Source of the DNA: Streptomyces sp. TRM49041
GTDB taxonomy: Bacteria; Actinomycetota; Actinomycetes; Streptomycetales; Streptomycetaceae
NCBI RefSeq assembly: GCF_008271805.1
Contig: NZ_VSRY01000146.1
Span: 1-64,000, forward strand
Direction of reading: 5' to 3'
Length of the DNA: 64,000 nucleotides
A model generated the notes under the pieces. It was not told the DNA's origin. It did not search any database and saw only the letters and a list, made by a program, of their open reading frames with translations. A program made the position numbers and the translations under genes. Of the stretch, positions 1 through 64,000 are shown piece by piece. Each line of letters begins with the position of its first letter. The first letter of the stretch is position 1.

Positions 1-257
1 GGACTCCGGCTACCAGGGCGCCGGCGGCACCACCCGCACCCCGATCAAACGCCCGCAGGGCAAGGGCCACAACGGCTGGGGAGAAGAAGACGAACTCCGC
101 GATCGCCAAGCTCCGTGCCCCGGTCGAGCGGCCCTTCGCCGCGCTGAAACGCTCGCGGGTCCTCGACCGACTCCGCATCAGCCCCAGCCGGGCCACCACC
201 GCAATCCACGCCGTGTTCGTCATCATGCGCCAGCGAGCATCACTCGCCGGAGGGTAG
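1..257 (+). pseudogene. IS5-family transposase, C-terminal remnant with a frame break
   Basis: The translation from base 2 reads DSGYQGAGG...RTPIKRPQGKGHN and then continues in a different frame (+1 shift near 83-90) as an open stretch containing APVERPFAALKRSRVLDRLR, ending at TAG 255-257. These are the last DDE block and C-terminal helix of IS5-type (DDE_Tnp_4) transposases common in Streptomyces. The 5' part lies outside the window. Some IS5-group elements make their transposase by programmed frameshifting, but this break lies far downstream of the usual site, so I treat the copy as inactive. Family call is from motif recognition only. Confidence 0.7.
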
Positions 258-585
258 ATCGGAAATGCTCAGTGAGGTTTTCTCAGCGAGATGATCTCTG
301 CGGGGCCGCAGCGATCGGCAGCGTCGCTGGCGGTGCGGCACCCGGGCCGCGGACAGACATGAAGCCCCTGGTGGGCGTTGCCTTTCGGCTGGAGGACCGC
401 AGGCGTGTCGCGCGCGGCCGTCATGCAGCCGGGAGTCCACCGATGAACATCCGTCGCCTGATCGGGCAAGGAGCCCGTCGCCATCAGGGCCGTTGGCCGA
501 GAGACGGGTGGATGCAGCCTGTCTGTCGGGCAGCAGTCTTCTTTACGTCGTGTATCGGTTCACTGCTATGGGCAAAGACGAGGCC
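258..585. other. Gap: insertion-sequence right end and leader of the HD gene
   Basis: No gene is supported here. The sequence CTCAGTGAGGTTTTCTCAG at about 267-285 may belong to the right end of the insertion sequence, but its partner end is outside the window. Open frames on both strands are short arginine- and proline-rich strings of the kind GC-rich non-coding DNA gives. Confidence 0.35.
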
Positions 586-1149
586 ATGAACGAGTCGATG
601 GTGGAGTGGTCCCGGCGTGTGGGGCAAGCGGAGCTGTCGGTTGAGCTTCCGCGTCGGTGGGCGCATTCGCATGGGGTCGCCGGGCGTGCGGCTGGGCTTG
701 GGCGCGTCCTCGGAGAGGATGCTGACCTGCTGGTTGCCGCCGCCACGCTGCATGACGTGGGCTATACGCCCCGGCTGGCTGCGACAGGATTCCACCCGCT
801 CGACGGGGCACGGTTCCTTCGTGATGAGCACCGGGCCGATGAGCGGTTGGTGCGGCTCGTGGCGAACCACTCCTTCGCGTTGCTGGAGGCCGAGGAGCGT
901 GGGCTTCGCGAGGTGCTGGAGGCGGAGTTTCCGTTGGTGGAGGAGCCGCTGCTGGTGGATGCGCTCGTGTACTGCGACATGACGACGACGCCCGACGGTA
1001 CGCGTACCACCGCACAGGACCGGGTCGCGGAGATTCTGGGGCGCTACGGGGCCGACAGCGTTGTGGGGCGGTTCATCCGTCGGGCTTCGCCGGAGATCTT
1101 CGCCGCGGTGGAGCGGGTGGAGGCGGCGTTGGCAGGTCAGCCGAGGTAG
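586..1149 (+). CDS. HD-domain phosphohydrolase
   Basis: A protein of about 187 residues with an HD-type metal site: an SHGVAG histidine early on, then the diagnostic pair in TLHDVGYTP, followed by helices that include VANHSFAL. HD proteins hydrolyse phosphate esters, often nucleotides. The open frame extends upstream to ATG 568, but the family pattern (WSRRVGQAELSVELPRRWAH) begins just after ATG 586, so I prefer that start; neither has a strong ribosome site. It converges with the NUDIX gene, with 13 bases of overlap at the 3' ends. The HD/NUDIX/XRE grouping suggests a role in nucleotide clean-up, but the substrate is unknown. Confidence 0.75.
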   Translation: MNESMVEWSRRVGQAELSVELPRRWAHSHGVAGRAAGLGRVLGEDADLLVAAATLHDVGYTPRLAATGFHPLDGARFLRDEHRADERLVRLVANHSFALLEAEERGLREVLEAEFPLVEEPLLVDALVYCDMTTTPDGTRTTAQDRVAEILGRYGADSVVGRFIRRASPEIFAAVERVEAALAGQPR

Positions 1150-1604
1150 GGGTAGGTGCCGGCGAGGTAGTCGCCGATCTGCTGGCGCATGCTGGGGTGG
1201 ATGTCGTACCTGTCCAGGTCGGCGGGCTGGACGAAGCGGACGCCGTCGGCTTCGTCGTTGATGGTGGGCCGCCCGCCGACGGAGCGGCCGATGTAGGTGT
1301 TCTCGTACTGCTGGCGGATCTCGCCGTCGGTGTAGGCGACGATGTGGTTCGGGTTGGTGTAGACGCCGAGGAAACCGGTGATCTCGGCGACGATGCCGGT
1401 CTCCTCCAGGCATTCGCGTACGGCGCACTCGGCGGCGGTCTCGCCGATGTCCTGGGCACCGCCGGGAAGGGCCCACTGGCCGGTGTCGCGGCGGCGCTGG
1501 AGGAGGATGGCGCCGCTGTCGTCGACGACGAGCAGGTTGCTGGCCGGGATGAGGGTGTTCGCCTTGGGGGCATCGGGGTCGTTGTAGTACTCAGTCCTGC
1601 CCAT
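1137..1604 (-). CDS. NUDIX hydrolase
   Basis: The predicted 155-residue protein carries a full Nudix box: GGAQDIGETAAECAVRECLE followed by ETGI, matching Gx5Ex7REuxEExGu with the metal-binding glutamates present. It should cleave a nucleoside diphosphate linked to another moiety; substrate is not readable from sequence. I start at MGRTEYYND (ATG 1602-1604) because residues upstream in the open frame are low-complexity and the regulator gene overlaps there. The 14-base overlap with the upstream regulator implies co-transcription and translational coupling. Confidence 0.88.
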   Translation of the reverse strand: MGRTEYYNDPDAPKANTLIPASNLLVVDDSGAILLQRRRDTGQWALPGGAQDIGETAAECAVRECLEETGIVAEITGFLGVYTNPNHIVAYTDGEIRQQYENTYIGRSVGGRPTINDEADGVRFVQPADLDRYDIHPSMRQQIGDYLAGTYPYLG

Positions 1605-2373
1605 GCGTGGCGGTCCCCTCCTGGTCGGGTGTCCAGGGCCGCGCGCCGGCCCAGACTGCGTCGAAACTTTGAGCGTAGTTGTCGAACCAGCCGGCGACAT
1701 CCACCCGCCGGAGGTGCAACAACGGGTTGGCACTGGCTGGTTGCCCCCACACATGCGGGTTCACCAGCAGATTGTCGTCGTAGCGGAAGAGGGAGTTATA
1801 GAGAGTGCTGTCGTGGAGCCTCACCTCGCATCCGGCCTCGGACAGCAGCGGCCGGTAGTACGTGAGGGAGGCGCGGATCTTGGCGGCGAGCGTGTCGCCG
1901 ATGCCTTCCTCGCGGCCCCGGAGGGCGGCGGCCTGGCCGGTCGGGTTGCCGAAGCAGAGGCGGACTTGGACACCACCGGCCGCGCGCTCGGCGAGCATCT
2001 TGGCGACGTGCGGGTTGGTCTGGGCGAAGAACGTGCCGGAAAGGACCAGGACGTCGATCTGCCGCCGTGCGCCTTGGATCAGGGCGAGCCATGTGTCGCG
2101 GGGGACGCTGGCCCGGTTCTGGTAGGTCCCGACGATCTCGGTGCCTAACCCGGTGCCGGACCGTCCGCCGCGGGAGGGCGGTGTCGGCCAGAGGAATGTC
2201 TCCTCGACCCGTAGGTGCTGAGCGGCACGGAAGCGGTGCCGCGGATGGGGTACGCGTCCGCCGAGCCAGCGGCTGACGGTTTTCGGGTCTACCTCACAGG
2301 CTTCGGCGAGCGATTCGGGAGTTACGCCACGCTGGGCGAGTACGGAGTGAAGTCGCTCGTTCACAGAGGTCAT
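1591..2373 (-). CDS. XRE-type regulator with PLD-like C-terminal domain
   Basis: The N-terminal 60 residues form an XRE helix-turn-helix (LAEACEVDPKTVSRWLGG). The remaining 200 residues look like the phospholipase-D-like domain found in many Streptomyces XRE proteins: a LVLSGTFFAQTNP strand and a C-terminal HDSTLYNSLFRYDDNLLVN segment. No canonical HxKx4D motif is visible, so the domain is probably a sensor or a divergent enzyme. Start chosen at MTSVNERLHS (ATG 2371-2373), where homologues usually begin. It overlaps the NUDIX gene by 14 bases and is likely the first gene of a two-gene operon, divergent from the HAD gene. Confidence 0.8.
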   Translation of the reverse strand: MTSVNERLHSVLAQRGVTPESLAEACEVDPKTVSRWLGGRVPHPRHRFRAAQHLRVEETFLWPTPPSRGGRSGTGLGTEIVGTYQNRASVPRDTWLALIQGARRQIDVLVLSGTFFAQTNPHVAKMLAERAAGGVQVRLCFGNPTGQAAALRGREEGIGDTLAAKIRASLTYYRPLLSEAGCEVRLHDSTLYNSLFRYDDNLLVNPHVWGQPASANPLLHLRRVDVAGWFDNYAQSFDAVWAGARPWTPDQEGTATHGQD

Positions 2374-2462
2374 ACAAGCCCAGTCGGGCGATGACGAGCA
2401 AGGACGTTGTGGGACGTTCACGGGCCGGCGGACGGCTGGACAGTGGTGCTTACGCTGGCGGT

Positions 2463-3155
2463 ATGCACCTCATCGTCCTGTGGGACATCGACCACACACT
2501 GATTGACAACGCGGGGGTGAGCAAGGAGATCTACGCCGCTGCGTTCACGGCACTCGCCGGCTTCTCGCCTGCCCGGGCGGCGCGGACCGAGGGACGCACC
2601 GATCGCTCGATCATGAGGGACATGTTCCTTCGGCACGGCGTGCCCGAGCCGGGCTGGAGGGATGTCGAGGCGGCCCTTGCCCAGGCAGGGCGGGAGAGGT
2701 TCGGGGAGCTTCAGAGGCGAGGCATGGCTCTCCCCGGTGCACGGGACGCGCTCAAGAGGGTGGCCGGGCAGGACACTTGGGTGTCCTCGGTATTGACGGG
2801 CAACATCGCGCCGAACGCTCAGGTCAAGCTGGGCGCGTTCGACCTCGACTCCCTGGTGGATCTCACCGTAGGCGCTTATGGGGCCGATGCCCTCCAGCGG
2901 CCCGACCTCGTAGGCGTATCGCGCGAGCGGATTCGCCGCAGGTACGGGGTAGGGGAGGACGTGCCCGTCGTCCTGGTGGGCGACACGCCGCGAGACGTCG
3001 AAGCGGCATTGGCGACGGGTTGCCAGGTCGTCGCGGTCGCCTCGGGAATTCACAGCAGGGACGAGCTGTCTGCCGCCGGTGCGCCGGTCGTGCTGCCGGA
3101 CCTGTCGGACACGGCGGAACTCCTGGTCCACCTGGCAAAGGCAGCTGTGAGCTGA
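2463..3155 (+). CDS. HAD-superfamily hydrolase (phosphoglycolate phosphatase-like)
   Basis: A 230-residue protein with the HAD motifs in order: WDIDHTLID (nucleophile and acid aspartates, DxDxT), LTGN (motif II threonine), and GDTPRDVEAALATG (motif IV). The cap region lies between motifs I and II, as in PGP/beta-phosphoglucomutase-type phosphatases. ATG 2463 is used because MHLIVLWDIDHT places motif I at the N-terminus. It precedes the radical SAM operon by 108 bases and may be transcribed separately. Substrate unknown. Confidence 0.88.
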   Translation: MHLIVLWDIDHTLIDNAGVSKEIYAAAFTALAGFSPARAARTEGRTDRSIMRDMFLRHGVPEPGWRDVEAALAQAGRERFGELQRRGMALPGARDALKRVAGQDTWVSSVLTGNIAPNAQVKLGAFDLDSLVDLTVGAYGADALQRPDLVGVSRERIRRRYGVGEDVPVVLVGDTPRDVEAALATGCQVVAVASGIHSRDELSAAGAPVVLPDLSDTAELLVHLAKAAVS

Positions 3156-3263
3156 AAACGTCCCAGGACGTCCTCGTACCGTCCGATTACGTGGTGATGG
3201 TGTCCGCCCTCATCCCGACACCATCGGGTTCTCCCCACCAGACAACTGGCTCAGGAGGCCCAC

Positions 3264-4166
3264 ATGATCCGGGACGTCACCGGCATCCGCAGGATTCGGA
3301 TGCTGTACCTGCAGCTTCTGTACCGCTGCAACTTCAACTGCCTGCACTGCTTCCACGGCAAGCGCCTGAAGCAGGGCGACGCGTTCAGCGCCGACGAGGC
3401 GATCAACCTCATCCGGCTCATGCACGACCAGTACGGCACGGAGGCGGTGACTCTGCTCGGTGGCGAGCCCTTCCTCCACCGGGACCTGCCGCAGATCGTC
3501 CAGTACGCCAGGCAGGAGCTGGGCATGCAGGTCGAGATCTGCACCAACGGCTACCGCATCGAGAGCCACCTCACCGAGGTCGCCCCCTACCTCGACCTGC
3601 TGCGCGTCTCGCTGGAGGGGCTCGGGGAGACCAACGACGCCATCCGCAGGTCCGGTAGCTACCTCGCCGCCCTCAGCACCCTGAACCTCGCTCGCGACCT
3701 CGGCGTCATGACCGGCGCAACGATGACCGTGACCTCCCAGAACATCGACGAGGTCCTTCCCCTGGCCCGCACCATGCAGCGGTTCGGCGTCCGCCAGCTC
3801 AAGCTCCACTGCCTCCGCCCGGTCGGCAACGCCGCCGAACACCCCGAGCTGCAGGTCACCGAGCCAACCGCCTACACGCGCCTCCGCGAGGATCTCCAGC
3901 AGGCAGGGCTCGCCATCGAGGTGATCGTCGACAAGGACCTGTCCGAGAACGGCGCCCCGGAAATCTGCGCCCCGACCGACGGCCCGCGCGAGATCGACCG
4001 CATCGAGGCCGACCCCCGGGGAGCCCTGACCATGTCCTGCAAGGCCGTGGGCAAGGACTCGCACGCCTTCTGGTACGAGAAGACCGCGAACCGCATCGTC
4101 CACCAGCCCTCCGCCACCGACGAGCTCACCCTCGCCGTGCCGGACGTGGTGTACGCCCGTGCCTGA
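3264..4166 (+). CDS. Radical SAM enzyme
   Basis: A 300-residue protein with the cluster-binding motif CNFNCLHC (Cys 22, 26, 29), the glycine-rich GGEPFLHRD and a TNGYRI strand, all normal for a radical SAM barrel. Three further cysteines (LHCLRP, EICAPTDG, LTMSCKAVG) in the last third resemble a shortened SPASM/auxiliary cluster region. AGGAGG sits just before ATG 3264. It is the first gene of a tight operon with a P-loop kinase-like protein, a methyltransferase and a CYTH protein, so it probably modifies a small molecule or nucleotide made by that set. The reaction is not known to me. Confidence 0.88.
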   Translation: MIRDVTGIRRIRMLYLQLLYRCNFNCLHCFHGKRLKQGDAFSADEAINLIRLMHDQYGTEAVTLLGGEPFLHRDLPQIVQYARQELGMQVEICTNGYRIESHLTEVAPYLDLLRVSLEGLGETNDAIRRSGSYLAALSTLNLARDLGVMTGATMTVTSQNIDEVLPLARTMQRFGVRQLKLHCLRPVGNAAEHPELQVTEPTAYTRLREDLQQAGLAIEVIVDKDLSENGAPEICAPTDGPREIDRIEADPRGALTMSCKAVGKDSHAFWYEKTANRIVHQPSATDELTLAVPDVVYARA

Positions 4167-4797
4167 TCGACCACTGTTCGAAAGCCTCGAAGGACTCCGC
4201 GGGACCGGCAAGTCGACCATGGCGCCGATGCTCGCCGCAGTGCGGGGAGCCGTACTGGTCCCCACCGTGCCCCTCTTCTACCAGGCCCTGAGACGACAGG
4301 TGGACACGCGGGAGAACATCGAGGCCCGCATGTGCTTCTACCTCTCGGCCCTCTTCACCGCCGCCGAGGAGATCCGGCGCTACCTGACCGCCGACATCCC
4401 CGTCGTTGTGGAGAGCTACTTCCCCAGGTGCATCGCCAACCACCGGGCCTTCGGGGCCCGGCTCGGTGTCACGCTCCCGGCCGACCTACCGCAACCCACC
4501 ACGTACCACCTGCTGTGCGCGGAGGACGAACGGCAGCGGCGGCTCAGCGAGAGGTCCAAGCCCGCCAGCCGGTGGGACGCCCTCAGCGAGGAAGCGGCGG
4601 ACCGGATCACCGAGGCGTACAGCGAGTTCCCCATGCACCAGGTGGACACCACGGGCCTCGCACCGGACCGCGTCCTTGAAGCCATCCTCACCATCGAAAA
4701 GGAAGGACACCACCGTGCAGACGCAGAGCCTGTGGGAGCACACCCTCACGTTCTTCCCCCAGTTCCTCGCCGCCCTGAAAGAGCACGCCTCCGGTAG
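4159..4797 (+). CDS. P-loop nucleoside/thymidylate kinase-like protein
   Basis: The protein opens with FESLEGLRGTGKSTMAPML, a Walker A loop (Gly12 to Ser19) in the setting typical of thymidylate kinase-like enzymes. A long helical region follows, with PVVVESYFPRCIANH as the likely DRY/DRx-type segment and a possible lid around ERQRRLSERSKP. It overlaps the radical SAM gene by 8 bases. Its last 28 codons overlap the next gene in another frame (4715-4797), so the C-terminus may be read through or simply overlapping. The phosphoryl acceptor is unknown; the neighbours point to a nucleoside-like intermediate. Confidence 0.72.
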   Translation: MPDRPLFESLEGLRGTGKSTMAPMLAAVRGAVLVPTVPLFYQALRRQVDTRENIEARMCFYLSALFTAAEEIRRYLTADIPVVVESYFPRCIANHRAFGARLGVTLPADLPQPTTYHLLCAEDERQRRLSERSKPASRWDALSEEAADRITEAYSEFPMHQVDTTGLAPDRVLEAILTIEKEGHHRADAEPVGAHPHVLPPVPRRPERARLR

Positions 4798-5362
4798 GGC
4801 GACGGTCGCCGTCATCGGCGCGAGCGAGGGCAAGTTCGTCCTGCCGCTCGCAGCCGCCGGCCACCGCGTCATCGCCATCGAGAAGGACCCGTTCGCCCTG
4901 CACGGCGGGGAGGTCAGCCTTCCGGGTGACACCACGGCCCACGCCCTCGGCCTGACCGATCGCCTCAAGCGCGAAGACCTCGACAACCAAGTACAGGTCA
5001 TCGAGCAGGACTTCCTGCGGGCCGACCTTCCCGAGGCGCGCTGCGACGCCGTCTGGACGAGCTGTTCCTGGCACTACAGTGCCAATCACCACACCCCGCT
5101 CGCCGACTTCGTCACGCGCATGCAGTCACTCGTACGTGTCGGCGGCCTGTTCGGCGCGGAGTTCATGATGCCCGTCGAACGGCGCCACCACCTGATCGAG
5201 CACTACACGTCCCCAGAGAATCTCGGCGGCAGCTTCACGGCCGGCTGGAACGTCCTGCTCACGCTGCGAACCAGCCAGTTCACCGAACGCCCCCACATCG
5301 GCCAGCCCCACGACCACACGCACCGCATGGGCCTGCTGCTCGCGGCCCGCACCGGCAAGTAA
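4715..5362 (+). CDS. Class I SAM-dependent methyltransferase
   Basis: About 215 residues with a Rossmann motif I (VAVIGASEGKFVLPLAAAG) followed by an acidic end of strand 2 (RVIAIEKDP), then EQDFLRADLPEARCDAVWTSCSWHY at the motif IV position. I start at GTG 4715 because AAGGAAGGAC lies 7-15 bases upstream and motif I then falls at a normal distance from the N-terminus. The gene overlaps the 3' end of the kinase gene by 83 bases in a different frame, an unusually long overlap. Target unknown. Confidence 0.75.
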   Translation: MQTQSLWEHTLTFFPQFLAALKEHASGRATVAVIGASEGKFVLPLAAAGHRVIAIEKDPFALHGGEVSLPGDTTAHALGLTDRLKREDLDNQVQVIEQDFLRADLPEARCDAVWTSCSWHYSANHHTPLADFVTRMQSLVRVGGLFGAEFMMPVERRHHLIEHYTSPENLGGSFTAGWNVLLTLRTSQFTERPHIGQPHDHTHRMGLLLAARTGK

Positions 5363-5385
5363 CCGCCACCTCAAGGAAGAGGACT

Positions 5386-5973
5386 ATGAAGCACGAATAC
5401 GAGGCCAAGTTCCTGTCCGTGGACGTCGCCGCGCTCCAGGCCAAGCTCGCCGCACTGGGAGCCACCCAGACCTTCCCCCGCACCCTGCTCACGCGCAAGA
5501 TCTTCGAGAACGACGCCCTCGACAACGGCCAGTGGATCCGCCTCCGCGACGAGGGCACCCGCTCCACGCTCACCCTCAAGCAGGTCACCGACTCGACCAC
5601 CATCGACGGCACCACCGAGATCGAGACCGAGGTCACCGACCTGCACGCGATGGCGGACATCCTCCGGCGCATCGGCCTGCGCGAGGTGCGGTACCAGGAG
5701 AACTACCGCGAGGAGTGGCACCTCGGCGAGGTGGCGTTCGACTTCGACACCTGGCCCGACCTCCCCACGTTCGTCGAGATCGAAGGCCCCGACGAGGCGT
5801 CGGTCCGCAAGGCCGCCGCCCTGCTCGACCTCGACTACACCGAGGCCAGGTTCGGCAGCGTCGACGAGATCTACAAGAGCGAGGCCGGCCGCGACATTCT
5901 CGCCGAGCCCACCCTCCTCTTCGCCGAAGCGGAGAAGAAGGAGACGAGCCCCGCGACCGTCGAGGCCCGGTGA
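5386..5973 (+). CDS. CYTH-domain phosphohydrolase (CyaB/ThTPase-like)
   Basis: A 195-residue protein with the CYTH signature ExExK at residues 4-8 (EYEAK). The charged beta-strand pattern of the tunnel follows: WIRLRDEG, STLTLKQV, TEIETEV, FDTWPDLPTFVEIEGP. CYTH enzymes act on triphosphates (adenylate cyclase class IV, thiamine triphosphatase, tripolyphosphatase). AAGGAAGAGG precedes ATG 5386. With kinase, methyltransferase and radical SAM partners it may process a phosphorylated intermediate; this is inference. It ends with a GTGA overlap into the next small gene. Confidence 0.88.
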   Translation: MKHEYEAKFLSVDVAALQAKLAALGATQTFPRTLLTRKIFENDALDNGQWIRLRDEGTRSTLTLKQVTDSTTIDGTTEIETEVTDLHAMADILRRIGLREVRYQENYREEWHLGEVAFDFDTWPDLPTFVEIEGPDEASVRKAAALLDLDYTEARFGSVDEIYKSEAGRDILAEPTLLFAEAEKKETSPATVEAR

Positions 5974-6362
5974 CCCCAGGGGCAGGAGCGGCGCTCACCC
6001 GGCTTGCCCTGCCGCCGCGGGTGATTCCCGGAATCGCCGAGTTCGCCCGCGGTGGTCTCCCCGCTCCAGCGGCGACGGACGACAGCAGCGAGTGGGTGGA
6101 TGGCTTCTGCTGGCTCTACTGCGGTCAACGCTGGACACGCGTCCTCTGGATCGGCCCCGCAAGCGTCGCCGGCGCCCAGGCACCCATGTACGCATGCGGC
6201 CCCTGCATCAAGACGCTGCACGAACTGGTCTGGCAGGCCATCCTCCTCGGCGACGCCCCGGCCGCGCAGAGACGGCAAGAGGAGCCACGCGACACGGAGA
6301 CGCCGGCTACAAGGCGTACCGGCAGGCACCGAGCCCAGGCCAGGATCCCGCGCCGCCGATAG
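5970..6362 (+). CDS. Small CxxC-type protein, unknown function
   Basis: The frame opens with GTG at 5970 overlapping the CYTH stop (GTGA) and runs 130 codons to TAG 6360-6362. FCWLYCGQRW and MYACGPC supply four cysteines in a spacing that could bind one zinc ion, followed by a polar arginine-rich tail. Similar short proteins occur in Streptomyces next to unrelated genes, so no function is assigned. Coupling to the CYTH gene suggests it is expressed as the last gene of the operon. Confidence 0.6.
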   Translation: MTPGAGAALTRLALPPRVIPGIAEFARGGLPAPAATDDSSEWVDGFCWLYCGQRWTRVLWIGPASVAGAQAPMYACGPCIKTLHELVWQAILLGDAPAAQRRQEEPRDTETPATRRTGRHRAQARIPRRR

Positions 6363-6634
6363 CCACCCGCCCCGGACACAGGAGAGGCCACGCGTTCCCT
6401 AGTGACACGAGCCCTGTGTCTGGGGCGGGCCCAAGCCGCGTTCGTCGGCAGGCACAACCAGCGGTACTCAGATGGGGCGCTGATCGCCTATCCCAGTGGT
6501 CAGCGTCTGCCACTCCATGTCGTTTTCCCCGTCGTTTCGGGCGTCGGATCCCCCGTCGCTTCCATGTACGTGCTTGGATGCGACGCCCCACGGGGTGGTA
6601 AAGGTCCAGGTCAGAGCCAGTACGAGCCACTACA

Positions 6635-7120
6635 GTCCGGGGCCGACTGGAGCAGGCCATCAGCGCCATCAGCCAGCGCCAAGCCCGCCTCATCCGCACG
6701 CTCGCCGACGGCACGGGACACGACGACCAGGACGTCGTCTTCGATCCAGAGCAGGAGAAGGAGTTCCGCGACGCCATCCGCCAAGAACATGCGACGCTGG
6801 GCGCACAACGCAAAGCTCGCGTCGATCAGTTGGCCCAACTCAACGCCCTGCCAGCCACCGACGATGCCGTCGACCCCTCAGCCCTGCTGGACGCCCTACC
6901 GCACCTCGACGTCGATCTCTCCCTCGTCCCGCAGGAGATCCAGCGCCGCCTCTACCCCGCGTTCGGTCTGGAGGTCCGCTACAGCCAGCCCTGCGAAGAA
7001 CTCACCCTCCGGGTGACGAGCCCGGGGCACATGGTGGACGGACTGGTGTCCGTCACCCGTGAGCTGGAGCCGTGGAACAAAAAATCGGGCTCCCGCACCG
7101 AAGTGCTGGAACCCGATCAT
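6635..7120 (+). pseudogene. Serine recombinase, C-terminal remnant
   Basis: The frame with codon starts at 6635, 6638 and so on reads EQAISAISQRQARLIRTLAD, then VFDPEQEKEFRDAIRQEH, then DALPHLDVDLSLVPQEIQRR with LYPAFGLEVRY and a final LTLRVTS. This is the helical and beta tail that follows the zinc-ribbon domain of large serine recombinases in actinobacteria. No catalytic domain or start is present upstream (6363-6634 has none), so it is a 5'-truncated fossil. It lies directly beside a tRNA attachment remnant, so the locus may have been used by more than one mobile element. Confidence 0.65.
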
Positions 7121-7178
7121 GGCACTCGGGACAGACAATCGCGGCAAAGCCGACCTGTCCGTTCCCATCTTTCGAGTG

Positions 7179-7222
7179 CCCCCGGCAGGATTCGAACCTG
7201 CGCACACGGCTCCGGAGGCCGT
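7179..7222 (-). other. tRNA-Arg(CCG) 3' half: probable left attachment site of the integrated element
   Basis: On the minus strand the sequence holds a perfect 5-bp anticodon stem (ACGGC/GCCGT) around loop CTCCGGA (anticodon CCG), a short variable loop, and a T-arm GCAGGTTCGAATCCTGC. It ends with the acceptor strand CGGGGGC plus A. The D-arm and 5' acceptor strand are absent at positions above 7222. This is what remains when a tyrosine integrase recombines in the anticodon region and its own attP rebuilds the tRNA at the other end of the element. It implies the element extends rightwards from here and that a complete tRNA-Arg(CCG) sharing these bases marks its far end. Confidence 0.75.
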
Positions 7223-8114
7223 CGGCTTCCCGCATGTTTTCGCAGGTCAGCGGCATACCTGACAGGTTGCCAGGCCCGCCGTCCCGCACATGTCCCGCGA
7301 GAATGAAAAAGCCTATTTTGCTCGCCTTGTCCGTATCATTCCCCGCGGTAGTCGATCCATGCGCCATGACGTAGATCACGACTTCCTCGGGCAAGCGTAG
7401 GGGTATATGGTGCGCCCCTCAATCGAACAAGGTGGCTGCCCGGAGCGTGCGGGCAGGCCAAAAGAGCGGGTTGTGCGCCTGGCTCGGTGGGGGCGCCTAC
7501 GCGCGGTGCCGGGGTGAAGGGTGGCCGACGGGCGCGTCCCGCCGCTTCTCATCCGCATGACCTTGGCGTGTGTGTGTCCCGGCTGGCTCTCCAGCCTCCG
7601 GCGGGCTGAGGGGGACCCGCCCTGACTTGGTGCCGGCGTGGGCACCGAGCCGCAGGTCTGCGCGGTAGACGGTGTTGGCCGGAGGGTGTGATCTCACGAA
7701 CCGCGACGGCGAACGTGCGAGTCGGATGCCGGCGGCTTTGCCGGCAGCCGCAGACCGGCAGGCGAAGGCCAGCCGGCGCGCACCAAGGCCAAGACGGCGC
7801 CGATCTCCCTTCGCCCAGCAGCGCTCGGCGTCGGCGCGACGCTCTTGCGTAATGCCCTGGGAAGGCCGACCGCGGTGGGTCGACCGCGTCCTGGAAGTGC
7901 TGTTCGGGCTGCCTGGTCGTGAATACAGGCGGCCGGTCGTGTGAAGTTGTGAGGCTGAGATTAGGGATGCGGCCTTTCGACGTGCGGGCAGGTGGTGGCG
8001 GTGGACTGTCAATGATCCGGAGGATCGCCGGTTTGGCCAACCGGCGATCCCGCGCTATGTTGCGCTGCCCGTAGCGGTGAGCGCAGGAGAGCCAAGATTT
8101 CCTGAGTTGTTGGT
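7223..8114. other. Gene-poor stretch at the element left end
   Basis: No credible gene is visible in this 892-base stretch. Short open frames are proline- and arginine-rich and lack ribosome sites. TGCCCG and CGGGCA around 7436-7454 form a small hairpin, possibly a terminator. The last 140 bases contain one copy of the dispersed palindromic element (separate entry). Such a region next to an attachment site could carry integrase arm-binding sites, but I see no obvious short repeats that prove this. Confidence 0.5.
7973..8064. repeat. Dispersed palindromic element, copy A
   Basis: A core inverted repeat GGATCGCCGGTT / AACCGGCGATCC (8022-8033 and 8039-8050, loop TGGCC) is followed by CGCGCTATGTTGCGC. 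It is preceded by about 50 bases (CCTTTCGACGTGCGGGCAGG onward) nearly identical to copy B at 24916-25008. It lies about 60 bases beyond the stop of the minus-strand gene at 8115. See the finding on the three copies. Confidence 0.85.
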
Positions 8115-9515
8115 TCAGAGCGGGCGCCGTTTGCGGATGGGCAGGATGCTCAGGGCCATGATGGTGCTGTCGTCCTGGAACGAGATCGGGTCGTTCCATT
8201 TCCCGGCTTCATGGGAGTCACGCCGTTTGGAGCGGAGTTCGTAGGCCGCTTGCCGGTACTCCTCCACGCGGCCGTCTTTGATCAGTTCGTACAATTCTGA
8301 GTCCACTCCGGAGAATGCCTCGATGCGTGCGGTCCCCATGCGGAAGACGTTGTCCGTGCCGACGAATTTCGTGTCGCCGACCTCGATGTCCGCGTCGTCG
8401 ACGCTCGATGTTGCGGCGAAGGCGGGCACGTCGTAGTGCTCTCGCCCTTGGCGGGCGGTGAGATACCCGGCCGTGTATTTCCGTCCGCCCGAGAAAGCGG
8501 TCAGGCCGGCTGCTGCGGTACGGGCCAGGAGCTGGCCGAACCAGGCGAGATCGTCCTCGCCCACCTGGAAGCCGTCGACCGTCCGCGCCCGTCGACCGTC
8601 GCGGGCCGGTACGCGAATGGCGTTGGGGTAGGGGATTCCGGGCTTGTCCCTGATCTCCTCGTCGGCGTCATTCAGGGCGCCGGGTATTCGGAGGGGGAGC
8701 AGAGCCTCGCCTGGGGATTGCAGCACATTGACCACGACCCCGCCCTGGCCCATGAGTTCGGTGGACAGCATCAGGCAGGGCGTGGTGTTCCAGGGGCCGA
8801 TCTGCATGCCCTCGGTCAGTTCCGCTCCCTTGACGAGTTGCTGGATCGTGGTGCTGCGGGTTCGGCCGGTGCGCTTGCTGGGCTTCTGGTGGTTTCCGCG
8901 GCAGGCCACGAAGGTGACTTTCGACGGCTCGCCGGGTTTCCATGCCTCGATGATGTAGTCGGGCCGGGGCCGTGAGCCCTTGTTCCGTTGGGAGACGCTC
9001 AGGGGCCAGCCGGCTCGCAGCACCGTGTTCGTATCGACGACCGAGACGATGTGGTCGGGGTAGCGCTGCTGCACGATGTGCTCCGCCACGGCGAGCCCGA
9101 AGCCGACGGCCAGCTCCCGGGCCTGCATGCCCTTATACCAGCTTTCGGAAGAGCGGCCCTTGTCGGTGAGATCCATGGCGCCGGCGCGATTGCCGTCCAG
9201 CGCCTCGCAGAACTTCAGGCTCAGCCAGTGTTCCGCCAGCCCGCGCCCCATTCCCTGGCCGGCCAGCACGTAGCCGCGGGCTACGGCATGCAGCACCTGC
9301 CACGGCGTCAGGTCAATGGACCGCCCGTGCTCGGCCAGCGCGACCGGCCGCAGGTCGGGCTTCCTGCGCGCTGCCTCCTGGCCCTTCTGTCGGCGCCGCT
9401 TGTCGATGGCCGCCGCCGCGGAGTCCACGTGCGCGGCCAGTTCTGTCGTCGAGTGGATGTGAACGCTCGTCGAGCGGCTGAGAGCGTTCAGGATCTGTCG
9501 CGCGGTTCTCGCCAT
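8115..9515 (-). CDS. Degenerate PD-(D/E)XK-like protein beside the integrase
   Basis: A 466-residue protein starting MARTARQILNAL (ATG 9513-9515). The first 60 residues are helical and basic. A middle region contains RPRPDYIIEAW (residues 182-192) and then TFVACRGNHQKP (201-212), followed by QLVKGAELTEG. The arrangement of PD, hydrophobic strand and VECKG-like strand is that of restriction-type nuclease folds, but the expected Glu and Lys are Ala204 and Arg206. It is therefore either inactive or uses shifted residues. It is divergent from the integrase gene, with 258 bases between starts. I do not know a named family; the nuclease relationship is inference from motif shape. Confidence 0.6.
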   Translation of the reverse strand: MARTARQILNALSRSTSVHIHSTTELAAHVDSAAAAIDKRRRQKGQEAARRKPDLRPVALAEHGRSIDLTPWQVLHAVARGYVLAGQGMGRGLAEHWLSLKFCEALDGNRAGAMDLTDKGRSSESWYKGMQARELAVGFGLAVAEHIVQQRYPDHIVSVVDTNTVLRAGWPLSVSQRNKGSRPRPDYIIEAWKPGEPSKVTFVACRGNHQKPSKRTGRTRSTTIQQLVKGAELTEGMQIGPWNTTPCLMLSTELMGQGGVVVNVLQSPGEALLPLRIPGALNDADEEIRDKPGIPYPNAIRVPARDGRRARTVDGFQVGEDDLAWFGQLLARTAAAGLTAFSGGRKYTAGYLTARQGREHYDVPAFAATSSVDDADIEVGDTKFVGTDNVFRMGTARIEAFSGVDSELYELIKDGRVEEYRQAAYELRSKRRDSHEAGKWNDPISFQDDSTIMALSILPIRKRRPL

Positions 9516-9773
9516 GCATCCCCCACGGTGTCCGTGCTCTGGCGCGCCGGGAACGGTAGTTCGGGACATCGGGGCGCGTGCAAGTGCGCATAGTGCGGCA
9601 AGGACCACAACTGGCCACACCGGGACCAGGTATGACCAGTGGTGACGGAAGCCGGGTCGAACGTCCGACAATCCGCGCTCGTCAACATGACGCGCTCGAG
9701 TGCCCTCTTGCGAGGGGATGTTGGTGTGGATGTGCCGGGCAGCCATTCTCCCGCCGATCAGAAGGAGGCGGGT

Positions 9774-11144
9774 ATGGACCTGAACGAGCACCACGGCGTC
9801 GCATCTCAGCCCGAGCAGCCTGCGGACCGAACCCCGGCGCAGCCGCACGGCGGCAGCGCGGTCGCGGGCTTGGCCGGAGAGTTCGGGGCGGAGCTGGTGC
9901 GGGCCATCCGCGTGGGACTGGCCGAGGTGAGCAACTCCGGCCAGGGGGCACAGGGGCCGTCGCACATGAGCTGGTACTCCTTCGCGACCGAGTACGCGCG
10001 AGCCCATTGGCCAGGCCGGGCGGCGAAGACCCGGGACGAGGGAAGCGACGCGCTGACGGCCGTCACGATGGCGATGCTGGGGGACCTGCCGGGCCGGCCG
10101 AACGGGCACCTGCTGCGCCGTGCCCTGCGGCACTGGGCGTTCGTCACGCTCCGGCCCGGACAGGGGGAGATGTCGGCGCAGGACCGGCTGGTGCTGCAGT
10201 GGGTCGCCAAGGCATCCCGTCCCCTGGTGGATCTGCATGATCCGGTCCTGGCACGTGATGTGCTGGAGTCGCTGCGCCGCAAGCTGGACGGGAGTGAGGC
10301 GGCGGTGGAGACGATGCGCCGTAAGCGCAAGGTACTGGTGCACGCGCTGCATTACGCCGTGGAGCGGGGCGAGCTGGGCAGCCACCCGTTGAACAGGGTT
10401 CGCTGGCGGGTGCCTAAACCGGCGGTGGCGGTGGATCCGCGGGTGGTGGCCAACCCGTACCAGGCGCGGGATCTGCTGGACGCCGTCTCCTACGTGGGCG
10501 GCTACCGGAGGGCTCGGGGCCGTCGGCTGGTCGGGTTCTTCGCGGGCATGTACTACGCGGGCCTGCGTCCGGAGGAGGCGGTCGCGGTGGCGCTGCCGGA
10601 CTGCCGGCTGCCCCGCACTGGGTGGGGGCGGCTGATCCTGCACCGTACTCGGCCGCAGGCGGGTAAACGGTGGACCGACACCGGCGAGTTCCATGATGAG
10701 CGCGGGCTGAAGAACCGCCCGCCCGGGGAGACGCGGGTGGTGCCGTTGCCTCCGCATCTGGTGGCGATGTGGAGGGAGCATGTTGCCACGTTCGGCACGG
10801 CCGACGATGGGCGGCTGTTCTTCACCGAGCAGGGCCGGGTCGTCAGCTACTCCACCTACCACCGGGTCTGGCGTGAGAGCCGTGACCTTGCCCTGTCTCC
10901 GGCGCTCACCAGCACGCCGCTCGCGAAGCGGCCGTACGATCTGCGGCATTCGGCGCTGTCCACGTGGCTGTGCGCGGGCGCGGACCCGGCCGAGGTCGCC
11001 CAGCGGGCCGGCAACAGTGTCGAGGTTCTGCTGTCCCGGTACGCGAAGTGCCTGTATGACCGGCAGTCCATCAACAACCAGCGCATCGAAGGGCTGTTGA
11101 GCTCCTACGACCAGCCGCCTGAGCCTGACCAGGCGCACGATTAG
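9774..11144 (+). CDS. Tyrosine recombinase / integrase
   Basis: A 456-residue protein with an SAM-like core-binding region (about 115-210) and a C-terminal catalytic domain: GLRPEE (Arg265), PYDLRHSALSTWL (Arg391, with Tyr388 where many families have His), RAGNSVEVLLSRYAKC (nucleophile Tyr423). The start is ATG 9774 because AAGGAGG at 9762-9768 precedes it, although the frame is open further upstream. It is the likely integrase for the tRNA-Arg attachment remnant 2.5 kb to its left. Bases 9863-10030 have a decayed duplicate at 17591-17754. Confidence 0.93.
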   Translation: MDLNEHHGVASQPEQPADRTPAQPHGGSAVAGLAGEFGAELVRAIRVGLAEVSNSGQGAQGPSHMSWYSFATEYARAHWPGRAAKTRDEGSDALTAVTMAMLGDLPGRPNGHLLRRALRHWAFVTLRPGQGEMSAQDRLVLQWVAKASRPLVDLHDPVLARDVLESLRRKLDGSEAAVETMRRKRKVLVHALHYAVERGELGSHPLNRVRWRVPKPAVAVDPRVVANPYQARDLLDAVSYVGGYRRARGRRLVGFFAGMYYAGLRPEEAVAVALPDCRLPRTGWGRLILHRTRPQAGKRWTDTGEFHDERGLKNRPPGETRVVPLPPHLVAMWREHVATFGTADDGRLFFTEQGRVVSYSTYHRVWRESRDLALSPALTSTPLAKRPYDLRHSALSTWLCAGADPAEVAQRAGNSVEVLLSRYAKCLYDRQSINNQRIEGLLSSYDQPPEPDQAHD

Positions 11145-11383
11145 CCTGGGATCGCGGACATGGCGTGGTTGGGTACGCGGTCCGACCGTTGCGGCGTGCG
11201 CTCGGGTGCGTGCGCGTCCCCGACGGTTCCCCTGCGCATGTCCGTGGCTCGCGCTTGAGCCGCCGTCACATCTCCTGCCGTGCCGCAGGTGTAGCGGCGC
11301 GGACACGGAGCGGGGTTGATATTCTGCACGACCGTTGCTCTTCTGGGTGATGCGGTGATCTACTGCATGCTCCGAAGTGGCTT

Positions 11384-12550
11384 ATGGGGGAACTGTGCGA
11401 ACAGGCCATTTTGCCGTGTATCGAGGGTTCAGCGCTGTGCGCCAGCGCGCACGAGGCAGCCGTGACTCTCGCGCCTGCTGACGGCGGCCGTCGGAGCAGG
11501 CGCGGGTTCGCCTACCAGGATGCCGTCACGTTGCTGGACTGCCTGGACATGCTCGAAGGGCGGTGGACGGCGGTCTCGTGGGAGGACCTGGAGGACATCC
11601 TGTGTCATCGGGATGGCGCCCCCGTATACCGGCAGGTCAAGACGATCGAGGAAGCCGGTACGCGGCACAGTATCGCCAACGTTTGCAAGCCGGAGGAAAA
11701 GAAGGCCGCAGACAGCAGCTATCTGGGCAAGCTGTTCCTGGGCAAGCCGCTGCCGGACGGTACACGGTTCACCTTCATCGTCAACGAGACGCCCCAGCGG
11801 GACCTGTATGCGTTCGTCGCGGAACGTGATCGTCCTCGCGGCCCGGTGAGCGCGGACGCCCGCGCGGACATCGTCAAGAGGCTCAGCGGGGTGCAACTGC
11901 CAGACGGCAGGGACATCGGATGGTGTGTCGACCGCCTGGACGTCCTGGTGGAGGCGCGCACCATCGACCAGGTCGAGGCCGAGGCCATGGCGCGACTGGC
12001 GCCACTGGTGGAAGCGTGCCTGGGCGAGAAACCGCTGTACGAGGAAGTCGAGGAGGTCATGATCTGGCTGATCTCCAAGTACATAGCCCGCAGCGCCCTT
12101 GAGCTGCGACCGACAACCTTCACCGCGGACGACTTCGGCCGGGCCCTGGACGACAGCGTGCGCAGAGCAACCGGGCGACGGCGAGACGGTTCCACCGAAC
12201 TGTTGATGAAACTCAAGCTCAAGCTGCGAGCTGCCGAAATACCGGAGCCCGAGGCGGAAGCCCAGCACGATGCCATGCTCGCCTACCGTCGGACCTACCG
12301 CGCCAGTGTCGGCACCCGGCGCCGCGCGTACGACGACCTGGCCGATCAGATCAACGCCATCTGCACGCTCACGATGGCGAAACGACGCGCCGGACGCCTC
12401 GCCGCCGGCTCGGCGGCGTACTTCGAGACGCTTGTGGCCGTGAGCGAGCTGCCCGAGGTGACCAGCCGGCAGTTCACCCTCGCCGAGGCCCACGCAGTGC
12501 TTTCCGACATCACGGCACGCTGCCAGAACAGGTACGCCGATGCCTCATAA
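11384..12550 (+). CDS. DUF4297/Cap4-type nuclease, effector of a Lamassu-like system
   Basis: The N-terminal part reads RRGFAYQDAVTLLDCLDM, then VSWEDLEDILC and VYRQVKTIEE. This is the DUF4297 form of PD-(D/E)XK nuclease (acidic residues near 67-72, QVK near 84-86), as in CD-NTase-associated Cap4. The remaining 280 residues are helical and probably sense the partner proteins. The gene is first of three overlapping genes with a middle component and an SMC-like ATPase, the gene order of Lamassu / ABC three-component defence systems. An alternative start is GTG near 11462, which would trim 26 residues. On activation the protein is expected to cut DNA; this is family knowledge, not shown here. 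Confidence 0.78.
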   Translation: MGELCEQAILPCIEGSALCASAHEAAVTLAPADGGRRSRRGFAYQDAVTLLDCLDMLEGRWTAVSWEDLEDILCHRDGAPVYRQVKTIEEAGTRHSIANVCKPEEKKAADSSYLGKLFLGKPLPDGTRFTFIVNETPQRDLYAFVAERDRPRGPVSADARADIVKRLSGVQLPDGRDIGWCVDRLDVLVEARTIDQVEAEAMARLAPLVEACLGEKPLYEEVEEVMIWLISKYIARSALELRPTTFTADDFGRALDDSVRRATGRRRDGSTELLMKLKLKLRAAEIPEPEAEAQHDAMLAYRRTYRASVGTRRRAYDDLADQINAICTLTMAKRRAGRLAAGSAAYFETLVAVSELPEVTSRQFTLAEAHAVLSDITARCQNRYADAS

Positions 12551-13118
12551 GATCGGCAGCAGCGTGGTGCCCCCGCTGTATCGCGCCTGGGACCCGGACG
12601 ACTCCCCTGACTTCCACGCAACACGGCTCCTGCTGCTCATCTACCTCTGCGGCGAGGAGCCCGGCCCCTATATCGAGGGACGGACGAAGTTCGCCAAACT
12701 TGATTTCTTCGTGCGCTATCCAGGATTCCTGGAGCGGGCCCACGCCGCGATGCCGGAAGCCGTCGATACCGAAACCGCGTTTCTCGCCCGTGACCCGTCC
12801 GAAGTCGAGGCACCGATGATCCGCTACCGCTACGGACCCTGGGACCAGCGCTACCGGCAATTCCTCGCCTTCCTCGTCTCTCGGGACCTCGTGACCATCA
12901 CCACCCACCGGGTCGAACGAGTGAAACTCAAAGCCGCCGGCAAGAGGACCGCGCAACGCCTTACCGAGGCCCCTCAGTTCCAGCCACTGGTCCGGCGCTG
13001 TCAGGCTATGCGAGGAAATCTGGCTGCCATGTCGGGCACCGACCTGAAGAACCTGATCTACGACCTGTTCCCAGACGAGGTCGGCAACGCGCCCTTCCGC
13101 CAGGAGATCCGGCCATGA
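12540..13118 (+). CDS. Lamassu / ABC-3C middle component
   Basis: A 192-residue protein opening with MPHKIGSSVVPPLYRAWDPD, then LLLLIYLCGEEPGPYIEGRT, FAKLDFFVRYPGFLERA, YRYGPWDQRYRQFLAFLVSRD and LVTITTHRVERVKL. This winged-helix-like pattern with a KLD-FFVRYP segment is characteristic of the accessory (LmuC-like, ABC-3C middle component) proteins that sit between nuclease and SMC genes. It overlaps the nuclease gene by 11 bases and the ATPase gene by 4 (ATGA). No catalytic motif is visible, so it is likely structural or regulatory. Confidence 0.78.
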   Translation: MPHKIGSSVVPPLYRAWDPDDSPDFHATRLLLLIYLCGEEPGPYIEGRTKFAKLDFFVRYPGFLERAHAAMPEAVDTETAFLARDPSEVEAPMIRYRYGPWDQRYRQFLAFLVSRDLVTITTHRVERVKLKAAGKRTAQRLTEAPQFQPLVRRCQAMRGNLAAMSGTDLKNLIYDLFPDEVGNAPFRQEIRP

Positions 13119-15034
13119 CAAAACCCGTGACCGCCCACCCCGACCGCGGGATCAGGATCGACTCCGTCAAGCTCGTCCACAACACCGCAGAAATCGACGA
13201 GTATGCCTTCGGAACCGGCATGCTGAACATCCTCAGCGGGCCCCGCAACAGCTCCAAGACCACCACGCTGAAGGTCATCGACTACTGCTTCGGCGACCGC
13301 GGCGGGATGATCGATGCTCTCGGTGCCGCCGTCTCCGACGAGTACATCGAGGTCTCCACCGCGATCCGGCTCAACGGCCACCCCCGCACCCTGACTCGTC
13401 TCCTCCAGCACGGGCGCATGAACAAGGTGTACGTCGACGGAGACGAGCTGACCGACGCCGACTTCTCCGACTGGATCCTGCGCGAACTGGGCTGGCCCAA
13501 CCTGCGCATCCCCAAGGGTCTCCACCCGGCCACGGCCAGTGAACTGACGCCCTTGTCCTTCCGGAACCTGCTGCGCCACTTCTACCGCAACGAGGAGTCC
13601 TGGACGAGCTTCGCCAACAAGGAGCATGAATTCATCCGGCGCGGCGTCGTCAGCATGCTCCTCGGCTTTGCCGGCTCCCGCTACGACACCAAGGAGTTCG
13701 CCGTCGCCCAGGCCAGGCGGCGCCTTGCCGAAGCCCAGGCAGTGGAGCGGGACGTGCAGGACAGCACATTGCAGGCCGTCACCGCCATCTCCGAACGGCT
13801 CCGCATTCCCGTCGCCCGCACCCTCGACCAGGTAGCGACCGCACGGGAAGAGGTCACCGCTCAACTGCACGCGGTTCGCCAACGACGTCATGAACTGACG
13901 CGCGAGATCAACAGCCTCCTGCAGGGAACGTCCACCACCGAGACGGCAGCCGGATACGACTCGTCACTGACGAGCGCCTACGAAGACATATCCCGGCGGT
14001 TGCAACTGGCGGTCGACGAGGTCGTCGCGCTCGAACAACTCAGCAACGAACACGCCTACTCCGCCCAGACGGTCACCTCGGAAGTGACCCGCATGGAACG
14101 CCTCATCGCCTCCGTGGAGACCTTCGACGCCCTCCCCGTACGACTCTGCCCAGCATGCGAACAACGCGTGGACCCGCACCGAGAGCATGGCGAAGACGCC
14201 TGCTACCTGTGCTTCCAACCGGTCGACGACGACCAGCGCCGCCGACGGGCACACGTGGAGATCCGGTCACTCAAGTCAGAACTTGCCGACCTGGAAGATG
14301 TCACCGCCCGCACCGCCGCCGATCTGCAGACGGCCCGCACCCGCCGAGCAGACCTTCAAAGCGAACAGGCACGGCTCGCGCATCGCATCAACGAAGAACG
14401 CGCCGCGCAGCTGGCCCCCTTCATGGCCAGCCTCGAAAACCTCGCCGCCCAGATCGCCCAGCTCGAACAGAAGATGACAGCCTTTCCCGCCATCGAGGAG
14501 ATCCTCCAACGCCGCGCCGTAGCCAGCCAGGCCGTCACCGCTGCACAACAAGCCGTCGACGCACTCGCCCAAGAGCCCGCCGCAGTTGCCACAGCTACGC
14601 TCACTTCCGTCGAACGATGCGCCCTGTTCGCCGAGCGAATGAACGAATTCCTGCACCGCTACCGCGAACGCGGCTGGGTCAAGGGCGCCATCACCATCAA
14701 CGACAGTGACCTCACTTTCTACGTCGGCACTCGCCCCTGGGACCAAGCCCTGGGGGCAGAGACGAAGGTGCTCTTCTTCCTGGCTTACAGCTACGCCACC
14801 CTGTTCCTGGCCTCTGACCTCGACGAAGGAGCAGCAGCCCCCGGCCTGCTGCTCCTGGACAACCCCTACCAGCAGGGCATCGGCACCACTGTGGTCGACG
14901 ACGTCCTGCAGGATCTGGCAAACGCGGCCCAGGCCACGGGCACCCAGATCATCAGCACCCAAGCCGTTCCGGTGCCACGCGACCCGGCCACCATCCGGCA
15001 AATCCATATGCCCAAGGAGTACGAAGCGCCGTAG
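13115..15034 (+). CDS. SMC/Rad50-like ATPase of the Lamassu-like system
   Basis: A 639-residue protein with an N-terminal ATP loop SGPRNSSKTTTLK (Gly42 to Thr49), two long coiled-coil arms, a central zinc hook (CPAC 345-348 and CYLC 363-366) and a C-terminal LLLLDNP (578-584) at the Walker B position. LGAETKVLFFLAYSYA precedes it where the signature helix should be. The Walker A is unusual: the glycine before Lys is Ser, and Walker B has Asn after Asp. It overlaps the middle component by ATGA. In Lamassu systems this subunit senses foreign DNA ends or structures and restrains the nuclease. Confidence 0.85.
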   Translation: MTKPVTAHPDRGIRIDSVKLVHNTAEIDEYAFGTGMLNILSGPRNSSKTTTLKVIDYCFGDRGGMIDALGAAVSDEYIEVSTAIRLNGHPRTLTRLLQHGRMNKVYVDGDELTDADFSDWILRELGWPNLRIPKGLHPATASELTPLSFRNLLRHFYRNEESWTSFANKEHEFIRRGVVSMLLGFAGSRYDTKEFAVAQARRRLAEAQAVERDVQDSTLQAVTAISERLRIPVARTLDQVATAREEVTAQLHAVRQRRHELTREINSLLQGTSTTETAAGYDSSLTSAYEDISRRLQLAVDEVVALEQLSNEHAYSAQTVTSEVTRMERLIASVETFDALPVRLCPACEQRVDPHREHGEDACYLCFQPVDDDQRRRRAHVEIRSLKSELADLEDVTARTAADLQTARTRRADLQSEQARLAHRINEERAAQLAPFMASLENLAAQIAQLEQKMTAFPAIEEILQRRAVASQAVTAAQQAVDALAQEPAAVATATLTSVERCALFAERMNEFLHRYRERGWVKGAITINDSDLTFYVGTRPWDQALGAETKVLFFLAYSYATLFLASDLDEGAAAPGLLLLDNPYQQGIGTTVVDDVLQDLANAAQATGTQIISTQAVPVPRDPATIRQIHMPKEYEAP

Positions 15035-15131
15035 GTAGACACCCTCACTCCCGGTGTAACGGATCCCAAGGTGGATCTTGAACGGGCGTCGCAGAGAGCG
15101 GCCATGACTCAGCCATAAGTCGAGAGCAGGA

Positions 15132-15545
15132 TCAGACTTTGATGACGGTGGCGTGCCCACCGCACAGCGCGGTCAGGTCCTCGGGATCCGAGGTGAGGAT
15201 CGTGGCCGGCCCGGGGGCGGCGAGGGCGGTGGCGCTGAGCATGGCGTCGATGGCGTACTTGTGGCCGTGCAGGCCGGCGTCGGCGAGGAGGGCGGCGGCG
15301 TGGCGGGCGATGGGCTCGGTGACCGGTTCGACGACGAGGCGCGAGAGCGTCCACTCCAGGGCGGGGCGGTTGATCCGCGGGTGGACGACTTCCACCAGGG
15401 TGGCCGCGGAGGTGATCACCCGCAGGTCGTCGGCTCGGGCGAGGGCGAGCCAGGCGGTGACCGTGCGGTCGCGGAGGACGGCCTTGGCCAGTCCCTCGCT
15501 GTCCAGTACGAGGGTGCCGCCGGGGGTGGCGGGGGAGCGGGTCAC
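15132..15545 (-). CDS. PIN-domain (VapC-like) toxin
   Basis: A 137-residue protein with PIN acidic residues in order: LVLDSEGLAK (first Asp), SAATLVEVVH (Glu), YAIDAMLSATAL (Asp) and TSDPEDLTAL (final Asp). PIN toxins are Mg-dependent RNases, often acting on tRNA or rRNA. GTG/ATG coupling to the upstream ribbon-helix-helix gene (4-base overlap) marks a type II toxin-antitoxin pair. It is placed immediately after the Lamassu-like operon, on the opposite strand and convergent to it. Confidence 0.85.
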   Translation of the reverse strand: MTRSPATPGGTLVLDSEGLAKAVLRDRTVTAWLALARADDLRVITSAATLVEVVHPRINRPALEWTLSRLVVEPVTEPIARHAAALLADAGLHGHKYAIDAMLSATALAAPGPATILTSDPEDLTALCGGHATVIKV

Positions 15546-15805
15546 GCGGCGTTCGCTCCGCCCGTCGCCTGGTTGTCGCGGGCCTGGTGGAGCTGGTCGC
15601 GCAGGGCCTGGATCTCCTCGTCGGTGACGGGGCCGTGTTCGGCTTCGGCGACGGTGATGAGTTCGTTGAGGTTGTCGCGTTCGATCTGGCGGGCGACGGC
15701 GGCGGCGACATAGGCGGACAGGCCGGAGGGGCCGCTGCGGGCCTTGGCGGCTTCGGCGATGTCGCGCGGCATGGTGATCGAGTACTTGCCGGTAGGCTCA
15801 CTCAT
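15542..15805 (-). CDS. Ribbon-helix-helix antitoxin
   Basis: An 87-residue protein starting MSEPTGKYSITMPRDIAEAA (ATG 15803-15805). KYSITMPRDIAEAAKARSG is a ribbon-helix-helix strand and first helix, followed by LSAYVAAAVARQIERD. The C-terminal half (VTDEEIQALRDQLHQARDN) is the acidic and helical toxin-neutralising tail. The open frame reaches 15826, but the RHH strand then starts too late. It overlaps the PIN gene by 4 bases. Autoregulation is likely through the repeats upstream of its start. Confidence 0.82.
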   Translation of the reverse strand: MSEPTGKYSITMPRDIAEAAKARSGPSGLSAYVAAAVARQIERDNLNELITVAEAEHGPVTDEEIQALRDQLHQARDNQATGGANAA

Positions 15806-15840
15806 GCTACCTATCCTACCGCTCATCCTCCTACCTGTGT
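15803..15840 (-). promoter_or_regulatory. Candidate operator of the toxin-antitoxin pair
   Basis: Three CTACC pentamers (GTAGG on the transcribed strand) lie at 15807-15811, 15816-15820 and 15831-15835, immediately upstream of and touching the antitoxin start. Short spaced repeats at this place are what RHH antitoxins usually bind for autorepression. The spacing (9 and 15 bases) is not strictly regular, so this is suggestive only. Confidence 0.45.
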
Positions 15841-15949
15841 GTGGGGAACTCGGACCCGACCGTACGGGGCCGGGCGGCCACCGGCCCGCCGGTGATCCGT
15901 CCCTGTGGGAGTCCCCAGACGACCTGGCGCCCCGGCCGGGGGAGACGGA

Positions 15950-17467
15950 CTACGGCGTGTTCAGGGCCGACAGCCGGCCGCTGGCCCAGGGGTAGGACGC
16001 CCATCCCTGGACGAGGACCGGGTTCAGGGAGTTCTCGTGCCCGTTCAGGCACTCGTTGAGGGCCCAGGTGGAGCGTTGGGGGTCGGCCGCCCGTTCCAGG
16101 AGCAGAGAGCTGGGGGTGGTGTCGGTCAGGGTCACCAGGCGTTCGACTTCGTGGGCCGCGACGACCGTGGTCGGGACATCGACGGTGGGCAGCCCGAGGT
16201 GGGGCAGGTTGGCGTTGGCGACGGGGAACGGCTCAAGGGTGACGATCAGCGCCTGGCGTGGCCGGTCGGCCGGAATGCCGGCGAATGCCGGATGGCGCTG
16301 GTCGATCTGGGCCGAGGTGGCGTTGACCTGGCGGTAGGCGCGGGCCAGTTTGCTGTCGGTCTCGGCGACTCCGAGTTCCAGGCCGAGCCGGGCGTTCTCG
16401 GTCGGCATCATGGACTTGACCTCCACGAGCAGCACCAGGTCGTCGAAGACGACGATCCAGTCGACGCTCTGCAGTTCGTTCCGCTTGACCCGGTACGTGA
16501 TCTCCGAGACCACGTCGGCGTCCGGTATCAGGCGGAGCTGGCGGCCGACGTACTCCTCGAAGAGGTAGCCGGTCTCCTGCAGGAAGTCGGGTCCGAAGTG
16601 CTCGCGTCCTGTGTGGTAGATGCCAGACGGGGTCGCTTTGCGCCAGACCAGCTGGGGCGAGGGACACAGCAGGCCAGGTCCGAAGCCGGTGACCGCCGGC
16701 CGGCCCAGCAGCGGGTTGTAGGTGAAGCGGCGCAGCTGTGCCGCTGTGCCGCCAGCCACCCTCGCCAGGTTCCGCGTGGCCTGCTTCTCGGCTGCCTTGA
16801 TAGAGGCCACGTCGGTGGCGAAGTGCCGTTCGACGACGCGCAGGACGGTGTCCCGGCTGACGGTGCGGTTTAAGTTCTCCCCGTCCGGGCCGTCGTAGAG
16901 CGCGGGATCGAAACGCCCTGTGTTGAACAGCGCACATCCCCACAGCAGTTGTGCGGTGCCGACGTAGTCGGGCAGCGGGCAGCCGAACACCTCGGTGTCC
17001 CAGCCGGGGACCATGCAGCGGGGCTGGCGGTGTGCGGGGAACGGAGTGTGAAGGTACAGCGCCGCCGTACGAGCCAGGCTGAAGAACTCCGGTGCCTGGA
17101 AGGCCATCTGCTCGCCGCCCAGGCGCATCATGAAGTCCCTCAGGCGGACCGGGCCCTCGTCGGTGCCGTGAAGGGTCGGTTCCTTCAGGCTGGAGTACGC
17201 GGCCAGGATCTCCAGCAGGTCGCGTTCGGTGGCCTCGGAGCGCAGGTGCTCGGTTCCGTAGGCCAGGCTGACGCGGGCCGCGTCAGCCAGCGCCCAGGGC
17301 GTGTACTTCATTGAGGGGCTTTTCAGCCACGGCTGTGGCTGCTCGGGCGAGCTGTAGCGGGCCGCCGCCGCAGCGATCAGGGGCAGCAGTGAGCTGGGAC
17401 GGTGCCGCCGGATGCGCTGGCGGTATTCGTCCTCCGTCACCAGCCGGTCATACAGGTACGCAGCCAT
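15950..17467 (-). CDS. PD-(D/E)XK nuclease-domain protein, unknown family
   Basis: A 505-residue protein starting MAAYLYDRLVTEDEYRQRI (ATG 17465-17467). The first 300 residues are mostly helical, with no motif I know. The C-terminal part has YLFEEYVGRQLRLIP, then VVSEITYRVKRNELQSVDWI and VLLVEVKSMMPT. Glu, Asp and the EVK triad appear at the spacing of a restriction-like or NERD-like nuclease core, here with all key residues retained. It lies between the toxin-antitoxin pair and the rpoA copy, in a nuclease-rich stretch, so a defence or DNA-processing role is plausible. Confidence 0.65.
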   Translation of the reverse strand: MAAYLYDRLVTEDEYRQRIRRHRPSSLLPLIAAAAARYSSPEQPQPWLKSPSMKYTPWALADAARVSLAYGTEHLRSEATERDLLEILAAYSSLKEPTLHGTDEGPVRLRDFMMRLGGEQMAFQAPEFFSLARTAALYLHTPFPAHRQPRCMVPGWDTEVFGCPLPDYVGTAQLLWGCALFNTGRFDPALYDGPDGENLNRTVSRDTVLRVVERHFATDVASIKAAEKQATRNLARVAGGTAAQLRRFTYNPLLGRPAVTGFGPGLLCPSPQLVWRKATPSGIYHTGREHFGPDFLQETGYLFEEYVGRQLRLIPDADVVSEITYRVKRNELQSVDWIVVFDDLVLLVEVKSMMPTENARLGLELGVAETDSKLARAYRQVNATSAQIDQRHPAFAGIPADRPRQALIVTLEPFPVANANLPHLGLPTVDVPTTVVAAHEVERLVTLTDTTPSSLLLERAADPQRSTWALNECLNGHENSLNPVLVQGWASYPWASGRLSALNTP

Positions 17468-17590
17468 TCCGCCATGATCCTCGCTGCGGAGGGAATGATC
17501 GAGTGGTTTCTCCTGGGCCAGCGCTGAACGTGCGTATACTCCCGGCCGCGTCCGATTGCTCTGGATTGCCCTCTCTCGCGCCTTGGCGTC

Positions 17591-17756
17591 GCGGATTTGG
17601 CGGGCAAGCTCGGTGCGGAGCTGGTGCGGGCCATCCGCGTCGGCCTGGCCCAGAGCAGCAGCTCCCCTCACGGCTCCCGGGGTCGCAGCCGAGCTGGTAC
17701 GCCGGCGCGACTGAATGCGCCCGGGCACACTGGCTTGGGCGGGCAGCGAAGAGCGT
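17591..17756 (+). pseudogene. Fossil fragment of the integrase gene
   Basis: This segment aligns with bases 9863-10030 of the intact integrase: GAGCTGGTGCGGGCCATCCG is identical, and GAGCTGGTAC and GGGCGGGCAGCGAAGA match closely, with a small deletion and frame-destroying changes between. A TGA interrupts the frame at the ARLN region. Homology stops within about three bases of the stop codon of the neighbouring rpoA copy. It shows that a relative of the integrase once lay here and was replaced or interrupted. Confidence 0.75.
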
Positions 17757-18776
17757 TCAGTATTGCTCGGTCTCGACGAACCTCGTGTCCGCGTCGTTGG
17801 TGGCGAAGGTGTCGACCGCGGCCGTGGGGTCGAATCCGGGCGGGCTGTCCTTGAGGCCCAGGCCCAGTCCGGCCAGCTTCGCCTTGACCTCGTCGATGGA
17901 CTTCGCACCGAAGTTACGGATGTCCATCAGGTCCGCCTCGGAACGCGCCAGAAGCTCACCCACCGAGTGGACGCCCTCACGTTTGAGGCAGTTGTACGAA
18001 CGGACGGTGAGTTCGAGCTCCTCGATCGGCAGCGCCAGATCAGCGGCAAGGGCGGCGTCCGTGGGGGACGGGCCCATGTCGATGCCCTCGGCCTCGATGT
18101 TCAGCTCGCGGGCGAGACCGAACAGCTCGACCAGGGTCTTACCGGCGGAGGCCATGGCGTCACGCGGACGCATCGCTTGCTTGGTCTCGACGTCGACGAT
18201 CAGCTTGTCGAAGTCGGTACGCTGCTCGACACGCGTGGCCTCGACCTTGTACGTGACCTTCAGAACCGGCGAATAGATCGAGTCGACCGGGATGCGCCCG
18301 ATCTCCTGGCCCACCTGCTTGTTCTGCACGGCGGAGACGTAACCGCGACCGCGCTCGACCGTCAGCTCCATCTCCAGCTTGCCCTTGCCGTTGAGCGTGG
18401 CGAGGACGAGGTTGGGGTTGTGTACCTCGACACCGGCCGGAGGCGCGATGTCGGCGGCGGTGACCAGACCCGGGCCCTGCTTGCGCAGGTACATCACGAC
18501 CGGCTCGTCGTGCTCCGAGGAGACGACCAGCTGCTTGATGTTGAGGATCAGATCGGTGACGTCCTCCTTGACGCCCGGCACGGTGGTGAACTCGTGCAGG
18601 ACACCGTCGATACGGATGGACGTGACCGCCGCACCCGGGATCGAGGAGAGGAGCGTGCGGCGAAGGGAGTTGCCGAGGGTGTAGCCGAAGCCCGGCTCCA
18701 GCGGCTCGATCACGAACCGGGAGCGGAACTCGTCGACGACCTCTTCGGTCAACGAAGGACGCTGAGCAATCAGCAC
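17757..18776 (-). CDS. rpoA: Extra RNA polymerase alpha subunit (RpoA paralogue)
   Basis: A complete 339-residue alpha subunit, start GTG 18774-18776 behind GGAGGCAATACC. The N-terminal domain keeps [17 protein letters not shown] (Arg39-Arg40, equivalent to the E. coli Arg45 region needed for beta binding). The C-terminal domain keeps [12 protein letters not shown] (Arg259, Asn262, Cys263) and NFGAKS (Gly290 to Ser293), equivalents of the UP-element contacts around E. coli Arg265. The sequence is very close to Streptomyces housekeeping RpoA as I remember it, differing mostly in the tail. The normal neighbours (rpsK, rpsD, rplQ) are absent: the gene sits between an integrase fossil and a membrane-protein gene. 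It should be able to enter polymerase. Confidence 0.95.
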
Positions 18777-19067
18777 GAGGTATTGCCTCCAGTGTTTGGC
18801 GCCCGCTATGTGACGCCGTAGACACCACGAGGGTACGTGCGATACGGGCGGTCGTTCACCGCACCTGATGGCTGAAGGCGCGCACCAGCTGATGGCCCTG
18901 GTGCTCGACCGGTACGAGGCGGTTATGAAGTAGACCCCGGCTCGCATCGTGGTCCAGGCTCTTGGGCAGCGCGGGACCCAGTCAGAAGCCAGCCCGCCCC
19001 ACGACGGAGGTCCGTTCGACGGTCCCGATCAAAGCAAAGTCAGGGCCTCTGTAGGCCCTGCGCGGGG

Positions 19068-19649
19068 TCAGCGCTGTGCTGGGAGGCCGATGTCGTCGAG
19101 AAGCCCGTCCGGAGCGTCCAGGGCGTTTCGCGCCCGCTCTGCGAAGGCTGAAAGCTTCTCTTTGAGTTCGGAGGCAGCCATCGACGCCGCTCGCGAGCGT
19201 TGGCCAAGTGCTGGATCGTCGTACGCGCGCTTGGCGTGGATCAAGGAATATGACCTGGCGTTGTGTGTGGCGGTGGTCGCAAGTTCCACGATGGCCGCGA
19301 CCAGGTCTGCGATGCCGCGTGGTCCTTCGACCATGATGATGGGGCCGGTGGCGCGCACTGCCGGCAGGAGCGCGGATACCTCCTGCCACGCGGTGTCGAG
19401 TTCTTCCGAAGAGTGGTCTCCCCGGACGGAGGCGTAGGCCATGGACGATAGACGTCCCAGAGCTTCCTGGTGGGCCGTGATGGCCTCAAGGAATCTGCTG
19501 TATACCTCGCGTCGCCCCTGACGTCGCCATTGCGAGTGCTGACTGCGTCCCTGAGACCGTCCCGTCAGGGCGGCGGCTCCTAGTGTCCCGCCTGCTCCGA
19601 GGAGTCCTCCCACGGCTGTACCCAGCAGGGCAGCCACCCCACTGTCCAT
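19068..19649 (-). CDS. Membrane-anchored protein of unknown function
   Basis: A 193-residue protein with one glycine- and alanine-rich membrane segment at the N-terminus (VAALLGTAVGGLLGAGGTLGAAAL, about residues 4-27). A cytoplasmic helical region follows, with SQWRRQGRREVYSRFLEAI and later ASELKEKLSAFAERARNAL. Streptomyces has many such one-TM helical proteins without assigned function. It starts 20 bases after the stop of the Zn-ribbon/HEPN-like gene on the same strand, so the two are probably co-transcribed. Confidence 0.65.
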   Translation of the reverse strand: MDSGVAALLGTAVGGLLGAGGTLGAAALTGRSQGRSQHSQWRRQGRREVYSRFLEAITAHQEALGRLSSMAYASVRGDHSSEELDTAWQEVSALLPAVRATGPIIMVEGPRGIADLVAAIVELATTATHNARSYSLIHAKRAYDDPALGQRSRAASMAASELKEKLSAFAERARNALDAPDGLLDDIGLPAQR

Positions 19650-19668
19650 CGCTGCACCTTCGCATTCG

Positions 19669-20769
19669 TCAGGGTGCGAGCGCCACGAGGGCTTCGCAGA
19701 GGGTGGTGGTGTCGTCGAGCGCCTGGCGGCACATTTCGCCGGTGACGACGAGGCGCTGCCCGACGCGGGCAGTGGACGCGGGGACTCTGGCCAGGTATCG
19801 CGCGTCCACGACCCCGTCGTTGTGCGTGAAGACGTGGCGGGTCGCCCAGGTCTCCGTCAGCCGCTGCCAGGTCGCGGGCCCGACAGCGGTGCGGATGTCC
19901 GCGTGTCCGGCGGCGACGAACAGGTCCGCCGTGTCGTCGAGGCGCTGGAAGACGTTGCCCTTGCCCCTGAGGTGGTCCTCCGCATTGGACACGGCCGCGC
20001 GGAAGGTGGCGGAGGCAAGCGACTCGACGGCGCCCACCATGTTCTCGATGGTGTCCACCCAGTTGCGGGTGAAGACCCCTTGCTCGCGCAGCGGCGCCTT
20101 GGCTTCGGGCGGTAGGGCCTCCAAGGCGTCCAGTCGCGCCTTGTCGGCCTCCAGGGCGTCGAACGCCACGGAACCGGCGGGGAGTTGTCCGCAGACTGGG
20201 CAGTACCGGTGTTCCCCGAAGACCGCATACCGGCCCTGGCAGCCGGGGCAGGTGCGGATGCGGGCGAGGCGTTCTTCGCTGATGCCTGGCAGGGGACGGG
20301 GGTAGTAGGGCTGCGACCGATAGGTGATTGACACCCCACTCCCTCGGGAGCTTCGGCGGGACAGGCCGCTGAAGGCGCGGTTCAGTTCCCGGCTCACGAT
20401 CTGCATGCCGAGGTCGCCCACGGCCTGCATGAGGCGTTCGCGCTGCTGGGCGGTCACGAACTCGGAGTGCTCGGCGTGGTGGCCGCAGTAGACGCACCAC
20501 AGGGTGAGGTCGTCGGGCAGCGCCTCGTACTGCTGCGCGTCCATGCGGAAGAGCAGCGAGCAGGCCGGGCACTGGCGTCCGAGGAAGCCGTCTTCGTCGA
20601 GCGGGATGCTGATCCGCATCTCGTACGCATCACGTTGGCGGCCGACGATTTCTGCGCCCTCGGCCATTCTGAAGTTGCGGTGGTCGCGCATGAGGTCGAT
20701 TGTGCCGCCGGGCACTGACAGTGGGCCCTGGTCATGGACGAACCGTCGGACAGGAGACGATGCGGACAC
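19669..20769 (-). CDS. Zn-ribbon protein with HEPN-like C-terminal domain
   Basis: A 366-residue protein. Two cysteine pairs near residues 67-95 (CPAC, CVYC) and two more around 173-192 (CPGC, CPVC) indicate zinc ribbons. After a charged linker, the C-terminal 140 residues are helical and contain WATRHVFTHNDGVVDARYL. The Arg-x4-His motif within RHVFTHND is the hallmark of HEPN domains, many of which are RNases. GTG 20769 is the first start in the frame; internal ATGs would trim up to 34 residues. HEPN assignment is motif-based inference. Confidence 0.6.
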   Translation of the reverse strand: MSASSPVRRFVHDQGPLSVPGGTIDLMRDHRNFRMAEGAEIVGRQRDAYEMRISIPLDEDGFLGRQCPACSLLFRMDAQQYEALPDDLTLWCVYCGHHAEHSEFVTAQQRERLMQAVGDLGMQIVSRELNRAFSGLSRRSSRGSGVSITYRSQPYYPRPLPGISEERLARIRTCPGCQGRYAVFGEHRYCPVCGQLPAGSVAFDALEADKARLDALEALPPEAKAPLREQGVFTRNWVDTIENMVGAVESLASATFRAAVSNAEDHLRGKGNVFQRLDDTADLFVAAGHADIRTAVGPATWQRLTETWATRHVFTHNDGVVDARYLARVPASTARVGQRLVVTGEMCRQALDDTTTLCEALVALAP

Positions 20770-21305
20770 ATGGCGGCAGACCCAGACTCCGGGCCTTCCC
20801 GCTCCGGAGGCAACAGGCTGCGGCCCAAGAAACCGGTGCGGATGGCCGACCCCGATCCGGCGGACACGGGAGTGCGGGGGTGTGACGCTTCGGAGGGCCG
20901 GGACGCTGGAGCAGGTGGACCGTATGCAAAGGTCCCGTGATGCCCGTTCCTCCCCTCGTGAGCGGGTACGCCCGTATCCGAGGCAGGTAGGTGCTCTCCC
21001 CCGTCACCTGCCTTCCCCGCGTGGCCATGACATAGTCGAGCTTCGGCGCGCCGCCGCGGTGGTCCCGGTTGGCGCGACGGCTGAGCGAACGTCATCGCGC
21101 CCTCTCAAAATCGGCGCCTTCCCCCAGCGTGGACGAGCCGGTGGCTCTCGCCCCGTGCGAGGCACCACCGGACCAACGTCCGGTATCAGAGGCCGGGTGC
21201 GAAGCTGTCACCGAACTGGTGATTTGTGACGTTCTGCGACTGGTGTGCCGGTCGGTCGACCCGGATGTCGCGGGCGGCAACAGGGGTTTGAGCAGCGCCG
21301 GAAGA
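20770..21305. other. Gap between the HEPN-like and NYN genes
   Basis: No gene is supported in this 536-base stretch. The open frames are arginine- and proline-rich, have no ribosome sites and resemble nothing I recognise. It probably holds the promoter of the minus-strand HEPN-like operon near its left edge. Confidence 0.4.
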
Positions 21306-22079
21306 TCAGTCCCCTGACACTGTCTCCTTGGGACCGTTGCCGGTGTGGCGCTTGTCGCGAGCGTATATGACGGCCGTCTTTCCGCCGCCGGGTGTGCGGC
21401 GGTCCATCTCGAACAGAGTGGTGGCGGCCAGGAGGTCGCTCAGCTTGGTGTAGCCGTACGTGCGGGAGTCGAAGTCGGAGCGCTGCTTGGTGATGATGTG
21501 GCCGACGTTCGCGAGGTGGGCCCAGCCGTCGTCGTCGGAGGCTGCCTCCACTGCTTGACGAAGGAGGTTGACCAGCGCGGTGTCGCCCTTCAGCTTGACC
21601 GCCGTGGCTCGCGCGGCCGGTTTCGCCTCAGCCGGGGCGGTGGCGCTCTTGAGATTCTCGATGTAAAGGAACTTGTCGCACGCCGCGACGAACGGCTTAG
21701 GGGTCTTGCGTTCTCCGAATCCGTATACAGTCAGGCCGGACTCGCGGATGCGGGCCGCGAGGCGGGTGAAGTCGCTGTCGCTGGAGACGATGCAGAACCC
21801 GTCGAAGCGCCCCGAGTACAGCAGGTCCATGGCGTCTATGACCATGGCGGAGTCGGTGGCGTTCTTTCCGGTGGTGTAGGCGAACTGCTGGATCGGCTGG
21901 ATCGACTGGGCGAGCAACTGGTCCTTCCAGCCCTTCAGCTGAGTTCCGGTCCAGTCGCCGTAGGCCCGCTTGACGTGCGCGGTCCCGTACTTGGCGACCT
22001 CTGCCAGCAGCTCCTCCAGAGCCGAGGGCTTGGCGTTGTCGGCGTCGATCAATACCGCCAGTTTCGCAGTGCTCTCCAC
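21306..22079 (-). CDS. NYN-domain (PIN-like) RNase with OST-HTH/LOTUS domain
   Basis: A 257-residue protein starting GTG 22077-22079 (VESTAKLAVLIDADN). The NYN domain shows its acidic residues in LIDADN (Asp12, Asp14), the ATDSAMVIDAMDLL segment and CIVSSDSDFTRLAARIRESG. The C-terminal third (ALVNLLRQAVEAASDDDGW to KLSDLLAATTLFEM) matches the winged OST-HTH/LOTUS fold that binds RNA. NYN-LOTUS proteins are common in bacteria and presumed RNA-processing or defence RNases; the target is unknown. It lies with other RNase-like genes here. Confidence 0.85.
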   Translation of the reverse strand: MESTAKLAVLIDADNAKPSALEELLAEVAKYGTAHVKRAYGDWTGTQLKGWKDQLLAQSIQPIQQFAYTTGKNATDSAMVIDAMDLLYSGRFDGFCIVSSDSDFTRLAARIRESGLTVYGFGERKTPKPFVAACDKFLYIENLKSATAPAEAKPAARATAVKLKGDTALVNLLRQAVEAASDDDGWAHLANVGHIITKQRSDFDSRTYGYTKLSDLLAATTLFEMDRRTPGGGKTAVIYARDKRHTGNGPKETVSGD

Positions 22080-22276
22080 AGCACCCGACGGTAGCGCAGA
22101 CGATCTCGCAGTCGCGGAGGAGTCACCGAGTCCAAGCCAAGCCCAACGCCCTGCGGCGCAGGGAACCGCACCAGCCCTTTTCGACCGCCCGTTACGTCGA
22201 CGGCCACTGTTTCCAGAGCTATGCGAGCCTGAGGGGTGCCCGACGGTCCGTCGCGCCGAGGCGCCGGCGAGTTCCG

Positions 22277-23560
22277 CTACGAGTCCTGCTGAGATCGGTT
22301 CGGCAGCAGTTCCTGATGGCGCAGGATCAGCATGTCGGCGACGAGGCACGTGACCTCCCCGTCGGCGTCCCGGCCGATCCACACCGGGTAGGAGCCGTCT
22401 CCCATGCCGCTTGGGTAGACGATGAGGTTGCCGCCGGACTCCGGGTCGTCGAGGACGACGATGCCGTCGGGGCTGTCGTCGTCCGGGACAGTGTTCTCTC
22501 CGCCGGTGAGCCTGTCGGCCGCCGCGGCGTCGACGAAGCAGCCGGTGCCTGTGTCCACGCCGAATCCGTAGAACTCGCCGTCGCGCAGCGTCCGCGGGTC
22601 CTCCCCGAGACGCAGCGCCAGCTCCCAAGTCGCCGTGGGTTTGCCGGAGATGAGGATGCGCGCGGCGGTGAAATCCTGCATGTCCAGTGTCTTGCCCCAG
22701 TGCTCGGTCCGGTAGGCCGCAGTCGCGATCTGCATGCGGTAGCTGCCGGGCGGTACGGCCACCGTGAACGGCTCGCCGGGATCCAGCCAACCCGGATCGC
22801 AGGCGACGATCCGACCGGTCGGCAGCCGTAGCGATCCTGCGTCGACGACGCGCTCGACGACATACGGGCCGGTGGCCTGGGTGTCCGGTGGGGTGAAGCG
22901 GGTGCCGGGCGTGAACATCTCGTCGAGGTAGCTCGGGCGCAGGGGGCTGGGCGGACACCACCCGGGGGCGGTGGCATGACCGTGCTCCCGGTCTTCCGCC
23001 GGACCGTCCTGGGGAGGACGTTGTACCGGTGCGTCCCGCAGGGAGACGCCGGATACGTGCCCGTCGGTCGCCATGGCCACCGCCCACGCCCAGTCGCCGA
23101 ATGCGGGAGCTGACGCCCAGCGCTGTTCGTCCGGAACATCGGCCAGGGTGTGCAGCGAGCCGCCCCCGATCCCCTTCGGTTCGGACACCTTCCGGCCCCT
23201 GCCGTCCGGGTAGAGGTCGATGAGCACGCGCCCCGCGCGGTCTGCGAACTCCGCCATGTCGTCGCTGTCGTACCTCCACTGAGCGATGTGGCGGAGGAGG
23301 AGCCGATCGGGTTCCAAGCGGCGCAGATCGAGTTCACGGGTGCGACGGCCCTGATCGTCGTACGCCCACACGCCCAGGTAGTCGTGCGCCCAGGCGATGG
23401 TCAGCACGGCGACCGGCTGCGGGCGCCCTCGCTCGCGCAGCACCACGGCGTACCGCTCGCCCGTAGCGTCCCGGTTCGCGGCGTGCTCCCGGCTGATGGG
23501 ACCAAGGACCATGCGGGAGGCGGCGTCCCAGCCCTCCCCGTACGTCACGTCAATGATCAC
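22277..23560 (-). CDS. DUF4241 protein
   Basis: The C-terminal half reads VPPGSYRMQIATAAY, then FYGFGVDTGTGCFVDAAAA, then GDGSYPVWIGRDADGEVTCL. This is the DUF4241 pattern, whose function is unknown and which is often found in immunity-type or polymorphic-toxin settings. The N-terminal 200 residues look like a separate domain, with WAHDYLGVWAYDDQGRR and REL-rich strands. I place the start at GTG 23560 (VIIDVTYGEG); the frame is open to 23629, but the extra residues are low-complexity. Confidence 0.65.
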   Translation of the reverse strand: MIIDVTYGEGWDAASRMVLGPISREHAANRDATGERYAVVLRERGRPQPVAVLTIAWAHDYLGVWAYDDQGRRTRELDLRRLEPDRLLLRHIAQWRYDSDDMAEFADRAGRVLIDLYPDGRGRKVSEPKGIGGGSLHTLADVPDEQRWASAPAFGDWAWAVAMATDGHVSGVSLRDAPVQRPPQDGPAEDREHGHATAPGWCPPSPLRPSYLDEMFTPGTRFTPPDTQATGPYVVERVVDAGSLRLPTGRIVACDPGWLDPGEPFTVAVPPGSYRMQIATAAYRTEHWGKTLDMQDFTAARILISGKPTATWELALRLGEDPRTLRDGEFYGFGVDTGTGCFVDAAAADRLTGGENTVPDDDSPDGIVVLDDPESGGNLIVYPSGMGDGSYPVWIGRDADGEVTCLVADMLILRHQELLPNRSQQDS

Positions 23561-23955
23561 GCTGATCTCAGCGCCGGGGAGGGCGGCCCTGTCACAGCCG
23601 TGCTCGCGTCTTCCGGCCACGCGGTGCATCGGTGCAGGCGCACCGTGGCGCCGGCTGGGTGTCCGCCTTGCTTGCTGCGGATCCGTCGGGTGCGAAGTCC
23701 GGCCCTGGCGTGTCCGTGCCGGTCGTTACTCTTCCGCCGTTGCCAACATACGAAGCCATGGGGACAGGCCCTCCTATACGCGGCGGGATCTACTGCAGCG
23801 CTGGAGTGACGAATGGCTCGACTCGCGCCCTGTGAGGCTGCTGTCAACACTCCAAGCCGAAGCGGCAACGACCCACCAGTCCCTAGGTCCAGGTTCGGGC
23901 CCCTTCGGAAATAATCCGACTGCTTCCGCTGTTCAGTCCCGGCCACACTGGGTGC
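23561..23955. other. Gap before the broken nuclease gene
   Basis: Nothing is recognised in this stretch beyond probable divergent promoters for the DUF4241 gene (minus) and the broken nuclease gene (plus). GGTCCAGGTTCGGGCC near 23885 is a short partial palindrome of no clear meaning. Confidence 0.35.
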
Positions 23956-24855
23956 ATGGGAGGGGCGGTGTCGAACCTGAAGCTCTACAGCACGAAAGGC
24001 GGCGTGACTGAGGTCACGCCGCGTCTTGCCGAGATCGAAGCCGATGTGCAGAGCCTCGTCGAGGCACACATGGAGACGCTGCTGGGGGTGCGGTTCCTGG
24101 CGAGCGAGTACAGCACGGGGCCGGTCCACGGGGGCCGGATCGATTCGCTCGGGCTGGACGAGAGCGGGTCGCCGGTCATCGTCGAATACAAGCGAGGCGT
24201 CGACTCGGGCGTCATCAACCAGGGCCTGTTCTACCTCAGCTGGCTCATGGACCACCGGGCGGAGTTCGAATACCTGGTCGCCGACCGGCTCGGGGTCACG
24301 GCCGCGGCCCAGGTCCTGTGGCGCGGACCGAGGCTGATCTGCGTCGCCGGCGACTTCACCCGCTAAGACGTATACGCCGTGCGCGAGCACCGGAGGTCGA
24401 TCGATCTGGTCCGCTACCGACTCTTCGGCAGCGACCTGCTCGGGCTTGAGACCGTGGCGTCCGTGAGCGGCGGCATGCAGGTAGCCGGTCGGGTGCACCG
24501 GCAGGCCGTCGCGCGGGCGGCAGCCGACGTCCAGGGTGCGTCGATGGTGGAGCTGGCGAACGCGGTCGACGAGGTGTTGCTCGGTCTCGGGGACGGCGTG
24601 AACCGCGTTGAGCGCAAGACGTACCGGGCGTATCAGCGTCTGCGGAACTTCGCCTGCGTCTGTCCGCCTCAGTTGAGCAAGCTCCTGGTCTACCTGAAGG
24701 TCGACCCGAAGGACGTAGAACTCGTTCCCGGGTTTACCCGGGATGTGTCCGGTCTCGGTCATCACGGGACGGGTGACCTGGAGGTGCAGCTCCGCACGCC
24801 GAGGGACGTGGAGCGGGCGCAGGATCTGTTCCGGGCGAGCTACGCAGCGGCGTGA
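23956..24855 (+). pseudogene. PD-(D/E)XK / DUF5655-type protein broken by one stop codon
   Basis: The first 136 codons give a nuclease-like core: GGRIDSLGLDESGSPVIVEY followed by KRG, with Asp and the E-x-K pair in place, then NQGLFYLSWLMDHRAEFEYLV. A TAA at 24364-24366 ends it after GDFTR. The same frame then continues without further interruption as DVYAVREHRRSIDLVRYRLF to LEVQLRTPRDVERAQDLFRA at 24855, the normal DUF5655-like tail. One base (TAC to TAA) would explain the break. Either the gene has just died, or the second half is translated separately from GTG 24379. Confidence 0.75.
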
Positions 24856-25273
24856 TCGCTTGACGCCACCTTGGCCATGAGTGCTTCGCGCTTGGTCTTG
24901 GTCGTCTGGGTAGTGCCTTTCGACGTACGGGCAGGTCGTGGCGGTGGACTATCAATGATGCGCGGGATCGCCGGTTTGGCTAACCGGCGATCCCGCGCTA
25001 TGTTGCGCCACGCCCGCGCTCATTCCCGCACTGAGGAGCAAGGCTGGCCCGGCGCAGCACGGCCCGCCCGGCGCGCATGGCGCAGCGTCAGAGAGTCCTT
25101 GCGGCATGTGTTGGTCTGTGCCGATTCGACCTTGAGTGATCCACCGAACCGGCAATTGGGACGCACGCATCTCGTACATCTGTCCGAATCCGCCTCTACT
25201 GGCATCCCTTGCACGCGGGTTAACTCAGACCTTCGCCCGGAGCTGGGCGGTAGCGGCTGAGAGGAGAGCTTCG
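24856..25273. other. Gap holding palindrome copy B and the leader of the peptide gene
   Basis: The left half contains copy B of the dispersed palindromic element. The right half (25010-25273) has no gene I can support and should contain the promoter of the peptide/JmjC operon; GAGGAGAG at 25261-25268 is the ribosome site of the peptide gene. Confidence 0.5.
24916..25008. repeat. Dispersed palindromic element, copy B
   Basis: This copy has the longest perfect arms: GCGCGGGATCGCCGGTT at 24960-24976 and its complement at 24982-24998, loop TGGCT, followed by TATGTTGCGCC. The 49 bases before the GGATC core match copy A almost base for base (CCTTTCGACGTACGGGCAGG onward). It lies about 100 bases beyond the 3' end of the broken nuclease gene on the plus strand. 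Confidence 0.85.
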
Positions 25274-25450
25274 ATGGCAGACAGGGCGTCCACACAGGTA
25301 TCGGGGACCAGCCCCGCGCTTCTGATCGCTGTGGAGGAACTGGCGACGGCGCACGACCGCAGCGAGTCCGAGCGGTCCGACGTCACCAGCTCGCAGAACA
25401 GCGCGGGCGATGACGGTGACAACCGTGACCTGAACCTCCCGAAGGAGTAA
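25274..25450 (+). CDS. 58-residue peptide, candidate substrate of the JmjC enzyme
   Basis: A short gene behind GAGGAGAG with ATG 25274. Residues 13-28 (SPALLIAVEELATAHD) could form an amphipathic leader helix. The C-terminal half is hydrophilic and rich in Asp, Asn and Ser, ending DDGDNRDLNLPKE. The JmjC/cupin gene starts 10 bases after its stop behind its own AAGG site. JmjC and cupin oxygenases hydroxylate Asp, Asn, Arg or other residues of proteins and ribosomal peptides, so the acidic tail is a natural candidate substrate. Precursor status is inference from size and neighbourhood only. Confidence 0.6.
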   Translation: MADRASTQVSGTSPALLIAVEELATAHDRSESERSDVTSSQNSAGDDGDNRDLNLPKE

Positions 25451-25459
25451 GGGGAACCC

Positions 25460-26671
25460 ATGGAGCACCGGCTCGTCACCCACATCGAGAAAGCTCTCGG
25501 CTGGGACGGGCCGGGTTCCGTGGGGACCGCGTTCGCACGCGGTCGTCTCACGGACCCGGATCTGCCCATACGGTTGTTGACCCCGCACAAGCTGCTGGAC
25601 CTGATCAAGCGCCGCCACCTGGCCAATCCGCAGCTGCGCTGCTACGCCGAGGGCAACGAGATCCATCCGTCCACGTTCCTGTCCACCAACGTCAACCGGC
25701 GCAGGCAGACCGTGAGCCAGGCGGACATGGCGGCCCTTGGGCGGATCCTCAAGGACGGTGGCACCGTGGTCCTGGACCACGTGGACTTCTTCGACCCGAC
25801 CCTGGAAGTCGCATGCCGGGCCCTGGGCTGGTGGTCCGGTGAACTGACCTCAGCCAACGCGTATCTGGCGGTCGGTGAAACCGACGGATTCCACCTGCAC
25901 TGGGACGACCACGAGGTCATCGCCGTGCAGCTTTCCGGCGAGAAGTCGTGGGAGGTGCGCGGCCCGTCCCGGCCGGCGCCGATGTACCGCGACGCCGAGC
26001 GTAATCGCACGCCCTCGGAGGAAGTGCTGTGGAAGGGCACCATGCGGGCCGGGGACGTCATGCACATCCCCCGGGGCTTCTGGCACACCGCTACACGCCT
26101 CGGCTCCGACAGCGGTGGCCACTCGCTGCACGTGACGTTCGGTTTCACCAAACGGACCGGCGTCACGTGGGCCAATTTCCTCTCTGACGCCGCACGCGCC
26201 GACGAGGCGTTCCGCCGCGACCTGGGGGGCGCCGAAGCAACCGATCACAAGCTGCTGACAGACAAGCTCAGCGCTCTCGCCGCCAACTACAGCCCCGAGC
26301 GATACTTGGGCGAACTGCGATCCAACACCCCGCCCGCACGCCATATGCCCTACGTGAGCGCCTTCGGCCGACCGGAGGGGGTCGCGGCCGTCACCGAGTT
26401 CGCCCCCTCCATCGTCCGCGCCGGCGACGCGATCCAAGTCAGCGGTGGAGGCAAGCGGCTGACCCTCCATGAGCGCGCGGAACCAAGTCTGCGCGCACTC
26501 CTGTCGGGTCACCCGGTTTACCTGGACGGCGCCGACGAGGACACCACCACCCTGGCCGACCTGCTGATCACGGAGGGGCTGTGCGAACCGCTGACGGAAA
26601 CATCGTCCTCGGGCTATACCGGTCTGGTCACGCCCGTGACGTACTCGAAGCAGCCGCCGATCTCGGCGTAG
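25460..26671 (+). CDS. JmjC/cupin-4 2-oxoglutarate-dependent oxygenase
   Basis: A 403-residue protein with the iron facial triad readable: HxD in FHLHWDDHE (His147, Asp149) and the distal histidine in HIPRGFWHTA (His209). GEKSWEVRG supplies the strand after the HxD. The C-terminal 150 residues match the winged/dimerisation region of ROXA-like cupin-4 hydroxylases. It sits 10 bases downstream of the 58-residue peptide gene, and its 3' end overlaps the aldo/keto reductase gene by 91 bases in another frame. Likely a peptide or protein side-chain hydroxylase. Confidence 0.85.
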   Translation: MEHRLVTHIEKALGWDGPGSVGTAFARGRLTDPDLPIRLLTPHKLLDLIKRRHLANPQLRCYAEGNEIHPSTFLSTNVNRRRQTVSQADMAALGRILKDGGTVVLDHVDFFDPTLEVACRALGWWSGELTSANAYLAVGETDGFHLHWDDHEVIAVQLSGEKSWEVRGPSRPAPMYRDAERNRTPSEEVLWKGTMRAGDVMHIPRGFWHTATRLGSDSGGHSLHVTFGFTKRTGVTWANFLSDAARADEAFRRDLGGAEATDHKLLTDKLSALAANYSPERYLGELRSNTPPARHMPYVSAFGRPEGVAAVTEFAPSIVRAGDAIQVSGGGKRLTLHERAEPSLRALLSGHPVYLDGADEDTTTLADLLITEGLCEPLTETSSSGYTGLVTPVTYSKQPPISA

Positions 26672-27390
26672 CACGCCTCGACACCGCCTCGAACTACCTC
26701 CGCCATCGCTCTCACGAGGCCCTGAAGACGGTGGCCGGCGACCTCCTACCGAAGTTCTCGGTCTCCACCAAGGTCGGATACTTCCCGGGGCAACACTCCC
26801 TCGCCCCCGCCCGGCTGCGCGCCGGAGTGGTGCAGGCCGCGAAGGATCTGGGACGGGAGCCGGACGCGGTACTCCTCCACAACCCAGAGCACTCCCACCC
26901 AGACGCCGAGACGTTCACGCAGGCGTGCGCGGTCTTGTCCGACGCCGCGCAGAGTGGACTGTGCGGGGGATGGGGCGTATCCAGCTGGGACCCCCGCCCG
27001 CTCGTGGACCTGGACGCACCCCGCCCTGATGTCCTCATGGTCCGGGCAGGGCTGCTGGTGGGTGTCGATGTCCTTGAAGCGGCCGAGGCCCTGGTGGCGC
27101 GGTGGCGACCGTCGCAGGTGTGGGGCATGAGCCCCTTCGGCGGCAGTACGACCGAGGCGGTGTGGGGGAAGTTCGACCCGCAGATCTTCCTACGGGGCTC
27201 CCCGCCAGCCACGAGGGTTCAGGCCGCGTTCCGCTCCGCCTACGACCTGCCGAGTGCCGACGCGGTCGCGGTCGGCACGGACAACGTCGATCACCTACGG
27301 GAACTGGCCAGCGCCCTGGCGTACGAGGTCGACGACCAAGTGGTGCGGGAGTACCGGCAGCTCCTCCGGGCCCGCCGTCAGCCCGCCTGA
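26581..27390 (+). CDS. Aldo/keto reductase
   Basis: A 269-residue TIM-barrel oxidoreductase with the family residues in order: RLDTASNYL (Asp, Tyr), VSTKVGYFPG (Lys) and LLHNPEH (His). LCGGWGVSSWDP is the usual GxSN-like strand. GTG 26581 begins the frame just before NIVLGLYRSG, which corresponds to the family's start; this means a 91-base overlap with the JmjC gene. NAD(P)H-dependent carbonyl reduction is expected; with the JmjC enzyme it may act on an oxidised peptide or sugar intermediate, which is speculative. Confidence 0.85.
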   Translation: MRTADGNIVLGLYRSGHARDVLEAAADLGVARLDTASNYLRHRSHEALKTVAGDLLPKFSVSTKVGYFPGQHSLAPARLRAGVVQAAKDLGREPDAVLLHNPEHSHPDAETFTQACAVLSDAAQSGLCGGWGVSSWDPRPLVDLDAPRPDVLMVRAGLLVGVDVLEAAEALVARWRPSQVWGMSPFGGSTTEAVWGKFDPQIFLRGSPPATRVQAAFRSAYDLPSADAVAVGTDNVDHLRELASALAYEVDDQVVREYRQLLRARRQPA

Positions 27391-28217
27391 AGTTCCATCA
27401 CCACTCGCTGCGCCGTCTCCCGGGCGGCCCCCAGCCGGGGGTCGTCCGGGTGGGCGTAAGGGCCGAGGACTTTCGCGGCGACGAACAGCGTCATCAGCTT
27501 GCCGTCCCGGCTCTCCAGATCGTCACGCCGCTTGCTGCGGACGCGGTCGGCCAGGGCCGGGACGGCGAGGGAGGCGCCCCACAGATTCGCCGCGTCCAGG
27601 CCCCGCGGGGCCATGCCCCAGTCCTCCCAGTCGAACACGCAGAACACCGGAGCCGTCATGTTCGCCCAGTTGAAATCGGCATGGGCCGGACACCATTCCA
27701 CGACGGCCGTATCAACACCGGGGAAGACGCTGTGGATGGTTCCCCTGATGAGTTCCTGCGTGAGCGTCTCGGTATCCGGTGTCGCGATCCGGTTCGTGTG
27801 CTGCGCAGCGAGGGCATCCAGAGAGGCGTTCATCGCGGCCCACCACTCCTCGGTCAGCCGCGGATCTTCCGTCACCACGGCGCTGCCCACCGGCGCCCCG
27901 GGCAGCAGCTCCGTCTCGTCCGCTCGCCACATCACCGGCTCCTTCTCGTCCCGCCACGCGACGCCGGCAAGCCAGGCCGGCTTCGCGATCCCGAGCAGGG
28001 CCTCGGCGGACGCGGTGCCATCCCCGCCCTGAACCCCGATCCGGTCGAGCCCACGCCGCTCGATGCGCACCCACGTACCGCGGTCCGTACGTGCCCCGAC
28101 AGAACGGCGCTTCCGCACCACAAGCTCGTGATCCAGGCGTACCCCAAGCGACCGCTCCACGCGGTCCAGTACGGCTTCCACGGGCTCTCTACGCAGATCG
28201 ACCGAACGCAGCGTCAT
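27378..28217 (-). CDS. APH-type phosphotransferase
   Basis: A 279-residue protein starting MTLRSVDLRREPVEAV (ATG 28215-28217). CPAHADFNWANM is the Brenner motif HxDxxxxN of aminoglycoside/choline kinase-like enzymes, and FDWEDWGMAPRGLDAANL is the metal-binding DWE and following helix. It converges on the aldo/keto reductase gene with a 13-base overlap. APH-fold enzymes phosphorylate hydroxyls of antibiotics, sugars or peptides; a hydroxylated product of the neighbouring oxygenase would be a logical but unproven substrate. Confidence 0.82.
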   Translation of the reverse strand: MTLRSVDLRREPVEAVLDRVERSLGVRLDHELVVRKRRSVGARTDRGTWVRIERRGLDRIGVQGGDGTASAEALLGIAKPAWLAGVAWRDEKEPVMWRADETELLPGAPVGSAVVTEDPRLTEEWWAAMNASLDALAAQHTNRIATPDTETLTQELIRGTIHSVFPGVDTAVVEWCPAHADFNWANMTAPVFCVFDWEDWGMAPRGLDAANLWGASLAVPALADRVRSKRRDDLESRDGKLMTLFVAAKVLGPYAHPDDPRLGAARETAQRVVMELQAG

Positions 28218-28669
28218 GCGCCCGAAAGTACCAAGTCCGTGCCGCAACGCGCCGAGTCCCGGAGTGGACGTTGATCGAAGGCGCCGTCGTACGAGGGTGC
28301 TCGCCTCTGCCGGTCGCGCCCTTGGGTGCTACAGGCGGGCCACGACGCACCCCCCTTCTGAACGCACATTCGACAAAAGGCGGACGGGCTTCATCCGCTT
28401 GTGAAAGTTCCCGGCCGGGGGGATGGCCTCGGCTCTCCATTGCGCGCTGTATGCGCGTTGTGGCGCGCTGGGCGCGCAATCCAACGGTCCTTATGACTGC
28501 ATACGGGGGAAGGAGTGAGATTTCAGACTTCTCGGGAAGGCGGTTCTCCGGCTCGACCACAAGGCATATCGTCGTCTCTGCGATGTCGGCCCGTCCGGCG
28601 CGTGCAACTCCAAGCATCGGCACATGAGTTCGTGGCCATGCCACCCCCATTGGTGCATTGGAGGCACAC
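28218..28669. other. Gap with one hairpin
   Basis: No gene is supported in these 452 bases. A hairpin with arms TTGCGCGC (28440-28447) and GCGCGCAA (28472-28479) is the only strong structure. The right edge carries the ribosome site TGGAGGCAC of the next small gene. Confidence 0.4.
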
Positions 28670-28798
28670 ATGAACGACGGGGAGTCTCGCGACAAGGGGA
28701 AGGGACCAGCAAAGGTCTTGCTCACCTTCCTGTCAGCGCTGGCCGGTCGAGCTGTTGCCCACTGGTTCAGCGACTGGAGGAGGCGCCACGGCCTATAG
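28670..28798 (+). CDS. 42-residue peptide with amphipathic helix
   Basis: ATG 28670 follows GGAGGCACAC at an ideal distance, and the frame closes with TAG at 28796-28798. The peptide has a charged head (NDGESRDKGKGP), a hydrophobic stretch KVLLTFLSALAGRAVAHWF and a basic tail WRRRHGL. This is the layout of a small membrane-associated protein. It lies just outside the conjugation operon and has no recognisable homologue from memory. Good ribosome site and composition make it more than a chance frame. Confidence 0.55.
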   Translation: MNDGESRDKGKGPAKVLLTFLSALAGRAVAHWFSDWRRRHGL

Positions 28799-29239
28799 CC
28801 GGTCCCTAGTCGCCCTTCGCTGACCGCATACGCGGCCAGCTGGCCGGGTCTCACGAACCCGTCCTTGGGGGTCACGCCTTGCCCGGGCGTGATCCCGCAC
28901 TTTCGTTGGCGGCAAACTATGAACTCGCCACTGCCCGTTCAACGGTCAGGCATGCGTCAAGTTAATAGGGTCGCCACCTCAAGCACTGTAGCGCGCTCCC
29001 CGCGCGCGTGGGGGTGGTCCGCGCTTCTTGCCGTTATTCCGAACCTAGCCAGGTCGCGACGTGCGCTCGCCGCGCGCGCGGGGCTCGGCTGCACTCCTCG
29101 CTCAGGTCTCAACGCACAGTTGTAAACCCAATTAAGCAATGGCGGTGGCACTCGGCGGTCCTGCCAACCGCCGCATCTGGACCACCTATGCCGCCGACTC
29201 GACTCCGCCGAGGCGGTGCGGCGCCCTGACTACCGGTGA
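28799..29239. other. Gap beyond the end of the conjugation operon, with a CRISPR-like repeat
   Basis: No gene is supported. The left part is unremarkable; at 28993-29091 there are two related GC-rich hairpin units that resemble a type I-E CRISPR repeat (separate entry). The right part is the downstream region of the minus-strand DUF317 gene. Confidence 0.4.
28993..29091. repeat. CRISPR-like repeat relic, two units
   Basis: The first unit (28993-29021) begins GCGCTCCCCGCGCGCGTGGG and ends GTGGTCCG, close to type I-E repeats of Streptomyces in length (29) and hairpin. A second, degenerate unit starts at 29063 (GCGCTCGCCGCGCGCGCGGG). The spacing of 70 bases is longer than the usual 61, no further units follow and no cas gene is in the window, so this is at best a relic. 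Confidence 0.3.
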
Positions 29240-30607
29240 TCAGGGTGTACGGCTGGCAGCGGGGCTGGCTGGGACCGCCGGGATGGCCTGCAGGGCCGTG
29301 TCGAGGCTCGTCCTGCGTTCGCGGCTCGTTAGCTGCCTCTGGCGGGTGCCGGTTGCGTGGGCGAGGTTCTCAGCGAGGTCGGCGAGTAGCGAGCTGGGCG
29401 TGTGCGGGGATGCGGTGAGGGCCCAGGTGGGTCGGTCGGGATCTGGACCGGCCCAGACGGTCCAGGTGGCGAGGTTCTGGCTCGGGTGCTGGGCGGCGAA
29501 AGCGTCGAACCGGACCCCTGCGTCCCCCGCAGGGGACGTCCAGCCGATCCATTCCCCGTCCACCGTGTGCTTCCACCCGGCCTCGGACAGGGGCTGCGTG
29601 GCGGCGGCGACGGTCTTCTCGTCCACCGGGGCACCGACGGCCGTGTCCCAGCCGTCGCCGTCGGCGAGGTGACCCAGCAGTTCCTGCAGTACGGGGGCCG
29701 GAGTGGCGCCGGTCGCGGTGAGGACCCACATGCGGTCGGAGACGGGCGTCTCGTACGCGGCGATGGTCCAGGCGGTCTCGCGGGGGTGGGCTTCGTGGAC
29801 GCGCTCGATGCGCAGGGTCTGGGATTCGTGGATGGCGTGGGTCGTCTCGTCCGACCAGGTCCGCCACTTCTCCCAGTCACCGTGGGCGTCGAGGAATGCC
29901 TCCAGCAGAGCATCGTGGTCGCCGGCATCAGCCGCGTATGCGGGGACCGTTTCCGGCTGTGGGCGTGGAGGCTCAGGTTCGGTGGCGGGTGGGGACGTTC
30001 GGGCTTGGGCGGCGGCGCGTTCGGTGTCGGTCATGGGCGCGGGGCCGGGCCGCATGGCGGCGCCGTGGACCTTCTCGAAGGCGACCAGGGCCTGGGCGGG
30101 CGAGTCGAAGGAGTCGGCGACCTGCCGCAGATGGTTCTCGCCGTGGAGATAGACGCTCTTGCCGCTGCCGAGGTAGGTGCCGACCGCGACGGTGGTGTGG
30201 CCGTCCTCGGCGTGAGCGTGGATGAGGAGCTGGCCATGGCGGATGTCGTCATAGATCTTCTGGGCCGCGTCGGAGACCTCGCGGATCTCGCTGCGGGTGC
30301 ACCAGGGCATCGGATAGTCGGCCCAGGTCCATTCTTCGGCCATGGCTTCCCGGAGCCGGGGGGTGATCTCGACGCTGACCCCGTCAGCGGCCAGTTGCTG
30401 GGCCGCCTTTTCGGCCCAGTAAGGCTCCTCGTGATCGATGCGGGCCAGGACCAGGGTGTTCTTGGCCACGGCGGTCCAGTTGGCGGCCTCCAGGCCCACG
30501 TGGGGGATGTGCGCCTGGGAGCCGGTCAGGACGGCGGTCACGGCACTGGGGTGGGTGGGGTGGGTGTCGAGGCGGACGTGCGCGTCGATGAGCAGGGCGG
30601 TGGTCAC
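29240..30607 (-). CDS. DUF317-domain protein
   Basis: A 455-residue protein starting GTG 30607 (VTTALLIDAHVRLDTHPTHP) with AGGAGAC upstream. The last 130 residues (EWIGWTSPAGDAGVRFDAFA, then WTVWAGPDPDRPTWALTASP and TPSSLLADLAENLA) are a DUF317 unit, a family confined largely to Streptomyces plasmids and integrative elements. The N-terminal half has its own fold, with HGQLLIHAHAEDGHTTVAVG. Function of DUF317 is unknown. It is the last gene of the long minus-strand conjugation operon. Confidence 0.75.
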   Translation of the reverse strand: MTTALLIDAHVRLDTHPTHPSAVTAVLTGSQAHIPHVGLEAANWTAVAKNTLVLARIDHEEPYWAEKAAQQLAADGVSVEITPRLREAMAEEWTWADYPMPWCTRSEIREVSDAAQKIYDDIRHGQLLIHAHAEDGHTTVAVGTYLGSGKSVYLHGENHLRQVADSFDSPAQALVAFEKVHGAAMRPGPAPMTDTERAAAQARTSPPATEPEPPRPQPETVPAYAADAGDHDALLEAFLDAHGDWEKWRTWSDETTHAIHESQTLRIERVHEAHPRETAWTIAAYETPVSDRMWVLTATGATPAPVLQELLGHLADGDGWDTAVGAPVDEKTVAAATQPLSEAGWKHTVDGEWIGWTSPAGDAGVRFDAFAAQHPSQNLATWTVWAGPDPDRPTWALTASPHTPSSLLADLAENLAHATGTRQRQLTSRERRTSLDTALQAIPAVPASPAASRTP

Positions 30608-30672
30608 GTGTGGGTGTCGTCTCCTGTGCCGGTGGCCGGGCCTTCGGGCCCGGCCACCGGCGTATGCGGGGG

Positions 30673-31782
30673 CTATCGGGTGGCGCGAGCAGTGCGGGCG
30701 GCCGTGGTGGTCGGGGGGCCCGCGCGGGTGGTAGGCGCGGGGCGCGGGCGCTGCGGAAGGATCCGTCCGGTGGCGTGCTGCCAGCGGGCGCGGATGGCGC
30801 CGAGGTCGGCGAGGGACCGGCGGGCACCGACGACAAGCTGGAACGGTGTGTTCGCCGGGTCGCCGGCGTACGCCTCGATGCGGCGGCCGGCGTGGTCGGC
30901 GGTGGCCAGGAGGGAGCGCTGCAGGGCGCGTTCAGCCCAGTGCTCTACGGAGCCGGCCGGTTCGGCGAGAAGACGGAGCACGTCGCCGGGTTCGCTGCCG
31001 TGCTCAAGAAGACCGCGCTGCTGGGCTTCCCATAGGACGGTGACGGGATCGACGGGCTCGTGGCGGCGGTCCAGGGCGGTCAGGCACTGCCACAGGCCGG
31101 CGTGCAGCGGCTGGGTGAAGTCCTCGGGGAGCAGCCACCGTACGGACTCGATGCCCGCGGGGTGGGCGGTGGCGGTAGCGAGAAGCAACTGCTCCTCCTG
31201 CGCCGCCTCGGCATAGTCGGGTGCGATGGCCGGCGGGGGTGGCGGGGTGCGTGGCAGGACCCCGGCGCGTGGCGGGAAGCGTGCTGCGATGTTGTCCACG
31301 ACTGCGGCGAGCGTGTCGGCCTCGGCGAGCACCGTCTGGACGGGGTGCGGGAGGGAGCCGTCCTGGATGGTCTGGAGGAGGTGCTCGGCGGCGGCCCGCA
31401 GCCGGCGGCGGGCGTGTTCGGCCTCGACCATCCGAGCGTAGGCGGGTGCGTGGCGGGGCCAGGGGCAGACCTGGATGAGGGTGTGCAGATAGGAAGCGGT
31501 CAGTCCGCGTGCCTGCTCCCGACTTGCGGCAAGTACCTGGTTGAGCCACGTGGTGTTCTTCGCGTGCTCGGCCGGGTCGGGCGGAGGCAGGGTGCTGATC
31601 GCGGCGAACAGGGCGGAGTGCGCGGCGGTGGAGAACGAGCCGGCGCAGACCCCGGTCACTTCGCCGAGACGGTGCGGATCGAGAAGAAGCGCACCGAGGA
31701 GGGCCTGCTCGACGTGGAACACCGGCTGCGGCGCCGGGATCGTGTCGAGGTCGTCCTCGTCGGGTTCGGGGCTGAGGGACAT
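30673..31782 (-). CDS. Protein with two DnaB-type N-terminal domains
   Basis: A 369-residue protein starting MSLSPEPDEDDLD (ATG 31780-31782, overlapping the methyltransferase stop as TGATG). Two helical modules recall the primase-binding N-terminal domain of replicative helicases: VEQALLGALLLDPHRLGEV with FSTAAHSALFAAIS, and EEQLLLATATAHPAGIESVR with FTQPLHAGLWQCLTALDRRH. No Walker motifs follow, so there is no helicase motor. It may dock onto host primase or DnaB, or act in element replication; this is inference. Confidence 0.7.
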   Translation of the reverse strand: MSLSPEPDEDDLDTIPAPQPVFHVEQALLGALLLDPHRLGEVTGVCAGSFSTAAHSALFAAISTLPPPDPAEHAKNTTWLNQVLAASREQARGLTASYLHTLIQVCPWPRHAPAYARMVEAEHARRRLRAAAEHLLQTIQDGSLPHPVQTVLAEADTLAAVVDNIAARFPPRAGVLPRTPPPPPAIAPDYAEAAQEEQLLLATATAHPAGIESVRWLLPEDFTQPLHAGLWQCLTALDRRHEPVDPVTVLWEAQQRGLLEHGSEPGDVLRLLAEPAGSVEHWAERALQRSLLATADHAGRRIEAYAGDPANTPFQLVVGARRSLADLGAIRARWQHATGRILPQRPRPAPTTRAGPPTTTAARTARATR

Positions 31783-33053
31783 CAGGCAGCCAGGGTGAAG
31801 TCGTTCGGGTCGAGGGTGACGCCGAGATGCGGGGCGAGGAGGTGGCCGGCGAGCAACGGCGGGACCGCGTTGCCGATCTGCGAGAACTGCTGGCCCTTGT
31901 TCCCCGCCCACGGGTAATCGCCGGGGAAGGTCTGCAGGAGGCCGGCCTCGCGAGCGGTGATCCGGATCGGCTCCGGCACTGCCGGCGCGTCCGTGTCCTT
32001 CGTCGGCGCCGAGACCGGTTCGGCGACCCAGGTGCATTCGTTCGCGCGGTGCCCGAAGAACAGCGTGCCTGCCGGCTCCTCGATGGACCGGACAGTGGCG
32101 TTGGCCTGGTTGTTGCTGCGCAGAGACCAGGACCAGCGATGCGCCTCGGCGGTGAACGTCGGCGCCGGGGCGGTCGCAGCACGGTTCTCACGAGCGCCGT
32201 GCCGCGCCGCCCACCCCGCGCCTTCGCGGCGGGACTGCAGGACCACTCCGTCCGCTCGCGGCATCCAGGTGCCCCGCTCCCGGGCATCGGAGAGCGTCTT
32301 GCGCGAGCCCGAAGGGAACGGTTCGGGGCCGCCGCCGGGCCCGCCCCCGGCACAGACGGTGGGAACGGGCCGGTCTGTCGCCCCCCACCCCAGGGCCTCG
32401 GCCATGCTCACCCAGCGGGCACGTCCCGGACCGAACAGCGATTCGGGCTCGGCGACCCGGGCATGCGTCGGCGTGGGAGGCTGCGCCGTACGGACTCGGG
32501 AGGCGAGCAGGATCGCCCGCTTGCGCGTCTGCGGAACACCGAAGTCGGCCGCGTTGAGGATCCCGTACCAGACCGAGAACCCCCAGCCGCGCAGGATCGC
32601 CGCGTACTGCTTCCACAGCGGCAGGACGTCCGGCACCTCCTCCATGGCGACCCACTCAGGCTCGCCGACCGTGTTCAGGGCGTGGAGGTAGCGCATCGGC
32701 TCGGCCGCGAGCAGAGAGCGCTCGTCCCGGCAGGCGGCGAGGAGGCGCTCGCGGGTGTCGCGTCCGGCGGCGAGGTCCTCGACCGCCGCATGCACCAGCG
32801 GCTGGTCCACCAGGCCAAGACGTTTGCCGGCCATGCTCCACGCCTGGCACGGCGGAGAGGCGATCAGCCCGCGCGTCCGGCCAAGGAAGGGCCACGTCGG
32901 ATACATCGCCACGTCGGTCCGGATCGTCAACTGCCCAGCGGCAGCACGGGTCCTGCAAGCCCACTCGTCCCACTCCAGCCCCACGTCACGCACGCCGAAG
33001 ACACCCAGTGCCCTGCTCCAGCCGCCCGGCCCCGCGAAGAGGTCGAGTATCAC
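31782..33053 (-). CDS. C5-cytosine DNA methyltransferase
   Basis: A 423-residue enzyme with the motifs in order: VILDLFAGPGGWSRALG (I), SPPCQAWSMAG (IV, catalytic Cys), EEVPDVL (VI; Glu-Glu-Val where ENV is usual), QTRKRAILLAS (VIII), then ITAREAGLLQTFPGDYPWAG (IX) and QQFSQIGNAVPPLLAGHLLA (X). Start GTG 33051-33053 overlaps the stop of the PP-loop gene (GTGA). No restriction gene is adjacent, so it is probably an orphan methylase that protects or marks the element. Tight coupling to the PP-loop ATPase is notable. Confidence 0.9.
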   Translation of the reverse strand: MILDLFAGPGGWSRALGVFGVRDVGLEWDEWACRTRAAAGQLTIRTDVAMYPTWPFLGRTRGLIASPPCQAWSMAGKRLGLVDQPLVHAAVEDLAAGRDTRERLLAACRDERSLLAAEPMRYLHALNTVGEPEWVAMEEVPDVLPLWKQYAAILRGWGFSVWYGILNAADFGVPQTRKRAILLASRVRTAQPPTPTHARVAEPESLFGPGRARWVSMAEALGWGATDRPVPTVCAGGGPGGGPEPFPSGSRKTLSDARERGTWMPRADGVVLQSRREGAGWAARHGARENRAATAPAPTFTAEAHRWSWSLRSNNQANATVRSIEEPAGTLFFGHRANECTWVAEPVSAPTKDTDAPAVPEPIRITAREAGLLQTFPGDYPWAGNKGQQFSQIGNAVPPLLAGHLLAPHLGVTLDPNDFTLAA

Positions 33054-33973
33054 GTGGCCAGCCCGAAGTCCTCCTGCGCCGGCGCGTCCGCATCCCCGCG
33101 GCACGCCCAGGGCGAGCAGCCGTCCGCGACACCGCGCTCCAACTCGTCCTCGTCGGCGAGCTCCTGCTGGAGGGCCGCCCACTCCGAGGCGGTGACGTGG
33201 TCGATCGGGGCCCGGCCGAGGGGGACGCGGGAGCGGTGCAGGAACGCTTCGCCCAGCAGCCGATTGCCGCTGGCGTTCGCGCGGGCATTGCCCTTGCGGA
33301 TGGCCGCGTCGAATTCCACGACGTCCTGCCACTCGGCGGGGGAGTTGTCGCGGATGTGCCGCCACTGCGCATTGCCGTGGAAAGGGCAGCCCAGGCAGCT
33401 CGATTTCGGCGTTTCGGCCAGATCGAGGGAGGTGAGATAGCGGACGCAGTCGGAACGCGACCAGCCCATGTCGATCAGCGGGTGCCGGTTCTGCATGTAC
33501 TTCACGTCGGCGTCCTTGGCGCGGTGGAATTCGTCGGTGGATATGCCGATCCACTGCTCGACGAAAACGCCCTTTGGTACCCGAGTCGGATAAGGGTAGC
33601 CGAGAAGATCGCGGATCTTCTTCTTGATGGGCTTCACCTTGTATTCCCCGGTGCACTGGCGCCGGGTCATCCCAGGACGCCCGTCCGTGTTGAGGATGTA
33701 CAGGGGCATGGACGCGAAACGGCGATCCGGGTTCAGGGCGTCATCGCGAATATTGCCGGAGGAAACCCGGAGAATAGGTATACCGGCGGGCGTGGCTATT
33801 TCGCGTTCGAGGCGATCGAGATGGTCATAGACGGATTTGGGCTCCCATCCGGTGTCGGCGAAGATCGCGTAGTCGATTTTCGGGAGGATGCCTTCGGCGG
33901 ACAGGGCGAGCAGGGTGCTGGACTGGACGCCGGCACCGAGAGAAAGGGCGCGGAACTGGGGGGAGGGGCGAAT
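33050..33973 (-). CDS. PP-loop ATPase of the PAPS-reductase/DndC-like superfamily
   Basis: The core reads RALSLGAGVQSSTLLALSAE (PP-loop), IFADTGWEPKSVYDHLDRLE, RRQCTGEYKVKPIKKKIRD, WIGISTDEFHR, and PKSSCLGCPFHGNAQWRHIR with a CxxC that could bind a metal or Fe-S cluster. Such proteins occur in actinophages and integrative elements, often beside DNA methylases. No ATG, GTG, TTG or CTG lies close to the expected N-terminus; ATT 33971-33973 has AAGGA six bases upstream and is the best start, giving 307 residues. The open frame upstream (to 34228) is proline-rich and overlaps a dead gene. Confidence 0.75.
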   Translation of the reverse strand: MRPSPQFRALSLGAGVQSSTLLALSAEGILPKIDYAIFADTGWEPKSVYDHLDRLEREIATPAGIPILRVSSGNIRDDALNPDRRFASMPLYILNTDGRPGMTRRQCTGEYKVKPIKKKIRDLLGYPYPTRVPKGVFVEQWIGISTDEFHRAKDADVKYMQNRHPLIDMGWSRSDCVRYLTSLDLAETPKSSCLGCPFHGNAQWRHIRDNSPAEWQDVVEFDAAIRKGNARANASGNRLLGEAFLHRSRVPLGRAPIDHVTASEWAALQQELADEDELERGVADGCSPWACRGDADAPAQEDFGLAT

Positions 33974-34016
33974 GGGAAATCCTTGGGCGGAGCGTGGAGG
34001 CGGGGAGGAGGCCCGG

Positions 34017-34335
34017 TCAGCGGGCGCGGGATCGGGAGTTGTCCGGTTGCGGGACGGGCAGGAGTGCGGGGATGGAGGAGCGCCGGGCGGCGAGGGCGGC
34101 GGTGGCTTCGCGGGCGCTGGTGACCGCAGCGGTGTAGTGGGGCAGGACGCGGTCGGTGACCCGCCAGGCGGCGCGGGCTGCGGAAGGCGATGGCCGGCCG
34201 GGCGTCCAGCGGCGTCCACACGCGGCATGTGTCAGCGAACTGGTCGGCGGCGCGGGTGCACTGACGGTAGAGGGCCGTCTAGGTGCCGGGTAGACGGTCG
34301 GCGAGCTGGAGGGCGAACAGGTGGAAAGGAGGCAA
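34017..34335 (-). pseudogene. Decayed small plasmid-family gene
   Basis: From TTG 34335 (GAGGA six bases upstream) the frame reads PPFHLFALQLADRLPGT, meets TAG at 34279-34281, continues as TALYRQCTRAADQFADTCRV, and then shifts frame near 34165-34190. It goes on as AAWRVTDRVLPHYTAAVTSA to a TGA at 34017-34019. The composition and helical pattern match the small operon proteins around it. Two lesions in about 106 codons indicate a pseudogene. Confidence 0.5.
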
Positions 34336-34394
34336 CGGTGTCCTCGGCGGGAGAGAAGGTCAGCGTGTCCGGCTAGCGGCGGCTTGGGGCAGCG

Positions 34395-34967
34395 TCAACG
34401 CCGTACGCGGGGTGTGCGGGACGCTGAGGGGGCTGTGGTGGGGCCGGTCGTCCGCTGCACGGACTTCGTTTGTTCTTGTGCGGCGGCGAGGTCGCGGGTG
34501 ATTCCGGTGGCGACGTAGTGGCACCCGATCGCGCTCAGGTCGAGCTGGTGGGCGGCATCGGCGAGGTGGCCGGTCATGCGCGGTATGGCCTCGGCGTGGC
34601 GAGCGGTGCGTACCGCTTCGTCGTCTGCTGGGTAGCCGGCGAACGGCGCGCCTTCGCACGGGTTGGCGTACAGGGCGCTGGCGAGGTCGTTGCCGGCCAG
34701 GGAGGAAGCTGCCACGACCGAGGCTAGGCACTCCAGGCTGGCGCGGCTGCCGGCGATGTCGGCGTACGCGCCGCCGTCGAGCGCGCCCAGGCGTACGAGG
34801 GCAGTGGCCATCAGGTCCTGGACCTTGAGCAGGAGCGGGCTGATCCGGCGCAGCGCGTCGGTGCCGGGGGTGTAGGAGACGTCCCGGACGCGTGCGTGCA
34901 GGGCTTCGAACTCGCGACCCAGGTCACGGAGTTGTTCTGCCTGTTCTAGGAGGTTGAGCGGAGGCAT
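34395..34967 (-). CDS. Helical protein of unknown function
   Basis: A 190-residue protein starting MPPLNLLEQAEQLRDLGREF (ATG 34965-34967), almost entirely helical, with repeated heptad-like leucines and a central ALYANPCEGAPFAGYPADDE loop. A Gly/Ala/Ser-rich arginine tail ends it. Its start lies inside the 3' end of the alpha/beta hydrolase gene (44-base overlap). Nothing in it suggests catalysis; it may be a structural or accessory protein of the transfer apparatus. Confidence 0.6.
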   Translation of the reverse strand: MPPLNLLEQAEQLRDLGREFEALHARVRDVSYTPGTDALRRISPLLLKVQDLMATALVRLGALDGGAYADIAGSRASLECLASVVAASSLAGNDLASALYANPCEGAPFAGYPADDEAVRTARHAEAIPRMTGHLADAAHQLDLSAIGCHYVATGITRDLAAAQEQTKSVQRTTGPTTAPSASRTPRVRR

Positions 34968-35853
34968 GGGGCGGTGTGCTCCGGGAGATCGGGTTGGAGA
35001 TGGAGGCGCAGCGGGAGATTCGGTCGGTGACCAGCTGGGCGTGACGCAGGGGCAATGCGTGGGTGGCGTCCGGGATGGTCTCCAGCTGGGCGCCGGGCAG
35101 ACAGGCGGCAAGACGACCGGTCTGCTCGGGCGGGATGTGGGCGTCGAGGCTTCCGGCCAGAAGGTGGACCCGGCCGCCGAGCTGCTGCAGCGGACCGGGG
35201 TCGGGCTGCTGGCCGGCGAGGTTGTGCCACAGGGCAGCGATGTCTCCGGTCGCCATGGTGTGCAGGCCCTGCCGGCACGGCAACGGCAGCGCACCGGACG
35301 TCGGCTGTGCGGGGGAAAGCAGAGCCCACCGGCTGGTGGTGGGAAGGCGCCGCCGGACCGCGTCGAGCAGGTACGGCGCGTGCGTGCACGCGGATTCGAG
35401 AAGGTTGCGGCCCAGCGTGAGCAAGGACTGGGCCGGACCGGTGCCCGTGCGGGTGCTGATGCCGCCGTACGGGGGCGAGATCAGCACGAGCCCGCGGATA
35501 CGGGGCGCGAGGTGGGGGTGGCGCGCGACCAGGCGCATGAGCGTCATCGCTCCCATGGAGTGGCCGGCGAGCACGAGCGGTCCCCGTGGCGCTGTCGTCT
35601 CAAGAACCTGGGCGAGGTCGTCGGCCAGCTGGTTCAGGTCCAGCGGGGCGGTGCCGCGGGTGGAGTAGCCGTGCGCGCGCTGGTCGTAGCGCACGACGCG
35701 CATCCCTTCACGGAGCAGGAGCGGTATGTGCGAGCGCCACAGGGCAGCGGTGACCGAGAGACCATGCGCGAGGACTGCCGTCACGGGTGCTTGTGGAGGA
35801 CCGTCGATGTAGGTGGCGAGCCGGGCACCATCCGGGAGCCGTATCGGCATCAT
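34924..35853 (-). CDS. Alpha/beta hydrolase
   Basis: A 309-residue hydrolase with the oxyanion strand VLAHGLSVTAALW, the nucleophile elbow VLAGHSMGAMTL (Ser in GHSMG), an acid near LLAGSLDAHIPPEQT and a terminal histidine in DATHALPLRH. Start ATG 35851-35853 overlaps the coupling-protein stop (ATGA), so it is translated with the conjugation operon. An esterase or lipase-like enzyme inside a transfer operon is unusual; wall or membrane ester cleavage, or a passenger metabolic gene, are both possible. Confidence 0.85.
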   Translation of the reverse strand: MMPIRLPDGARLATYIDGPPQAPVTAVLAHGLSVTAALWRSHIPLLLREGMRVVRYDQRAHGYSTRGTAPLDLNQLADDLAQVLETTAPRGPLVLAGHSMGAMTLMRLVARHPHLAPRIRGLVLISPPYGGISTRTGTGPAQSLLTLGRNLLESACTHAPYLLDAVRRRLPTTSRWALLSPAQPTSGALPLPCRQGLHTMATGDIAALWHNLAGQQPDPGPLQQLGGRVHLLAGSLDAHIPPEQTGRLAACLPGAQLETIPDATHALPLRHAQLVTDRISRCASISNPISRSTPPHASAQPPRTGRTTP

Positions 35854-37637
35854 GCGGCGGCCCCGAAGTCGGTCTGCCGCGGTGTGTGCTTGGCGACGGC
35901 CCGCTTGGTGATGCCGTCGGAGGCCCGCTTCGAGGCGGCGGTCAGTTCGGCGGCGCCGGGCTCCAGGTACCACGGGCGCAGGTCGAGCATCGCCGCGCGC
36001 ATACCGGTGGCGAAACACAGGGCAGTGCCCTTGGGCAGGGCGCGGATCGCGTCGGCGGGCAAGATCCGCTCCTGCCGCATCGACACGGAGGTCGACTTGC
36101 CGGACTCGGAGTGCGAGGTGGAGGTCGTCTCGACGTCATGGTCGCCAATCAGCCGGGACAGCTTGTCGGCGAAGTCCGGGTCATCGATACCGGAGCCGAT
36201 CACCTTCACGGTGGAGGCCGACCACATGGCGTCCATGCCCGCGTCCCCCCAGACCTTCTGGCCCTGGCGATAGGACTGCAGGATCGTGATCGGGATGATC
36301 CCGCGTGACCCTAGGTGGGAGTACAGGTCCGGCAGGTCGCTGATCTTGCACACGTTGGCGGCCTCGTCGAGGATCGCCAGCATCGGCGGATCCAGGCGTC
36401 CGCCAGCGCGCTCCGCCTGCGCAGTGGCGGCCCGCATCACGGAGTCCGCGCACGCGGCGATCAGCGCCGAGGCACCGCCGCCGCCATCCTTCGACAGCAG
36501 ATAGAGCGTGTCGGTGGAGGCGACGAACTGAGACGGGCGGAACTCGGGGACATCCTTCTGTGGGGTGACCCACGCGGCGATCTCGCTGTTCAGCAGCGCG
36601 GCGGCGTACTGGCGGGCGGTCTCGTAAATGCCGTCCCGTGTCTCCGGCGGGCCTTCCACGGTGCCCTTGAGCTGCGCGGCGACCGCGGCGAAGCCGTGGT
36701 CGCGCAGAACGTCGAGCGGGGTGCGATCGGCGGGGAAGGCCAGCCACTGCATCACGTCCGTAATCGGCCGGTTGTCGAGGGCGGCGGCGAGGAAGAGCTG
36801 CGAGAGGATGTTGCTGCCGGCCTTGGACCAGAAGTCGCCCTGCTGGCTCGCGTCCACGGAGGCGGCAAGGAAGTGGCCGGCCAACCGGCCTGCGCCGTCG
36901 AGGGTCTTGGCGTCGGCGAGGGGATTCCACCACATCTCCCGAGCGGCGTGCGCGATCTGCTGCGGATCCATCGACCAGACCTGTCCCACGGCCGCTCGGG
37001 CGTCCAGGGTGGCGGTATAGGCGTCACCGGCGGCCTTGTTGGAGGTGAGTAGGACCGGGCCGGGGGCGGCGAGGATGGACGGGATCGCGAGGCTGGTGGT
37101 CTTGCCGGATCGTGGAGCCATGATCGCGACGGCGACGTCCTCGTATCCCATGCGAACCTCGTGACGGGTGCCTTGCAGGTTGCCGAGGAGGATGCCGGTG
37201 TCCTTGGCGTCGATGTGCTTGGCGGCCTTCAGGCTCGGGCGCAGGGAGCGGGCCTTGGCGGTGATCGCCTTGGCCATCAGCGGTTCGATGTCCCTGGCCT
37301 TGGCCATGCCGGTGATCTTCTTCCGGCCGCTGCCGCTGGTCTTGTAGCGGGACCACAGGACGCCGGCCGCAGCGCCGAGCGCGAGCAGCGCTGCGATCGG
37401 GACGATCCGAGCGCCGACAAGCAGGGACGCTTCTCCCACCTGGGGCCAGAGCTGATCAGGGTGGAGGAGGGCGGCGGTCGGCTGGTAAGGCGCCCAGTGG
37501 TCGACGGTCAGCCACGCGGTGATGTTGCCGGACAGCCAGGCGAGATGGGACAGCGGGACGACGACGCCGAGCACTCCGAGAAGGAGACGGAAGACGATGT
37601 CGTACCCGTCGGAGGAACTGTTGGAGGAGGGTGGCAA
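35850..37637 (-). CDS. VirD4/TraG-type coupling ATPase of the conjugation system
   Basis: A 595-residue protein with two N-terminal membrane segments (about 14-42 and 73-96). Then come AIMAPRSGKTTSLAIP (Walker A, about 172-187), WWNPLADAKT, SLDPTOP-like DPQQIA, LAILDEAANVCKISDLPDL (Walker B near residue 400) and VIGSGIDDPDFADKLSRLIG. These are the type IV coupling-protein hallmarks. TTG 37637 lies just after GGAG. Its presence shows transfer of a relaxosome-type, single-strand substrate rather than the TraB double-strand mechanism of small Streptomyces plasmids. Confidence 0.92.
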   Translation of the reverse strand: MPPSSNSSSDGYDIVFRLLLGVLGVVVPLSHLAWLSGNITAWLTVDHWAPYQPTAALLHPDQLWPQVGEASLLVGARIVPIAALLALGAAAGVLWSRYKTSGSGRKKITGMAKARDIEPLMAKAITAKARSLRPSLKAAKHIDAKDTGILLGNLQGTRHEVRMGYEDVAVAIMAPRSGKTTSLAIPSILAAPGPVLLTSNKAAGDAYTATLDARAAVGQVWSMDPQQIAHAAREMWWNPLADAKTLDGAGRLAGHFLAASVDASQQGDFWSKAGSNILSQLFLAAALDNRPITDVMQWLAFPADRTPLDVLRDHGFAAVAAQLKGTVEGPPETRDGIYETARQYAAALLNSEIAAWVTPQKDVPEFRPSQFVASTDTLYLLSKDGGGGASALIAACADSVMRAATAQAERAGGRLDPPMLAILDEAANVCKISDLPDLYSHLGSRGIIPITILQSYRQGQKVWGDAGMDAMWSASTVKVIGSGIDDPDFADKLSRLIGDHDVETTSTSHSESGKSTSVSMRQERILPADAIRALPKGTALCFATGMRAAMLDLRPWYLEPGAAELTAASKRASDGITKRAVAKHTPRQTDFGAAA

Positions 37638-37671
37638 AGGGCTCCATGCTTCCGGGCGGGGGACGAAGGGG

Positions 37672-38463
37672 TTAGCGGCTGCGGCGGTTCTTGTCCGGTG
37701 ACCGTCGCAGGGCGCTCGGACTCGCCGACGTGCTGGCGCGGCGGGCGGCGAGGGCGTGGACGCGTTCTTCCAGGGCCGAGGCGACCTGCACGGCCGGAAC
37801 CTCCCGGCGCGTGCGGGTGACCGCGTCCGGGCTGCGCGTCGGGAGACTGCGCATGCTGCCGGTGCGCAGCACAGGGTTCGGATCGGCGAGCGCGGTGGTG
37901 AACGCGGTGATCAGGTGCGGCGGGGTGTGCTCGCCGAAGCGGGCCTGCCACACCGGCTGCCGGTCCGGGCCGAGCGTGGCGGTGACGAACCAGGCGCCTG
38001 GTTCCTGCGCGCTGCCCAGGCGCTCGACGTACGCGGTGCCGTCGGGCGACACGAGGCCGTCGCCCCCGGTGGTGGGGGGCGACCAGGCGAGCCGCTGGAG
38101 CGGTTCATACGGGTCGGCCTCGGCAGATGCGGTCGCGGCGGGGTCGGTCAGGGCGTCGATGAATCCAGCGATGATCTCGACCGGGGTGCGTGCACCGAAG
38201 CTCGCGTACCAGGCGGGCCGGTCCGGCTGGTGGGCGTGATGGAGCGTCCACCACTGGCCGTCGGGGTCGGGCTCGAGCCGGAGGAGAGCCTTCTGGTCGG
38301 GGCTGGAGAAGATGACGCGCGGCATCAGGGGGTCGTGGCCGTAGCTCCAGCCGCAGGCCCGATGGAGGGGGACGGTGATCCAGGCGGGATCTCCGCCGCC
38401 TGCCAGGTGGCGAGGGGCGATGAAGTCGACGTCCACGATGTCGGGGGACTTGGGCACGGTCAC
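37672..38463 (-). CDS. DUF317-domain protein
   Basis: A 263-residue protein starting GTG 38461-38463 (GTGA overlap with the preceding gene). Two DUF317-like halves are visible: DFIAPRHLAGGGDPAWITVP to ARTPVEIIAGFIDALTDP, and LVSPDGTAYVERL to EHTPPHLITAFTTALADPNP. The repeated T-P-x-x-[IL]-[IV]-x-[GA]-F end motif defines each half. A short basic tail follows. Function unknown; four related genes lie in this operon. Confidence 0.78.
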   Translation of the reverse strand: MTVPKSPDIVDVDFIAPRHLAGGGDPAWITVPLHRACGWSYGHDPLMPRVIFSSPDQKALLRLEPDPDGQWWTLHHAHQPDRPAWYASFGARTPVEIIAGFIDALTDPAATASAEADPYEPLQRLAWSPPTTGGDGLVSPDGTAYVERLGSAQEPGAWFVTATLGPDRQPVWQARFGEHTPPHLITAFTTALADPNPVLRTGSMRSLPTRSPDAVTRTRREVPAVQVASALEERVHALAARRASTSASPSALRRSPDKNRRSR

Positions 38464-39008
38464 CTCCGCCCCGGCTTGGCACGGTTGGACGCCGGGACCG
38501 CGGTCACGGTCGGCGACGGGACCGATGGCGTGGGCGCGTGCCGGGCTGCGGAGTTGATGTCCCGGACGACGTCGCCGTGAGTGGCCCAGGTGTCGAGATA
38601 GCTCCAGCATTCGGCGTGGTGCTCGGCGAGGACGTCGTCGAAGGCCGGGGTACCTGACCGGGCGGCGGCGGGAAGGCTTTCACGGGTCTGGACCCACTCG
38701 CCGTGTAGCTCATCCAGGCGGTCGAGCGCGTCACGCAGGACGCCGAGCTGCCACCCCCAGTGGCTCCGCACTGCGTGGGCGGGCAGGTGGGCGAGCTGAA
38801 TCTCGGCTGTGGCCAGCAGGTAGCGGGCACCGGCGCGCACGGTCTCGAACGCAGCCGCCGTGTCGGCGTCGCGCTGGCTCTTGCGCACCCCGTAGGCGTG
38901 GTCGTCGTACGGCCAGCCGTCGAGACCGGTGTGCTCGTCGGAGTACGCGTCCCAGGCGTCGAGGATCTTCTTGCTGTCACCGACGAAGCCGTCGAGGTGA
39001 CGCAGCAA
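38460..39008 (-). CDS. Helical protein of unknown function
   Basis: A 182-residue protein, mainly helical, with WDAYSDEHTGLDGWPYDDHA near the start, a long helix region rich in Ala and Leu, and a C-terminal YLDTWATHGDVVRDINSAAR segment before a proline- and basic-rich tail. The WATHGDVVRD-type ending resembles WADHGSIAANLAD in the protein at 47127-48311, so these may be diverged relatives. It is coupled by GTGA to the next DUF317 gene. Confidence 0.6.
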   Translation of the reverse strand: MLRHLDGFVGDSKKILDAWDAYSDEHTGLDGWPYDDHAYGVRKSQRDADTAAAFETVRAGARYLLATAEIQLAHLPAHAVRSHWGWQLGVLRDALDRLDELHGEWVQTRESLPAAARSGTPAFDDVLAEHHAECWSYLDTWATHGDVVRDINSAARHAPTPSVPSPTVTAVPASNRAKPGRR

Positions 39009-39058
39009 CTCGCGGTGAGCGGCGGGATCGGGAGAAATGGTGAGGTGTCCTATCGGGA

Positions 39059-39895
39059 TCAGCGGCGAGCGGTGGAACGGGTGGTGCTTTCCCTCACCGG
39101 GGGCGTCACGGCTTCCGGCCGGCGACGCCGCGCGAGGTGGGCCTGCCTGCGGATGCCGGCGAGTCGGGCGGTGTGCGCCTCGACGACCTGCTCCGGGGTG
39201 AGCGGGCTCGGCTTCTGCACGACGCCGTGGTGGGCGGTGCGGTCGTACATGCCGCGCTGGAGCGGGGCGCTGTCAGCGAGCGCGGTGACGAAGGCGTGCA
39301 CCAGGTGGGTGGGGGTGTGGCCGTCGAACCAGGCGTGCCACAGACGTGGTCCCCGGGAGCTGTGCTCGGGATCGTGCGCTTCCACGTGCCAGGAGACGCG
39401 GGCCGACACGCCCCAGGGCACGGTGGCGTCGCCCTGTTCCGTTCGGCGTTCCACCGTGCACCCCGGCGGATCGGAGAAGGCTGATCTGCGGCCGTCGATC
39501 AGCCATCCGGCGTCCTCCAGGGTGTTCAGAGGGTCCGCCGACAGGGTGGGTGGCGGCGCGACGAGGGCGTCGGTGAGGCTGCCGAGGATCTCGGCGGGGA
39601 CGAGTTCGCCGAACTCGGCGTACCAGCCCGGCTCGGTGTCGGTGGGCTCGGCCCGCAGCCGCCACCACGCGGAGGTGGCGGACTGCGGGTCGAACTGCAG
39701 GCTGTGACGGTGATCGGGGCTGCGCAGGACGATCTCGGCGCTCAGCGGGTCGGACGTGCGGGTCCATCCGGCTGCGGCAAGGCCATGGGTGACGTGGCGG
39801 GCGTCGCCGGGGCCGGCGAGGTGGCGGGGGATGGTGTCGAACGGGATCCGCCAGGCGTGCTTGTCGGCGAAGGCAGCGAGCTGCCGTTCGCTCAC
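39059..39895 (-). CDS. DUF317-domain protein
   Basis: A 278-residue protein starting GTG 39893-39895 (GTGA overlap with the upstream gene) with VSERQLAAFADKHAW. Halves end in LVPAEILGSLTDALVAPP and HTPTHLVHAFVTALADSAPL, with WHAWFDGHTPTHLVHAF giving the clear DUF317 signature. A basic C-terminal tail follows. Function unknown. Confidence 0.78.
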   Translation of the reverse strand: MSERQLAAFADKHAWRIPFDTIPRHLAGPGDARHVTHGLAAAGWTRTSDPLSAEIVLRSPDHRHSLQFDPQSATSAWWRLRAEPTDTEPGWYAEFGELVPAEILGSLTDALVAPPPTLSADPLNTLEDAGWLIDGRRSAFSDPPGCTVERRTEQGDATVPWGVSARVSWHVEAHDPEHSSRGPRLWHAWFDGHTPTHLVHAFVTALADSAPLQRGMYDRTAHHGVVQKPSPLTPEQVVEAHTARLAGIRRQAHLARRRRPEAVTPPVRESTTRSTARR

Positions 39896-40248
39896 CGGCA
39901 CCGGCCGCACCCCTGCACGCCCCCGGCGGCACTGCCGTACAGCTCTTGGAGGCCGTCCAGCACGCCGTGGAGGGAGTGCTGGTCGGCCTGCTCCCACGCG
40001 GCGATGCGCAGCTCGCTGATCAGCAGGTCGCCAGCCAGGGTGCGCGGGACGTCCGGGTGGTCCTGGAGGGCACGGGCGAGGGCGCGCAAGGTGTCGGCGA
40101 GCTGGACGGGCAGGCCCGTGTACTCATCGAGCAGAGGCTCGACGAGGGCGAGCGCCTCTTCGGGGTCGGGGCTCTCTCGCAGGTAGTCGGTAAGAAGAGA
40201 CAGGGTCTCGGTCGCCGAGCGGATCGTGTCCGGGGTGAGTGCGGGCAT
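39892..40248 (-). CDS. Small helical protein of unknown function
   Basis: A 118-residue acidic helical protein beginning MPALTPDTIRSATETLSLLT (ATG 40246-40248) with a GAGGAGCT ribosome site. The C-terminus carries GGVQGCGRC, two or three cysteines close together. It is coupled by GTGA to the DUF317 gene after it. No family recognised. Confidence 0.6.
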   Translation of the reverse strand: MPALTPDTIRSATETLSLLTDYLRESPDPEEALALVEPLLDEYTGLPVQLADTLRALARALQDHPDVPRTLAGDLLISELRIAAWEQADQHSLHGVLDGLQELYGSAAGGVQGCGRCR

Positions 40249-40277
40249 CAAGCTCCTCAGTTGGTGGGTGTGGGGGA

Positions 40278-41081
40278 TCAGCGGTAGGTGCGGGCGCCAC
40301 CGGCGTTGGCGTGGGGGCGGGCTGTGGTGCGGGGCCGACTGCTCCGGGCGGCGTTGCGAGCCCAGGTGGCGGTGCGGGCGGCGGCGATCCGGGCCTGCTG
40401 CCAGGCGCTGAGCTCGGAGGGCAGGACGGACACGGACGTGGTGCGGATCTGGGCGCTGTGTGGAACCCGCCCGAGCGGGCGCATCACGGGTTCGGGACTG
40501 GCGAGCGCGGTCGAGAAGGCTTGCACGAGGTGCATCGGGGTGCTGGGTGCGAACTGGGCGGTCCAGCCGTTGCCTTGCTTGTCCTTCGCCCCGGACCACC
40601 ACATCGCCTCGCCGTCGGGGCCCTGGTGGAACTGCATCCAGGCGCTGCCGTCGGGGCTGGTCGCGGTCACATGCTCGGCGTTGGGCGGACGGTGCCACCC
40701 CTGGTCCTGCAGAGGTGCCCAGACGTTGGGGGCGTGCGCGGAGCGGGGGCGGGTGAGGGCGTCGGTGAGACCGGCGACGATCTCTACCGGCGTTTGCCGC
40801 CCGAGATGCGCCCACCACTCGTCTTGATGGCCGCTCGCGGCACCGTGGATCGTCCACCCGCCGGGCAGTACGAAGGGGTCGTAGGCGATGCCGACCATCT
40901 GGTCCGGGCTTTCCATGGCAAGGGGCCCGCCCGCCTTGGACTTGTCCCGCCACCCACAGGCGCGCAGGAACTCGGAGACGTGCCGGAGATCGCCGCCGCC
41001 GGCGAGGGCACGGGGTTCAACCAGGTAGTGCTGCTCGGCTTGCTCGCCGGGGCCCCAGCCCTTCCACTGCTGCTTTTTCAC
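40278..41081 (-). CDS. DUF317-domain protein
   Basis: A 267-residue protein with two DUF317-like halves: LVEPRALAGGGDLRHVSEFL to RQTPVEIVAGLTDALTRPR, and ATSPDGSAWMQFHQGPDGEA to STPMHLVQAFSTALASPEP. It starts MKKQQWKGWGPGEQ, overlapping the preceding gene's stop (ATGA). An arginine-rich tail ends it, as in its relatives at 37672 and 39059. Function unknown. Confidence 0.78.
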   Translation of the reverse strand: MKKQQWKGWGPGEQAEQHYLVEPRALAGGGDLRHVSEFLRACGWRDKSKAGGPLAMESPDQMVGIAYDPFVLPGGWTIHGAASGHQDEWWAHLGRQTPVEIVAGLTDALTRPRSAHAPNVWAPLQDQGWHRPPNAEHVTATSPDGSAWMQFHQGPDGEAMWWSGAKDKQGNGWTAQFAPSTPMHLVQAFSTALASPEPVMRPLGRVPHSAQIRTTSVSVLPSELSAWQQARIAAARTATWARNAARSSRPRTTARPHANAGGARTYR

Positions 41082-41458
41082 CGGTGCCGCCGGACGACGA
41101 GTGGAGCTGGGGCCGAGGGCTTCGCCGGTCCGGTGTTGGGCCGGTCGCTGACGTACTGGAGGGTCTTGCGGTGTTCGTCCAGGTCCCCGCCGATGGCGTC
41201 GAGCTCATTCGAGGCGCGCCCCAGGGCGAGCCACACCTCGGCCGGCAGAGCGCCGCGCTCGGCCTGCACCTTGGCGAACATGCTGCTGACGGACACGAGG
41301 TGGGTGACCCCGGCGAGGACGCCGTCCGCAGAGTCCACAACGCGTGCGATGACCTGCGTGGCCTCGTGAGGGGGGAGTGTCGCGAGTTTGTCGCCGAGCT
41401 GGCCGAGCTGACGGGCGATCTCGTCGGCCAGGTGCACGTGCGGGTTGGGGTGGGGCAT
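41078..41458 (-). CDS. Small helical protein of unknown function
   Basis: A 126-residue protein starting MPHPNPHVHLADEIARQLGQ (ATG 41456-41458, GAGGAGC ahead). The body is two or three helices with heptad character (DEIARQLGQLGDKLATLPPH, NELDAIGGDLDEHRKTLQYV). It is coupled to the DUF317 gene by ATGA. No family recognised. Confidence 0.6.
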   Translation of the reverse strand: MPHPNPHVHLADEIARQLGQLGDKLATLPPHEATQVIARVVDSADGVLAGVTHLVSVSSMFAKVQAERGALPAEVWLALGRASNELDAIGGDLDEHRKTLQYVSDRPNTGPAKPSAPAPLVVRRHR

Positions 41459-41739
41459 GCTCCTCCAGGACGAGGGTCGGGATCAGTGGTGGTGGCGGTG
41501 GCCAATCCGCCGGGCTTCGCTCGGACCGGCCTCGGGGCGCGCGCCAGCCAGCGGAACGGTCCGATCGGGACCGATGGGGATGCAGGCGCGCAGGTAGCGG
41601 CGGAATAGAGCGGTGGCCAGACGGGGCGTGAGACGCCGGGAGATCGGCGTGGTGGTCGTGCGGGGTGTTACGGGGACTCCAGTCGGTGGTGCGGTCGGGG
41701 GCGGCCCCGGCAAGAGGGCACCGGGGCCGCCGTTCGGGC

Positions 41740-42147
41740 TTACGGGGTACGGTGGGCCGCCGCTGTGGGAGGAGAGGCAGCAGGCGAGGCGGGGCTGCGC
41801 GTGGCGGCCCTGGGCTGGCGGGCGCGTACCTCGCGTGCGGCCTGCTGGTAGGTGGCCTCGTCGAACAGGTCCGGATCGATGTTGACCTTGTATCCGGCCA
41901 CGAGGAGGGCTGGGATCGCGCGGGTGGCGAGGCGCTTCTGTTCCACCTCGGACAGGTGGTCGGGGACGGTGTGCCAGACGTAGACGGGGCCGCCGGTACG
42001 GACCTCCTGGCGCTCCAGGCCGAGGCGGTCGAGCAGCGCGAGGAGCTTCTCCGACGCGCCGGTCGGCGTGGCTGCGTAAATGGTGCTGGTCAGTGCCTTG
42101 ACGTAGAACTCGACGTCCGTCCCGTAGTCGTCGGCTCGGTTACCCAA
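41740..42147 (-). CDS. Small plasmid-family protein with GYKVNIDPDL motif
   Basis: A 135-residue protein starting MGNRADDYGTDVEFYVKALT. The sequence VYVWHTVPDHLSEVEQKRLA followed by LLVAGYKVNIDPDLFDEA is shared in pattern with other products of this operon: a hydrophobic strand, W/Y-H, then an arginine helix and GY-x-V-x-x-D. A proline- and alanine-rich tail ends it. Function unknown. Confidence 0.65.
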   Translation of the reverse strand: MGNRADDYGTDVEFYVKALTSTIYAATPTGASEKLLALLDRLGLERQEVRTGGPVYVWHTVPDHLSEVEQKRLATRAIPALLVAGYKVNIDPDLFDEATYQQAAREVRARQPRAATRSPASPAASPPTAAAHRTP

Positions 42148-42174
42148 GTGCGGTGCTCCTGATCGTCGTGCGGG

Positions 42175-42419
42175 TCAGCGGCGGCGGGACGGCGCGGATG
42201 CCGGGGGCGCGGGTAGTGCTCCGGCGGGGGCGCTGTTGCCCGCCGAGGGAGTACGCCAGGCCAGGTTGCGGAGGTACTCAATCTGCCGTGTGTCCTGGCA
42301 GAAGCGTCCGGTGAGGTCCATGAGCTGGTCGGCGGGACTCCGCTCCCGGCCCCCGCGGGGACGTCCTTGGTGGTGGTGACGTACTCCAGCACCAGGAAGT
42401 CGGGTTCCCCTTGCTTCAT
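42175..42419 (-). pseudogene. Small plasmid-family gene with one frameshift
   Basis: The start codon (ATG 42417-42419, ATGA overlap with the upstream gene) gives MKQGEPDFLVLEYVTTTKDV and PAGAGS, after which the correct continuation SPADQLMDLTGRFCQDTRQI then EYLRNLAWRT lies in another frame, down to TGA 42175-42177. The shift falls between about 42320 and 42360 in a GC run. Either the gene is dead or one base is miscalled; the conserved reading on both sides makes a sequencing error a real possibility. Confidence 0.65.
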
Positions 42420-43165
42420 CGAGCCCTGGTGGCCGGCGTTCGTGTGGCGGCCGGGGCCGGCGGCATGGCGGCGGTGGGGGCGGTCCGAGCCGCCGGGTGC
42501 TGGAGCGCCGTGCCGATGCCGAGGGCGTCGAGCTGGGGGCCGATCGCGCGCAGGGCGCGGGCCTGGGCCCTGGTGTCGTCTGCGTCGAGGCGGTAGATAC
42601 CGGTCTGCGGATCCTGGATGAAGCCGTGAGCCACGAGGACGGCGCCGGCCGTGTCATCCACGGGCGCGGCGGCGACGCTGCCGTCCTGCTGCCAGGTCAG
42701 AACGACCCGATCCGGCTGGGACGGCTGGATGCCGCCCAGGGCGTTGTGCCTGACCTGGGCGAGCGCGGTGTCGTAGCGGGCGAGCAGGTCGCCGGCGACC
42801 TGCTCGGCGCTCAGGAACGGATCGTCCGCGAGCGCGATGCCGTTGGGCTCGGGTACTGCGCGGTATGCCTCGTCGGGCAGTGCGCGCGGGGCGACGGCGG
42901 CAACGAGGAATCCGTCGCGTTCGTCGTGCCGTTCCAGGACGACGAGCCGGGCTCCGTCCGGGCGGCTCAGGACGGCGGCCTGCTGGAGTGGGTGCTCAGC
43001 GAGGGAGGCGGCGACGAGGTCCAGGTCCCAGATGCGGTCGGCCAGTTCGGCGAGGTCGTCCTTGTCTTCAGGAGGGTGGTAGGAACCGGTCCAGGCGCCC
43101 GGGAGTTCGCCGGCGAGGACGTCGGCGTACGAGGCGAGGCGCTCGGAGTTGTCGTAGTCGTGCAT
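42416..43165 (-). CDS. Plasmid-family protein of unknown function
   Basis: A 249-residue protein starting MHDYDNSERLASYADVLAGE (ATG 43163-43165). It is acidic and helical at first, with strands VLSRPDGARLVVLERHDERD and LTWQQDGSVAAAPVDDTAGA later. The pattern AGAVLVAHGFIQDPQTGIYRL resembles the central motif of the proteins at 48308 and 48807, suggesting a shared domain. Coupled by ATGA to the following gene. Function unknown. Confidence 0.62.
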   Translation of the reverse strand: MHDYDNSERLASYADVLAGELPGAWTGSYHPPEDKDDLAELADRIWDLDLVAASLAEHPLQQAAVLSRPDGARLVVLERHDERDGFLVAAVAPRALPDEAYRAVPEPNGIALADDPFLSAEQVAGDLLARYDTALAQVRHNALGGIQPSQPDRVVLTWQQDGSVAAAPVDDTAGAVLVAHGFIQDPQTGIYRLDADDTRAQARALRAIGPQLDALGIGTALQHPAARTAPTAAMPPAPAATRTPATRAR

Positions 43166-43187
43166 GGTGTCCTTGAGCGAGGTGGGG

Positions 43188-43886
43188 TCAGCGGCGCAGC
43201 CCGGCGGCCACGGGAGGCGGTGGCGGGGCCGGCGCGGTGCGCGGTGGTGGTGGGCAGGCGCAGACGGCGGGGCGCTCGGGTTCGGTGGAGGGGACCTCTT
43301 CGGCGCAACTGCTGCGGCCGGGGTGCGGGACGTGCCGGTCGGCGAGGGCGTTACGGGTGTGGGAGAGGTCGCTACGGATGGCTTGCAGACGCTCGTCGGC
43401 GAGGTAGCGCAGACGGCGGGCGATGTGCGGGTCGGCCGCGTCGCCAAGGCCGTCGTGGAACTCAGCGGTGGCGATGAGGACTTCTTCGAGGGCGGCCAGG
43501 AGGCCGTCGTGGGAGGCGGTCAGCTCGGTGAGTACGCCGGCCGCATCCCAGGTGGTGGTGGCTTCGCGGATGCGTTGGGCGAGATGGGCGACTGAGGCGC
43601 CCAGCGGCAGATCGTGGACCGGTCGGCGGTCGGTGTCGAAGTCCTCGTCGCAGTCGACGTGGTATCCGACGGCCCGAAGCCGGGCGACGGCTTCGATCCC
43701 GAGGCGGGTGTCGTCGTCCTCGATGAGGTTGGTGGGGGCGCGGTGGTAGGTCTCGTGGACGCGGACCACCGGGACGAAGCCCGTACGCTGCAGGACGCTG
43801 TGGGCCTCGGGGTCTCCGCCGCGGGCGAGGACCTCCTCGGAGTGCGGGTCGCGGCGGACGGTCAGGAATCGGTCGGCCAGGGGCAA
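43188..43886 (-). CDS. Plasmid-family protein with GYHVDCDEDF motif
   Basis: A 232-residue protein. The first 80 residues form the recurring operon domain: SVLQRTGFVPVVRVHETYHR followed by EAVARLRAVGYHVDCDEDFD. A helical middle and a proline-rich tail with CACPPPP follow. Start ATG 43886 gives MPLADRFLTVRRDPHSEE. Function unknown; the same domain recurs at 41740, 48308 and 48807. Confidence 0.65.
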   Translation of the reverse strand: MPLADRFLTVRRDPHSEEVLARGGDPEAHSVLQRTGFVPVVRVHETYHRAPTNLIEDDDTRLGIEAVARLRAVGYHVDCDEDFDTDRRPVHDLPLGASVAHLAQRIREATTTWDAAGVLTELTASHDGLLAALEEVLIATAEFHDGLGDAADPHIARRLRYLADERLQAIRSDLSHTRNALADRHVPHPGRSSCAEEVPSTEPERPAVCACPPPPRTAPAPPPPPVAAGLRR

Positions 43887-43899
43887 AGAGACGTTTCTC

Positions 43900-44757
43900 C
43901 TACGGTGATCGCCGTACGGCTGCCGTGATGCTAGGCAGTACCAGGAAGGCTGTGCGTGGCCGGGTGGGTGCGTTCAGGTGGGTCGCGGTGGTGTCGAGGT
44001 CCTGCTGGATCCCGTAGAGGCGGCGGGCGATCAGCTCCAGGCGGTGCGCCATGGCGGTGCTGGCGGCATCGGGCTGGTGGGCGATGCGGTGGGCGGTGTG
44101 CTCGACGAGTCCGCGCACTGTGGCCAACGGGCCGGTCTGCTCGTCGGCGAGCTGCGAGAGGATGGCCGCGAGCTGGGCTGATGCTGTGGAGGCGGACCGG
44201 GCGAGGGCTGGCGGCCTTGGAGTGCTTCGTACGGGCATCAGGCGCAGGTCCTGCTCGATGCGGCGGGACTCGGCCGAGAGGCGTCGCAGGACCGCGGCAG
44301 GTTGCGTGTGCCAGGAACCGTCGAGGCGGATCAGGTTGGCGATCAGGTCGAGGCGTCCAGGCTGGGCATGGACGGCGATCCACCGGCAGCCGTTCGGCTC
44401 GCCGGGGACTTCGATGCCCGCGGCGCGGGCCAGCCGGTGGGCAACTTCAGCCCATTCGGGGCCGGTCAGCTCACGGTCGTCGGGGCGGAGCCGGACGTCG
44501 AGGTGGAAGATCGCGCGCCGGTCGCCGTTCGCGCTGGCGGCGAACGGGTGCTCCATGAGCGGCTCTTCGAGGTGCTCAGCCCACTGGAGGGACGTCCAGA
44601 TCTTCTGCTCGTCGTCCAAGGTGTAGGAGTCGAGGCCCGGCCAGTGGGCGACGACGGTGTGCTCGGTCAGCCCCTCGTCCGGCGACACCGGACGTCCCAG
44701 CGCCTCGGTGAGCACGTCGTTCGGCGTGTGGGTCCGCTCGTGGAGACGGGGAATCAC
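43900..44757 (-). CDS. Relaxase-like protein lacking the HxH metal motif
   Basis: A 285-residue protein starting GTG 44755-44757 (GTGA overlap). The segment RAIFHLDVRLRPDDRELTGP, then EWAEVAHRLARAAGIEVPGE and CRWIAVHAQPGRLDLIANLI, matches the relaxase/mobilisation family of Streptomyces elements. There the last part normally reads like HAEDHIHIVATL. Here the HIH positions are Arg135, Leu136 and Asp137, so metal binding should be lost. The N-terminal catalytic tyrosine region of a relaxase is not evident either. It may be a relic or a non-catalytic relaxosome protein. The family link is from remembered motifs. Confidence 0.65.
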   Translation of the reverse strand: MIPRLHERTHTPNDVLTEALGRPVSPDEGLTEHTVVAHWPGLDSYTLDDEQKIWTSLQWAEHLEEPLMEHPFAASANGDRRAIFHLDVRLRPDDRELTGPEWAEVAHRLARAAGIEVPGEPNGCRWIAVHAQPGRLDLIANLIRLDGSWHTQPAAVLRRLSAESRRIEQDLRLMPVRSTPRPPALARSASTASAQLAAILSQLADEQTGPLATVRGLVEHTAHRIAHQPDAASTAMAHRLELIARRLYGIQQDLDTTATHLNAPTRPRTAFLVLPSITAAVRRSP

Positions 44758-45179
44758 CGGCTGCCCCGGGCATCGGCGATGTGCACCAACTGGTTGAGGG
44801 CGGTGGTGGTGTACCAGCCGCAGTCGATCAGGGTGTTGTCGTCGGTGTACTTCGACAGAAGGGCATCTTCCATGGCCCGGAGATGGATCAGGCAGTCCGG
44901 GCAGCGACGCGAGAGGTGCACGAGGTAGCGGGGGTGGGCGGTGATGTACGTCTGTGCGCCGCCAGTCGCATCGCGCAGCCGCCATCCGTCCTCGTCGGTC
45001 GGGGTGTGCCAGGACGGGGCGACCACGCGCATGGCGTCTCCCCACAGTTCTCCGCCGGCGACCCCCTTCAGGACGACGACCGTGTCGCCGGCCTGGAAGT
45101 GGGCGTGGGTGATGTCCCGGTTGGGGGTGAGCGGGTCGGGTGTCGGAGCGAACGCCGGAGTGGGCGGGGGCTGGGACAT
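44754..45179 (-). CDS. Small plasmid-family protein
   Basis: A 141-residue protein starting MSQPPPTPAFAPTPDPLTPN (ATG 45177-45179). After a proline-rich head it has a beta-rich segment, FQAGDTVVVLKGVAGGELWG then VVAPSWHTPTDEDGWRLRDA, and a RRCPDCLIHLRAMEDALLSK helix with CxxC. It is followed by a GTGA overlap into the relaxase-like gene. Palindrome copy C lies just upstream of its start. Function unknown. Confidence 0.62.
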   Translation of the reverse strand: MSQPPPTPAFAPTPDPLTPNRDITHAHFQAGDTVVVLKGVAGGELWGDAMRVVAPSWHTPTDEDGWRLRDATGGAQTYITAHPRYLVHLSRRCPDCLIHLRAMEDALLSKYTDDNTLIDCGWYTTTALNQLVHIADARGSR

Positions 45180-45200
45180 GCGGTTCCTTCCACGCGGGGC

Positions 45201-45275
45201 GGGTGGCGGTGGGAGGAACAATGGTCCAGAGGATCGCCGGTTTGGCTAACCGGCGATCCTCGGCTATGTTCCGCC
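45201..45275. repeat. Dispersed palindromic element, copy C
   Basis: GAGGATCGCCGGTT (45229-45242) pairs with AACCGGCGATCCTC (45248-45261), loop TGGCT, followed by GGCTATGTTCCGCC. GGTGGCGGTGG lies 29 bases before the core, as in copies A and B. Relative to copy B the outer stem pair has changed on both sides (GGG/CCC to GAG/CTC), keeping the pairing. It lies between two minus-strand genes of the conjugation operon. Confidence 0.85.
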
Positions 45276-45279
45276 CCAG

Positions 45280-45777
45280 TCAGCGGAACGGGTTCTCCGT
45301 CCCGCGGTCGTCTTCGCCGGCGGCGTCGAGGAGTTCGAGCAGGTCGGTGCCCTCCGCGTCCCGCTGGTCGATCCACCATCCGGCGCGGGTGATGGAGCGC
45401 GCCTTCTCTTCCAGCTCCGCCCAGTCCGCCTCGTCCCAGGACCCCTCGACGACCAGCGCGGTGTGCGAGGAGGTCATCAGCTGGTGGCGGGATCGCCCGC
45501 CCCAGTCGAGGGCCTTCTCCGGACCCTCCAACTGCGGCATGTCGAACTTCTCCGCCCACTCGACGGCAGCCTGCTGCTCCTCGGCGCGCTTGGCGGCGAG
45601 CCACTCCTTCGTGGACTTTGTGTCGGCATCGCGAGCCGCCTTCCAGCAGTCGGTGCAGTCCCGGCCGGCGAGCCAGCGGGCGAATCCGGCGCGCTTGTCG
45701 GCGGGACGGTTGGACAGGTCATGGACGACCTCGTGGGAGCAGGAGTGCTCCACAGTCCACTGCGTACGGACAGCCAT
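45280..45777 (-). CDS. Small plasmid-family protein with CxxC
   Basis: A 165-residue acidic protein starting MAVRTQWTVEHSCSHEVVHD. CSHE and RDCTDCWKAARD supply cysteines and histidine for a possible zinc site, followed by a charged helix (KEWLAAKRAEEQQAAVEWAE) and a C-terminal SRHQLMTSSHTALVVEGSWD region. It resembles short proteins found repeatedly on Streptomyces plasmids. Function unknown. Confidence 0.65.
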   Translation of the reverse strand: MAVRTQWTVEHSCSHEVVHDLSNRPADKRAGFARWLAGRDCTDCWKAARDADTKSTKEWLAAKRAEEQQAAVEWAEKFDMPQLEGPEKALDWGGRSRHQLMTSSHTALVVEGSWDEADWAELEEKARSITRAGWWIDQRDAEGTDLLELLDAAGEDDRGTENPFR

Positions 45778-45806
45778 AGATGAATCTCCTCAAATAGGTA
45801 TGAAAG

Positions 45807-47099
45807 TCAGAGGCTTGCGGTGTTGTTCATGGGGGCCTTGTGCCGGCCCCGGTGTGGGCGGCGGTGTCTGCCGGCCCGGGGGAGGCGGCCAGCGGGGCCG
45901 AGGTGCGGGCGCGCGGCGAGCAGGACGGTGACCGCGAACGCGGCGCCGGCGGCGGGGAGCGCGGCGCTGGCGAAGGGCTGCTCGGCGAGGCGTCCGGCGA
46001 GGGCGGTGCCGGCGGACTGGCCGGCACCGATCGACAGGATCAGCCACGCGTACGCCTCGCTCGTGCGGCCCGCGGGGGTGAGAGCGTCGGTGGTGACGTA
46101 GGCGCAGGCGACCACGACGGTGAGGAACGCACCGGGCACGATGACCGCGAAGGTGGCCGCGTACGGTCCCGGAAGGGCAAGCAGGGTGAGCCACCCGGCC
46201 AGGAACGCGGCCCCGGCAGCGATCAGTCGGCCGGTGGTGGTGCTGGTCCAGGTGCGGCGTCCGTAGACGAGGCCCCCCAGGAAGCTGCCGGTCGAGAACG
46301 CGGCGGGGAGGATCCCGGACAGCATGTCCTGGTCGTGGTGCTCGGCCATGGCGATCGACCACACGTTCATGGACCCGATCGCGAACCCGACGCCGGCGAG
46401 GGAGACGAAGAGCAGCACCAGGCCAGGGATGGTCAGCCGCCGCCCGGGCCCGCCGTCCTTGCTCGTCGCCTGCGCGGGACGCCAACGCCGGGAGGGCGGT
46501 GCACAGGCGACGGTTGCGGTGCCGACGAGACCGAGGGCAGCGGTGACGGCGAGCGCGAGGGACGGGCCGTACGCGGAGGCGAGCGCGGCGACCAGCAGGG
46601 GGCCGACGATGTACAGCAGGCCCTGCGTGCCGGTGTCGAGGGCGAGCGCGGCGTGCCGCAGCCGGGGGTTGGGCAGCACGCTGGGCCACAGCGCCCGGAG
46701 CCCGGCCTCCAGTGGCGGCGTGGTCAGGCCGGCTGCGACGACGACTGCCGTGGTGAGGGCCGGACTTCCTTGGGGTCCGACCGCAGGCAGGGTCACCAGC
46801 AGGGCGGAGTTGAGCAGGGCGGCGGGCAGGTGCACGGCGGTCTGTCCGTGGCGGTCCATCAGGCGTCCCTTGACCGGCTGGGACAGTGCGGAGGACAGCC
46901 CGTACAGGGCGCTGAGCAGTCCGCCGAAGGCGATGCTGCCTCCGGTCGCGGTGGCCCACAGGAGGATGGCGACGGGCGCCATGCCGTTGGGGAGGCGGCC
47001 GGTGAGGGTGCCGCCGAGCAGGCGGGCGACGTACGGGCTGCCCAGCACCGCGCCATAGGTGATGCGCGGTGCCGGGGCCGGGGGTGCGGTCAGGGACAA
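45807..47099 (-). CDS. MFS transporter
   Basis: A 430-residue protein with about twelve hydrophobic segments, including GGSIAFGGLLSALYGLSSAL, QGLLYIVGPLLVAALASAYG, IPGLVLLFVSLAGVGFAIGS and VIVPGAFLTVVVACAYVTTD. The loop SQPVKGRLMDRHGQ between helices 2 and 3 is the MFS signature. It is a drug-efflux-like transporter in type; no substrate is indicated. It is inserted in an operon of transfer and plasmid genes, which is unusual for a transporter. The tail is basic and histidine-rich. Confidence 0.88.
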   Translation of the reverse strand: MSLTAPPAPAPRITYGAVLGSPYVARLLGGTLTGRLPNGMAPVAILLWATATGGSIAFGGLLSALYGLSSALSQPVKGRLMDRHGQTAVHLPAALLNSALLVTLPAVGPQGSPALTTAVVVAAGLTTPPLEAGLRALWPSVLPNPRLRHAALALDTGTQGLLYIVGPLLVAALASAYGPSLALAVTAALGLVGTATVACAPPSRRWRPAQATSKDGGPGRRLTIPGLVLLFVSLAGVGFAIGSMNVWSIAMAEHHDQDMLSGILPAAFSTGSFLGGLVYGRRTWTSTTTGRLIAAGAAFLAGWLTLLALPGPYAATFAVIVPGAFLTVVVACAYVTTDALTPAGRTSEAYAWLILSIGAGQSAGTALAGRLAEQPFASAALPAAGAAFAVTVLLAARPHLGPAGRLPRAGRHRRPHRGRHKAPMNNTASL

Positions 47100-47126
47100 C
47101 GGGTGCTTTCTCTCGGGGAGCGGTGC

Positions 47127-48311
47127 CTAGCGGTGGCGGGCGGGGGTGGTGCGGGGTGGCGGCGTGGGCGGTGTGGTGTCCACGGCGGGGCGCGGGCGGA
47201 CCCGTAGGGCGGGGGTGCGGTGCGGCGGCAGGACGGCGACGGTCGCGCCGAGGTCCTCGGCCGCGTCGTGCACTTCGCGGGTGAGGAAGTCGATCTGCCG
47301 GCCGAGTGCGGTGAGCCGGGCGGCGATCTGCCGGCCCTGGACGGTCTCCAGTGCGCTGGCGAACTGGCCTGCCGTCTCCAGGAGTTCCTGGAGGCGGATC
47401 ATCGGGCCCGCGTTGTAACCGCGCTGGGTGGCGCCGAGGAGCGCGTTGGACGCGTCGCCGGCGTGCTGGGCCTCGATGACGTCCCGGATGAGTTCCTGCA
47501 GCGATACCTCGGGGGCGGGCACGGGGCGGTTGAACTCCGAGACGTCCGCGCGCAGCACGCCGGGCGGGACCGCGGCGGGCAGCACCTGCCCGGCCTCGTA
47601 TTCGTGGGCGAAGTGCCCGATCACCTGCCAGCCGGGGGCGTCCGGGTCACCTCTGAGGGCGACCACCCTCGAGTCGTCGTCCTCGATCAGATGGGCGAGG
47701 GTGATGGGATGCCCGTCAGTGGCGTACCACGACTCGGTCAGCTCTAGCTCGCCTCGCCTCTGCGCGGCCTGGGCCCGCTCGGTCCACGCCTGCTGTTCTT
47801 CGTCGGTCAGCGGGGCCTTGTGGTGCTGGTGCTGGTTCTGATCGGCGAGGTTGGCGGCAATGGAGCCGTGGTCCGCCCAGGCGGCGAGGTGGGGCCACAA
47901 GGCCGCATGCTGCGTGCGTACGGCGGAACCGGGGGCGGCGGGCCGGTCGAGCGCCTGCCGGATCTCGGCCGCGGACGCGGCGAGGCCGTCCAGCACGGTG
48001 CGCCACCCGGTGAGGTGCCGGGCGGGCGGCAGCTCGTCGAGCGCACGGCGGGCGGCATCGAGCAGTGCATCGACGTACGGGGCGAGGTGCGTGGCGTACG
48101 CCTCCACGGCCGCCTTGTCGCGGTGCGCGCGTGCGGCTGCCGCGGCGCCTTCGTGGACGGTGCGGCCGTAGCGGTCGCGGGTCATGTCGAGCGCGCCCTC
48201 GGTCTCGCGGGCGATGACGGACATCCGTAGTCGGAAGTTGCGTGCGTGAGTTGCGAGGTCGGGTGCCGCGGGCAGCGGGCTTTCGGGGGCCGGGTCGCTT
48301 CCGGGCGTCAT
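47127..48311 (-). CDS. Plasmid-family protein of unknown function
   Basis: A 394-residue protein starting MTPGSDPAPESPLPAAPDLA (ATG 48309-48311, ATGA overlap). The first half is helical (DLATHARNFRLRMSVIARET and so on, with WPHLAAWADHGSIAANLADQ). The second has a beta-rich core, ELTESWYATDGHPITLAHLI then SRVVALRGDPDAPGWQVIGH, and a helical end before an arginine-rich tail. Function unknown; the WADHGS and HEYEAGQVLP elements recur loosely in relatives here. Confidence 0.62.
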   Translation of the reverse strand: MTPGSDPAPESPLPAAPDLATHARNFRLRMSVIARETEGALDMTRDRYGRTVHEGAAAAARAHRDKAAVEAYATHLAPYVDALLDAARRALDELPPARHLTGWRTVLDGLAASAAEIRQALDRPAAPGSAVRTQHAALWPHLAAWADHGSIAANLADQNQHQHHKAPLTDEEQQAWTERAQAAQRRGELELTESWYATDGHPITLAHLIEDDDSRVVALRGDPDAPGWQVIGHFAHEYEAGQVLPAAVPPGVLRADVSEFNRPVPAPEVSLQELIRDVIEAQHAGDASNALLGATQRGYNAGPMIRLQELLETAGQFASALETVQGRQIAARLTALGRQIDFLTREVHDAAEDLGATVAVLPPHRTPALRVRPRPAVDTTPPTPPPRTTPARHR

Positions 48312-48778
48312 CGAGATCGCCCGCCACCGGAGGCCGTCAGGTGGACGGTCGGCGCGTAGGTGGGCTTCGGCGGAATCGGCCGGGCAGACGGAGGTGAGGT
48401 GGTGGGCGCCGTGCCGCGCTGTGTCGTGCGGCCGGCGGCGGCCTGGGCGAGACGGCTGCGGCGTTCCAGGAGCCCGTTCGGCAGGACGGGGCGCGGCGGG
48501 CTGGCCGAAGCGGCGGGGTCGAGAGCTATGTCGGCGTGCACGGCGTAGCCCTGGCGCCGTAGATCGTGGACGGCCTGGCGGGTGCGGCGAGGGCCGTCCC
48601 GTTCCGGCTCGCTGAGCTTGAACAGCCCGGGTTTGTTGGGGACGGGTTCGAACTCTTCGCGCAGCAGGAACCACTGGGCGAGGTGCGAAGGCATGGAGGA
48701 AGTGAAGGAGGCGACGAAGCCGTGTTCCTTGTGGGTGCCGAAGACGAAGTGGGTGCCGGGTTCCAAGAGGGCGGGCAA
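48308..48778 (-). CDS. Plasmid-family protein with GYAVHADIAL motif
   Basis: A protein of about 156 residues: VFGTHKEHGFVASFTSSMPS, then HLAQWFLLREEFEPVPNKPG and a RQAVHDLRRQGYAVHADIAL helix-strand. This is the clearest example of the domain repeated in this operon. The only near start is TTG 48778, which touches GAGGAG with no spacer, so the true start may be a nearby in-frame CTG or the next TTG. Function unknown. Confidence 0.62.
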   Translation of the reverse strand: MPALLEPGTHFVFGTHKEHGFVASFTSSMPSHLAQWFLLREEFEPVPNKPGLFKLSEPERDGPRRTRQAVHDLRRQGYAVHADIALDPAASASPPRPVLPNGLLERRSRLAQAAAGRTTQRGTAPTTSPPSARPIPPKPTYAPTVHLTASGGGRSR

Positions 48779-48806
48779 CTCCTCACGAGGTCGGTGGTGG
48801 AGCAGG

Positions 48807-49919
48807 TCAGCGGCGGGGTGCCGGACGCGCCGCAGGCAGGGGACGCGGCGGCGCGGACACCGCGAGGGCCGGGTGCCGGTGAGGTGCGCTCACGCGGGCC
48901 TGGCGCAGGAAGGTTTCTCCATCGGTGAGCCAGGTCTCGATGGCTGACCACGCCCGCGCCTGGCGTTCCCGGGGTGGGAGAGGCGCGCTGTGGACCGCCT
49001 CCTCCAGCAGGACCTCGGCGTCGGCCAGGGCGTCGGCCAGGCGGGAGAGCGCGGCGGCGTCCTGTGGCCATGGGCTGCGGGCGGGTCGGCAGCGGTCGAG
49101 CAGGGTCGGGGCGTGGTCCACGACGGTGAGGAAGCTGCGCCAGGAGTGGTCGAGGAACTCCTCGGTCGCGGTGCCGAGGGCATTGACGCTGAGGGGGGTG
49201 GCGTCGCTGTAGCGGGCGGAGGCGGCCATGGCCTGCCAGGTGTCGCGCTCGGAGCGGATGTGCTGGAGCACGGCGGAGATGGCCGCGGTCCGGCGGGCAT
49301 GGACGGCCTGCTCGTAGGAAGGGAGGTACCGGTCGGCGACGGCCTGGGCCGCGCGTCCGGGGAGTGGCGGCAGGACGATGCTGCGCGGGGCGTGCGGATC
49401 GCCGTAGCCCTCCTCCAGCCCCTTCGGTGCGAAGGCCCCGATGAGGTAGTCGAGTTGGCGTCCTGGGCGCTCGGTGAGCAACAGGGTGGTGCCGTGCACC
49501 ATGTCTGTGAGCGTGGCGGCGTAGGGGATCCGCTCGGTCTGGAGGGTGCGGCCGAGTTCGCCGCTGTCCCATATCCAGGGAACGAGGTCCTCCTGCCAGA
49601 CGGGGTGGGAGTAGATCTCGACCGTCGCGCTCCACTGGCCGGGCAGAAGGCGCGCGATGTCGCGAGCGGCGTCGCCGATGAAGCGCCGGCTGCTGGTGGA
49701 CACGCTGGTGCGGTGCCGCTCGGCGCAGCTGATCAGGCCCGCCATAATGGCGCGGGAGGCATCCGCGTCGTCGGCCGGAAGGCGGTAGACGCCTGCCTCG
49801 CCACGGCGGAAGCCGGACTCCTCCAGCGCGGTGTGGGCCCAGGGGTACTGCTCGCCGCCGACGATGGCGACGATGCCGGCATCCCGGCTGTAGGCGAGGA
49901 CGATGTGCGCGTCAGCCAC
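48807..49919 (-). CDS. Plasmid-family protein, two-part
   Basis: A 370-residue protein starting GTG 49917-49919. It begins with the operon's recurring domain (VADAHIVLAYSRDAGIVAIV, WAHTALEESGFRRGEAGVYR, LPADDADASRAIMAGLI). This is followed by a beta-rich segment (GQWSATVEIYSHPVWQEDLV) and a long helical part ending in LSRLADALADAEVLLEEAVH. No catalytic motif is visible. Function unknown. Confidence 0.62.
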   Translation of the reverse strand: MADAHIVLAYSRDAGIVAIVGGEQYPWAHTALEESGFRRGEAGVYRLPADDADASRAIMAGLISCAERHRTSVSTSSRRFIGDAARDIARLLPGQWSATVEIYSHPVWQEDLVPWIWDSGELGRTLQTERIPYAATLTDMVHGTTLLLTERPGRQLDYLIGAFAPKGLEEGYGDPHAPRSIVLPPLPGRAAQAVADRYLPSYEQAVHARRTAAISAVLQHIRSERDTWQAMAASARYSDATPLSVNALGTATEEFLDHSWRSFLTVVDHAPTLLDRCRPARSPWPQDAAALSRLADALADAEVLLEEAVHSAPLPPRERQARAWSAIETWLTDGETFLRQARVSAPHRHPALAVSAPPRPLPAARPAPRR

Positions 49920-49936
49920 GGGCGAGGGCCTCGCGG

Positions 49937-50728
49937 CTACGAAGGGCGGCCCGCAGGCTGAGTCCCGTAGCCGTGCGCGTGCTCGCGGGCCGCCGCCTCC
50001 AGCTGGTCGTACGACGCCTGCTGCGTCATCTGCCCCGGGTGCTTGCGGTACCGGTACACCGGCAGGCGCAGCAGGATCCCCGGGGCGAGGACCGTGACGC
50101 CGACGGCCGCCATGTAGTCCTCGCCCTGGACGAGGCCGCCCATCGGGGCCGCTCGTACGAGGTCGGTGCGGGCGAGGATCGTGGTCGGCCCGATCGGGAT
50201 CGTGTCCTGCGGCCGTGCCCAGTAGTTCATGACGTCGCCGGCCTCGTGTCGGCTTGGCGGCGTCGGGCAGCGCCACAGCGTGGTCGAGCCGTCGGGGTGC
50301 AGGTCCTCACTCCAGCCGGCGCACCAGCCCACCCCTGTGGATTCGAGGGCGGACAGCCGTGCCGTCATGGCGCCGTCGGTGAACTCGTCGTCATCGTCTG
50401 CCCAGTTCACGAACTTGGTGCGGACCTGGGTGAGGGCGAGGTTGCGGGCGCAGGCGGCGCCGACCGGGCGGGGAAGCGTGAGGGTACGGATGCGCGGGTC
50501 CGCCGCGAGAGGGGCGGGCAGACGACTCGGGTCGGCGCCGTCTAGAGCGATCACTGCCTCCCACGGCACGGACTGCCGGGTGAGGCTGGCGTGCATGGCG
50601 GTCAGGTAATCGAGGCGGTCCTCGCGCAGGCGGCTGGCGATGACGACTGTGATCGGGGGCGTGGACAGGGAAATCTCCGGGAAGCGCGGGCGGGAAGGGT
50701 CAGCGGCGGGCAGCGGTGCGGGGACCAA
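49937..50728 (-). CDS. Family 2 glycosyltransferase-like protein
   Basis: A protein of up to 263 residues with a GT-A core: ITVVIASRLREDRLDYLTAM, VIALDGADPSRLPAP, GAACARNLALTQVRTKFVNW, then ADDDDEFTDG (the DxD site) and RTDLVRAAPMGGLVQGEDYM (the ED acid). TTG 50728 opens the frame, but residues before ITVVIAS are proline-rich; CTG 50668 has GGAG six bases ahead and is an attractive start. A glycosyltransferase in a transfer operon could decorate a surface protein or glycolipid; this is inference. Confidence 0.8.
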   Translation of the reverse strand: MVPAPLPAADPSRPRFPEISLSTPPITVVIASRLREDRLDYLTAMHASLTRQSVPWEAVIALDGADPSRLPAPLAADPRIRTLTLPRPVGAACARNLALTQVRTKFVNWADDDDEFTDGAMTARLSALESTGVGWCAGWSEDLHPDGSTTLWRCPTPPSRHEAGDVMNYWARPQDTIPIGPTTILARTDLVRAAPMGGLVQGEDYMAAVGVTVLAPGILLRLPVYRYRKHPGQMTQQASYDQLEAAAREHAHGYGTQPAGRPS

Positions 50729-51258
50729 CCGAAGGCGAGGTGGGGGCGGGACGGGCCGGTGGCGCCGCGGCCGGGGCGGGGGCTGACCAGTGCGCCGGGT
50801 GGTTGCTGAAGCGGGCGCGGGGGTCGGTGCCCCACGCCACGACGGGACCGGCGGCGGCGTGCAGCACGCTGATCACTTCGATCCCGTGGGGGCGAAGGAT
50901 GTACCCCCACTGCACGTCCTGATCGGCGGCGGTCTTCTCGGTGACGTCATGCGGACCGGCGGGGAGCCGTCGGGGGTGACCAGGTGGTCCAGGGTGCTGC
51001 TGGACCACTGTTCACCGCCGGTCAGCGCCGAGAGGATCTCGGGCGGGCACCGTCCAGGAGATCAGTGCCCAGCTCGTCCCATCCCACGGCGACGCCGTCC
51101 ACGAGATGCCGCACCATGGCCTCGACGTCACGGCCGAACCGGTACCGGTGGGCGGCGAGGAGGATGGGCAGTTTCTCGCTCGGCTGGCCGTCGAGATGGA
51201 CGTATATGCCGGTGTAGCCGGTCTCGGTGGGGCGGGCGATGAAGGAACCGGTCGACAG
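50700..51258 (-). pseudogene. Plasmid-family gene with two frameshifts
   Basis: From CTG 51258 (GGAGG six bases upstream) the frame reads LLSTGSFIARPTETGYTGIY, then VHLDGQPSEKLPILLAAHRY and AMVRHLVDGVAVGWDELGTD, LLDG. A shift near 51042-51048 moves the reading to EILSALTGGEQWSSSTLDHL with VTPDGSP, and a second near 50955-50962 to VTEKTAADQDVQWGYILRPH then GIEVISVLHAAAGPVVAWGT. These three pieces are one family common in Streptomyces, so the gene is disrupted, or the assembly has errors in GC runs. Confidence 0.65.
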
Positions 51259-51283
51259 GAGGGGCCTCCAGGGCGTTTCAGGA

Positions 51284-51832
51284 TCACCGGCCGGGTGTCG
51301 GGCCGGCGGGCGGGACGTGCGGCGGGGCTGGGGGGAGTGCCGTCGAGGCTCGTGCCGGACCCGGCGGCGGGAGGTCCAGCGTCGGCGCCGGGTCGTACGC
51401 AGCGCGCAGAGTTCTGAGATCGGCCTCGTCCGCGATGGCCGCCACGGACAGGCTGCGGCTGGCCGCCTCCATCAGGAGCTTGGGCGGCGAGCCCTTCGCC
51501 GCGCCGCGGTGCTGGCCGCGCCACTGGGCGGCGGCGAAGAGGTAGTCGCTCACCGCCCGGAGTGCGGGTTCGGCGGCATCCAGAAGACGCTGGGTGACGG
51601 CGCTGACCTCGGCAGGGGTCTCCGCTGCGGTGAGCGCGGCCAGGTAGGGGGCGAGGTCAGGGCTGGGCAGGGGCTTGTCCGGCAGCGGATGCTCCGCGAG
51701 GAACGCTTCGGAGTCCCGCCTCGCCCACCGGAGCAGATCACCGCGGGTGGCGATGCCGTAGCGTGCGGCGGCGATCTGCTCGGCGTCGCGGCCGACGTTG
51801 TCGTACAGCTCGAAGTCGGGGTCTTGGGGCAC
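51284..51832 (-). CDS. Helical protein of unknown function
   Basis: A 182-residue protein starting GTG 51830-51832 with AAGGA upstream (VPQDPDFELYDNVGRDAEQI). It is helical, with ARYGIATRGDLLRWARRDSE and LLDAAEPALRAVSDYLFAAA. The middle recalls other short coiled proteins of the operon. The tail is proline-rich. Function unknown. Confidence 0.62.
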   Translation of the reverse strand: MPQDPDFELYDNVGRDAEQIAAARYGIATRGDLLRWARRDSEAFLAEHPLPDKPLPSPDLAPYLAALTAAETPAEVSAVTQRLLDAAEPALRAVSDYLFAAAQWRGQHRGAAKGSPPKLLMEAASRSLSVAAIADEADLRTLRAAYDPAPTLDLPPPGPARASTALPPAPPHVPPAGPTPGR

Positions 51833-51840
51833 GGGTCCTT

Positions 51841-52896
51841 CTAGACGGAGGTGCTGGAGCCAGCGGCCTTGGCGTCGGTGCGGCGGCAGCCGTAGCCCAG
51901 GAGGCTGGACGGCTCGGGCACGCTCGGGACGGCGGCGATGTCGGAGCAGGTGAACGTGTAGGTGAAGGCGAGGCTGGGGCTGGTGCCGAGCCAGGCGCGG
52001 TCCTGCTTCTCCGGCACGATCCCCAGGCCCGGGGCGGTCACCGCGTCGTGCTGGGTGTGGGTGTGGGAGAAGATCACGAGTGCGCCCGTGGTGGTCTTCA
52101 GCGCGTAGGCGTCGGCGAACTGCGGGTCGGCGGTGGCGAAGCGGGTGGTGCCGCGCGGGCCGAACTTCCGGGTCGTCTCGTCGTGGACCTTGATCTGCCG
52201 TTGGGAGGCTTTCGACGGGTTGAAGACCTTCTTCCCGGTTGTCTCGCCTCCGGTGGCGAAGTTGTCGGTCACGGCGGAGCGGAGCACGCCGACCGGCGCG
52301 GCCAGGGACTGCGAGGTGGCGTCGACCGCGGTGGCGTACCCATCGTTGTCGAGCACGATCTGCGGGAGCTGCTTCGGATCGTCGATGTCGACGGTGGCGA
52401 CCATCTCCCACTGCTGCTTGGACTTCGTACTCTCCGCCAGGATCAGGACGCGGGCGTACTGCTGCTGGCTGCCGGCCCGGGTGACGGCGGCGAACCACCG
52501 CTGCTGTCCATCCGCCAGGCGCGGGATGTAGAGGTCGGTGGCGGACAGGTCGTACGACCACGGTCGATACGGCTCACGATCGGCCTTGGGCAGGGCCTCG
52601 TCCTGCTTGATGTCGGCCAGCGACATCGCGTATCGGGGCCCGCCCTCGACGGTGTCGAGAAGGGCGCGGTCCTGGCTCTGGTGAGCGAGGTTGTTGGTCT
52701 GCGAGTAGTGGGTGATGGCCTCGCGCGCCTGCGCCTGGGTGAGGGAAGGGACCCGCGTCGGCTTCGGCGCAGTGCTGGCTCCGGGGGCCTGCTTCGACTC
52801 GGCGGTGCCGCTGTCGTTGGTGCAGCCAGTCAGGGCCAAGGTGACACAAGCGGCGGCACCGGCGATCAGCGGCAGGGTGTGGCGGGTGATGCGGAT
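51841..52896 (-). CDS. Lipoprotein of the conjugation module
   Basis: After a basic n-region (RITRHTLP) comes a hydrophobic signal LIAGAAACVTLALTGC with the lipobox LTGC, so the mature protein is a membrane-anchored lipoprotein of about 330 residues. The body is beta-rich, with repeated tyrosines and WFAAVTRAGSQQQYARVLIL. The frame is open back to 53052, but no ATG, GTG or TTG precedes the signal closely; ATC 52894-52896 has GGAG five bases ahead. It is probably a surface component of the mating channel, by position. Confidence 0.75.
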   Translation of the reverse strand: MRITRHTLPLIAGAAACVTLALTGCTNDSGTAESKQAPGASTAPKPTRVPSLTQAQAREAITHYSQTNNLAHQSQDRALLDTVEGGPRYAMSLADIKQDEALPKADREPYRPWSYDLSATDLYIPRLADGQQRWFAAVTRAGSQQQYARVLILAESTKSKQQWEMVATVDIDDPKQLPQIVLDNDGYATAVDATSQSLAAPVGVLRSAVTDNFATGGETTGKKVFNPSKASQRQIKVHDETTRKFGPRGTTRFATADPQFADAYALKTTTGALVIFSHTHTQHDAVTAPGLGIVPEKQDRAWLGTSPSLAFTYTFTCSDIAAVPSVPEPSSLLGYGCRRTDAKAAGSSTSV

Positions 52897-53051
52897 GGGG
52901 GCTCCAGTGGTGCTCGGGGCGGGGAGGTCAGCGCGTACGGGTGGACGAGGTTGGCGGTACGGCGGGACGAGGGGCGAGGCGCGGTCGCTGACGCAGTGCG
53001 CGACCACGTCGGGGGGTGCACCGGCCCGCCTCGCGGCGAGGCACCCGGGCA

Positions 53052-54032
53052 TCAGCGTCTTTGCCGCGGCTGTGCCGGCGGGAGGACAGGTAGGGGAAGG
53101 CGCGACGTACGGGGCGGGGCCGCTGACGGCCGGGGTGCCGAGGGTGGAGGGTTCAGCGCCCGCATCCGGTCCTCGGCAACGTGCAGGACTTCCCCGAGGT
53201 TGCGGATCTCGGCTGCGGCGTCGGCGAGGTCGTACGACAAGTCGAAGCCGTCGTCCTGGTTGGCTTCCTTGGCCTTCTCCCCGGCTGCTTCGAAGAACTC
53301 GCCGAGCCGCTCCAGCAGGCCCTCGGTCGGTTCGAGGATCTGGTGCAGAAGGGCGGCGGCGTCCGCATGCGACTCGGTCCCGTTGAGCCGGTCGGTGAGA
53401 GCGAGGAGGGCGTCGCCGTAGACATACGGGGTGGGGTCCGCGCTGCGGGAGCGGTCCGGGAACTCTGGTGCGCGGGGCTGTGGGGCTGAGGACACGGGCG
53501 GGCCTCCAATGGACGAGCGAGGAACGGGCAGCAGCCCGAGCTGGGTGAGCCGCTGGTCGATGGCCTCGACCACGTGGGTGGCGTTGCCGCCGTTACGTGC
53601 TTCGGGCCGCTCAGGGGCACCGGGGCCGGTCGAGGCGGTCGAGTCGTAGATCACCTCGAACATGGCATGGTCATCGGGGCGCTGGCGGGTCACGATCCAT
53701 CCCTCGGGGTTCCCCGGTGGACGGTCGGAGGAGGGCTCCTGTGGCGGGCCGATGATCAGGTAGCTGCCGTCGGGGAGCGCGACGTGCACGATGTACGCGC
53801 TGAGTCCGAACTCGATGTCGCACTCCAGCCCGCGCTGCCGCAGGGGCGTGGTGATGTGCGCGTGGCGACGCCACAGTTCTTGCCACCAGCTGGTGTTCAC
53901 GTTGCGGTGGTCAGGAAGCGGAGCGAGCGAAGCCGCGACAGGCGTGCGGCGGGTGCCCGGGTCGGGGGTGTCCGGTGTGTCCTCATCGTCACCGTCGCGA
54001 GGTATCAACTCGCGCTGGATGTCGGGATCCAT
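53052..54032 (-). CDS. Plasmid-family protein of unknown function
   Basis: A 326-residue acidic protein starting MDPDIQRELIPRDGDDEDTP (ATG 54030-54032). It has a central beta segment (YIVHVALPDGSYLIIGPPQE, then GWIVTRQRPDDHAMFEVIYD) and a C-terminal helical part (LLHQILEPTEGLLERLGEFF). It is seven bases downstream of the VirB4-type ATPase gene and so is expressed with it. Function unknown. Confidence 0.65.
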   Translation of the reverse strand: MDPDIQRELIPRDGDDEDTPDTPDPGTRRTPVAASLAPLPDHRNVNTSWWQELWRRHAHITTPLRQRGLECDIEFGLSAYIVHVALPDGSYLIIGPPQEPSSDRPPGNPEGWIVTRQRPDDHAMFEVIYDSTASTGPGAPERPEARNGGNATHVVEAIDQRLTQLGLLPVPRSSIGGPPVSSAPQPRAPEFPDRSRSADPTPYVYGDALLALTDRLNGTESHADAAALLHQILEPTEGLLERLGEFFEAAGEKAKEANQDDGFDLSYDLADAAAEIRNLGEVLHVAEDRMRALNPPPSAPRPSAAPPRTSRLPLPVLPPAQPRQRR

Positions 54033-54039
54033 GAGCCTC

Positions 54040-55554
54040 TCAGTGCATGCGTGCGTCGGTGTCGAAGAGCGCCAGCTCGTGGCTGTGCAGGAGGTGCTGC
54101 ACGATGAAAGATCGTCCGGCGACCTTCCACAGGCCCCTGCCGCGGTTGAGGTGTGCGATGGCGTCCATCTCGACGGAGGTCAGGCCGAGCAAGGAGGCCG
54201 CGGCGTGGAGCTGGTCGGTCTCCTGGCGGTAGATGATGCGGGTGCTGCAGTCGGCGAGGAGGCCCTCGGCGAGAGCGCGACCCTGGGAGCCGGCGTCGCC
54301 GGCGGTGAGCAGGTCGCTGAGCCTGTGGATGACCATGAGGTTGGCGATGCCGAGGCCGCGGCTCAGTTTCCACTGGGCCTGCATGCGCTGGAGGAGGCCG
54401 GCGTGCCTCATCAGGCGCCACGCCTCGTCGTACACGATCCAGCGTCGGCCGCCGTTCGGGTCGGAGAGGGCGGATTCCATCCAGGCGGAGGCGCACGTCA
54501 TCGCCAGGACCAGCGCCGTGTCGTCGCCCGAGCCGCCGAGTCGGGACAGGTCGATGGTGAGCATCGGTGCGCTGGGATCGAAGGCGACGGTGGAGGGGGC
54601 GTCGAACATGCCGGCCAAGTCGCCGTGAATCAGGCGGCGCATGGCGTGGGCCAGGTCACGGGCTGCGTCGCCGAGTTGTCCCGATACCATCCCGGCGGCC
54701 TTGTCGAGCGCGCCGGAGTTGTTGAGGGTGGTGGCGACGTCACCGAGGAGCGGGGTGGTGCCGGTGTGGGCGGCGCGGGTGACGACGGCGTCGAGGGCGA
54801 TGTCCAGGGCTGTGTGCTCCATGGGCATCAGGTCCCGGCCCAGGACGGTACGGGCTAGTGAGCCGAGCAGGAGAAGGCGCCGTTTGCGGATCTCGCCGAC
54901 CCAGTCGGTCTCCGTGACGCCCGTCGGGCGCGGGGCCGCGTCCAGGGGATTGAGCCTGCCGGGCAGTCCGGGCCCGAGGGCGACGGATCGGCCGCTGAGG
55001 GCTTCCGCCACTGGTGTCCACTCGCCCTTGGGGTCGCACGGAACGTAGACGCGGTATCCGAAGGCAACCGAGCGCAGCGCGAAGGACTTGGCCAGGGCGC
55101 TCTTGCCTTGGCCGATCACGCCGGCCAGCAGGATGTTGGGGTTGGTGAAGCCCTCGACTTTGCCGTACAGCGCGAAGGGGTCGAACGCGAACGACGCCTC
55201 GGCGTGCACATCGCGGCCGATGTAAATGCCCTCCGCGCCGAGGCCGCCTTCGGCGAGGAAGGGGTACGCGCCGGCGGCCACGGCGGTGGTCATGCGGTGG
55301 GCGGGGAGCTTCAGCCGGTTCTTGCGGGCCGAGGCAGGGCCGGGGCGTCCGCTCGGGGGGTAGAGGGCAGCGGGCGTCTCGTGCTCGGCGTGTGTGCTGT
55401 CTGCCTGGTGGGTGGTGGCTTCGGCGCGGGCCTTGGCGGTGGCTTCGGCGAGCTGGCGGCGGGCGGCTTTGCGGCTGGCCCGGTCGGTTCCGTGGGGAGT
55501 GAACAGCGGAGATGCGGAGGCGCGGCGGGCGCGGCGGGCGGGCCGGTGGCTCAT
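54040..55554 (-). CDS. VirB4/TraE-type transfer ATPase (motor part)
   Basis: A 504-residue protein. After a basic 100-residue head it has NILLAGVIGQGKSALAKSFA (Walker A, about 145-152), YRVYVPCDPKGEWTPVAEAL, LTIDLSRL, RRWIVYDEAWRLMRH (Walker B), IANLMVIHRLSDLLTAGDAG and RIIYRQETDQLHAAASLLGL. These match the C-terminal motor of VirB4 proteins of type IV secretion. It is shorter than a full VirB4 (usually about 800 residues); the missing N-terminal portion may be supplied by the SCO6880-like protein upstream. Confidence 0.88.
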   Translation of the reverse strand: MSHRPARRARRASASPLFTPHGTDRASRKAARRQLAEATAKARAEATTHQADSTHAEHETPAALYPPSGRPGPASARKNRLKLPAHRMTTAVAAGAYPFLAEGGLGAEGIYIGRDVHAEASFAFDPFALYGKVEGFTNPNILLAGVIGQGKSALAKSFALRSVAFGYRVYVPCDPKGEWTPVAEALSGRSVALGPGLPGRLNPLDAAPRPTGVTETDWVGEIRKRRLLLLGSLARTVLGRDLMPMEHTALDIALDAVVTRAAHTGTTPLLGDVATTLNNSGALDKAAGMVSGQLGDAARDLAHAMRRLIHGDLAGMFDAPSTVAFDPSAPMLTIDLSRLGGSGDDTALVLAMTCASAWMESALSDPNGGRRWIVYDEAWRLMRHAGLLQRMQAQWKLSRGLGIANLMVIHRLSDLLTAGDAGSQGRALAEGLLADCSTRIIYRQETDQLHAAASLLGLTSVEMDAIAHLNRGRGLWKVAGRSFIVQHLLHSHELALFDTDARMH

Positions 55555-55582
55555 CGGGGGCCCTCGATTCTGCGGGTGGTGC

Positions 55583-56047
55583 TCATCGCGCGCAGGCCGT
55601 GGTGTGCGTCCGGAGGTCGGTGGGGGTGGTTTTGCGTCGGATGATGTGTCCGGCGGTGAGGTGGCGCTGGCAGATGGTCAGCACGGGCGGCCCCTCGGGC
55701 AGCCGTTCCGGGTGGCACGCGCTCGCCTCGGCGCCTTCTGCCGCTGCGTTGCTGGGCAGCAGGTGGAAGGCCGAGTGGATCTCGGCGGTGGCCTGCCACA
55801 TGCGGGTGTGGGCGGTGGCGAGGTGGCGGCCGGCGGCGGGGTGCGGTGGCCGGGTGGACTCGGCGAGCCGGTCGAGGAGCTGGTGCAGGGCGGTGAGGTG
55901 GGCGTGCAGCACGTCAAGGTGCAGGCGGTCCGCCGGGGTGGGCAAGTTCGCGTCCGGCCGTGCCAGAGCACGGGTGTGGTGGCGGACCCCGGCGCTCGCG
56001 GCACGGAGATAGGGGTGCGCGTCCTGTGGACGCGTGGGAGGGGTCAA
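55583..56047 (-). CDS. DUF6238-like protein
   Basis: A 154-residue protein starting TTG 56045-56047 with AAGGA ahead. DAHPYLRAASAGVRHHTRAL, LDVLHAHLTALHQLLDRLAE and PVLTICQRHLTAGHIIRRKT match a short helical family found beside SCO6880-like and VirB4 genes in Streptomyces elements (I recall it as DUF6238). The CQRHLTAGHIIRR end is distinctive. Function unknown; probably an accessory of the transfer system. Confidence 0.65.
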   Translation of the reverse strand: MTPPTRPQDAHPYLRAASAGVRHHTRALARPDANLPTPADRLHLDVLHAHLTALHQLLDRLAESTRPPHPAAGRHLATAHTRMWQATAEIHSAFHLLPSNAAAEGAEASACHPERLPEGPPVLTICQRHLTAGHIIRRKTTPTDLRTHTTACAR

Positions 56048-56124
56048 AGGTGGTGGTCCTTCCTGCCGAGGCAGGGGCGGCGGGCAGGGGGCGCCGCTCG
56101 GGCCGGCGGAGGTACGCGTCCTGG

Positions 56125-57597
56125 TTACAGGGCGGTGCGGGCGAGCGGCAGAGCGGTGAGGGTGAAGGCGTCGGGCTGCTGGTAGTTGAGCCGTCGCAGG
56201 TCGACGCCGGAGGTGACGGCGCTGGTCTCGATCTGCGCGCAGGCGGCGTCGAGGAGGGCGTCGGTTTCGGCCGTGACGGTGACCAGGCCGGTCAGGGCCA
56301 CGTCCGCGTGCCCGGCGATGAGCTGGCGCTCTCGCATTTTGACGTCGGCGTACTCGACGGAGTCTTGCTCGCTGTCGACCTGTCCACGGCGGGCTCGCTC
56401 GTTCGCGTCGGCGATGATCGCGGCCTTCTTCCGCTGGACATCCCGCAGTGCGGACTCGAGCCCCTGGGGCGCGTATATAAGGGACAGGCTGCGCCGCACT
56501 CCGGCTGTGAACATGATCCCGTGCAGGAAGCCCGCTCCCATTTGGGTGCGCGGCCAGTTCTCCACCCAGTACGTGGCGTGGCGGGCGGAGTCGGTGGCGA
56601 GGCGGTCGTACTCCTCGACCTGGACGATGGGCCCGGCGGCTGCGGGGTCCGCCTCGGCGCGGCCGGTCTCGGACCACTGCTGGAGCGCGGCGAGGGCCTT
56701 CGGGTCGTAGGCGGTGCGGATGACGGCGGCGATCTCCCGCGCGGTCAGCCAGCCTGTGACCATGAGTCCGGCGTTCCGGGCGGCCTGGGCGATGGACGCG
56801 GTGGTCTGTTCCATGACGGTGAATGCGCCCGGCAGCCCGCCGCCGGCCTGGCTGATCAGGCGTTTGGCGGCTTTCAGGTCGAGGGAAATGGCGAGGTAGG
56901 TCTCGTGCGGGGCGGCGGCGGGGCCGGCCGAGGCGACCAGTTCGGAGTAGATCTGTCCGGCGACCGGGGTCTGGGGCTGGCCGTTCTGGGTCCAGTGGCG
57001 GGTGAGGGTGTCACCGCTGTCGGGGACGGTGCGCTCCAGGACCTGCACGGTGGCGATGTGCCCGCTCCGCGCGATGCCAGCGAGCGCGCGTCCCCAGCTG
57101 TTGACGTTGTGGTTCTGGGTGGCGGGGTCGAGGAGGGCGAAGGCGCGGGAGGTGACGCGGGCGATGGCGGTCAGGGTCTGGCGGTGCGGGTCGTGCACGG
57201 CCGCGGCGCCGTTGGCGGAGTCGCCGGGCGTGACGACCTTGAGGGAGGCGGCGGTGCCGGGCAGGTGAAGGACGCCTTCCTGCCGGGGCCGGGTGACGGG
57301 CCGGGCGAGCCAGAGCGTCTGGCCGGTGCGTCGGCGCTGTGCGTAGCGGGCGACGATCGGCGCCCAGTCGATCAGGGAGCGGCCGTGCCGGCGGATCGCG
57401 ACGAGCGCACCCGATGCAGCCCATAGCGGGGTCAGGGCGACGGCGCCGAGCAGCCCGGTGGAGACCACCGTCATCAGCAGCAGGGCCAACGTGCACGACA
57501 CCAGGACGAGTTGGGGGAGGGAGAGGCCGAGGAGGATGCCGCGACGGGACCGGTGCGGGAATTTCACCGTGACCGGGGCGACGGAAAGGTCAGTCAT
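56125..57597 (-). CDS. SCO6880-like membrane protein of the transfer system
   Basis: A 490-residue protein starting MTDLSVAPVTVKFPHRSRRG with two membrane segments (about 22-66: ILLGLSLPQLVLVSCTLALL and LGAVALTPLWAASGALVAI), then a basic stretch and a large cytoplasmic domain. The last part, TGLVTVTAETDALLDAACAQ to RRLNYQQPDAFTLTALPLAR, is strikingly like the end of the VirB4 N-terminal (CagE/TrbE) domain. Together with the ATPase gene it may form a split VirB4. The SCO6880 family is a standard marker of this kind of actinobacterial conjugation locus. Confidence 0.85.
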   Translation of the reverse strand: MTDLSVAPVTVKFPHRSRRGILLGLSLPQLVLVSCTLALLLMTVVSTGLLGAVALTPLWAASGALVAIRRHGRSLIDWAPIVARYAQRRRTGQTLWLARPVTRPRQEGVLHLPGTAASLKVVTPGDSANGAAAVHDPHRQTLTAIARVTSRAFALLDPATQNHNVNSWGRALAGIARSGHIATVQVLERTVPDSGDTLTRHWTQNGQPQTPVAGQIYSELVASAGPAAAPHETYLAISLDLKAAKRLISQAGGGLPGAFTVMEQTTASIAQAARNAGLMVTGWLTAREIAAVIRTAYDPKALAALQQWSETGRAEADPAAAGPIVQVEEYDRLATDSARHATYWVENWPRTQMGAGFLHGIMFTAGVRRSLSLIYAPQGLESALRDVQRKKAAIIADANERARRGQVDSEQDSVEYADVKMRERQLIAGHADVALTGLVTVTAETDALLDAACAQIETSAVTSGVDLRRLNYQQPDAFTLTALPLARTAL

Positions 57598-57678
57598 GGG
57601 GCGGGTCCTGGAGGCGCGGGCGGGAACCCGGGGGCGGGGCGCGGAGGTGCGTCCCGCCCCCGGGAAGCGGGCAGAGGA

Positions 57679-59073
57679 TCAGAGGCCGGCCGGGGGCGGG
57701 GGCGGCCCAGCCGTTCCGCTGGTCGTGGCGTTCTGTGAGTCGGAGGTGGGCGGTGCGCCCTGGGGCGGTGGGGTCGTGGTGGGGGGAGCGGACTGCCATC
57801 CGCCGCCCTGCTCGGACGCGGCGCCTTGTCCGGACGCGGCGCTCGGTCCGGACGCCCCTGGGCCTGGGCTGCCGCCCACCTGGCTACTGGTGTCGTCGGA
57901 GACGCTCGTCGGCGGGGGCTGGACGGCCTTCTCCAGGCCGGACTTGATGGCATCGCCACCGGGCGAGACGCCCGTGCCGCCGCCTTGCGCGTCTTCCTTG
58001 CCACCGCCTGCGCCGGTCGAGTGGGAGGCGATGTCACCGGGGAAGCCACCTCCGCCTGCGGCGTCGGGGCCTTGCGGCGCGGCGCCTGCTCCGGCTGCCG
58101 CGCCGCCGGTTCCGGCGGTAGCGGCTGCCGCGGCGGCCTTGCGGGCGGCCTTTTCGGCGTGTGCCTTGGCGATCTGGGCTCCCGCGCCGCCGGCGCGGTG
58201 GATGGACTCGCCGTCGGTTCCGTCGGCCGCCCAGTGCACGAATTTGAAGACCGCGTACGGGCACAGCAGCACCAGGACCATGATCACGATGCCGGACATG
58301 ACGTCGGCGAGGGCGCCGATGCCGTCCTTGGCCTCGGTCTTGCCCATGGCGGCGATGCCGAGCACGAAGATCACGGTCATCAGGAGCTTGGAGACCACGA
58401 GGGTGGCGGTGGCTTCGATCCAGCCCTTGCGCCAGCGGCGTGCGACTTCCCAGCCGCCGCCGGCGCTGGCGAAGATCGCCAGGGTGACCATGACGAGGAT
58501 GCCGACCTTGCGGACCATCATCACGCACCAGTAGAGGAAGGCGCCGATGGCGGCGCCGAGGCCGGCGACCACCGGGACGAGCCAGCCCAGTCCGGCCAGG
58601 GCGCCGATCTGGCTGACCTTGACGATGCGGCGCACGGCCGTCTCGATGTCGAGCTTCGCGGCCTTGAACAGGCCGTCGGAGATCGCGTCGACCACCTCGA
58701 CGGCGACCGTGGTGAAGGCGATGGCGCAGAAGGCGAAGAGAACGCCGCTCATGGTGCCGGTGAATGCTTGTGTGAGGGCTTGACCGTCGCGTCTGACGGC
58801 GGCCCGGACGAGCTGCGCGCAGAACGTCGCGACCAGCAGGACCAGGCCCAGCGGCAGCAGCATCTCGTAGTTGTCGCGGAACCAGCCGGCGTTCAGGTCG
58901 ACCTTCGTGGTGGTGTTGACGGCCTTGGCCGCCAGGTCGGCAGCGGCGGCTGCCAGTTCGCCTGCCGACTTCGCCATCCAGTCGCCGATGGCCTTGCCGG
59001 GATCTGAGGCGAAGTCGACCGCGTCGCCGACAGCGCACAGCTTGTCTGCCAGGGGGAAATCGCAGAAACCCAC
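57679..59073 (-). CDS. VirB6/TrbL-like polytopic membrane protein
   Basis: A 464-residue protein. The N-terminal MGFCDFPLADKLCAVGDAVD is an extracytoplasmic-type head, followed by about six membrane helices: MLLPLGLVLLVATFCAQLVR, GVLFAFCAIAFTTVAVEVVD, GLGWLVPVVAGLGAAIGAFL, ILVMVTLAIFASA and so on to IVIMVLVLLCPYAVFKFVHW. After residue 300 the sequence is a long Gly/Ala/Pro-rich low-complexity tail. This layout is that of VirB6/TrbL channel proteins. Confidence 0.85.
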   Translation of the reverse strand: MGFCDFPLADKLCAVGDAVDFASDPGKAIGDWMAKSAGELAAAAADLAAKAVNTTTKVDLNAGWFRDNYEMLLPLGLVLLVATFCAQLVRAAVRRDGQALTQAFTGTMSGVLFAFCAIAFTTVAVEVVDAISDGLFKAAKLDIETAVRRIVKVSQIGALAGLGWLVPVVAGLGAAIGAFLYWCVMMVRKVGILVMVTLAIFASAGGGWEVARRWRKGWIEATATLVVSKLLMTVIFVLGIAAMGKTEAKDGIGALADVMSGIVIMVLVLLCPYAVFKFVHWAADGTDGESIHRAGGAGAQIAKAHAEKAARKAAAAAATAGTGGAAAGAGAAPQGPDAAGGGGFPGDIASHSTGAGGGKEDAQGGGTGVSPGGDAIKSGLEKAVQPPPTSVSDDTSSQVGGSPGPGASGPSAASGQGAASEQGGGWQSAPPTTTPPPQGAPPTSDSQNATTSGTAGPPPPPAGL

Positions 59074-59109
59074 GGGGAGTTGCTCCTCCTTTCTTGTGTC
59101 AGGCGCGGG

Positions 59110-59802
59110 TCACTGCGTGACGCTCGGAGCGATGGCGGCCAGGGCGCAGTCGTGGTTGGGCCGGCACTGCACGGCCAGGGTCACGGCGCGTTCTTCGGCT
59201 CCGCCGCCGCCCTTCTTCCAGGCGATCTGCTGCTTGCCGTTGACGGTGACGACGTAGATGTATGCCTTGGTGATCGCGGAGGGGTCCTCGGCGAGGGCCT
59301 GCTTGAACGCGCCGGGGTAGTGGCCTTCGGTGACGCTGGCGGTGGCGTGCTGGTCCTGGTCGGCCATCCGCGACCAGAGGACCGGATCAGGGACTTGGCC
59401 GGAGACGGACGCCCAGTCGGCGTACTTGGTCTCCTTGGTCATCCAGGCGTGCATGCCGGCGAGCTGCTGGTCGCGGCTGGTGTTGCGGGTGTCGTAGGAC
59501 CACAGCATCTGGGCCACCGCCTTGGCGTAGGCGACCGGCTCGGCGATCTGCGGGGGCTTGGGCACCGACCCCGATCCGGCGGTGGGCTTCGGGGCGGCCT
59601 CGGAGGAGGACGGGCTGCTTGCCGGCGCGGGGGTGGCGTGGTCCGGACCCTGGCGGTCGTTGCCGTTCCCGCTCAGCCAGGCGACGGTGGCGGCGGTTGC
59701 GAGCAGGACGGTGACGACCAGAGCGACGATCGCGATCCGCTTGTTGGCCGACCAGCCGATGCCGTACGAGGACAGGGAATTGGAAGGGAATCGTTTCTGC
59801 AT
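59110..59802 (-). CDS. VirB8/TcpC-like bitopic protein
   Basis: A 230-residue protein with a short cytoplasmic head, one membrane segment (RIAIVALVVTVLLATAATVAWL, about 22-43), a Ser/Pro linker and an extracytoplasmic domain of about 140 residues (YAKAVAQMLWSYDTRNTSRD to QIAWKKGGGGAEERAVTLAV) of the NTF2-like size expected for VirB8/TcpC. Two C-terminal cysteines (QCRPNHDCAL) may form a disulphide. Start ATG 59800-59802 overlaps the pilin-like gene stop (TGATG). Confidence 0.75.
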   Translation of the reverse strand: MQKRFPSNSLSSYGIGWSANKRIAIVALVVTVLLATAATVAWLSGNGNDRQGPDHATPAPASSPSSSEAAPKPTAGSGSVPKPPQIAEPVAYAKAVAQMLWSYDTRNTSRDQQLAGMHAWMTKETKYADWASVSGQVPDPVLWSRMADQDQHATASVTEGHYPGAFKQALAEDPSAITKAYIYVVTVNGKQQIAWKKGGGGAEERAVTLAVQCRPNHDCALAAIAPSVTQ

Positions 59803-60116
59803 CAGTGGACCTGCGAGCCGAGAGCCGAGAAGAACGCGACGATTCCGTTCGCGGCGCCCAGGCCGAGAGCGGCGCCCGCGGCGACGACGGCGCCCTTCTT
59901 GCCGTTGGCCTCGGCCTGGTGGCCACCGGTGTGGTGGCCCCAGGCCCACACCCCGAGGGAGACGGCGAGAGCGCCGACGACGGCGATGATCCCGAACATG
60001 TTGATCGAGTTGACGACGTTCTTCAGCACGGCGAGGCCGGGCAGGCCGCCTCCCGCGGGGGTGATGCCGGGGTCGAAGGCGAGCTGGATGACGCGGTCTG
60101 CGAGAGGGAGGGGCAT
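59802..60116 (-). CDS. DUF6112-like small membrane protein (pilin-like)
   Basis: A 104-residue protein with two hydrophobic helices (INMFGIIAVVGALAVSLGVW and GAVVAAGAALGLGAANGIVA) separated by a short HHTGGHQAEANGKK loop. VirB2-type pilin subunits have this size and hairpin topology, and this family always sits beside the VirB8- and VirB6-like genes in such loci. The name DUF6112 is from memory. Confidence 0.75.
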   Translation of the reverse strand: MPLPLADRVIQLAFDPGITPAGGGLPGLAVLKNVVNSINMFGIIAVVGALAVSLGVWAWGHHTGGHQAEANGKKGAVVAAGAALGLGAANGIVAFFSALGSQVH

Positions 60117-60256
60117 AGGTGTGGCGAGGCTCCTTGCGAACGCAGGCCAGGCGAGGGGCCGGCGGGAAAGGGGGGAAGCGGAGGGGGGCGCGCTTGGGGC
60201 GCGGGAAGTGGCCGCAGCGGTGGCCTGCCCGGAGCGGTGTCCGGGCGGGAGCGGCG

Positions 60257-61384
60257 TCAGAGGACGCGGCGGGCGGCGAGGATGTCCCAGTCCTTGATCG
60301 GGGTGATCCGGACCGGTTTCGATGTGCGCGGTGCCTCGATCACGAGGCCCTCGCCCATGTACATGCCGACATGCTCGGGGCGGCTCGCGGTGCCGCGGCT
60401 GAAGATCAGGTCACCGGGCTGGAGGTGGCTGGGGGAGACAGCCTTGCCTTCGTTGACCTGCGTGTACGTGGTGCGGGTGAGTGTGATGCCGGCGTGGGCG
60501 TACGCCTGCTGCATCAGCGAGCTGCAGTCGCAGCGGCCCATCGGATCGGGGCCGTGCGCGTCGGTGCAGCTGCCGCCCCACTGGTACTGCGTACCGAGCT
60601 GGTGCATCGCCCAGTTGAGGGCTTTACGGGCCTTGGGGTCGGCATCCTTGGGGATCTTGTATCCCTTCGGGACGCTCCCCTCGGGGATGCGGCCGAAGCC
60701 GGATCCGTCCTTGGACGGAGCACAGCCGGTGGTGCCGGTGACGGACTCGTTGTCCGGCTCCTTGTCGTCCTTGTCCTTGCCGGTGCTCGGGAAGGTCTTG
60801 GCGATGGCTTCCTGCAGCGCTGTGGACAGCTCTTCCCACTGCGCGTACGCGTCCGGGTAGCCGGACGCCTGGACCGCTTGTGCGGCCTGGGTGACGGTCA
60901 TCTGCTGCCAGCCGTCCACCTTGAGTAGAGCCTTGTAGAAGCGCTCGCTCGCGTAGACGGGATCGCGGATCTGCTGGGCGGTGCCCCATCCCTGAGAAGG
61001 GCGTTGCTGGAACAAGCCGAGGCTGTCCCGGTCTCCGTAGTTGAGGTTGCGCAGCCGCGACTCCTGCATCGCTGTGGCGAGCGCGATGATCTGGCCCTTC
61101 TTGGGCACGTCGAGGCTGATGCCGGTGGCCACGATGGTCCGCGCGTGGGGGACTTGCTCGGCGGGCAGATCCAGGCCCTCGATGTGGACGTCCTTGCCGG
61201 ACGCCCCGTCGAGGATGTCGGTGACGTGCTTGGCGACCTCGTCGGAGTCGATATCGGTCAGGCAGCCGCTGAAAGATCCGGAGGTCTGCACGGCTTCGGC
61301 GGAGGAGGCCATCATCATGGCCGTTCCGGCGAGCAGGAGTGGGGAGAGGAAGACGACGCCGATGCCGGCGGCGACCGCCTTCAA
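60257..61384 (-). CDS. NlpC/P60 peptidase with lytic-transglycosylase-like domain (VirB1-like)
   Basis: A 375-residue secreted or anchored wall hydrolase. After a signal segment (VFLSPLLLAGTAMMMASSAE) there is a lysozyme-like part (IIALATAMQESRLRNLNYGD, SLGLFQQRPSQGW, Glu as acid). A linker leads to NlpC/P60: GRCDCSSLMQQAYAHAG (catalytic Cys), LQPGDLIFSRG and PEHVGMYMGEG (His). Start TTG 61384 overlaps the stop of a 20-codon leader frame. It opens the peptidoglycan for the mating channel and is the first sizeable gene of the transfer operon. Confidence 0.88.
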   Translation of the reverse strand: MKAVAAGIGVVFLSPLLLAGTAMMMASSAEAVQTSGSFSGCLTDIDSDEVAKHVTDILDGASGKDVHIEGLDLPAEQVPHARTIVATGISLDVPKKGQIIALATAMQESRLRNLNYGDRDSLGLFQQRPSQGWGTAQQIRDPVYASERFYKALLKVDGWQQMTVTQAAQAVQASGYPDAYAQWEELSTALQEAIAKTFPSTGKDKDDKEPDNESVTGTTGCAPSKDGSGFGRIPEGSVPKGYKIPKDADPKARKALNWAMHQLGTQYQWGGSCTDAHGPDPMGRCDCSSLMQQAYAHAGITLTRTTYTQVNEGKAVSPSHLQPGDLIFSRGTASRPEHVGMYMGEGLVIEAPRTSKPVRITPIKDWDILAARRVL

Positions 61385-61443
61385 CCGGCGCGGACCGCTC
61401 GTACGTCAGCGGTTTCGGGCATGGGTGGAGAGCAGGGCGTCAT
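61381..61443 (-). CDS. 20-codon leader frame coupled to the wall-hydrolase gene
   Basis: ATG 61441-61443 follows GAAGGACACGTTC and opens a 20-codon frame whose TGA (61381-61383) overlaps the TTG start of the wall-hydrolase gene (TTGA). That gene has no ribosome site of its own, so its translation could depend on ribosomes finishing this leader. The peptide itself (starts MTPCSPP) shows no obvious function. Existence is inferred from spacing and overlap only. Confidence 0.4.
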   Translation of the reverse strand: MTPCSPPMPETADVRAVRAG

Positions 61444-61810
61444 GAACGTGTCCTTCGGGGTGCGGTGTCCGGCGTGCCGCGTGCGCGGGGCGGGTGGAAG
61501 GGCGCGGCAGCCGGGGTGGGCGATCGGGGTGGCCAGCGCGGATGAGTTGCCGCTCGTTCCGCGTGGCCGTGCCGTGAGCTAGGTGTGCCGGGGCAGGGGG
61601 TACCTCCGTGAGGCGTGGTGGGGAGTAGCCAGCGGCGGTGTGCGCCGGGCGTTCAAAAACAGTAGGCCCGGATCGGCGGCTGACCAAAAAGTCGGCACGA
61701 GGTGCCGGAATCCGGCACCTCAGCACCGGACTTCTTGGTCGTCGGCGCATTCACCCCTACAGTTTTTGGACCCCCCTCGCCCTCCTCGGTATGCGGCCCT
61801 GGGCTTCTCC
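61444..61810. other. Head of the transfer operon: divergent promoter region
   Basis: No gene is supported. The region separates the minus-strand transfer operon from the plus-strand methyltransferase gene and so must contain both promoters. Most of its right half is occupied by the large imperfect inverted repeat at 61654-61769. Bases here are less GC-rich than the neighbours, with A-runs, as expected for a regulatory or nicking region. Confidence 0.5.
61654..61769. repeat. Large imperfect inverted repeat (candidate oriT or operator)
   Basis: Three blocks repeat in inverted order around a centre at 61710. The outermost is CAAAAACAGTAGG with CCTACAGTTTTTGG. The next is GACCAAAAAGTC (61682-61693) with GACTTCTTGGTC (61729-61740). 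The innermost is GAGGTGCCGG with CCGGCACCTC (61699-61708 and 61712-61721, loop AAT). The stretch is A-rich against a GC-rich background and lies between divergent operons. Origins of transfer and large regulatory operators both look like this. Confidence 0.7.
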
Positions 61811-62647
61811 ATGCCCAATTCCGGCCCGCGAGGAGTCGTATGCGAGACGGGAATCTCCCTCCACGCTTCCACACCCGAATTGGGGCCCTCTTTGCCTTTT
61901 TCCCTGCACCAGGGCGACGCTCTCAGCGTCCTCGCCGGCCTGCCGGACGACTGCGTTGACTCCGTCATCACCGACCCGCCGTACAACTCGGGCGGTCGAA
62001 CTGCGAAGGAGCGCACCACCCGCTCGGCGAAGCAGAAGTACACCTCCGCCGACGCCAAGAACGATCTCGCCGACTTCACCGGCGAGAACATGGACCAGCG
62101 CAGCTACGGCTTCTGGCTGACGCAGATCATGACCGAAGCTCACCGCCTCACCCGCACAGGTGGCACGGCGCTGCTGTTCACCGACTGGCGGCAGCTCCCC
62201 ACCACGACGGACGCGATTCAGGCAGCCGGCTGGCTCTGGCGCGGCGTGCTGGCGTGGCACAAGCCGCAGGCCAGGCCCCAGAAGGGCCGGTTCACACAGA
62301 ACTGCGAGTTCATCGTGTGGGCCTCCAAGGGTGCGATCGACGGCTCCCGCAACCCGGTCTACCTGCCCGGCCTCTACAGTGCCTCGCAGCCCTCGGGGGC
62401 AAAGCGCCAGCACATCACGCAGAAGCCGGTCTCCGTGATGCGCGAGCTCGTCAAGATCAGCCCTGAAGGCGGCACGGTGCTCGACTTCTGCGCCGGCTCC
62501 GGCTCCACGGGCGTCGCCGCCCTGCTGGAGGGCCGCGACTTCATCGGCGTGGAGAAGACCGAGCACTACGCGTCCATCGCAGCCGACCGGCTCACCGAGA
62601 CGGTCCGCGAAACCCTCACCCAGGACGACGTGGTCCTGTCCGTCTGA
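61811..62647 (+). CDS. DNA (N6-adenine or N4-cytosine) methyltransferase
   Basis: A protein of about 278 residues with the target-base motif ITDPPYNSGG near the N-terminus and the SAM-binding motif VLDFCAGSGSTGVAALLEGR near the C-terminus, the beta-class order. HITQKPVSVMRELVKISPEG precedes the SAM motif, as usual. ATG 61811 (MPNSGPRG) is used; the frame is open to 61583 but crosses the inverted repeat. No restriction enzyme is adjacent, so it is probably an orphan protective or regulatory methylase of the element. Confidence 0.85.
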   Translation: MPNSGPRGVVCETGISLHASTPELGPSLPFSLHQGDALSVLAGLPDDCVDSVITDPPYNSGGRTAKERTTRSAKQKYTSADAKNDLADFTGENMDQRSYGFWLTQIMTEAHRLTRTGGTALLFTDWRQLPTTTDAIQAAGWLWRGVLAWHKPQARPQKGRFTQNCEFIVWASKGAIDGSRNPVYLPGLYSASQPSGAKRQHITQKPVSVMRELVKISPEGGTVLDFCAGSGSTGVAALLEGRDFIGVEKTEHYASIAADRLTETVRETLTQDDVVLSV

Positions 62648-62796
62648 GGCCAGCCGCCACGCACTCCAGGCGAATTCCGACGCCATTTCCAATCCTGGGT
62701 GGCATCCCGCCGCGGCGCGAGCAGTCCGTCGACCGGTCCGCTCACCGATGCTTCCGATTTCCCTGTTCCCGCCCCTCGTAGGAGGCCCCGCGTTCC

Positions 62797-63453
62797 ATGT
62801 CTGAATCCGTAGAACCCTCGGACCGTGGGGAGTTGGAGCCGGTGCGTATTCCGGACCCCCATCTGGAGGGAATCGAGGCCAGTGTCCGCAGGCTGATGGA
62901 GCAGTCGGCGCAGCAGGCCCAGCAGCTCGACCATCTCGCCTCCGCACCATCGCCGGGTGGATCACCGTTCGCGGCGTTCGGCATGCCGGGGCTCGGTGGA
63001 CCGCCTCCGGCTGCGCCGCCGGAGCCTCGCCCGATTCTGGAACTGGGCGGGGAGGAGCGCGAGGACGAGCTGGACGCCTTGTCCGACTGGGTCGACGACT
63101 TCTTCCTCCCGGTCTACGGGGCGGAGGTCACCACCGCGGCACCCTGGTGTCTGCAGTGGCAGGAGCACGACGACGTCGTTGCATGGCTTCACGCCCTGTG
63201 GCTCGCATACCAGCAGCACAAGGATCCCGAAGCCGGCCTGTCCGGGTTGTTCGTGTGGCATCGGGACTTCCTCACCCATGCCGTCGCGGCGATCCGTGCA
63301 CCGGGCGGTCCGCTGTCTGCCTGCATGACCTCCCCTGAGCGTCCCGCGCACCGGATCCTTCCCGGCCCGCCGCCGTCAGCGCGTACGGAGAGGGCGGCGG
63401 CGGGCGCGGCGGAGGCGGCCGGGCCCCCTGAGCCGGACGAGCCGACGTCGTGA
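62797..63453 (+). CDS. DUF4913 protein
   Basis: A 218-residue protein. The C-terminal half, WCLQWQEHDDVVAWLHALWL then AYQQHKDPEAGLSGLFVWHR and FLTHAVAAIRAPGGPLSACM, matches DUF4913, a family typical of Streptomyces plasmids and integrative elements. The N-terminal half is charged and includes a short coiled coil (EASVRRLMEQSAQQAQQLDH) and a Pro/Gly linker. It is coupled by GTGA to the RelE-like gene. Function unknown. Confidence 0.75.
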   Translation: MSESVEPSDRGELEPVRIPDPHLEGIEASVRRLMEQSAQQAQQLDHLASAPSPGGSPFAAFGMPGLGGPPPAAPPEPRPILELGGEEREDELDALSDWVDDFFLPVYGAEVTTAAPWCLQWQEHDDVVAWLHALWLAYQQHKDPEAGLSGLFVWHRDFLTHAVAAIRAPGGPLSACMTSPERPAHRILPGPPPSARTERAAAGAAEAAGPPEPDEPTS

Positions 63454-63932
63454 ACGGGGGGCAGCAACCGGCTTTCGGTCTGAGCTTCGACCCTCGAGCC
63501 CTGACCGATCTCCTCCAGGCGCCCAGCGACATCCGCGATCTCACCCTCGCCTATCTGCAGGAAGTGGTGAACGCGCAGCGTTTCGGGCTCCGGCTCACGG
63601 GCGACTTGGAGGGCTACCGCAAGCTGTTTGTGGACTCCCGGAAGGACTGGCGCGTCGTCTACGGCGTCCGCCCGGCGCCGGCGGAGTCCACGCACCAGCG
63701 GGAGATCCACGTGGTCGCGGTCCGGCCGCGCGCGGGCAACGACGTCTACGACGAGGTCGGCCGCCGTCTGGGGATGAACCGCCGGCCGCTGAGCGCCCGC
63801 ACCCACGCGGCACGCTCGCGCTCCCCGCAGCTGGCGACCCGCAGCCCCGCACCGCGCCCCGCTCCGCTTCCCTCCGCGCTGCCGGGCCTTCCCCGTCCCG
63901 CGCAGAACCCCGCGCACCATCGCGCCCGCTGA
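63450..63932 (+). CDS. RelE/ParE-like toxin-fold protein
   Basis: A 160-residue protein starting GTG 63450. The core GLRLTGDLEGYRKLFVDSRK then DWRVVYGV, and REIHVVAVRPRAGNDVYDEV followed by GRRLG, is the RelE strand pattern: a basic strand, an R-W-R-V-V-Y hairpin, then the final AVRPR strand and helix. RelE-fold proteins are mRNA-cleaving or gyrase toxins; the usual small antitoxin gene is not seen beside it, unless the DUF4913 protein serves. A Pro/Arg tail ends it. Confidence 0.72.
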   Translation: MNGGQQPAFGLSFDPRALTDLLQAPSDIRDLTLAYLQEVVNAQRFGLRLTGDLEGYRKLFVDSRKDWRVVYGVRPAPAESTHQREIHVVAVRPRAGNDVYDEVGRRLGMNRRPLSARTHAARSRSPQLATRSPAPRPAPLPSALPGLPRPAQNPAHHRAR

Positions 63933-63949
63933 ACGACGGAGCCCCGCCT

Positions 63950-64000
63950 ATGCCTCCTGACCCCGCGCCGGCAGCAGTCCGGCGTGCGGCGTCCCCTCTC
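63950..64000 (+). CDS. Start of a further gene, truncated by the window
   Basis: ATG 63950 opens a frame (PPDPAPAAVRRAASP...) that stays open to the window edge, 17 bases after the RelE-like stop and with ACGGAG ahead. Composition is Pro/Ala-rich like other N-termini in this module. Too short to identify. Confidence 0.35.
   Translation, partial: MPPDPAPAAVRRAASPL

Follow-up and report, generated by a model that had tools for sequence, protein, structure and literature searches.

A conserved palindromic hairpin site beside mobile-element genes of Streptomyces and its possible role as a start signal on single-stranded DNA

Introduction

Several signals described on conjugative and mobilizable elements resemble, in part, the palindromic site reported here from Streptomyces, one strand of which reads CAAT-stem-TATGTT. 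Its proposed action is likened to that of Frpo/ssi of the F plasmid, or of sso of rolling-circle plasmids, by analogy and without relatedness being implied. In passages of PMC11541004, Frpo candidates are assessed by the -35, -10 and UP elements that their fold contains; the genes are placed on the leading region of the T-strand. Like Frpo/ssi of F and its relatives, the Streptomyces site is a hairpin before early genes of conjugative elements, with several copies per element and a -10-like sequence on the folded arm; host RNA polymerase is assumed to be its reader here. Unlike Frpo/ssi, it has a stem of ~17 bp, a -35-like TTG in the loop and copies on both strands.

Other systems share one signal between different elements. 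For example, oriT mimics provide a site common to a helper and to elements without transfer genes. Those of S. aureus plasmids (PMC4652767) differ from the present site, which is found several times per element, in either orientation and at fixed gene borders. In addition, SGI1 hijacks AcaCD, according to the abstract of PMC7826253, and the AcaCD operators of IncC plasmids and SGI1-type integrative and mobilizable elements (IMEs) are similar to the site in being one signal for helper and satellite. In contrast to these operators, the site is a long covarying palindrome with no leftward -10 adjacent, and the 8-20 kb covered around each copy gave no activator for it. The sps palindrome is likewise conserved on Streptomyces conjugative elements. 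In passages of PMC4170104 it measures 12 bp, is bound by SpdA2 and forms 2-3 repeats in or near spdA on Streptomyces plasmids, whereas the hairpin site is 60-70 nt long and intergenic.

A literature search by keywords and sequence words, with full texts and subscription papers partly covered, returned no description of the hairpin site among the matches listed, and it is not described in passages of PMC9513070, PMC4170104, PMC10711302 and PMC11541004. The site is a real, conserved cis-element that is common to Streptomyces integrative conjugative elements (ICEs) and IMEs, is found mainly beside mobile-element genes, and occurs in Kitasatospora too.

The conjugative element in the window

The window, meaning the whole 64,000-nt stretch of Streptomyces sp. 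TRM49041 DNA that was analysed (on contig C143), is part of a large ICE with genes for a coupling protein, a VirB4-like protein and other T4SS-type functions. Its main features are listed below, with each copy of the site given in the 70-nt frame of the covariance model; A-type refers to a gene context described further on.

7176-7222 (-): 47-nt repeat found in identical form on contig C101, lying here within a stretch that resembles a tRNA (30 bits in Rfam)
8001-8070 (+): copy A, A-type, between the att-like repeat and an integrase-like gene
8115-9428 (-): g7, right neighbour of copy A
9774-11144 (+): g8, tyrosine-integrase-like, 37-60% identical to the near-site integrases of loci L088, L105 and L107
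24944-25013 (+): copy B, A-type, 17-bp stem with no mismatch, downstream of the DUF5655/PDC-S18 gene
35850-37637 (-): TraG/TraD-type coupling protein of the ICE
43900-44757 (-): g40, relaxase-like solely by BLAST to the relaxases of smaller elements
44754-45179 (-): g41, conserved 141-aa protein, first gene past copy C on the CAAT side
45210-45279 (+): copy C, in the gap between the g42 stop and the g41 start, antisense to both genes
45280-45777 (-): g42, stop 34-36 nt from the hairpin centre at copy C and its relatives
54040-55554 (-): VirB4-like ATPase (NCBIfam E 8.7e-20, under the curated cut-off)

The 47-nt repeat may be an att repeat and the end of the ICE; ARAGORN found no tRNA in the window. 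The Pfam match of g8 itself falls under the cut-off (E 0.018), and g40 matches no Pfam or NCBIfam family. The predicted model of g41, which is of modest confidence, and that of dns, a small gene introduced below, had no Foldseek match with E <= 0.001, and g41 was not found in the viral contigs searched. Other ICE genes in the window encode DUF317 proteins, a DnaB-N protein accompanied by a Dcm methylase, an NlpC/P60 protein and an SCO6881-family protein with a weak TrbL match. The DUF5655/PDC-S18 gene, a NucS-like candidate defence gene of the PADLOC listing, is a single frame in relatives and two frames here (23968-24366 and 24379-24855).

Defence genes of Lamassu-like kind at 11531-15034 (LmuB and a weak match to HamA1/Cap4-nuclease) adjoin the integrase-like gene of the ICE, and an extra RNA polymerase alpha-subunit gene lies within the ICE at 17757-18776 (-).

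Copies of the site and their distribution

A 27-nt palindromic core, GATCGCCGGTTTGGCYAACCGGCGATC, recurs exactly at 8023-8049, 24966-24992 and 45232-45258, always on the + strand, where 0.00 copies are expected (100 shuffles, up to 3 mismatches allowed). This bears out the three-copy palindromic element at ~8.0, 25.0 and 45.2 kb noted in a preliminary description of the window. The conserved right flank and similar left block claimed there are also present in all three copies: the right tails read CTATGTTGCGCT, CTATGTTGCGCC and CTATGTTCCGCC, and the left block resembles GGTGGCGGTGG. The same description proposed compensating changes in the stem. These stand for copies B and C, in which pair 21/51 is G-C in one and A-T in the other and pair 20/52 is C-G versus G-C, but copy A breaks both pairs. 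As copy C also breaks pair 19/53, the three copies alone are no proof of a kept stem. Orientation relative to the nearest genes does differ, as had been stated: the right neighbour of copy A is on the - strand, the neighbours of copy B are both on + and those of copy C both on -.

The source genome holds seven copies in 7.5 Mb, on three contigs with mobile-element genes (C143, C99 and C101), in agreement with the earlier view of a few-copy element tied to mobile elements. The copies outside the window are:

C143:65433-65502 (-): copy beyond the window, bringing the total for C143 to four
C99:91477-91546 (-): copy on the C99 contig
C101:38193-38262 (+) and 38748-38816 (-): two copies facing each other, ~550 nt apart

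On C101, a mobilizable-looking element (locus L047, 7640-18507) has the 47-nt repeat, an integrase gene or its remnant, two facing sites and the Wadjet type III genes JetA, JetC and JetD. In the C99 element, the tyrosine integrase (L046, 1315-2832, -) contains a match to a LacI-type helix-turn-helix. Another gene set, at ~78.9-92 kb of C143 (L041, L042), encodes WhiB and HTH_36 proteins and a PF03432 relaxase and has no copy of the site. A relaxase at C143:83702-85444 is ~18 kb from the nearest site, and is 67-69% identical to site-adjacent relaxases in L063, L067, L068 and L083.

BLAST found relatives of the site in 89 of the 199 Streptomyces genomes sampled, with 1-8 matches in each positive one, and they were found by covariance model in 86 of 197 genomes of the order (one of six genera, 1-14 matches each); the two sets overlap, and match counts include opposite-strand echoes of the palindrome. 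Such numbers differ from the hundreds of unrelated sites that the preliminary description had named as the finding that would speak against it. Across the class, 15 of 296 genomes were positive by covariance model, in one of 114 genera. A pattern scan returned at least 120 stretches, of which 80 are among the matches listed (78 Streptomyces and two Kitasatospora aureofaciens); 118 of 120 stretches are distinct. All four plasmid records that carry the site are from Streptomyces. One IMG/VR contig has it, beside what appears by eye to be a DUF5655 gene of A-type, and copy A had no match in 50,697 phage records. The plant pathogen Streptomyces scabiei 87.22 has at least two distinct copies (L204, L262).

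Gene contexts and orientation

Markers assigned 98 of 121 pattern loci (120 among the matches of the pattern scan, and the IMG/VR contig) to a context class and left 23. Ten of the latter were inspected, and included the 388-aa integrase three times, the serine recombinase once, the xis-like gene once and an apparent A-type context three times. Context labels were initially given by eye and part of them then tested by domain searches, while gene starts are the output of a simple custom gene caller. In 12 of 44 loci the site escaped a fixed pattern; four of these (L049, L052, L072 and L082) were recovered by a later search.

The site holds constant positions at several gene borders. At relatives of copy C, g41 starts 65-67 nt from the hairpin centre, and the site precedes g41 at 29 of 30 homologues, with the exception (L183) retaining half a site. 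Smaller elements with MobC and a PF03432 relaxase have a small gene behind the relaxase, given the working name dns. The site lies between relaxase and dns, ~60-70 nt before the latter, at 23 of 30 dns homologues, and is retained where dns is merely 25-26% identical. Outside these 23 are L154, with another hairpin, L157, a second dns gene sharing the L134 site, and the homologues without a site (L137, L145, L146, L149 and L155).

Further sites lie at the border between g60 and g61, and before HTH-int, recombinase-xis-int, tyrosine integrases of 464 aa and 388 aa, a serine recombinase and a xis-like gene with HTH_17; integrase starts are 156 to ~900 nt away. In these contexts and those of g41 and dns, nine classes in all (with g61 counted for the g60/g61 border), the CAAT-side gene is directed away from the site. 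The main exception is the A-type, with copies A and B, which lies behind a DUF5655 gene, mostly in a convergent gap, and has no leftward gene. Among 70 copies, 39 have a called CAAT-side gene that reads away, 26 (23 of them labelled A) one that reads towards the site, and five none. The misfits outside A-type, by called genes, are L061, L080 and L082, and also L243 and L253. The leaders of L061 and L082 nonetheless show a ribosome site and a start 66 nt away, and a mechanical search found leftward frames 18 to 253 nt away at 7 of 7 loci tried, which is weak evidence.

Large elements carry 3-6 copies and small ones 1-2, and single elements have sites on both strands. Of the 15 groups with at least three copies among the matches listed, 13 have them converging (+..+-..-), as do G013, G226 and G173 from the class sample. 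G163-C111 (++-+), G246 (+++) and G227 (--+) are exceptions. None of the eight two-copy groups among the matches listed diverges, and six run in the same direction. At two-copy loci the copies face each other in eight cases (L047, L057, L063, L067, L068, L074, L083 and L086) and run in one direction in L080, L088 and L106. Since element operons mostly run outwards, polarity and antisense position are not separable.

Within the 8-20 kb covered at each copy, no gene family is present at every locus. None of the FtsK-like domains of the source genome lies on C143, C99 or C101, and a C121 protein taken for TraB had matches at 0 of 121 site loci, a weak test with a single query.

Structure and promoter-like signals

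The palindrome is ~60 nt long and constant in length, with a gap-free alignment in 53 of 54 copies. Its inner half-sites are near-identical. The outer stem covaries: in 54 non-redundant copies, uncorrected for kinship, 59 cells are changed on both sides versus 29.3 +/- 3.9 after shuffling.

Which strand folds is less clear. Calculated with RNA energies, the fold of the CAAT...TATGTT strand is the better one in 60 of 77 copies and that of the other strand in 13, a preference that comes largely from pairing of the conserved flanks and that is seen in 52 of 61 copies outside A-type and not in A-type itself (8 of 16). DNA energies favour the same strand at three of five sites and not at two, by margins of at most 1.2 kcal. 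Over pairs 18-27 there are 31 G.T and 35 A.C cells, counts which give no choice of strand (the shifted copy L006:2048 is excluded here and from the TA and TTG counts below). On these results the functional strand is a guess. Rfam gave four weak matches in six loci, none of them on a site, and an Rfam RNA family was rejected for these loci.

Promoter-like sequences are distributed unevenly around the hairpin. In the leaders of g41 and dns, a start codon is found in 47 of 52 cases, 39-57 nt from position 16 (26 at 45-46), and none was found in the other five. A leftward TANNNT between stem and ribosome site occurs in 0 of 23 and 0 of 29 leaders (4.2 and 4.4 expected), or 0 of 52 when pooled, with 8.6 expected from base shuffles. 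On the right arm, TANNNT is present in 21 of 23 and 21 of 29 (2.1 and 2.3 expected; pooled 42 of 52 versus 4.4). TA stands at 56-57 in 76 of 76 copies, which were partly selected by a tail-based search, and diverged tails keep it without a T run (TATAAG, TATACG, TACGAC). TTG at 33-35, 17 nt before TA, is present in 48 of 76 copies and in only 6 of 23 diverged ones. Frpo/ssi have their -35 and -10 in duplex form, which the hairpin site does not offer: for all the constancy of its TA, the TTG sits in the hairpin loop and not in a duplex.

Possible functions of the site

One possible role of the site is that of a start or control signal shared by integrase, transfer and accessory genes. The best explanation, to which we give roughly one chance in three, is that the hairpin acts directionally on single-stranded DNA, as the point from which transcription or priming sets out towards the CAAT-side gene. 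With the site in front of int/xis, relaxase-T4SS and accessory operons, the strand CAAT-stem-TATGTT would fold when the element becomes single-stranded, during transfer or displacement replication. Its 3' arm would then present the -10-like TATGTT, 17 nt from the TTG-bearing loop, at the weakly paired stem base. Host RNA polymerase, or a primase, would start at the hairpin base and run out over the CAAT side, with the folded right arm as the non-template strand of a promoter leaving that base. The product would be either a transcript with a ~30-nt leader for the CAAT-side gene or a primer. In favour of this explanation are the direction of the CAAT-side gene in nine classes, the start codons in 47 of 52 g41 and dns leaders, the TANNNT on the right arm in place of a leftward one, the constant TA, the covarying outer stem and the strand preference by RNA energies. 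A site read by a host enzyme would also agree with the two copies on the C101 element, which has integrase and Wadjet genes in the 20 kb covered. A doubtful and more far-reaching proposal is that unrelated Streptomyces ICEs and IMEs use one host-read hairpin, by which integrase, relaxase-linked and accessory genes would be expressed from incoming single-stranded DNA and satellites would need no regulator of their own.

Several observations speak against a hairpin start signal. A single strand is transferred, yet copies of the site lie on both; the stem is too short for a duplex -35, and few diverged copies have the TTG. At A-type copies there is no gene for the signal to serve, 26 of 70 called CAAT-side genes or gaps read towards the site, and integrase starts can be hundreds of nt away. 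The strand preference is not robust to DNA energies or to the G.T and A.C counts. Relaxase-T4SS genes, moreover, are donor functions, and would be better suited to an operator.

Such an operator, already suggested as a protein-bound site in the preliminary description, stays a serious rival and is ranked directly below the hairpin start signal, although it too is on balance somewhat improbable. Here a dimeric regulator of the large ICE, either activator or repressor, would bind the duplex palindrome and switch on int/xis, relaxase-T4SS and accessory operons, and IMEs would carry the operator in order to respond to a helper, as SGI1 does with AcaCD. The near-identical inner half-sites favour this, as do the fixed orientation relative to the gene in nine classes and the position before both ICE mobility operons and the integrase/xis genes of other elements, on helper and satellite alike; a duplex site also allows both strands to be used. 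However, the outer-stem covariation is not needed for duplex binding, the loci share no gene family within 8-20 kb and some integrase starts are hundreds of nt off. From the missing leftward TANNNT before g41 and dns (0 of 52) and its presence on the right arm, we infer that a hairpin promoter is preferable. The covarying stem could also belong to a leader in the sense mRNA (the reverse strand), where the hairpin would govern expression, processing or attenuation of the next gene. We consider this unlikely: operon contexts agree with it, with the hairpin centre 34-52 nt past the upstream stop and 60-98 nt before the next start, but the would-be mRNA strand folds worse in 60 of 77 copies by RNA energies, A-type copies have no gene to control, and no Rfam match falls on the site. 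Less probable again is a polar replication or maintenance site (for lagging-strand priming, or as a signal for the fork or for segregation) with a symmetrical arrangement on the circular form. Near-constant start-codon spacing is not required by such a site, its polarity is confounded with outward transcription, and the three exceptional groups, the six same-direction pairs and L080, L088 and L106 depart from the converging order seen in 13 of 15 groups among the matches listed, in three class-sample groups and in eight facing pairs; the higher copy number on large than on small elements would fit.

An intrinsic terminator or insulator at operon borders is very improbable. It would account for a GC-rich hairpin at gene borders, some of them convergent, with UAUGUU after the stem on one strand, but a scan around copy C, the sole stretch covered, gave no terminator-like match, diverged copies keep TA and lack a T run, and the site sits before integrase starts. 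With flanks conserved on both sides as well, the earlier argument that the element is more than a plain terminator is upheld. The least probable role is that of an oriT or oriT mimic, in which the hairpin and TATGTT-GCGCC tail would be a relaxase substrate that IMEs carry for mobilization. Relaxase or relaxase-like genes lie nearby in both element classes, there are also loci without a relaxase match, and there may be a likeness to the RSF1010 nic region. Nevertheless, large elements carry 3-6 copies, in either orientation, where an oriT would be one site by the relaxase operon. The previously proposed transfer signal is thus a poor fit in the strict oriT sense, and the 67-69% identical relaxase of C143 has no site nearby.

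In summary, terminator, parS, REP and single-oriT models fit badly. Three roles raised at the outset are now considered unlikely. For a partition site (parS/ParABS), ParB_N was found in the source genome only on C141 and C149, and not on the three contigs with sites; a phage packaging signal was rejected on the phage records, which gave 0 matches; and a REP-type repeat or small mobile hairpin is at odds with seven copies in 7.5 Mb at fixed gene borders, the place being kept while the adjacent protein drops to 25-26% identity.

Implications for Streptomyces mobile elements

The site provides a sequence signature for the conjugative and mobilizable elements of Streptomyces, even for one that shows little beyond an integrase and a defence system in the stretch covered. 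This offers a handle for cryptic mobile islands in a genus that is mined for antibiotics. If the site is a start or control signal, helper and satellite elements would be linked by one cis-code, and recipient gene expression in Gram-positive conjugation would become directly testable.
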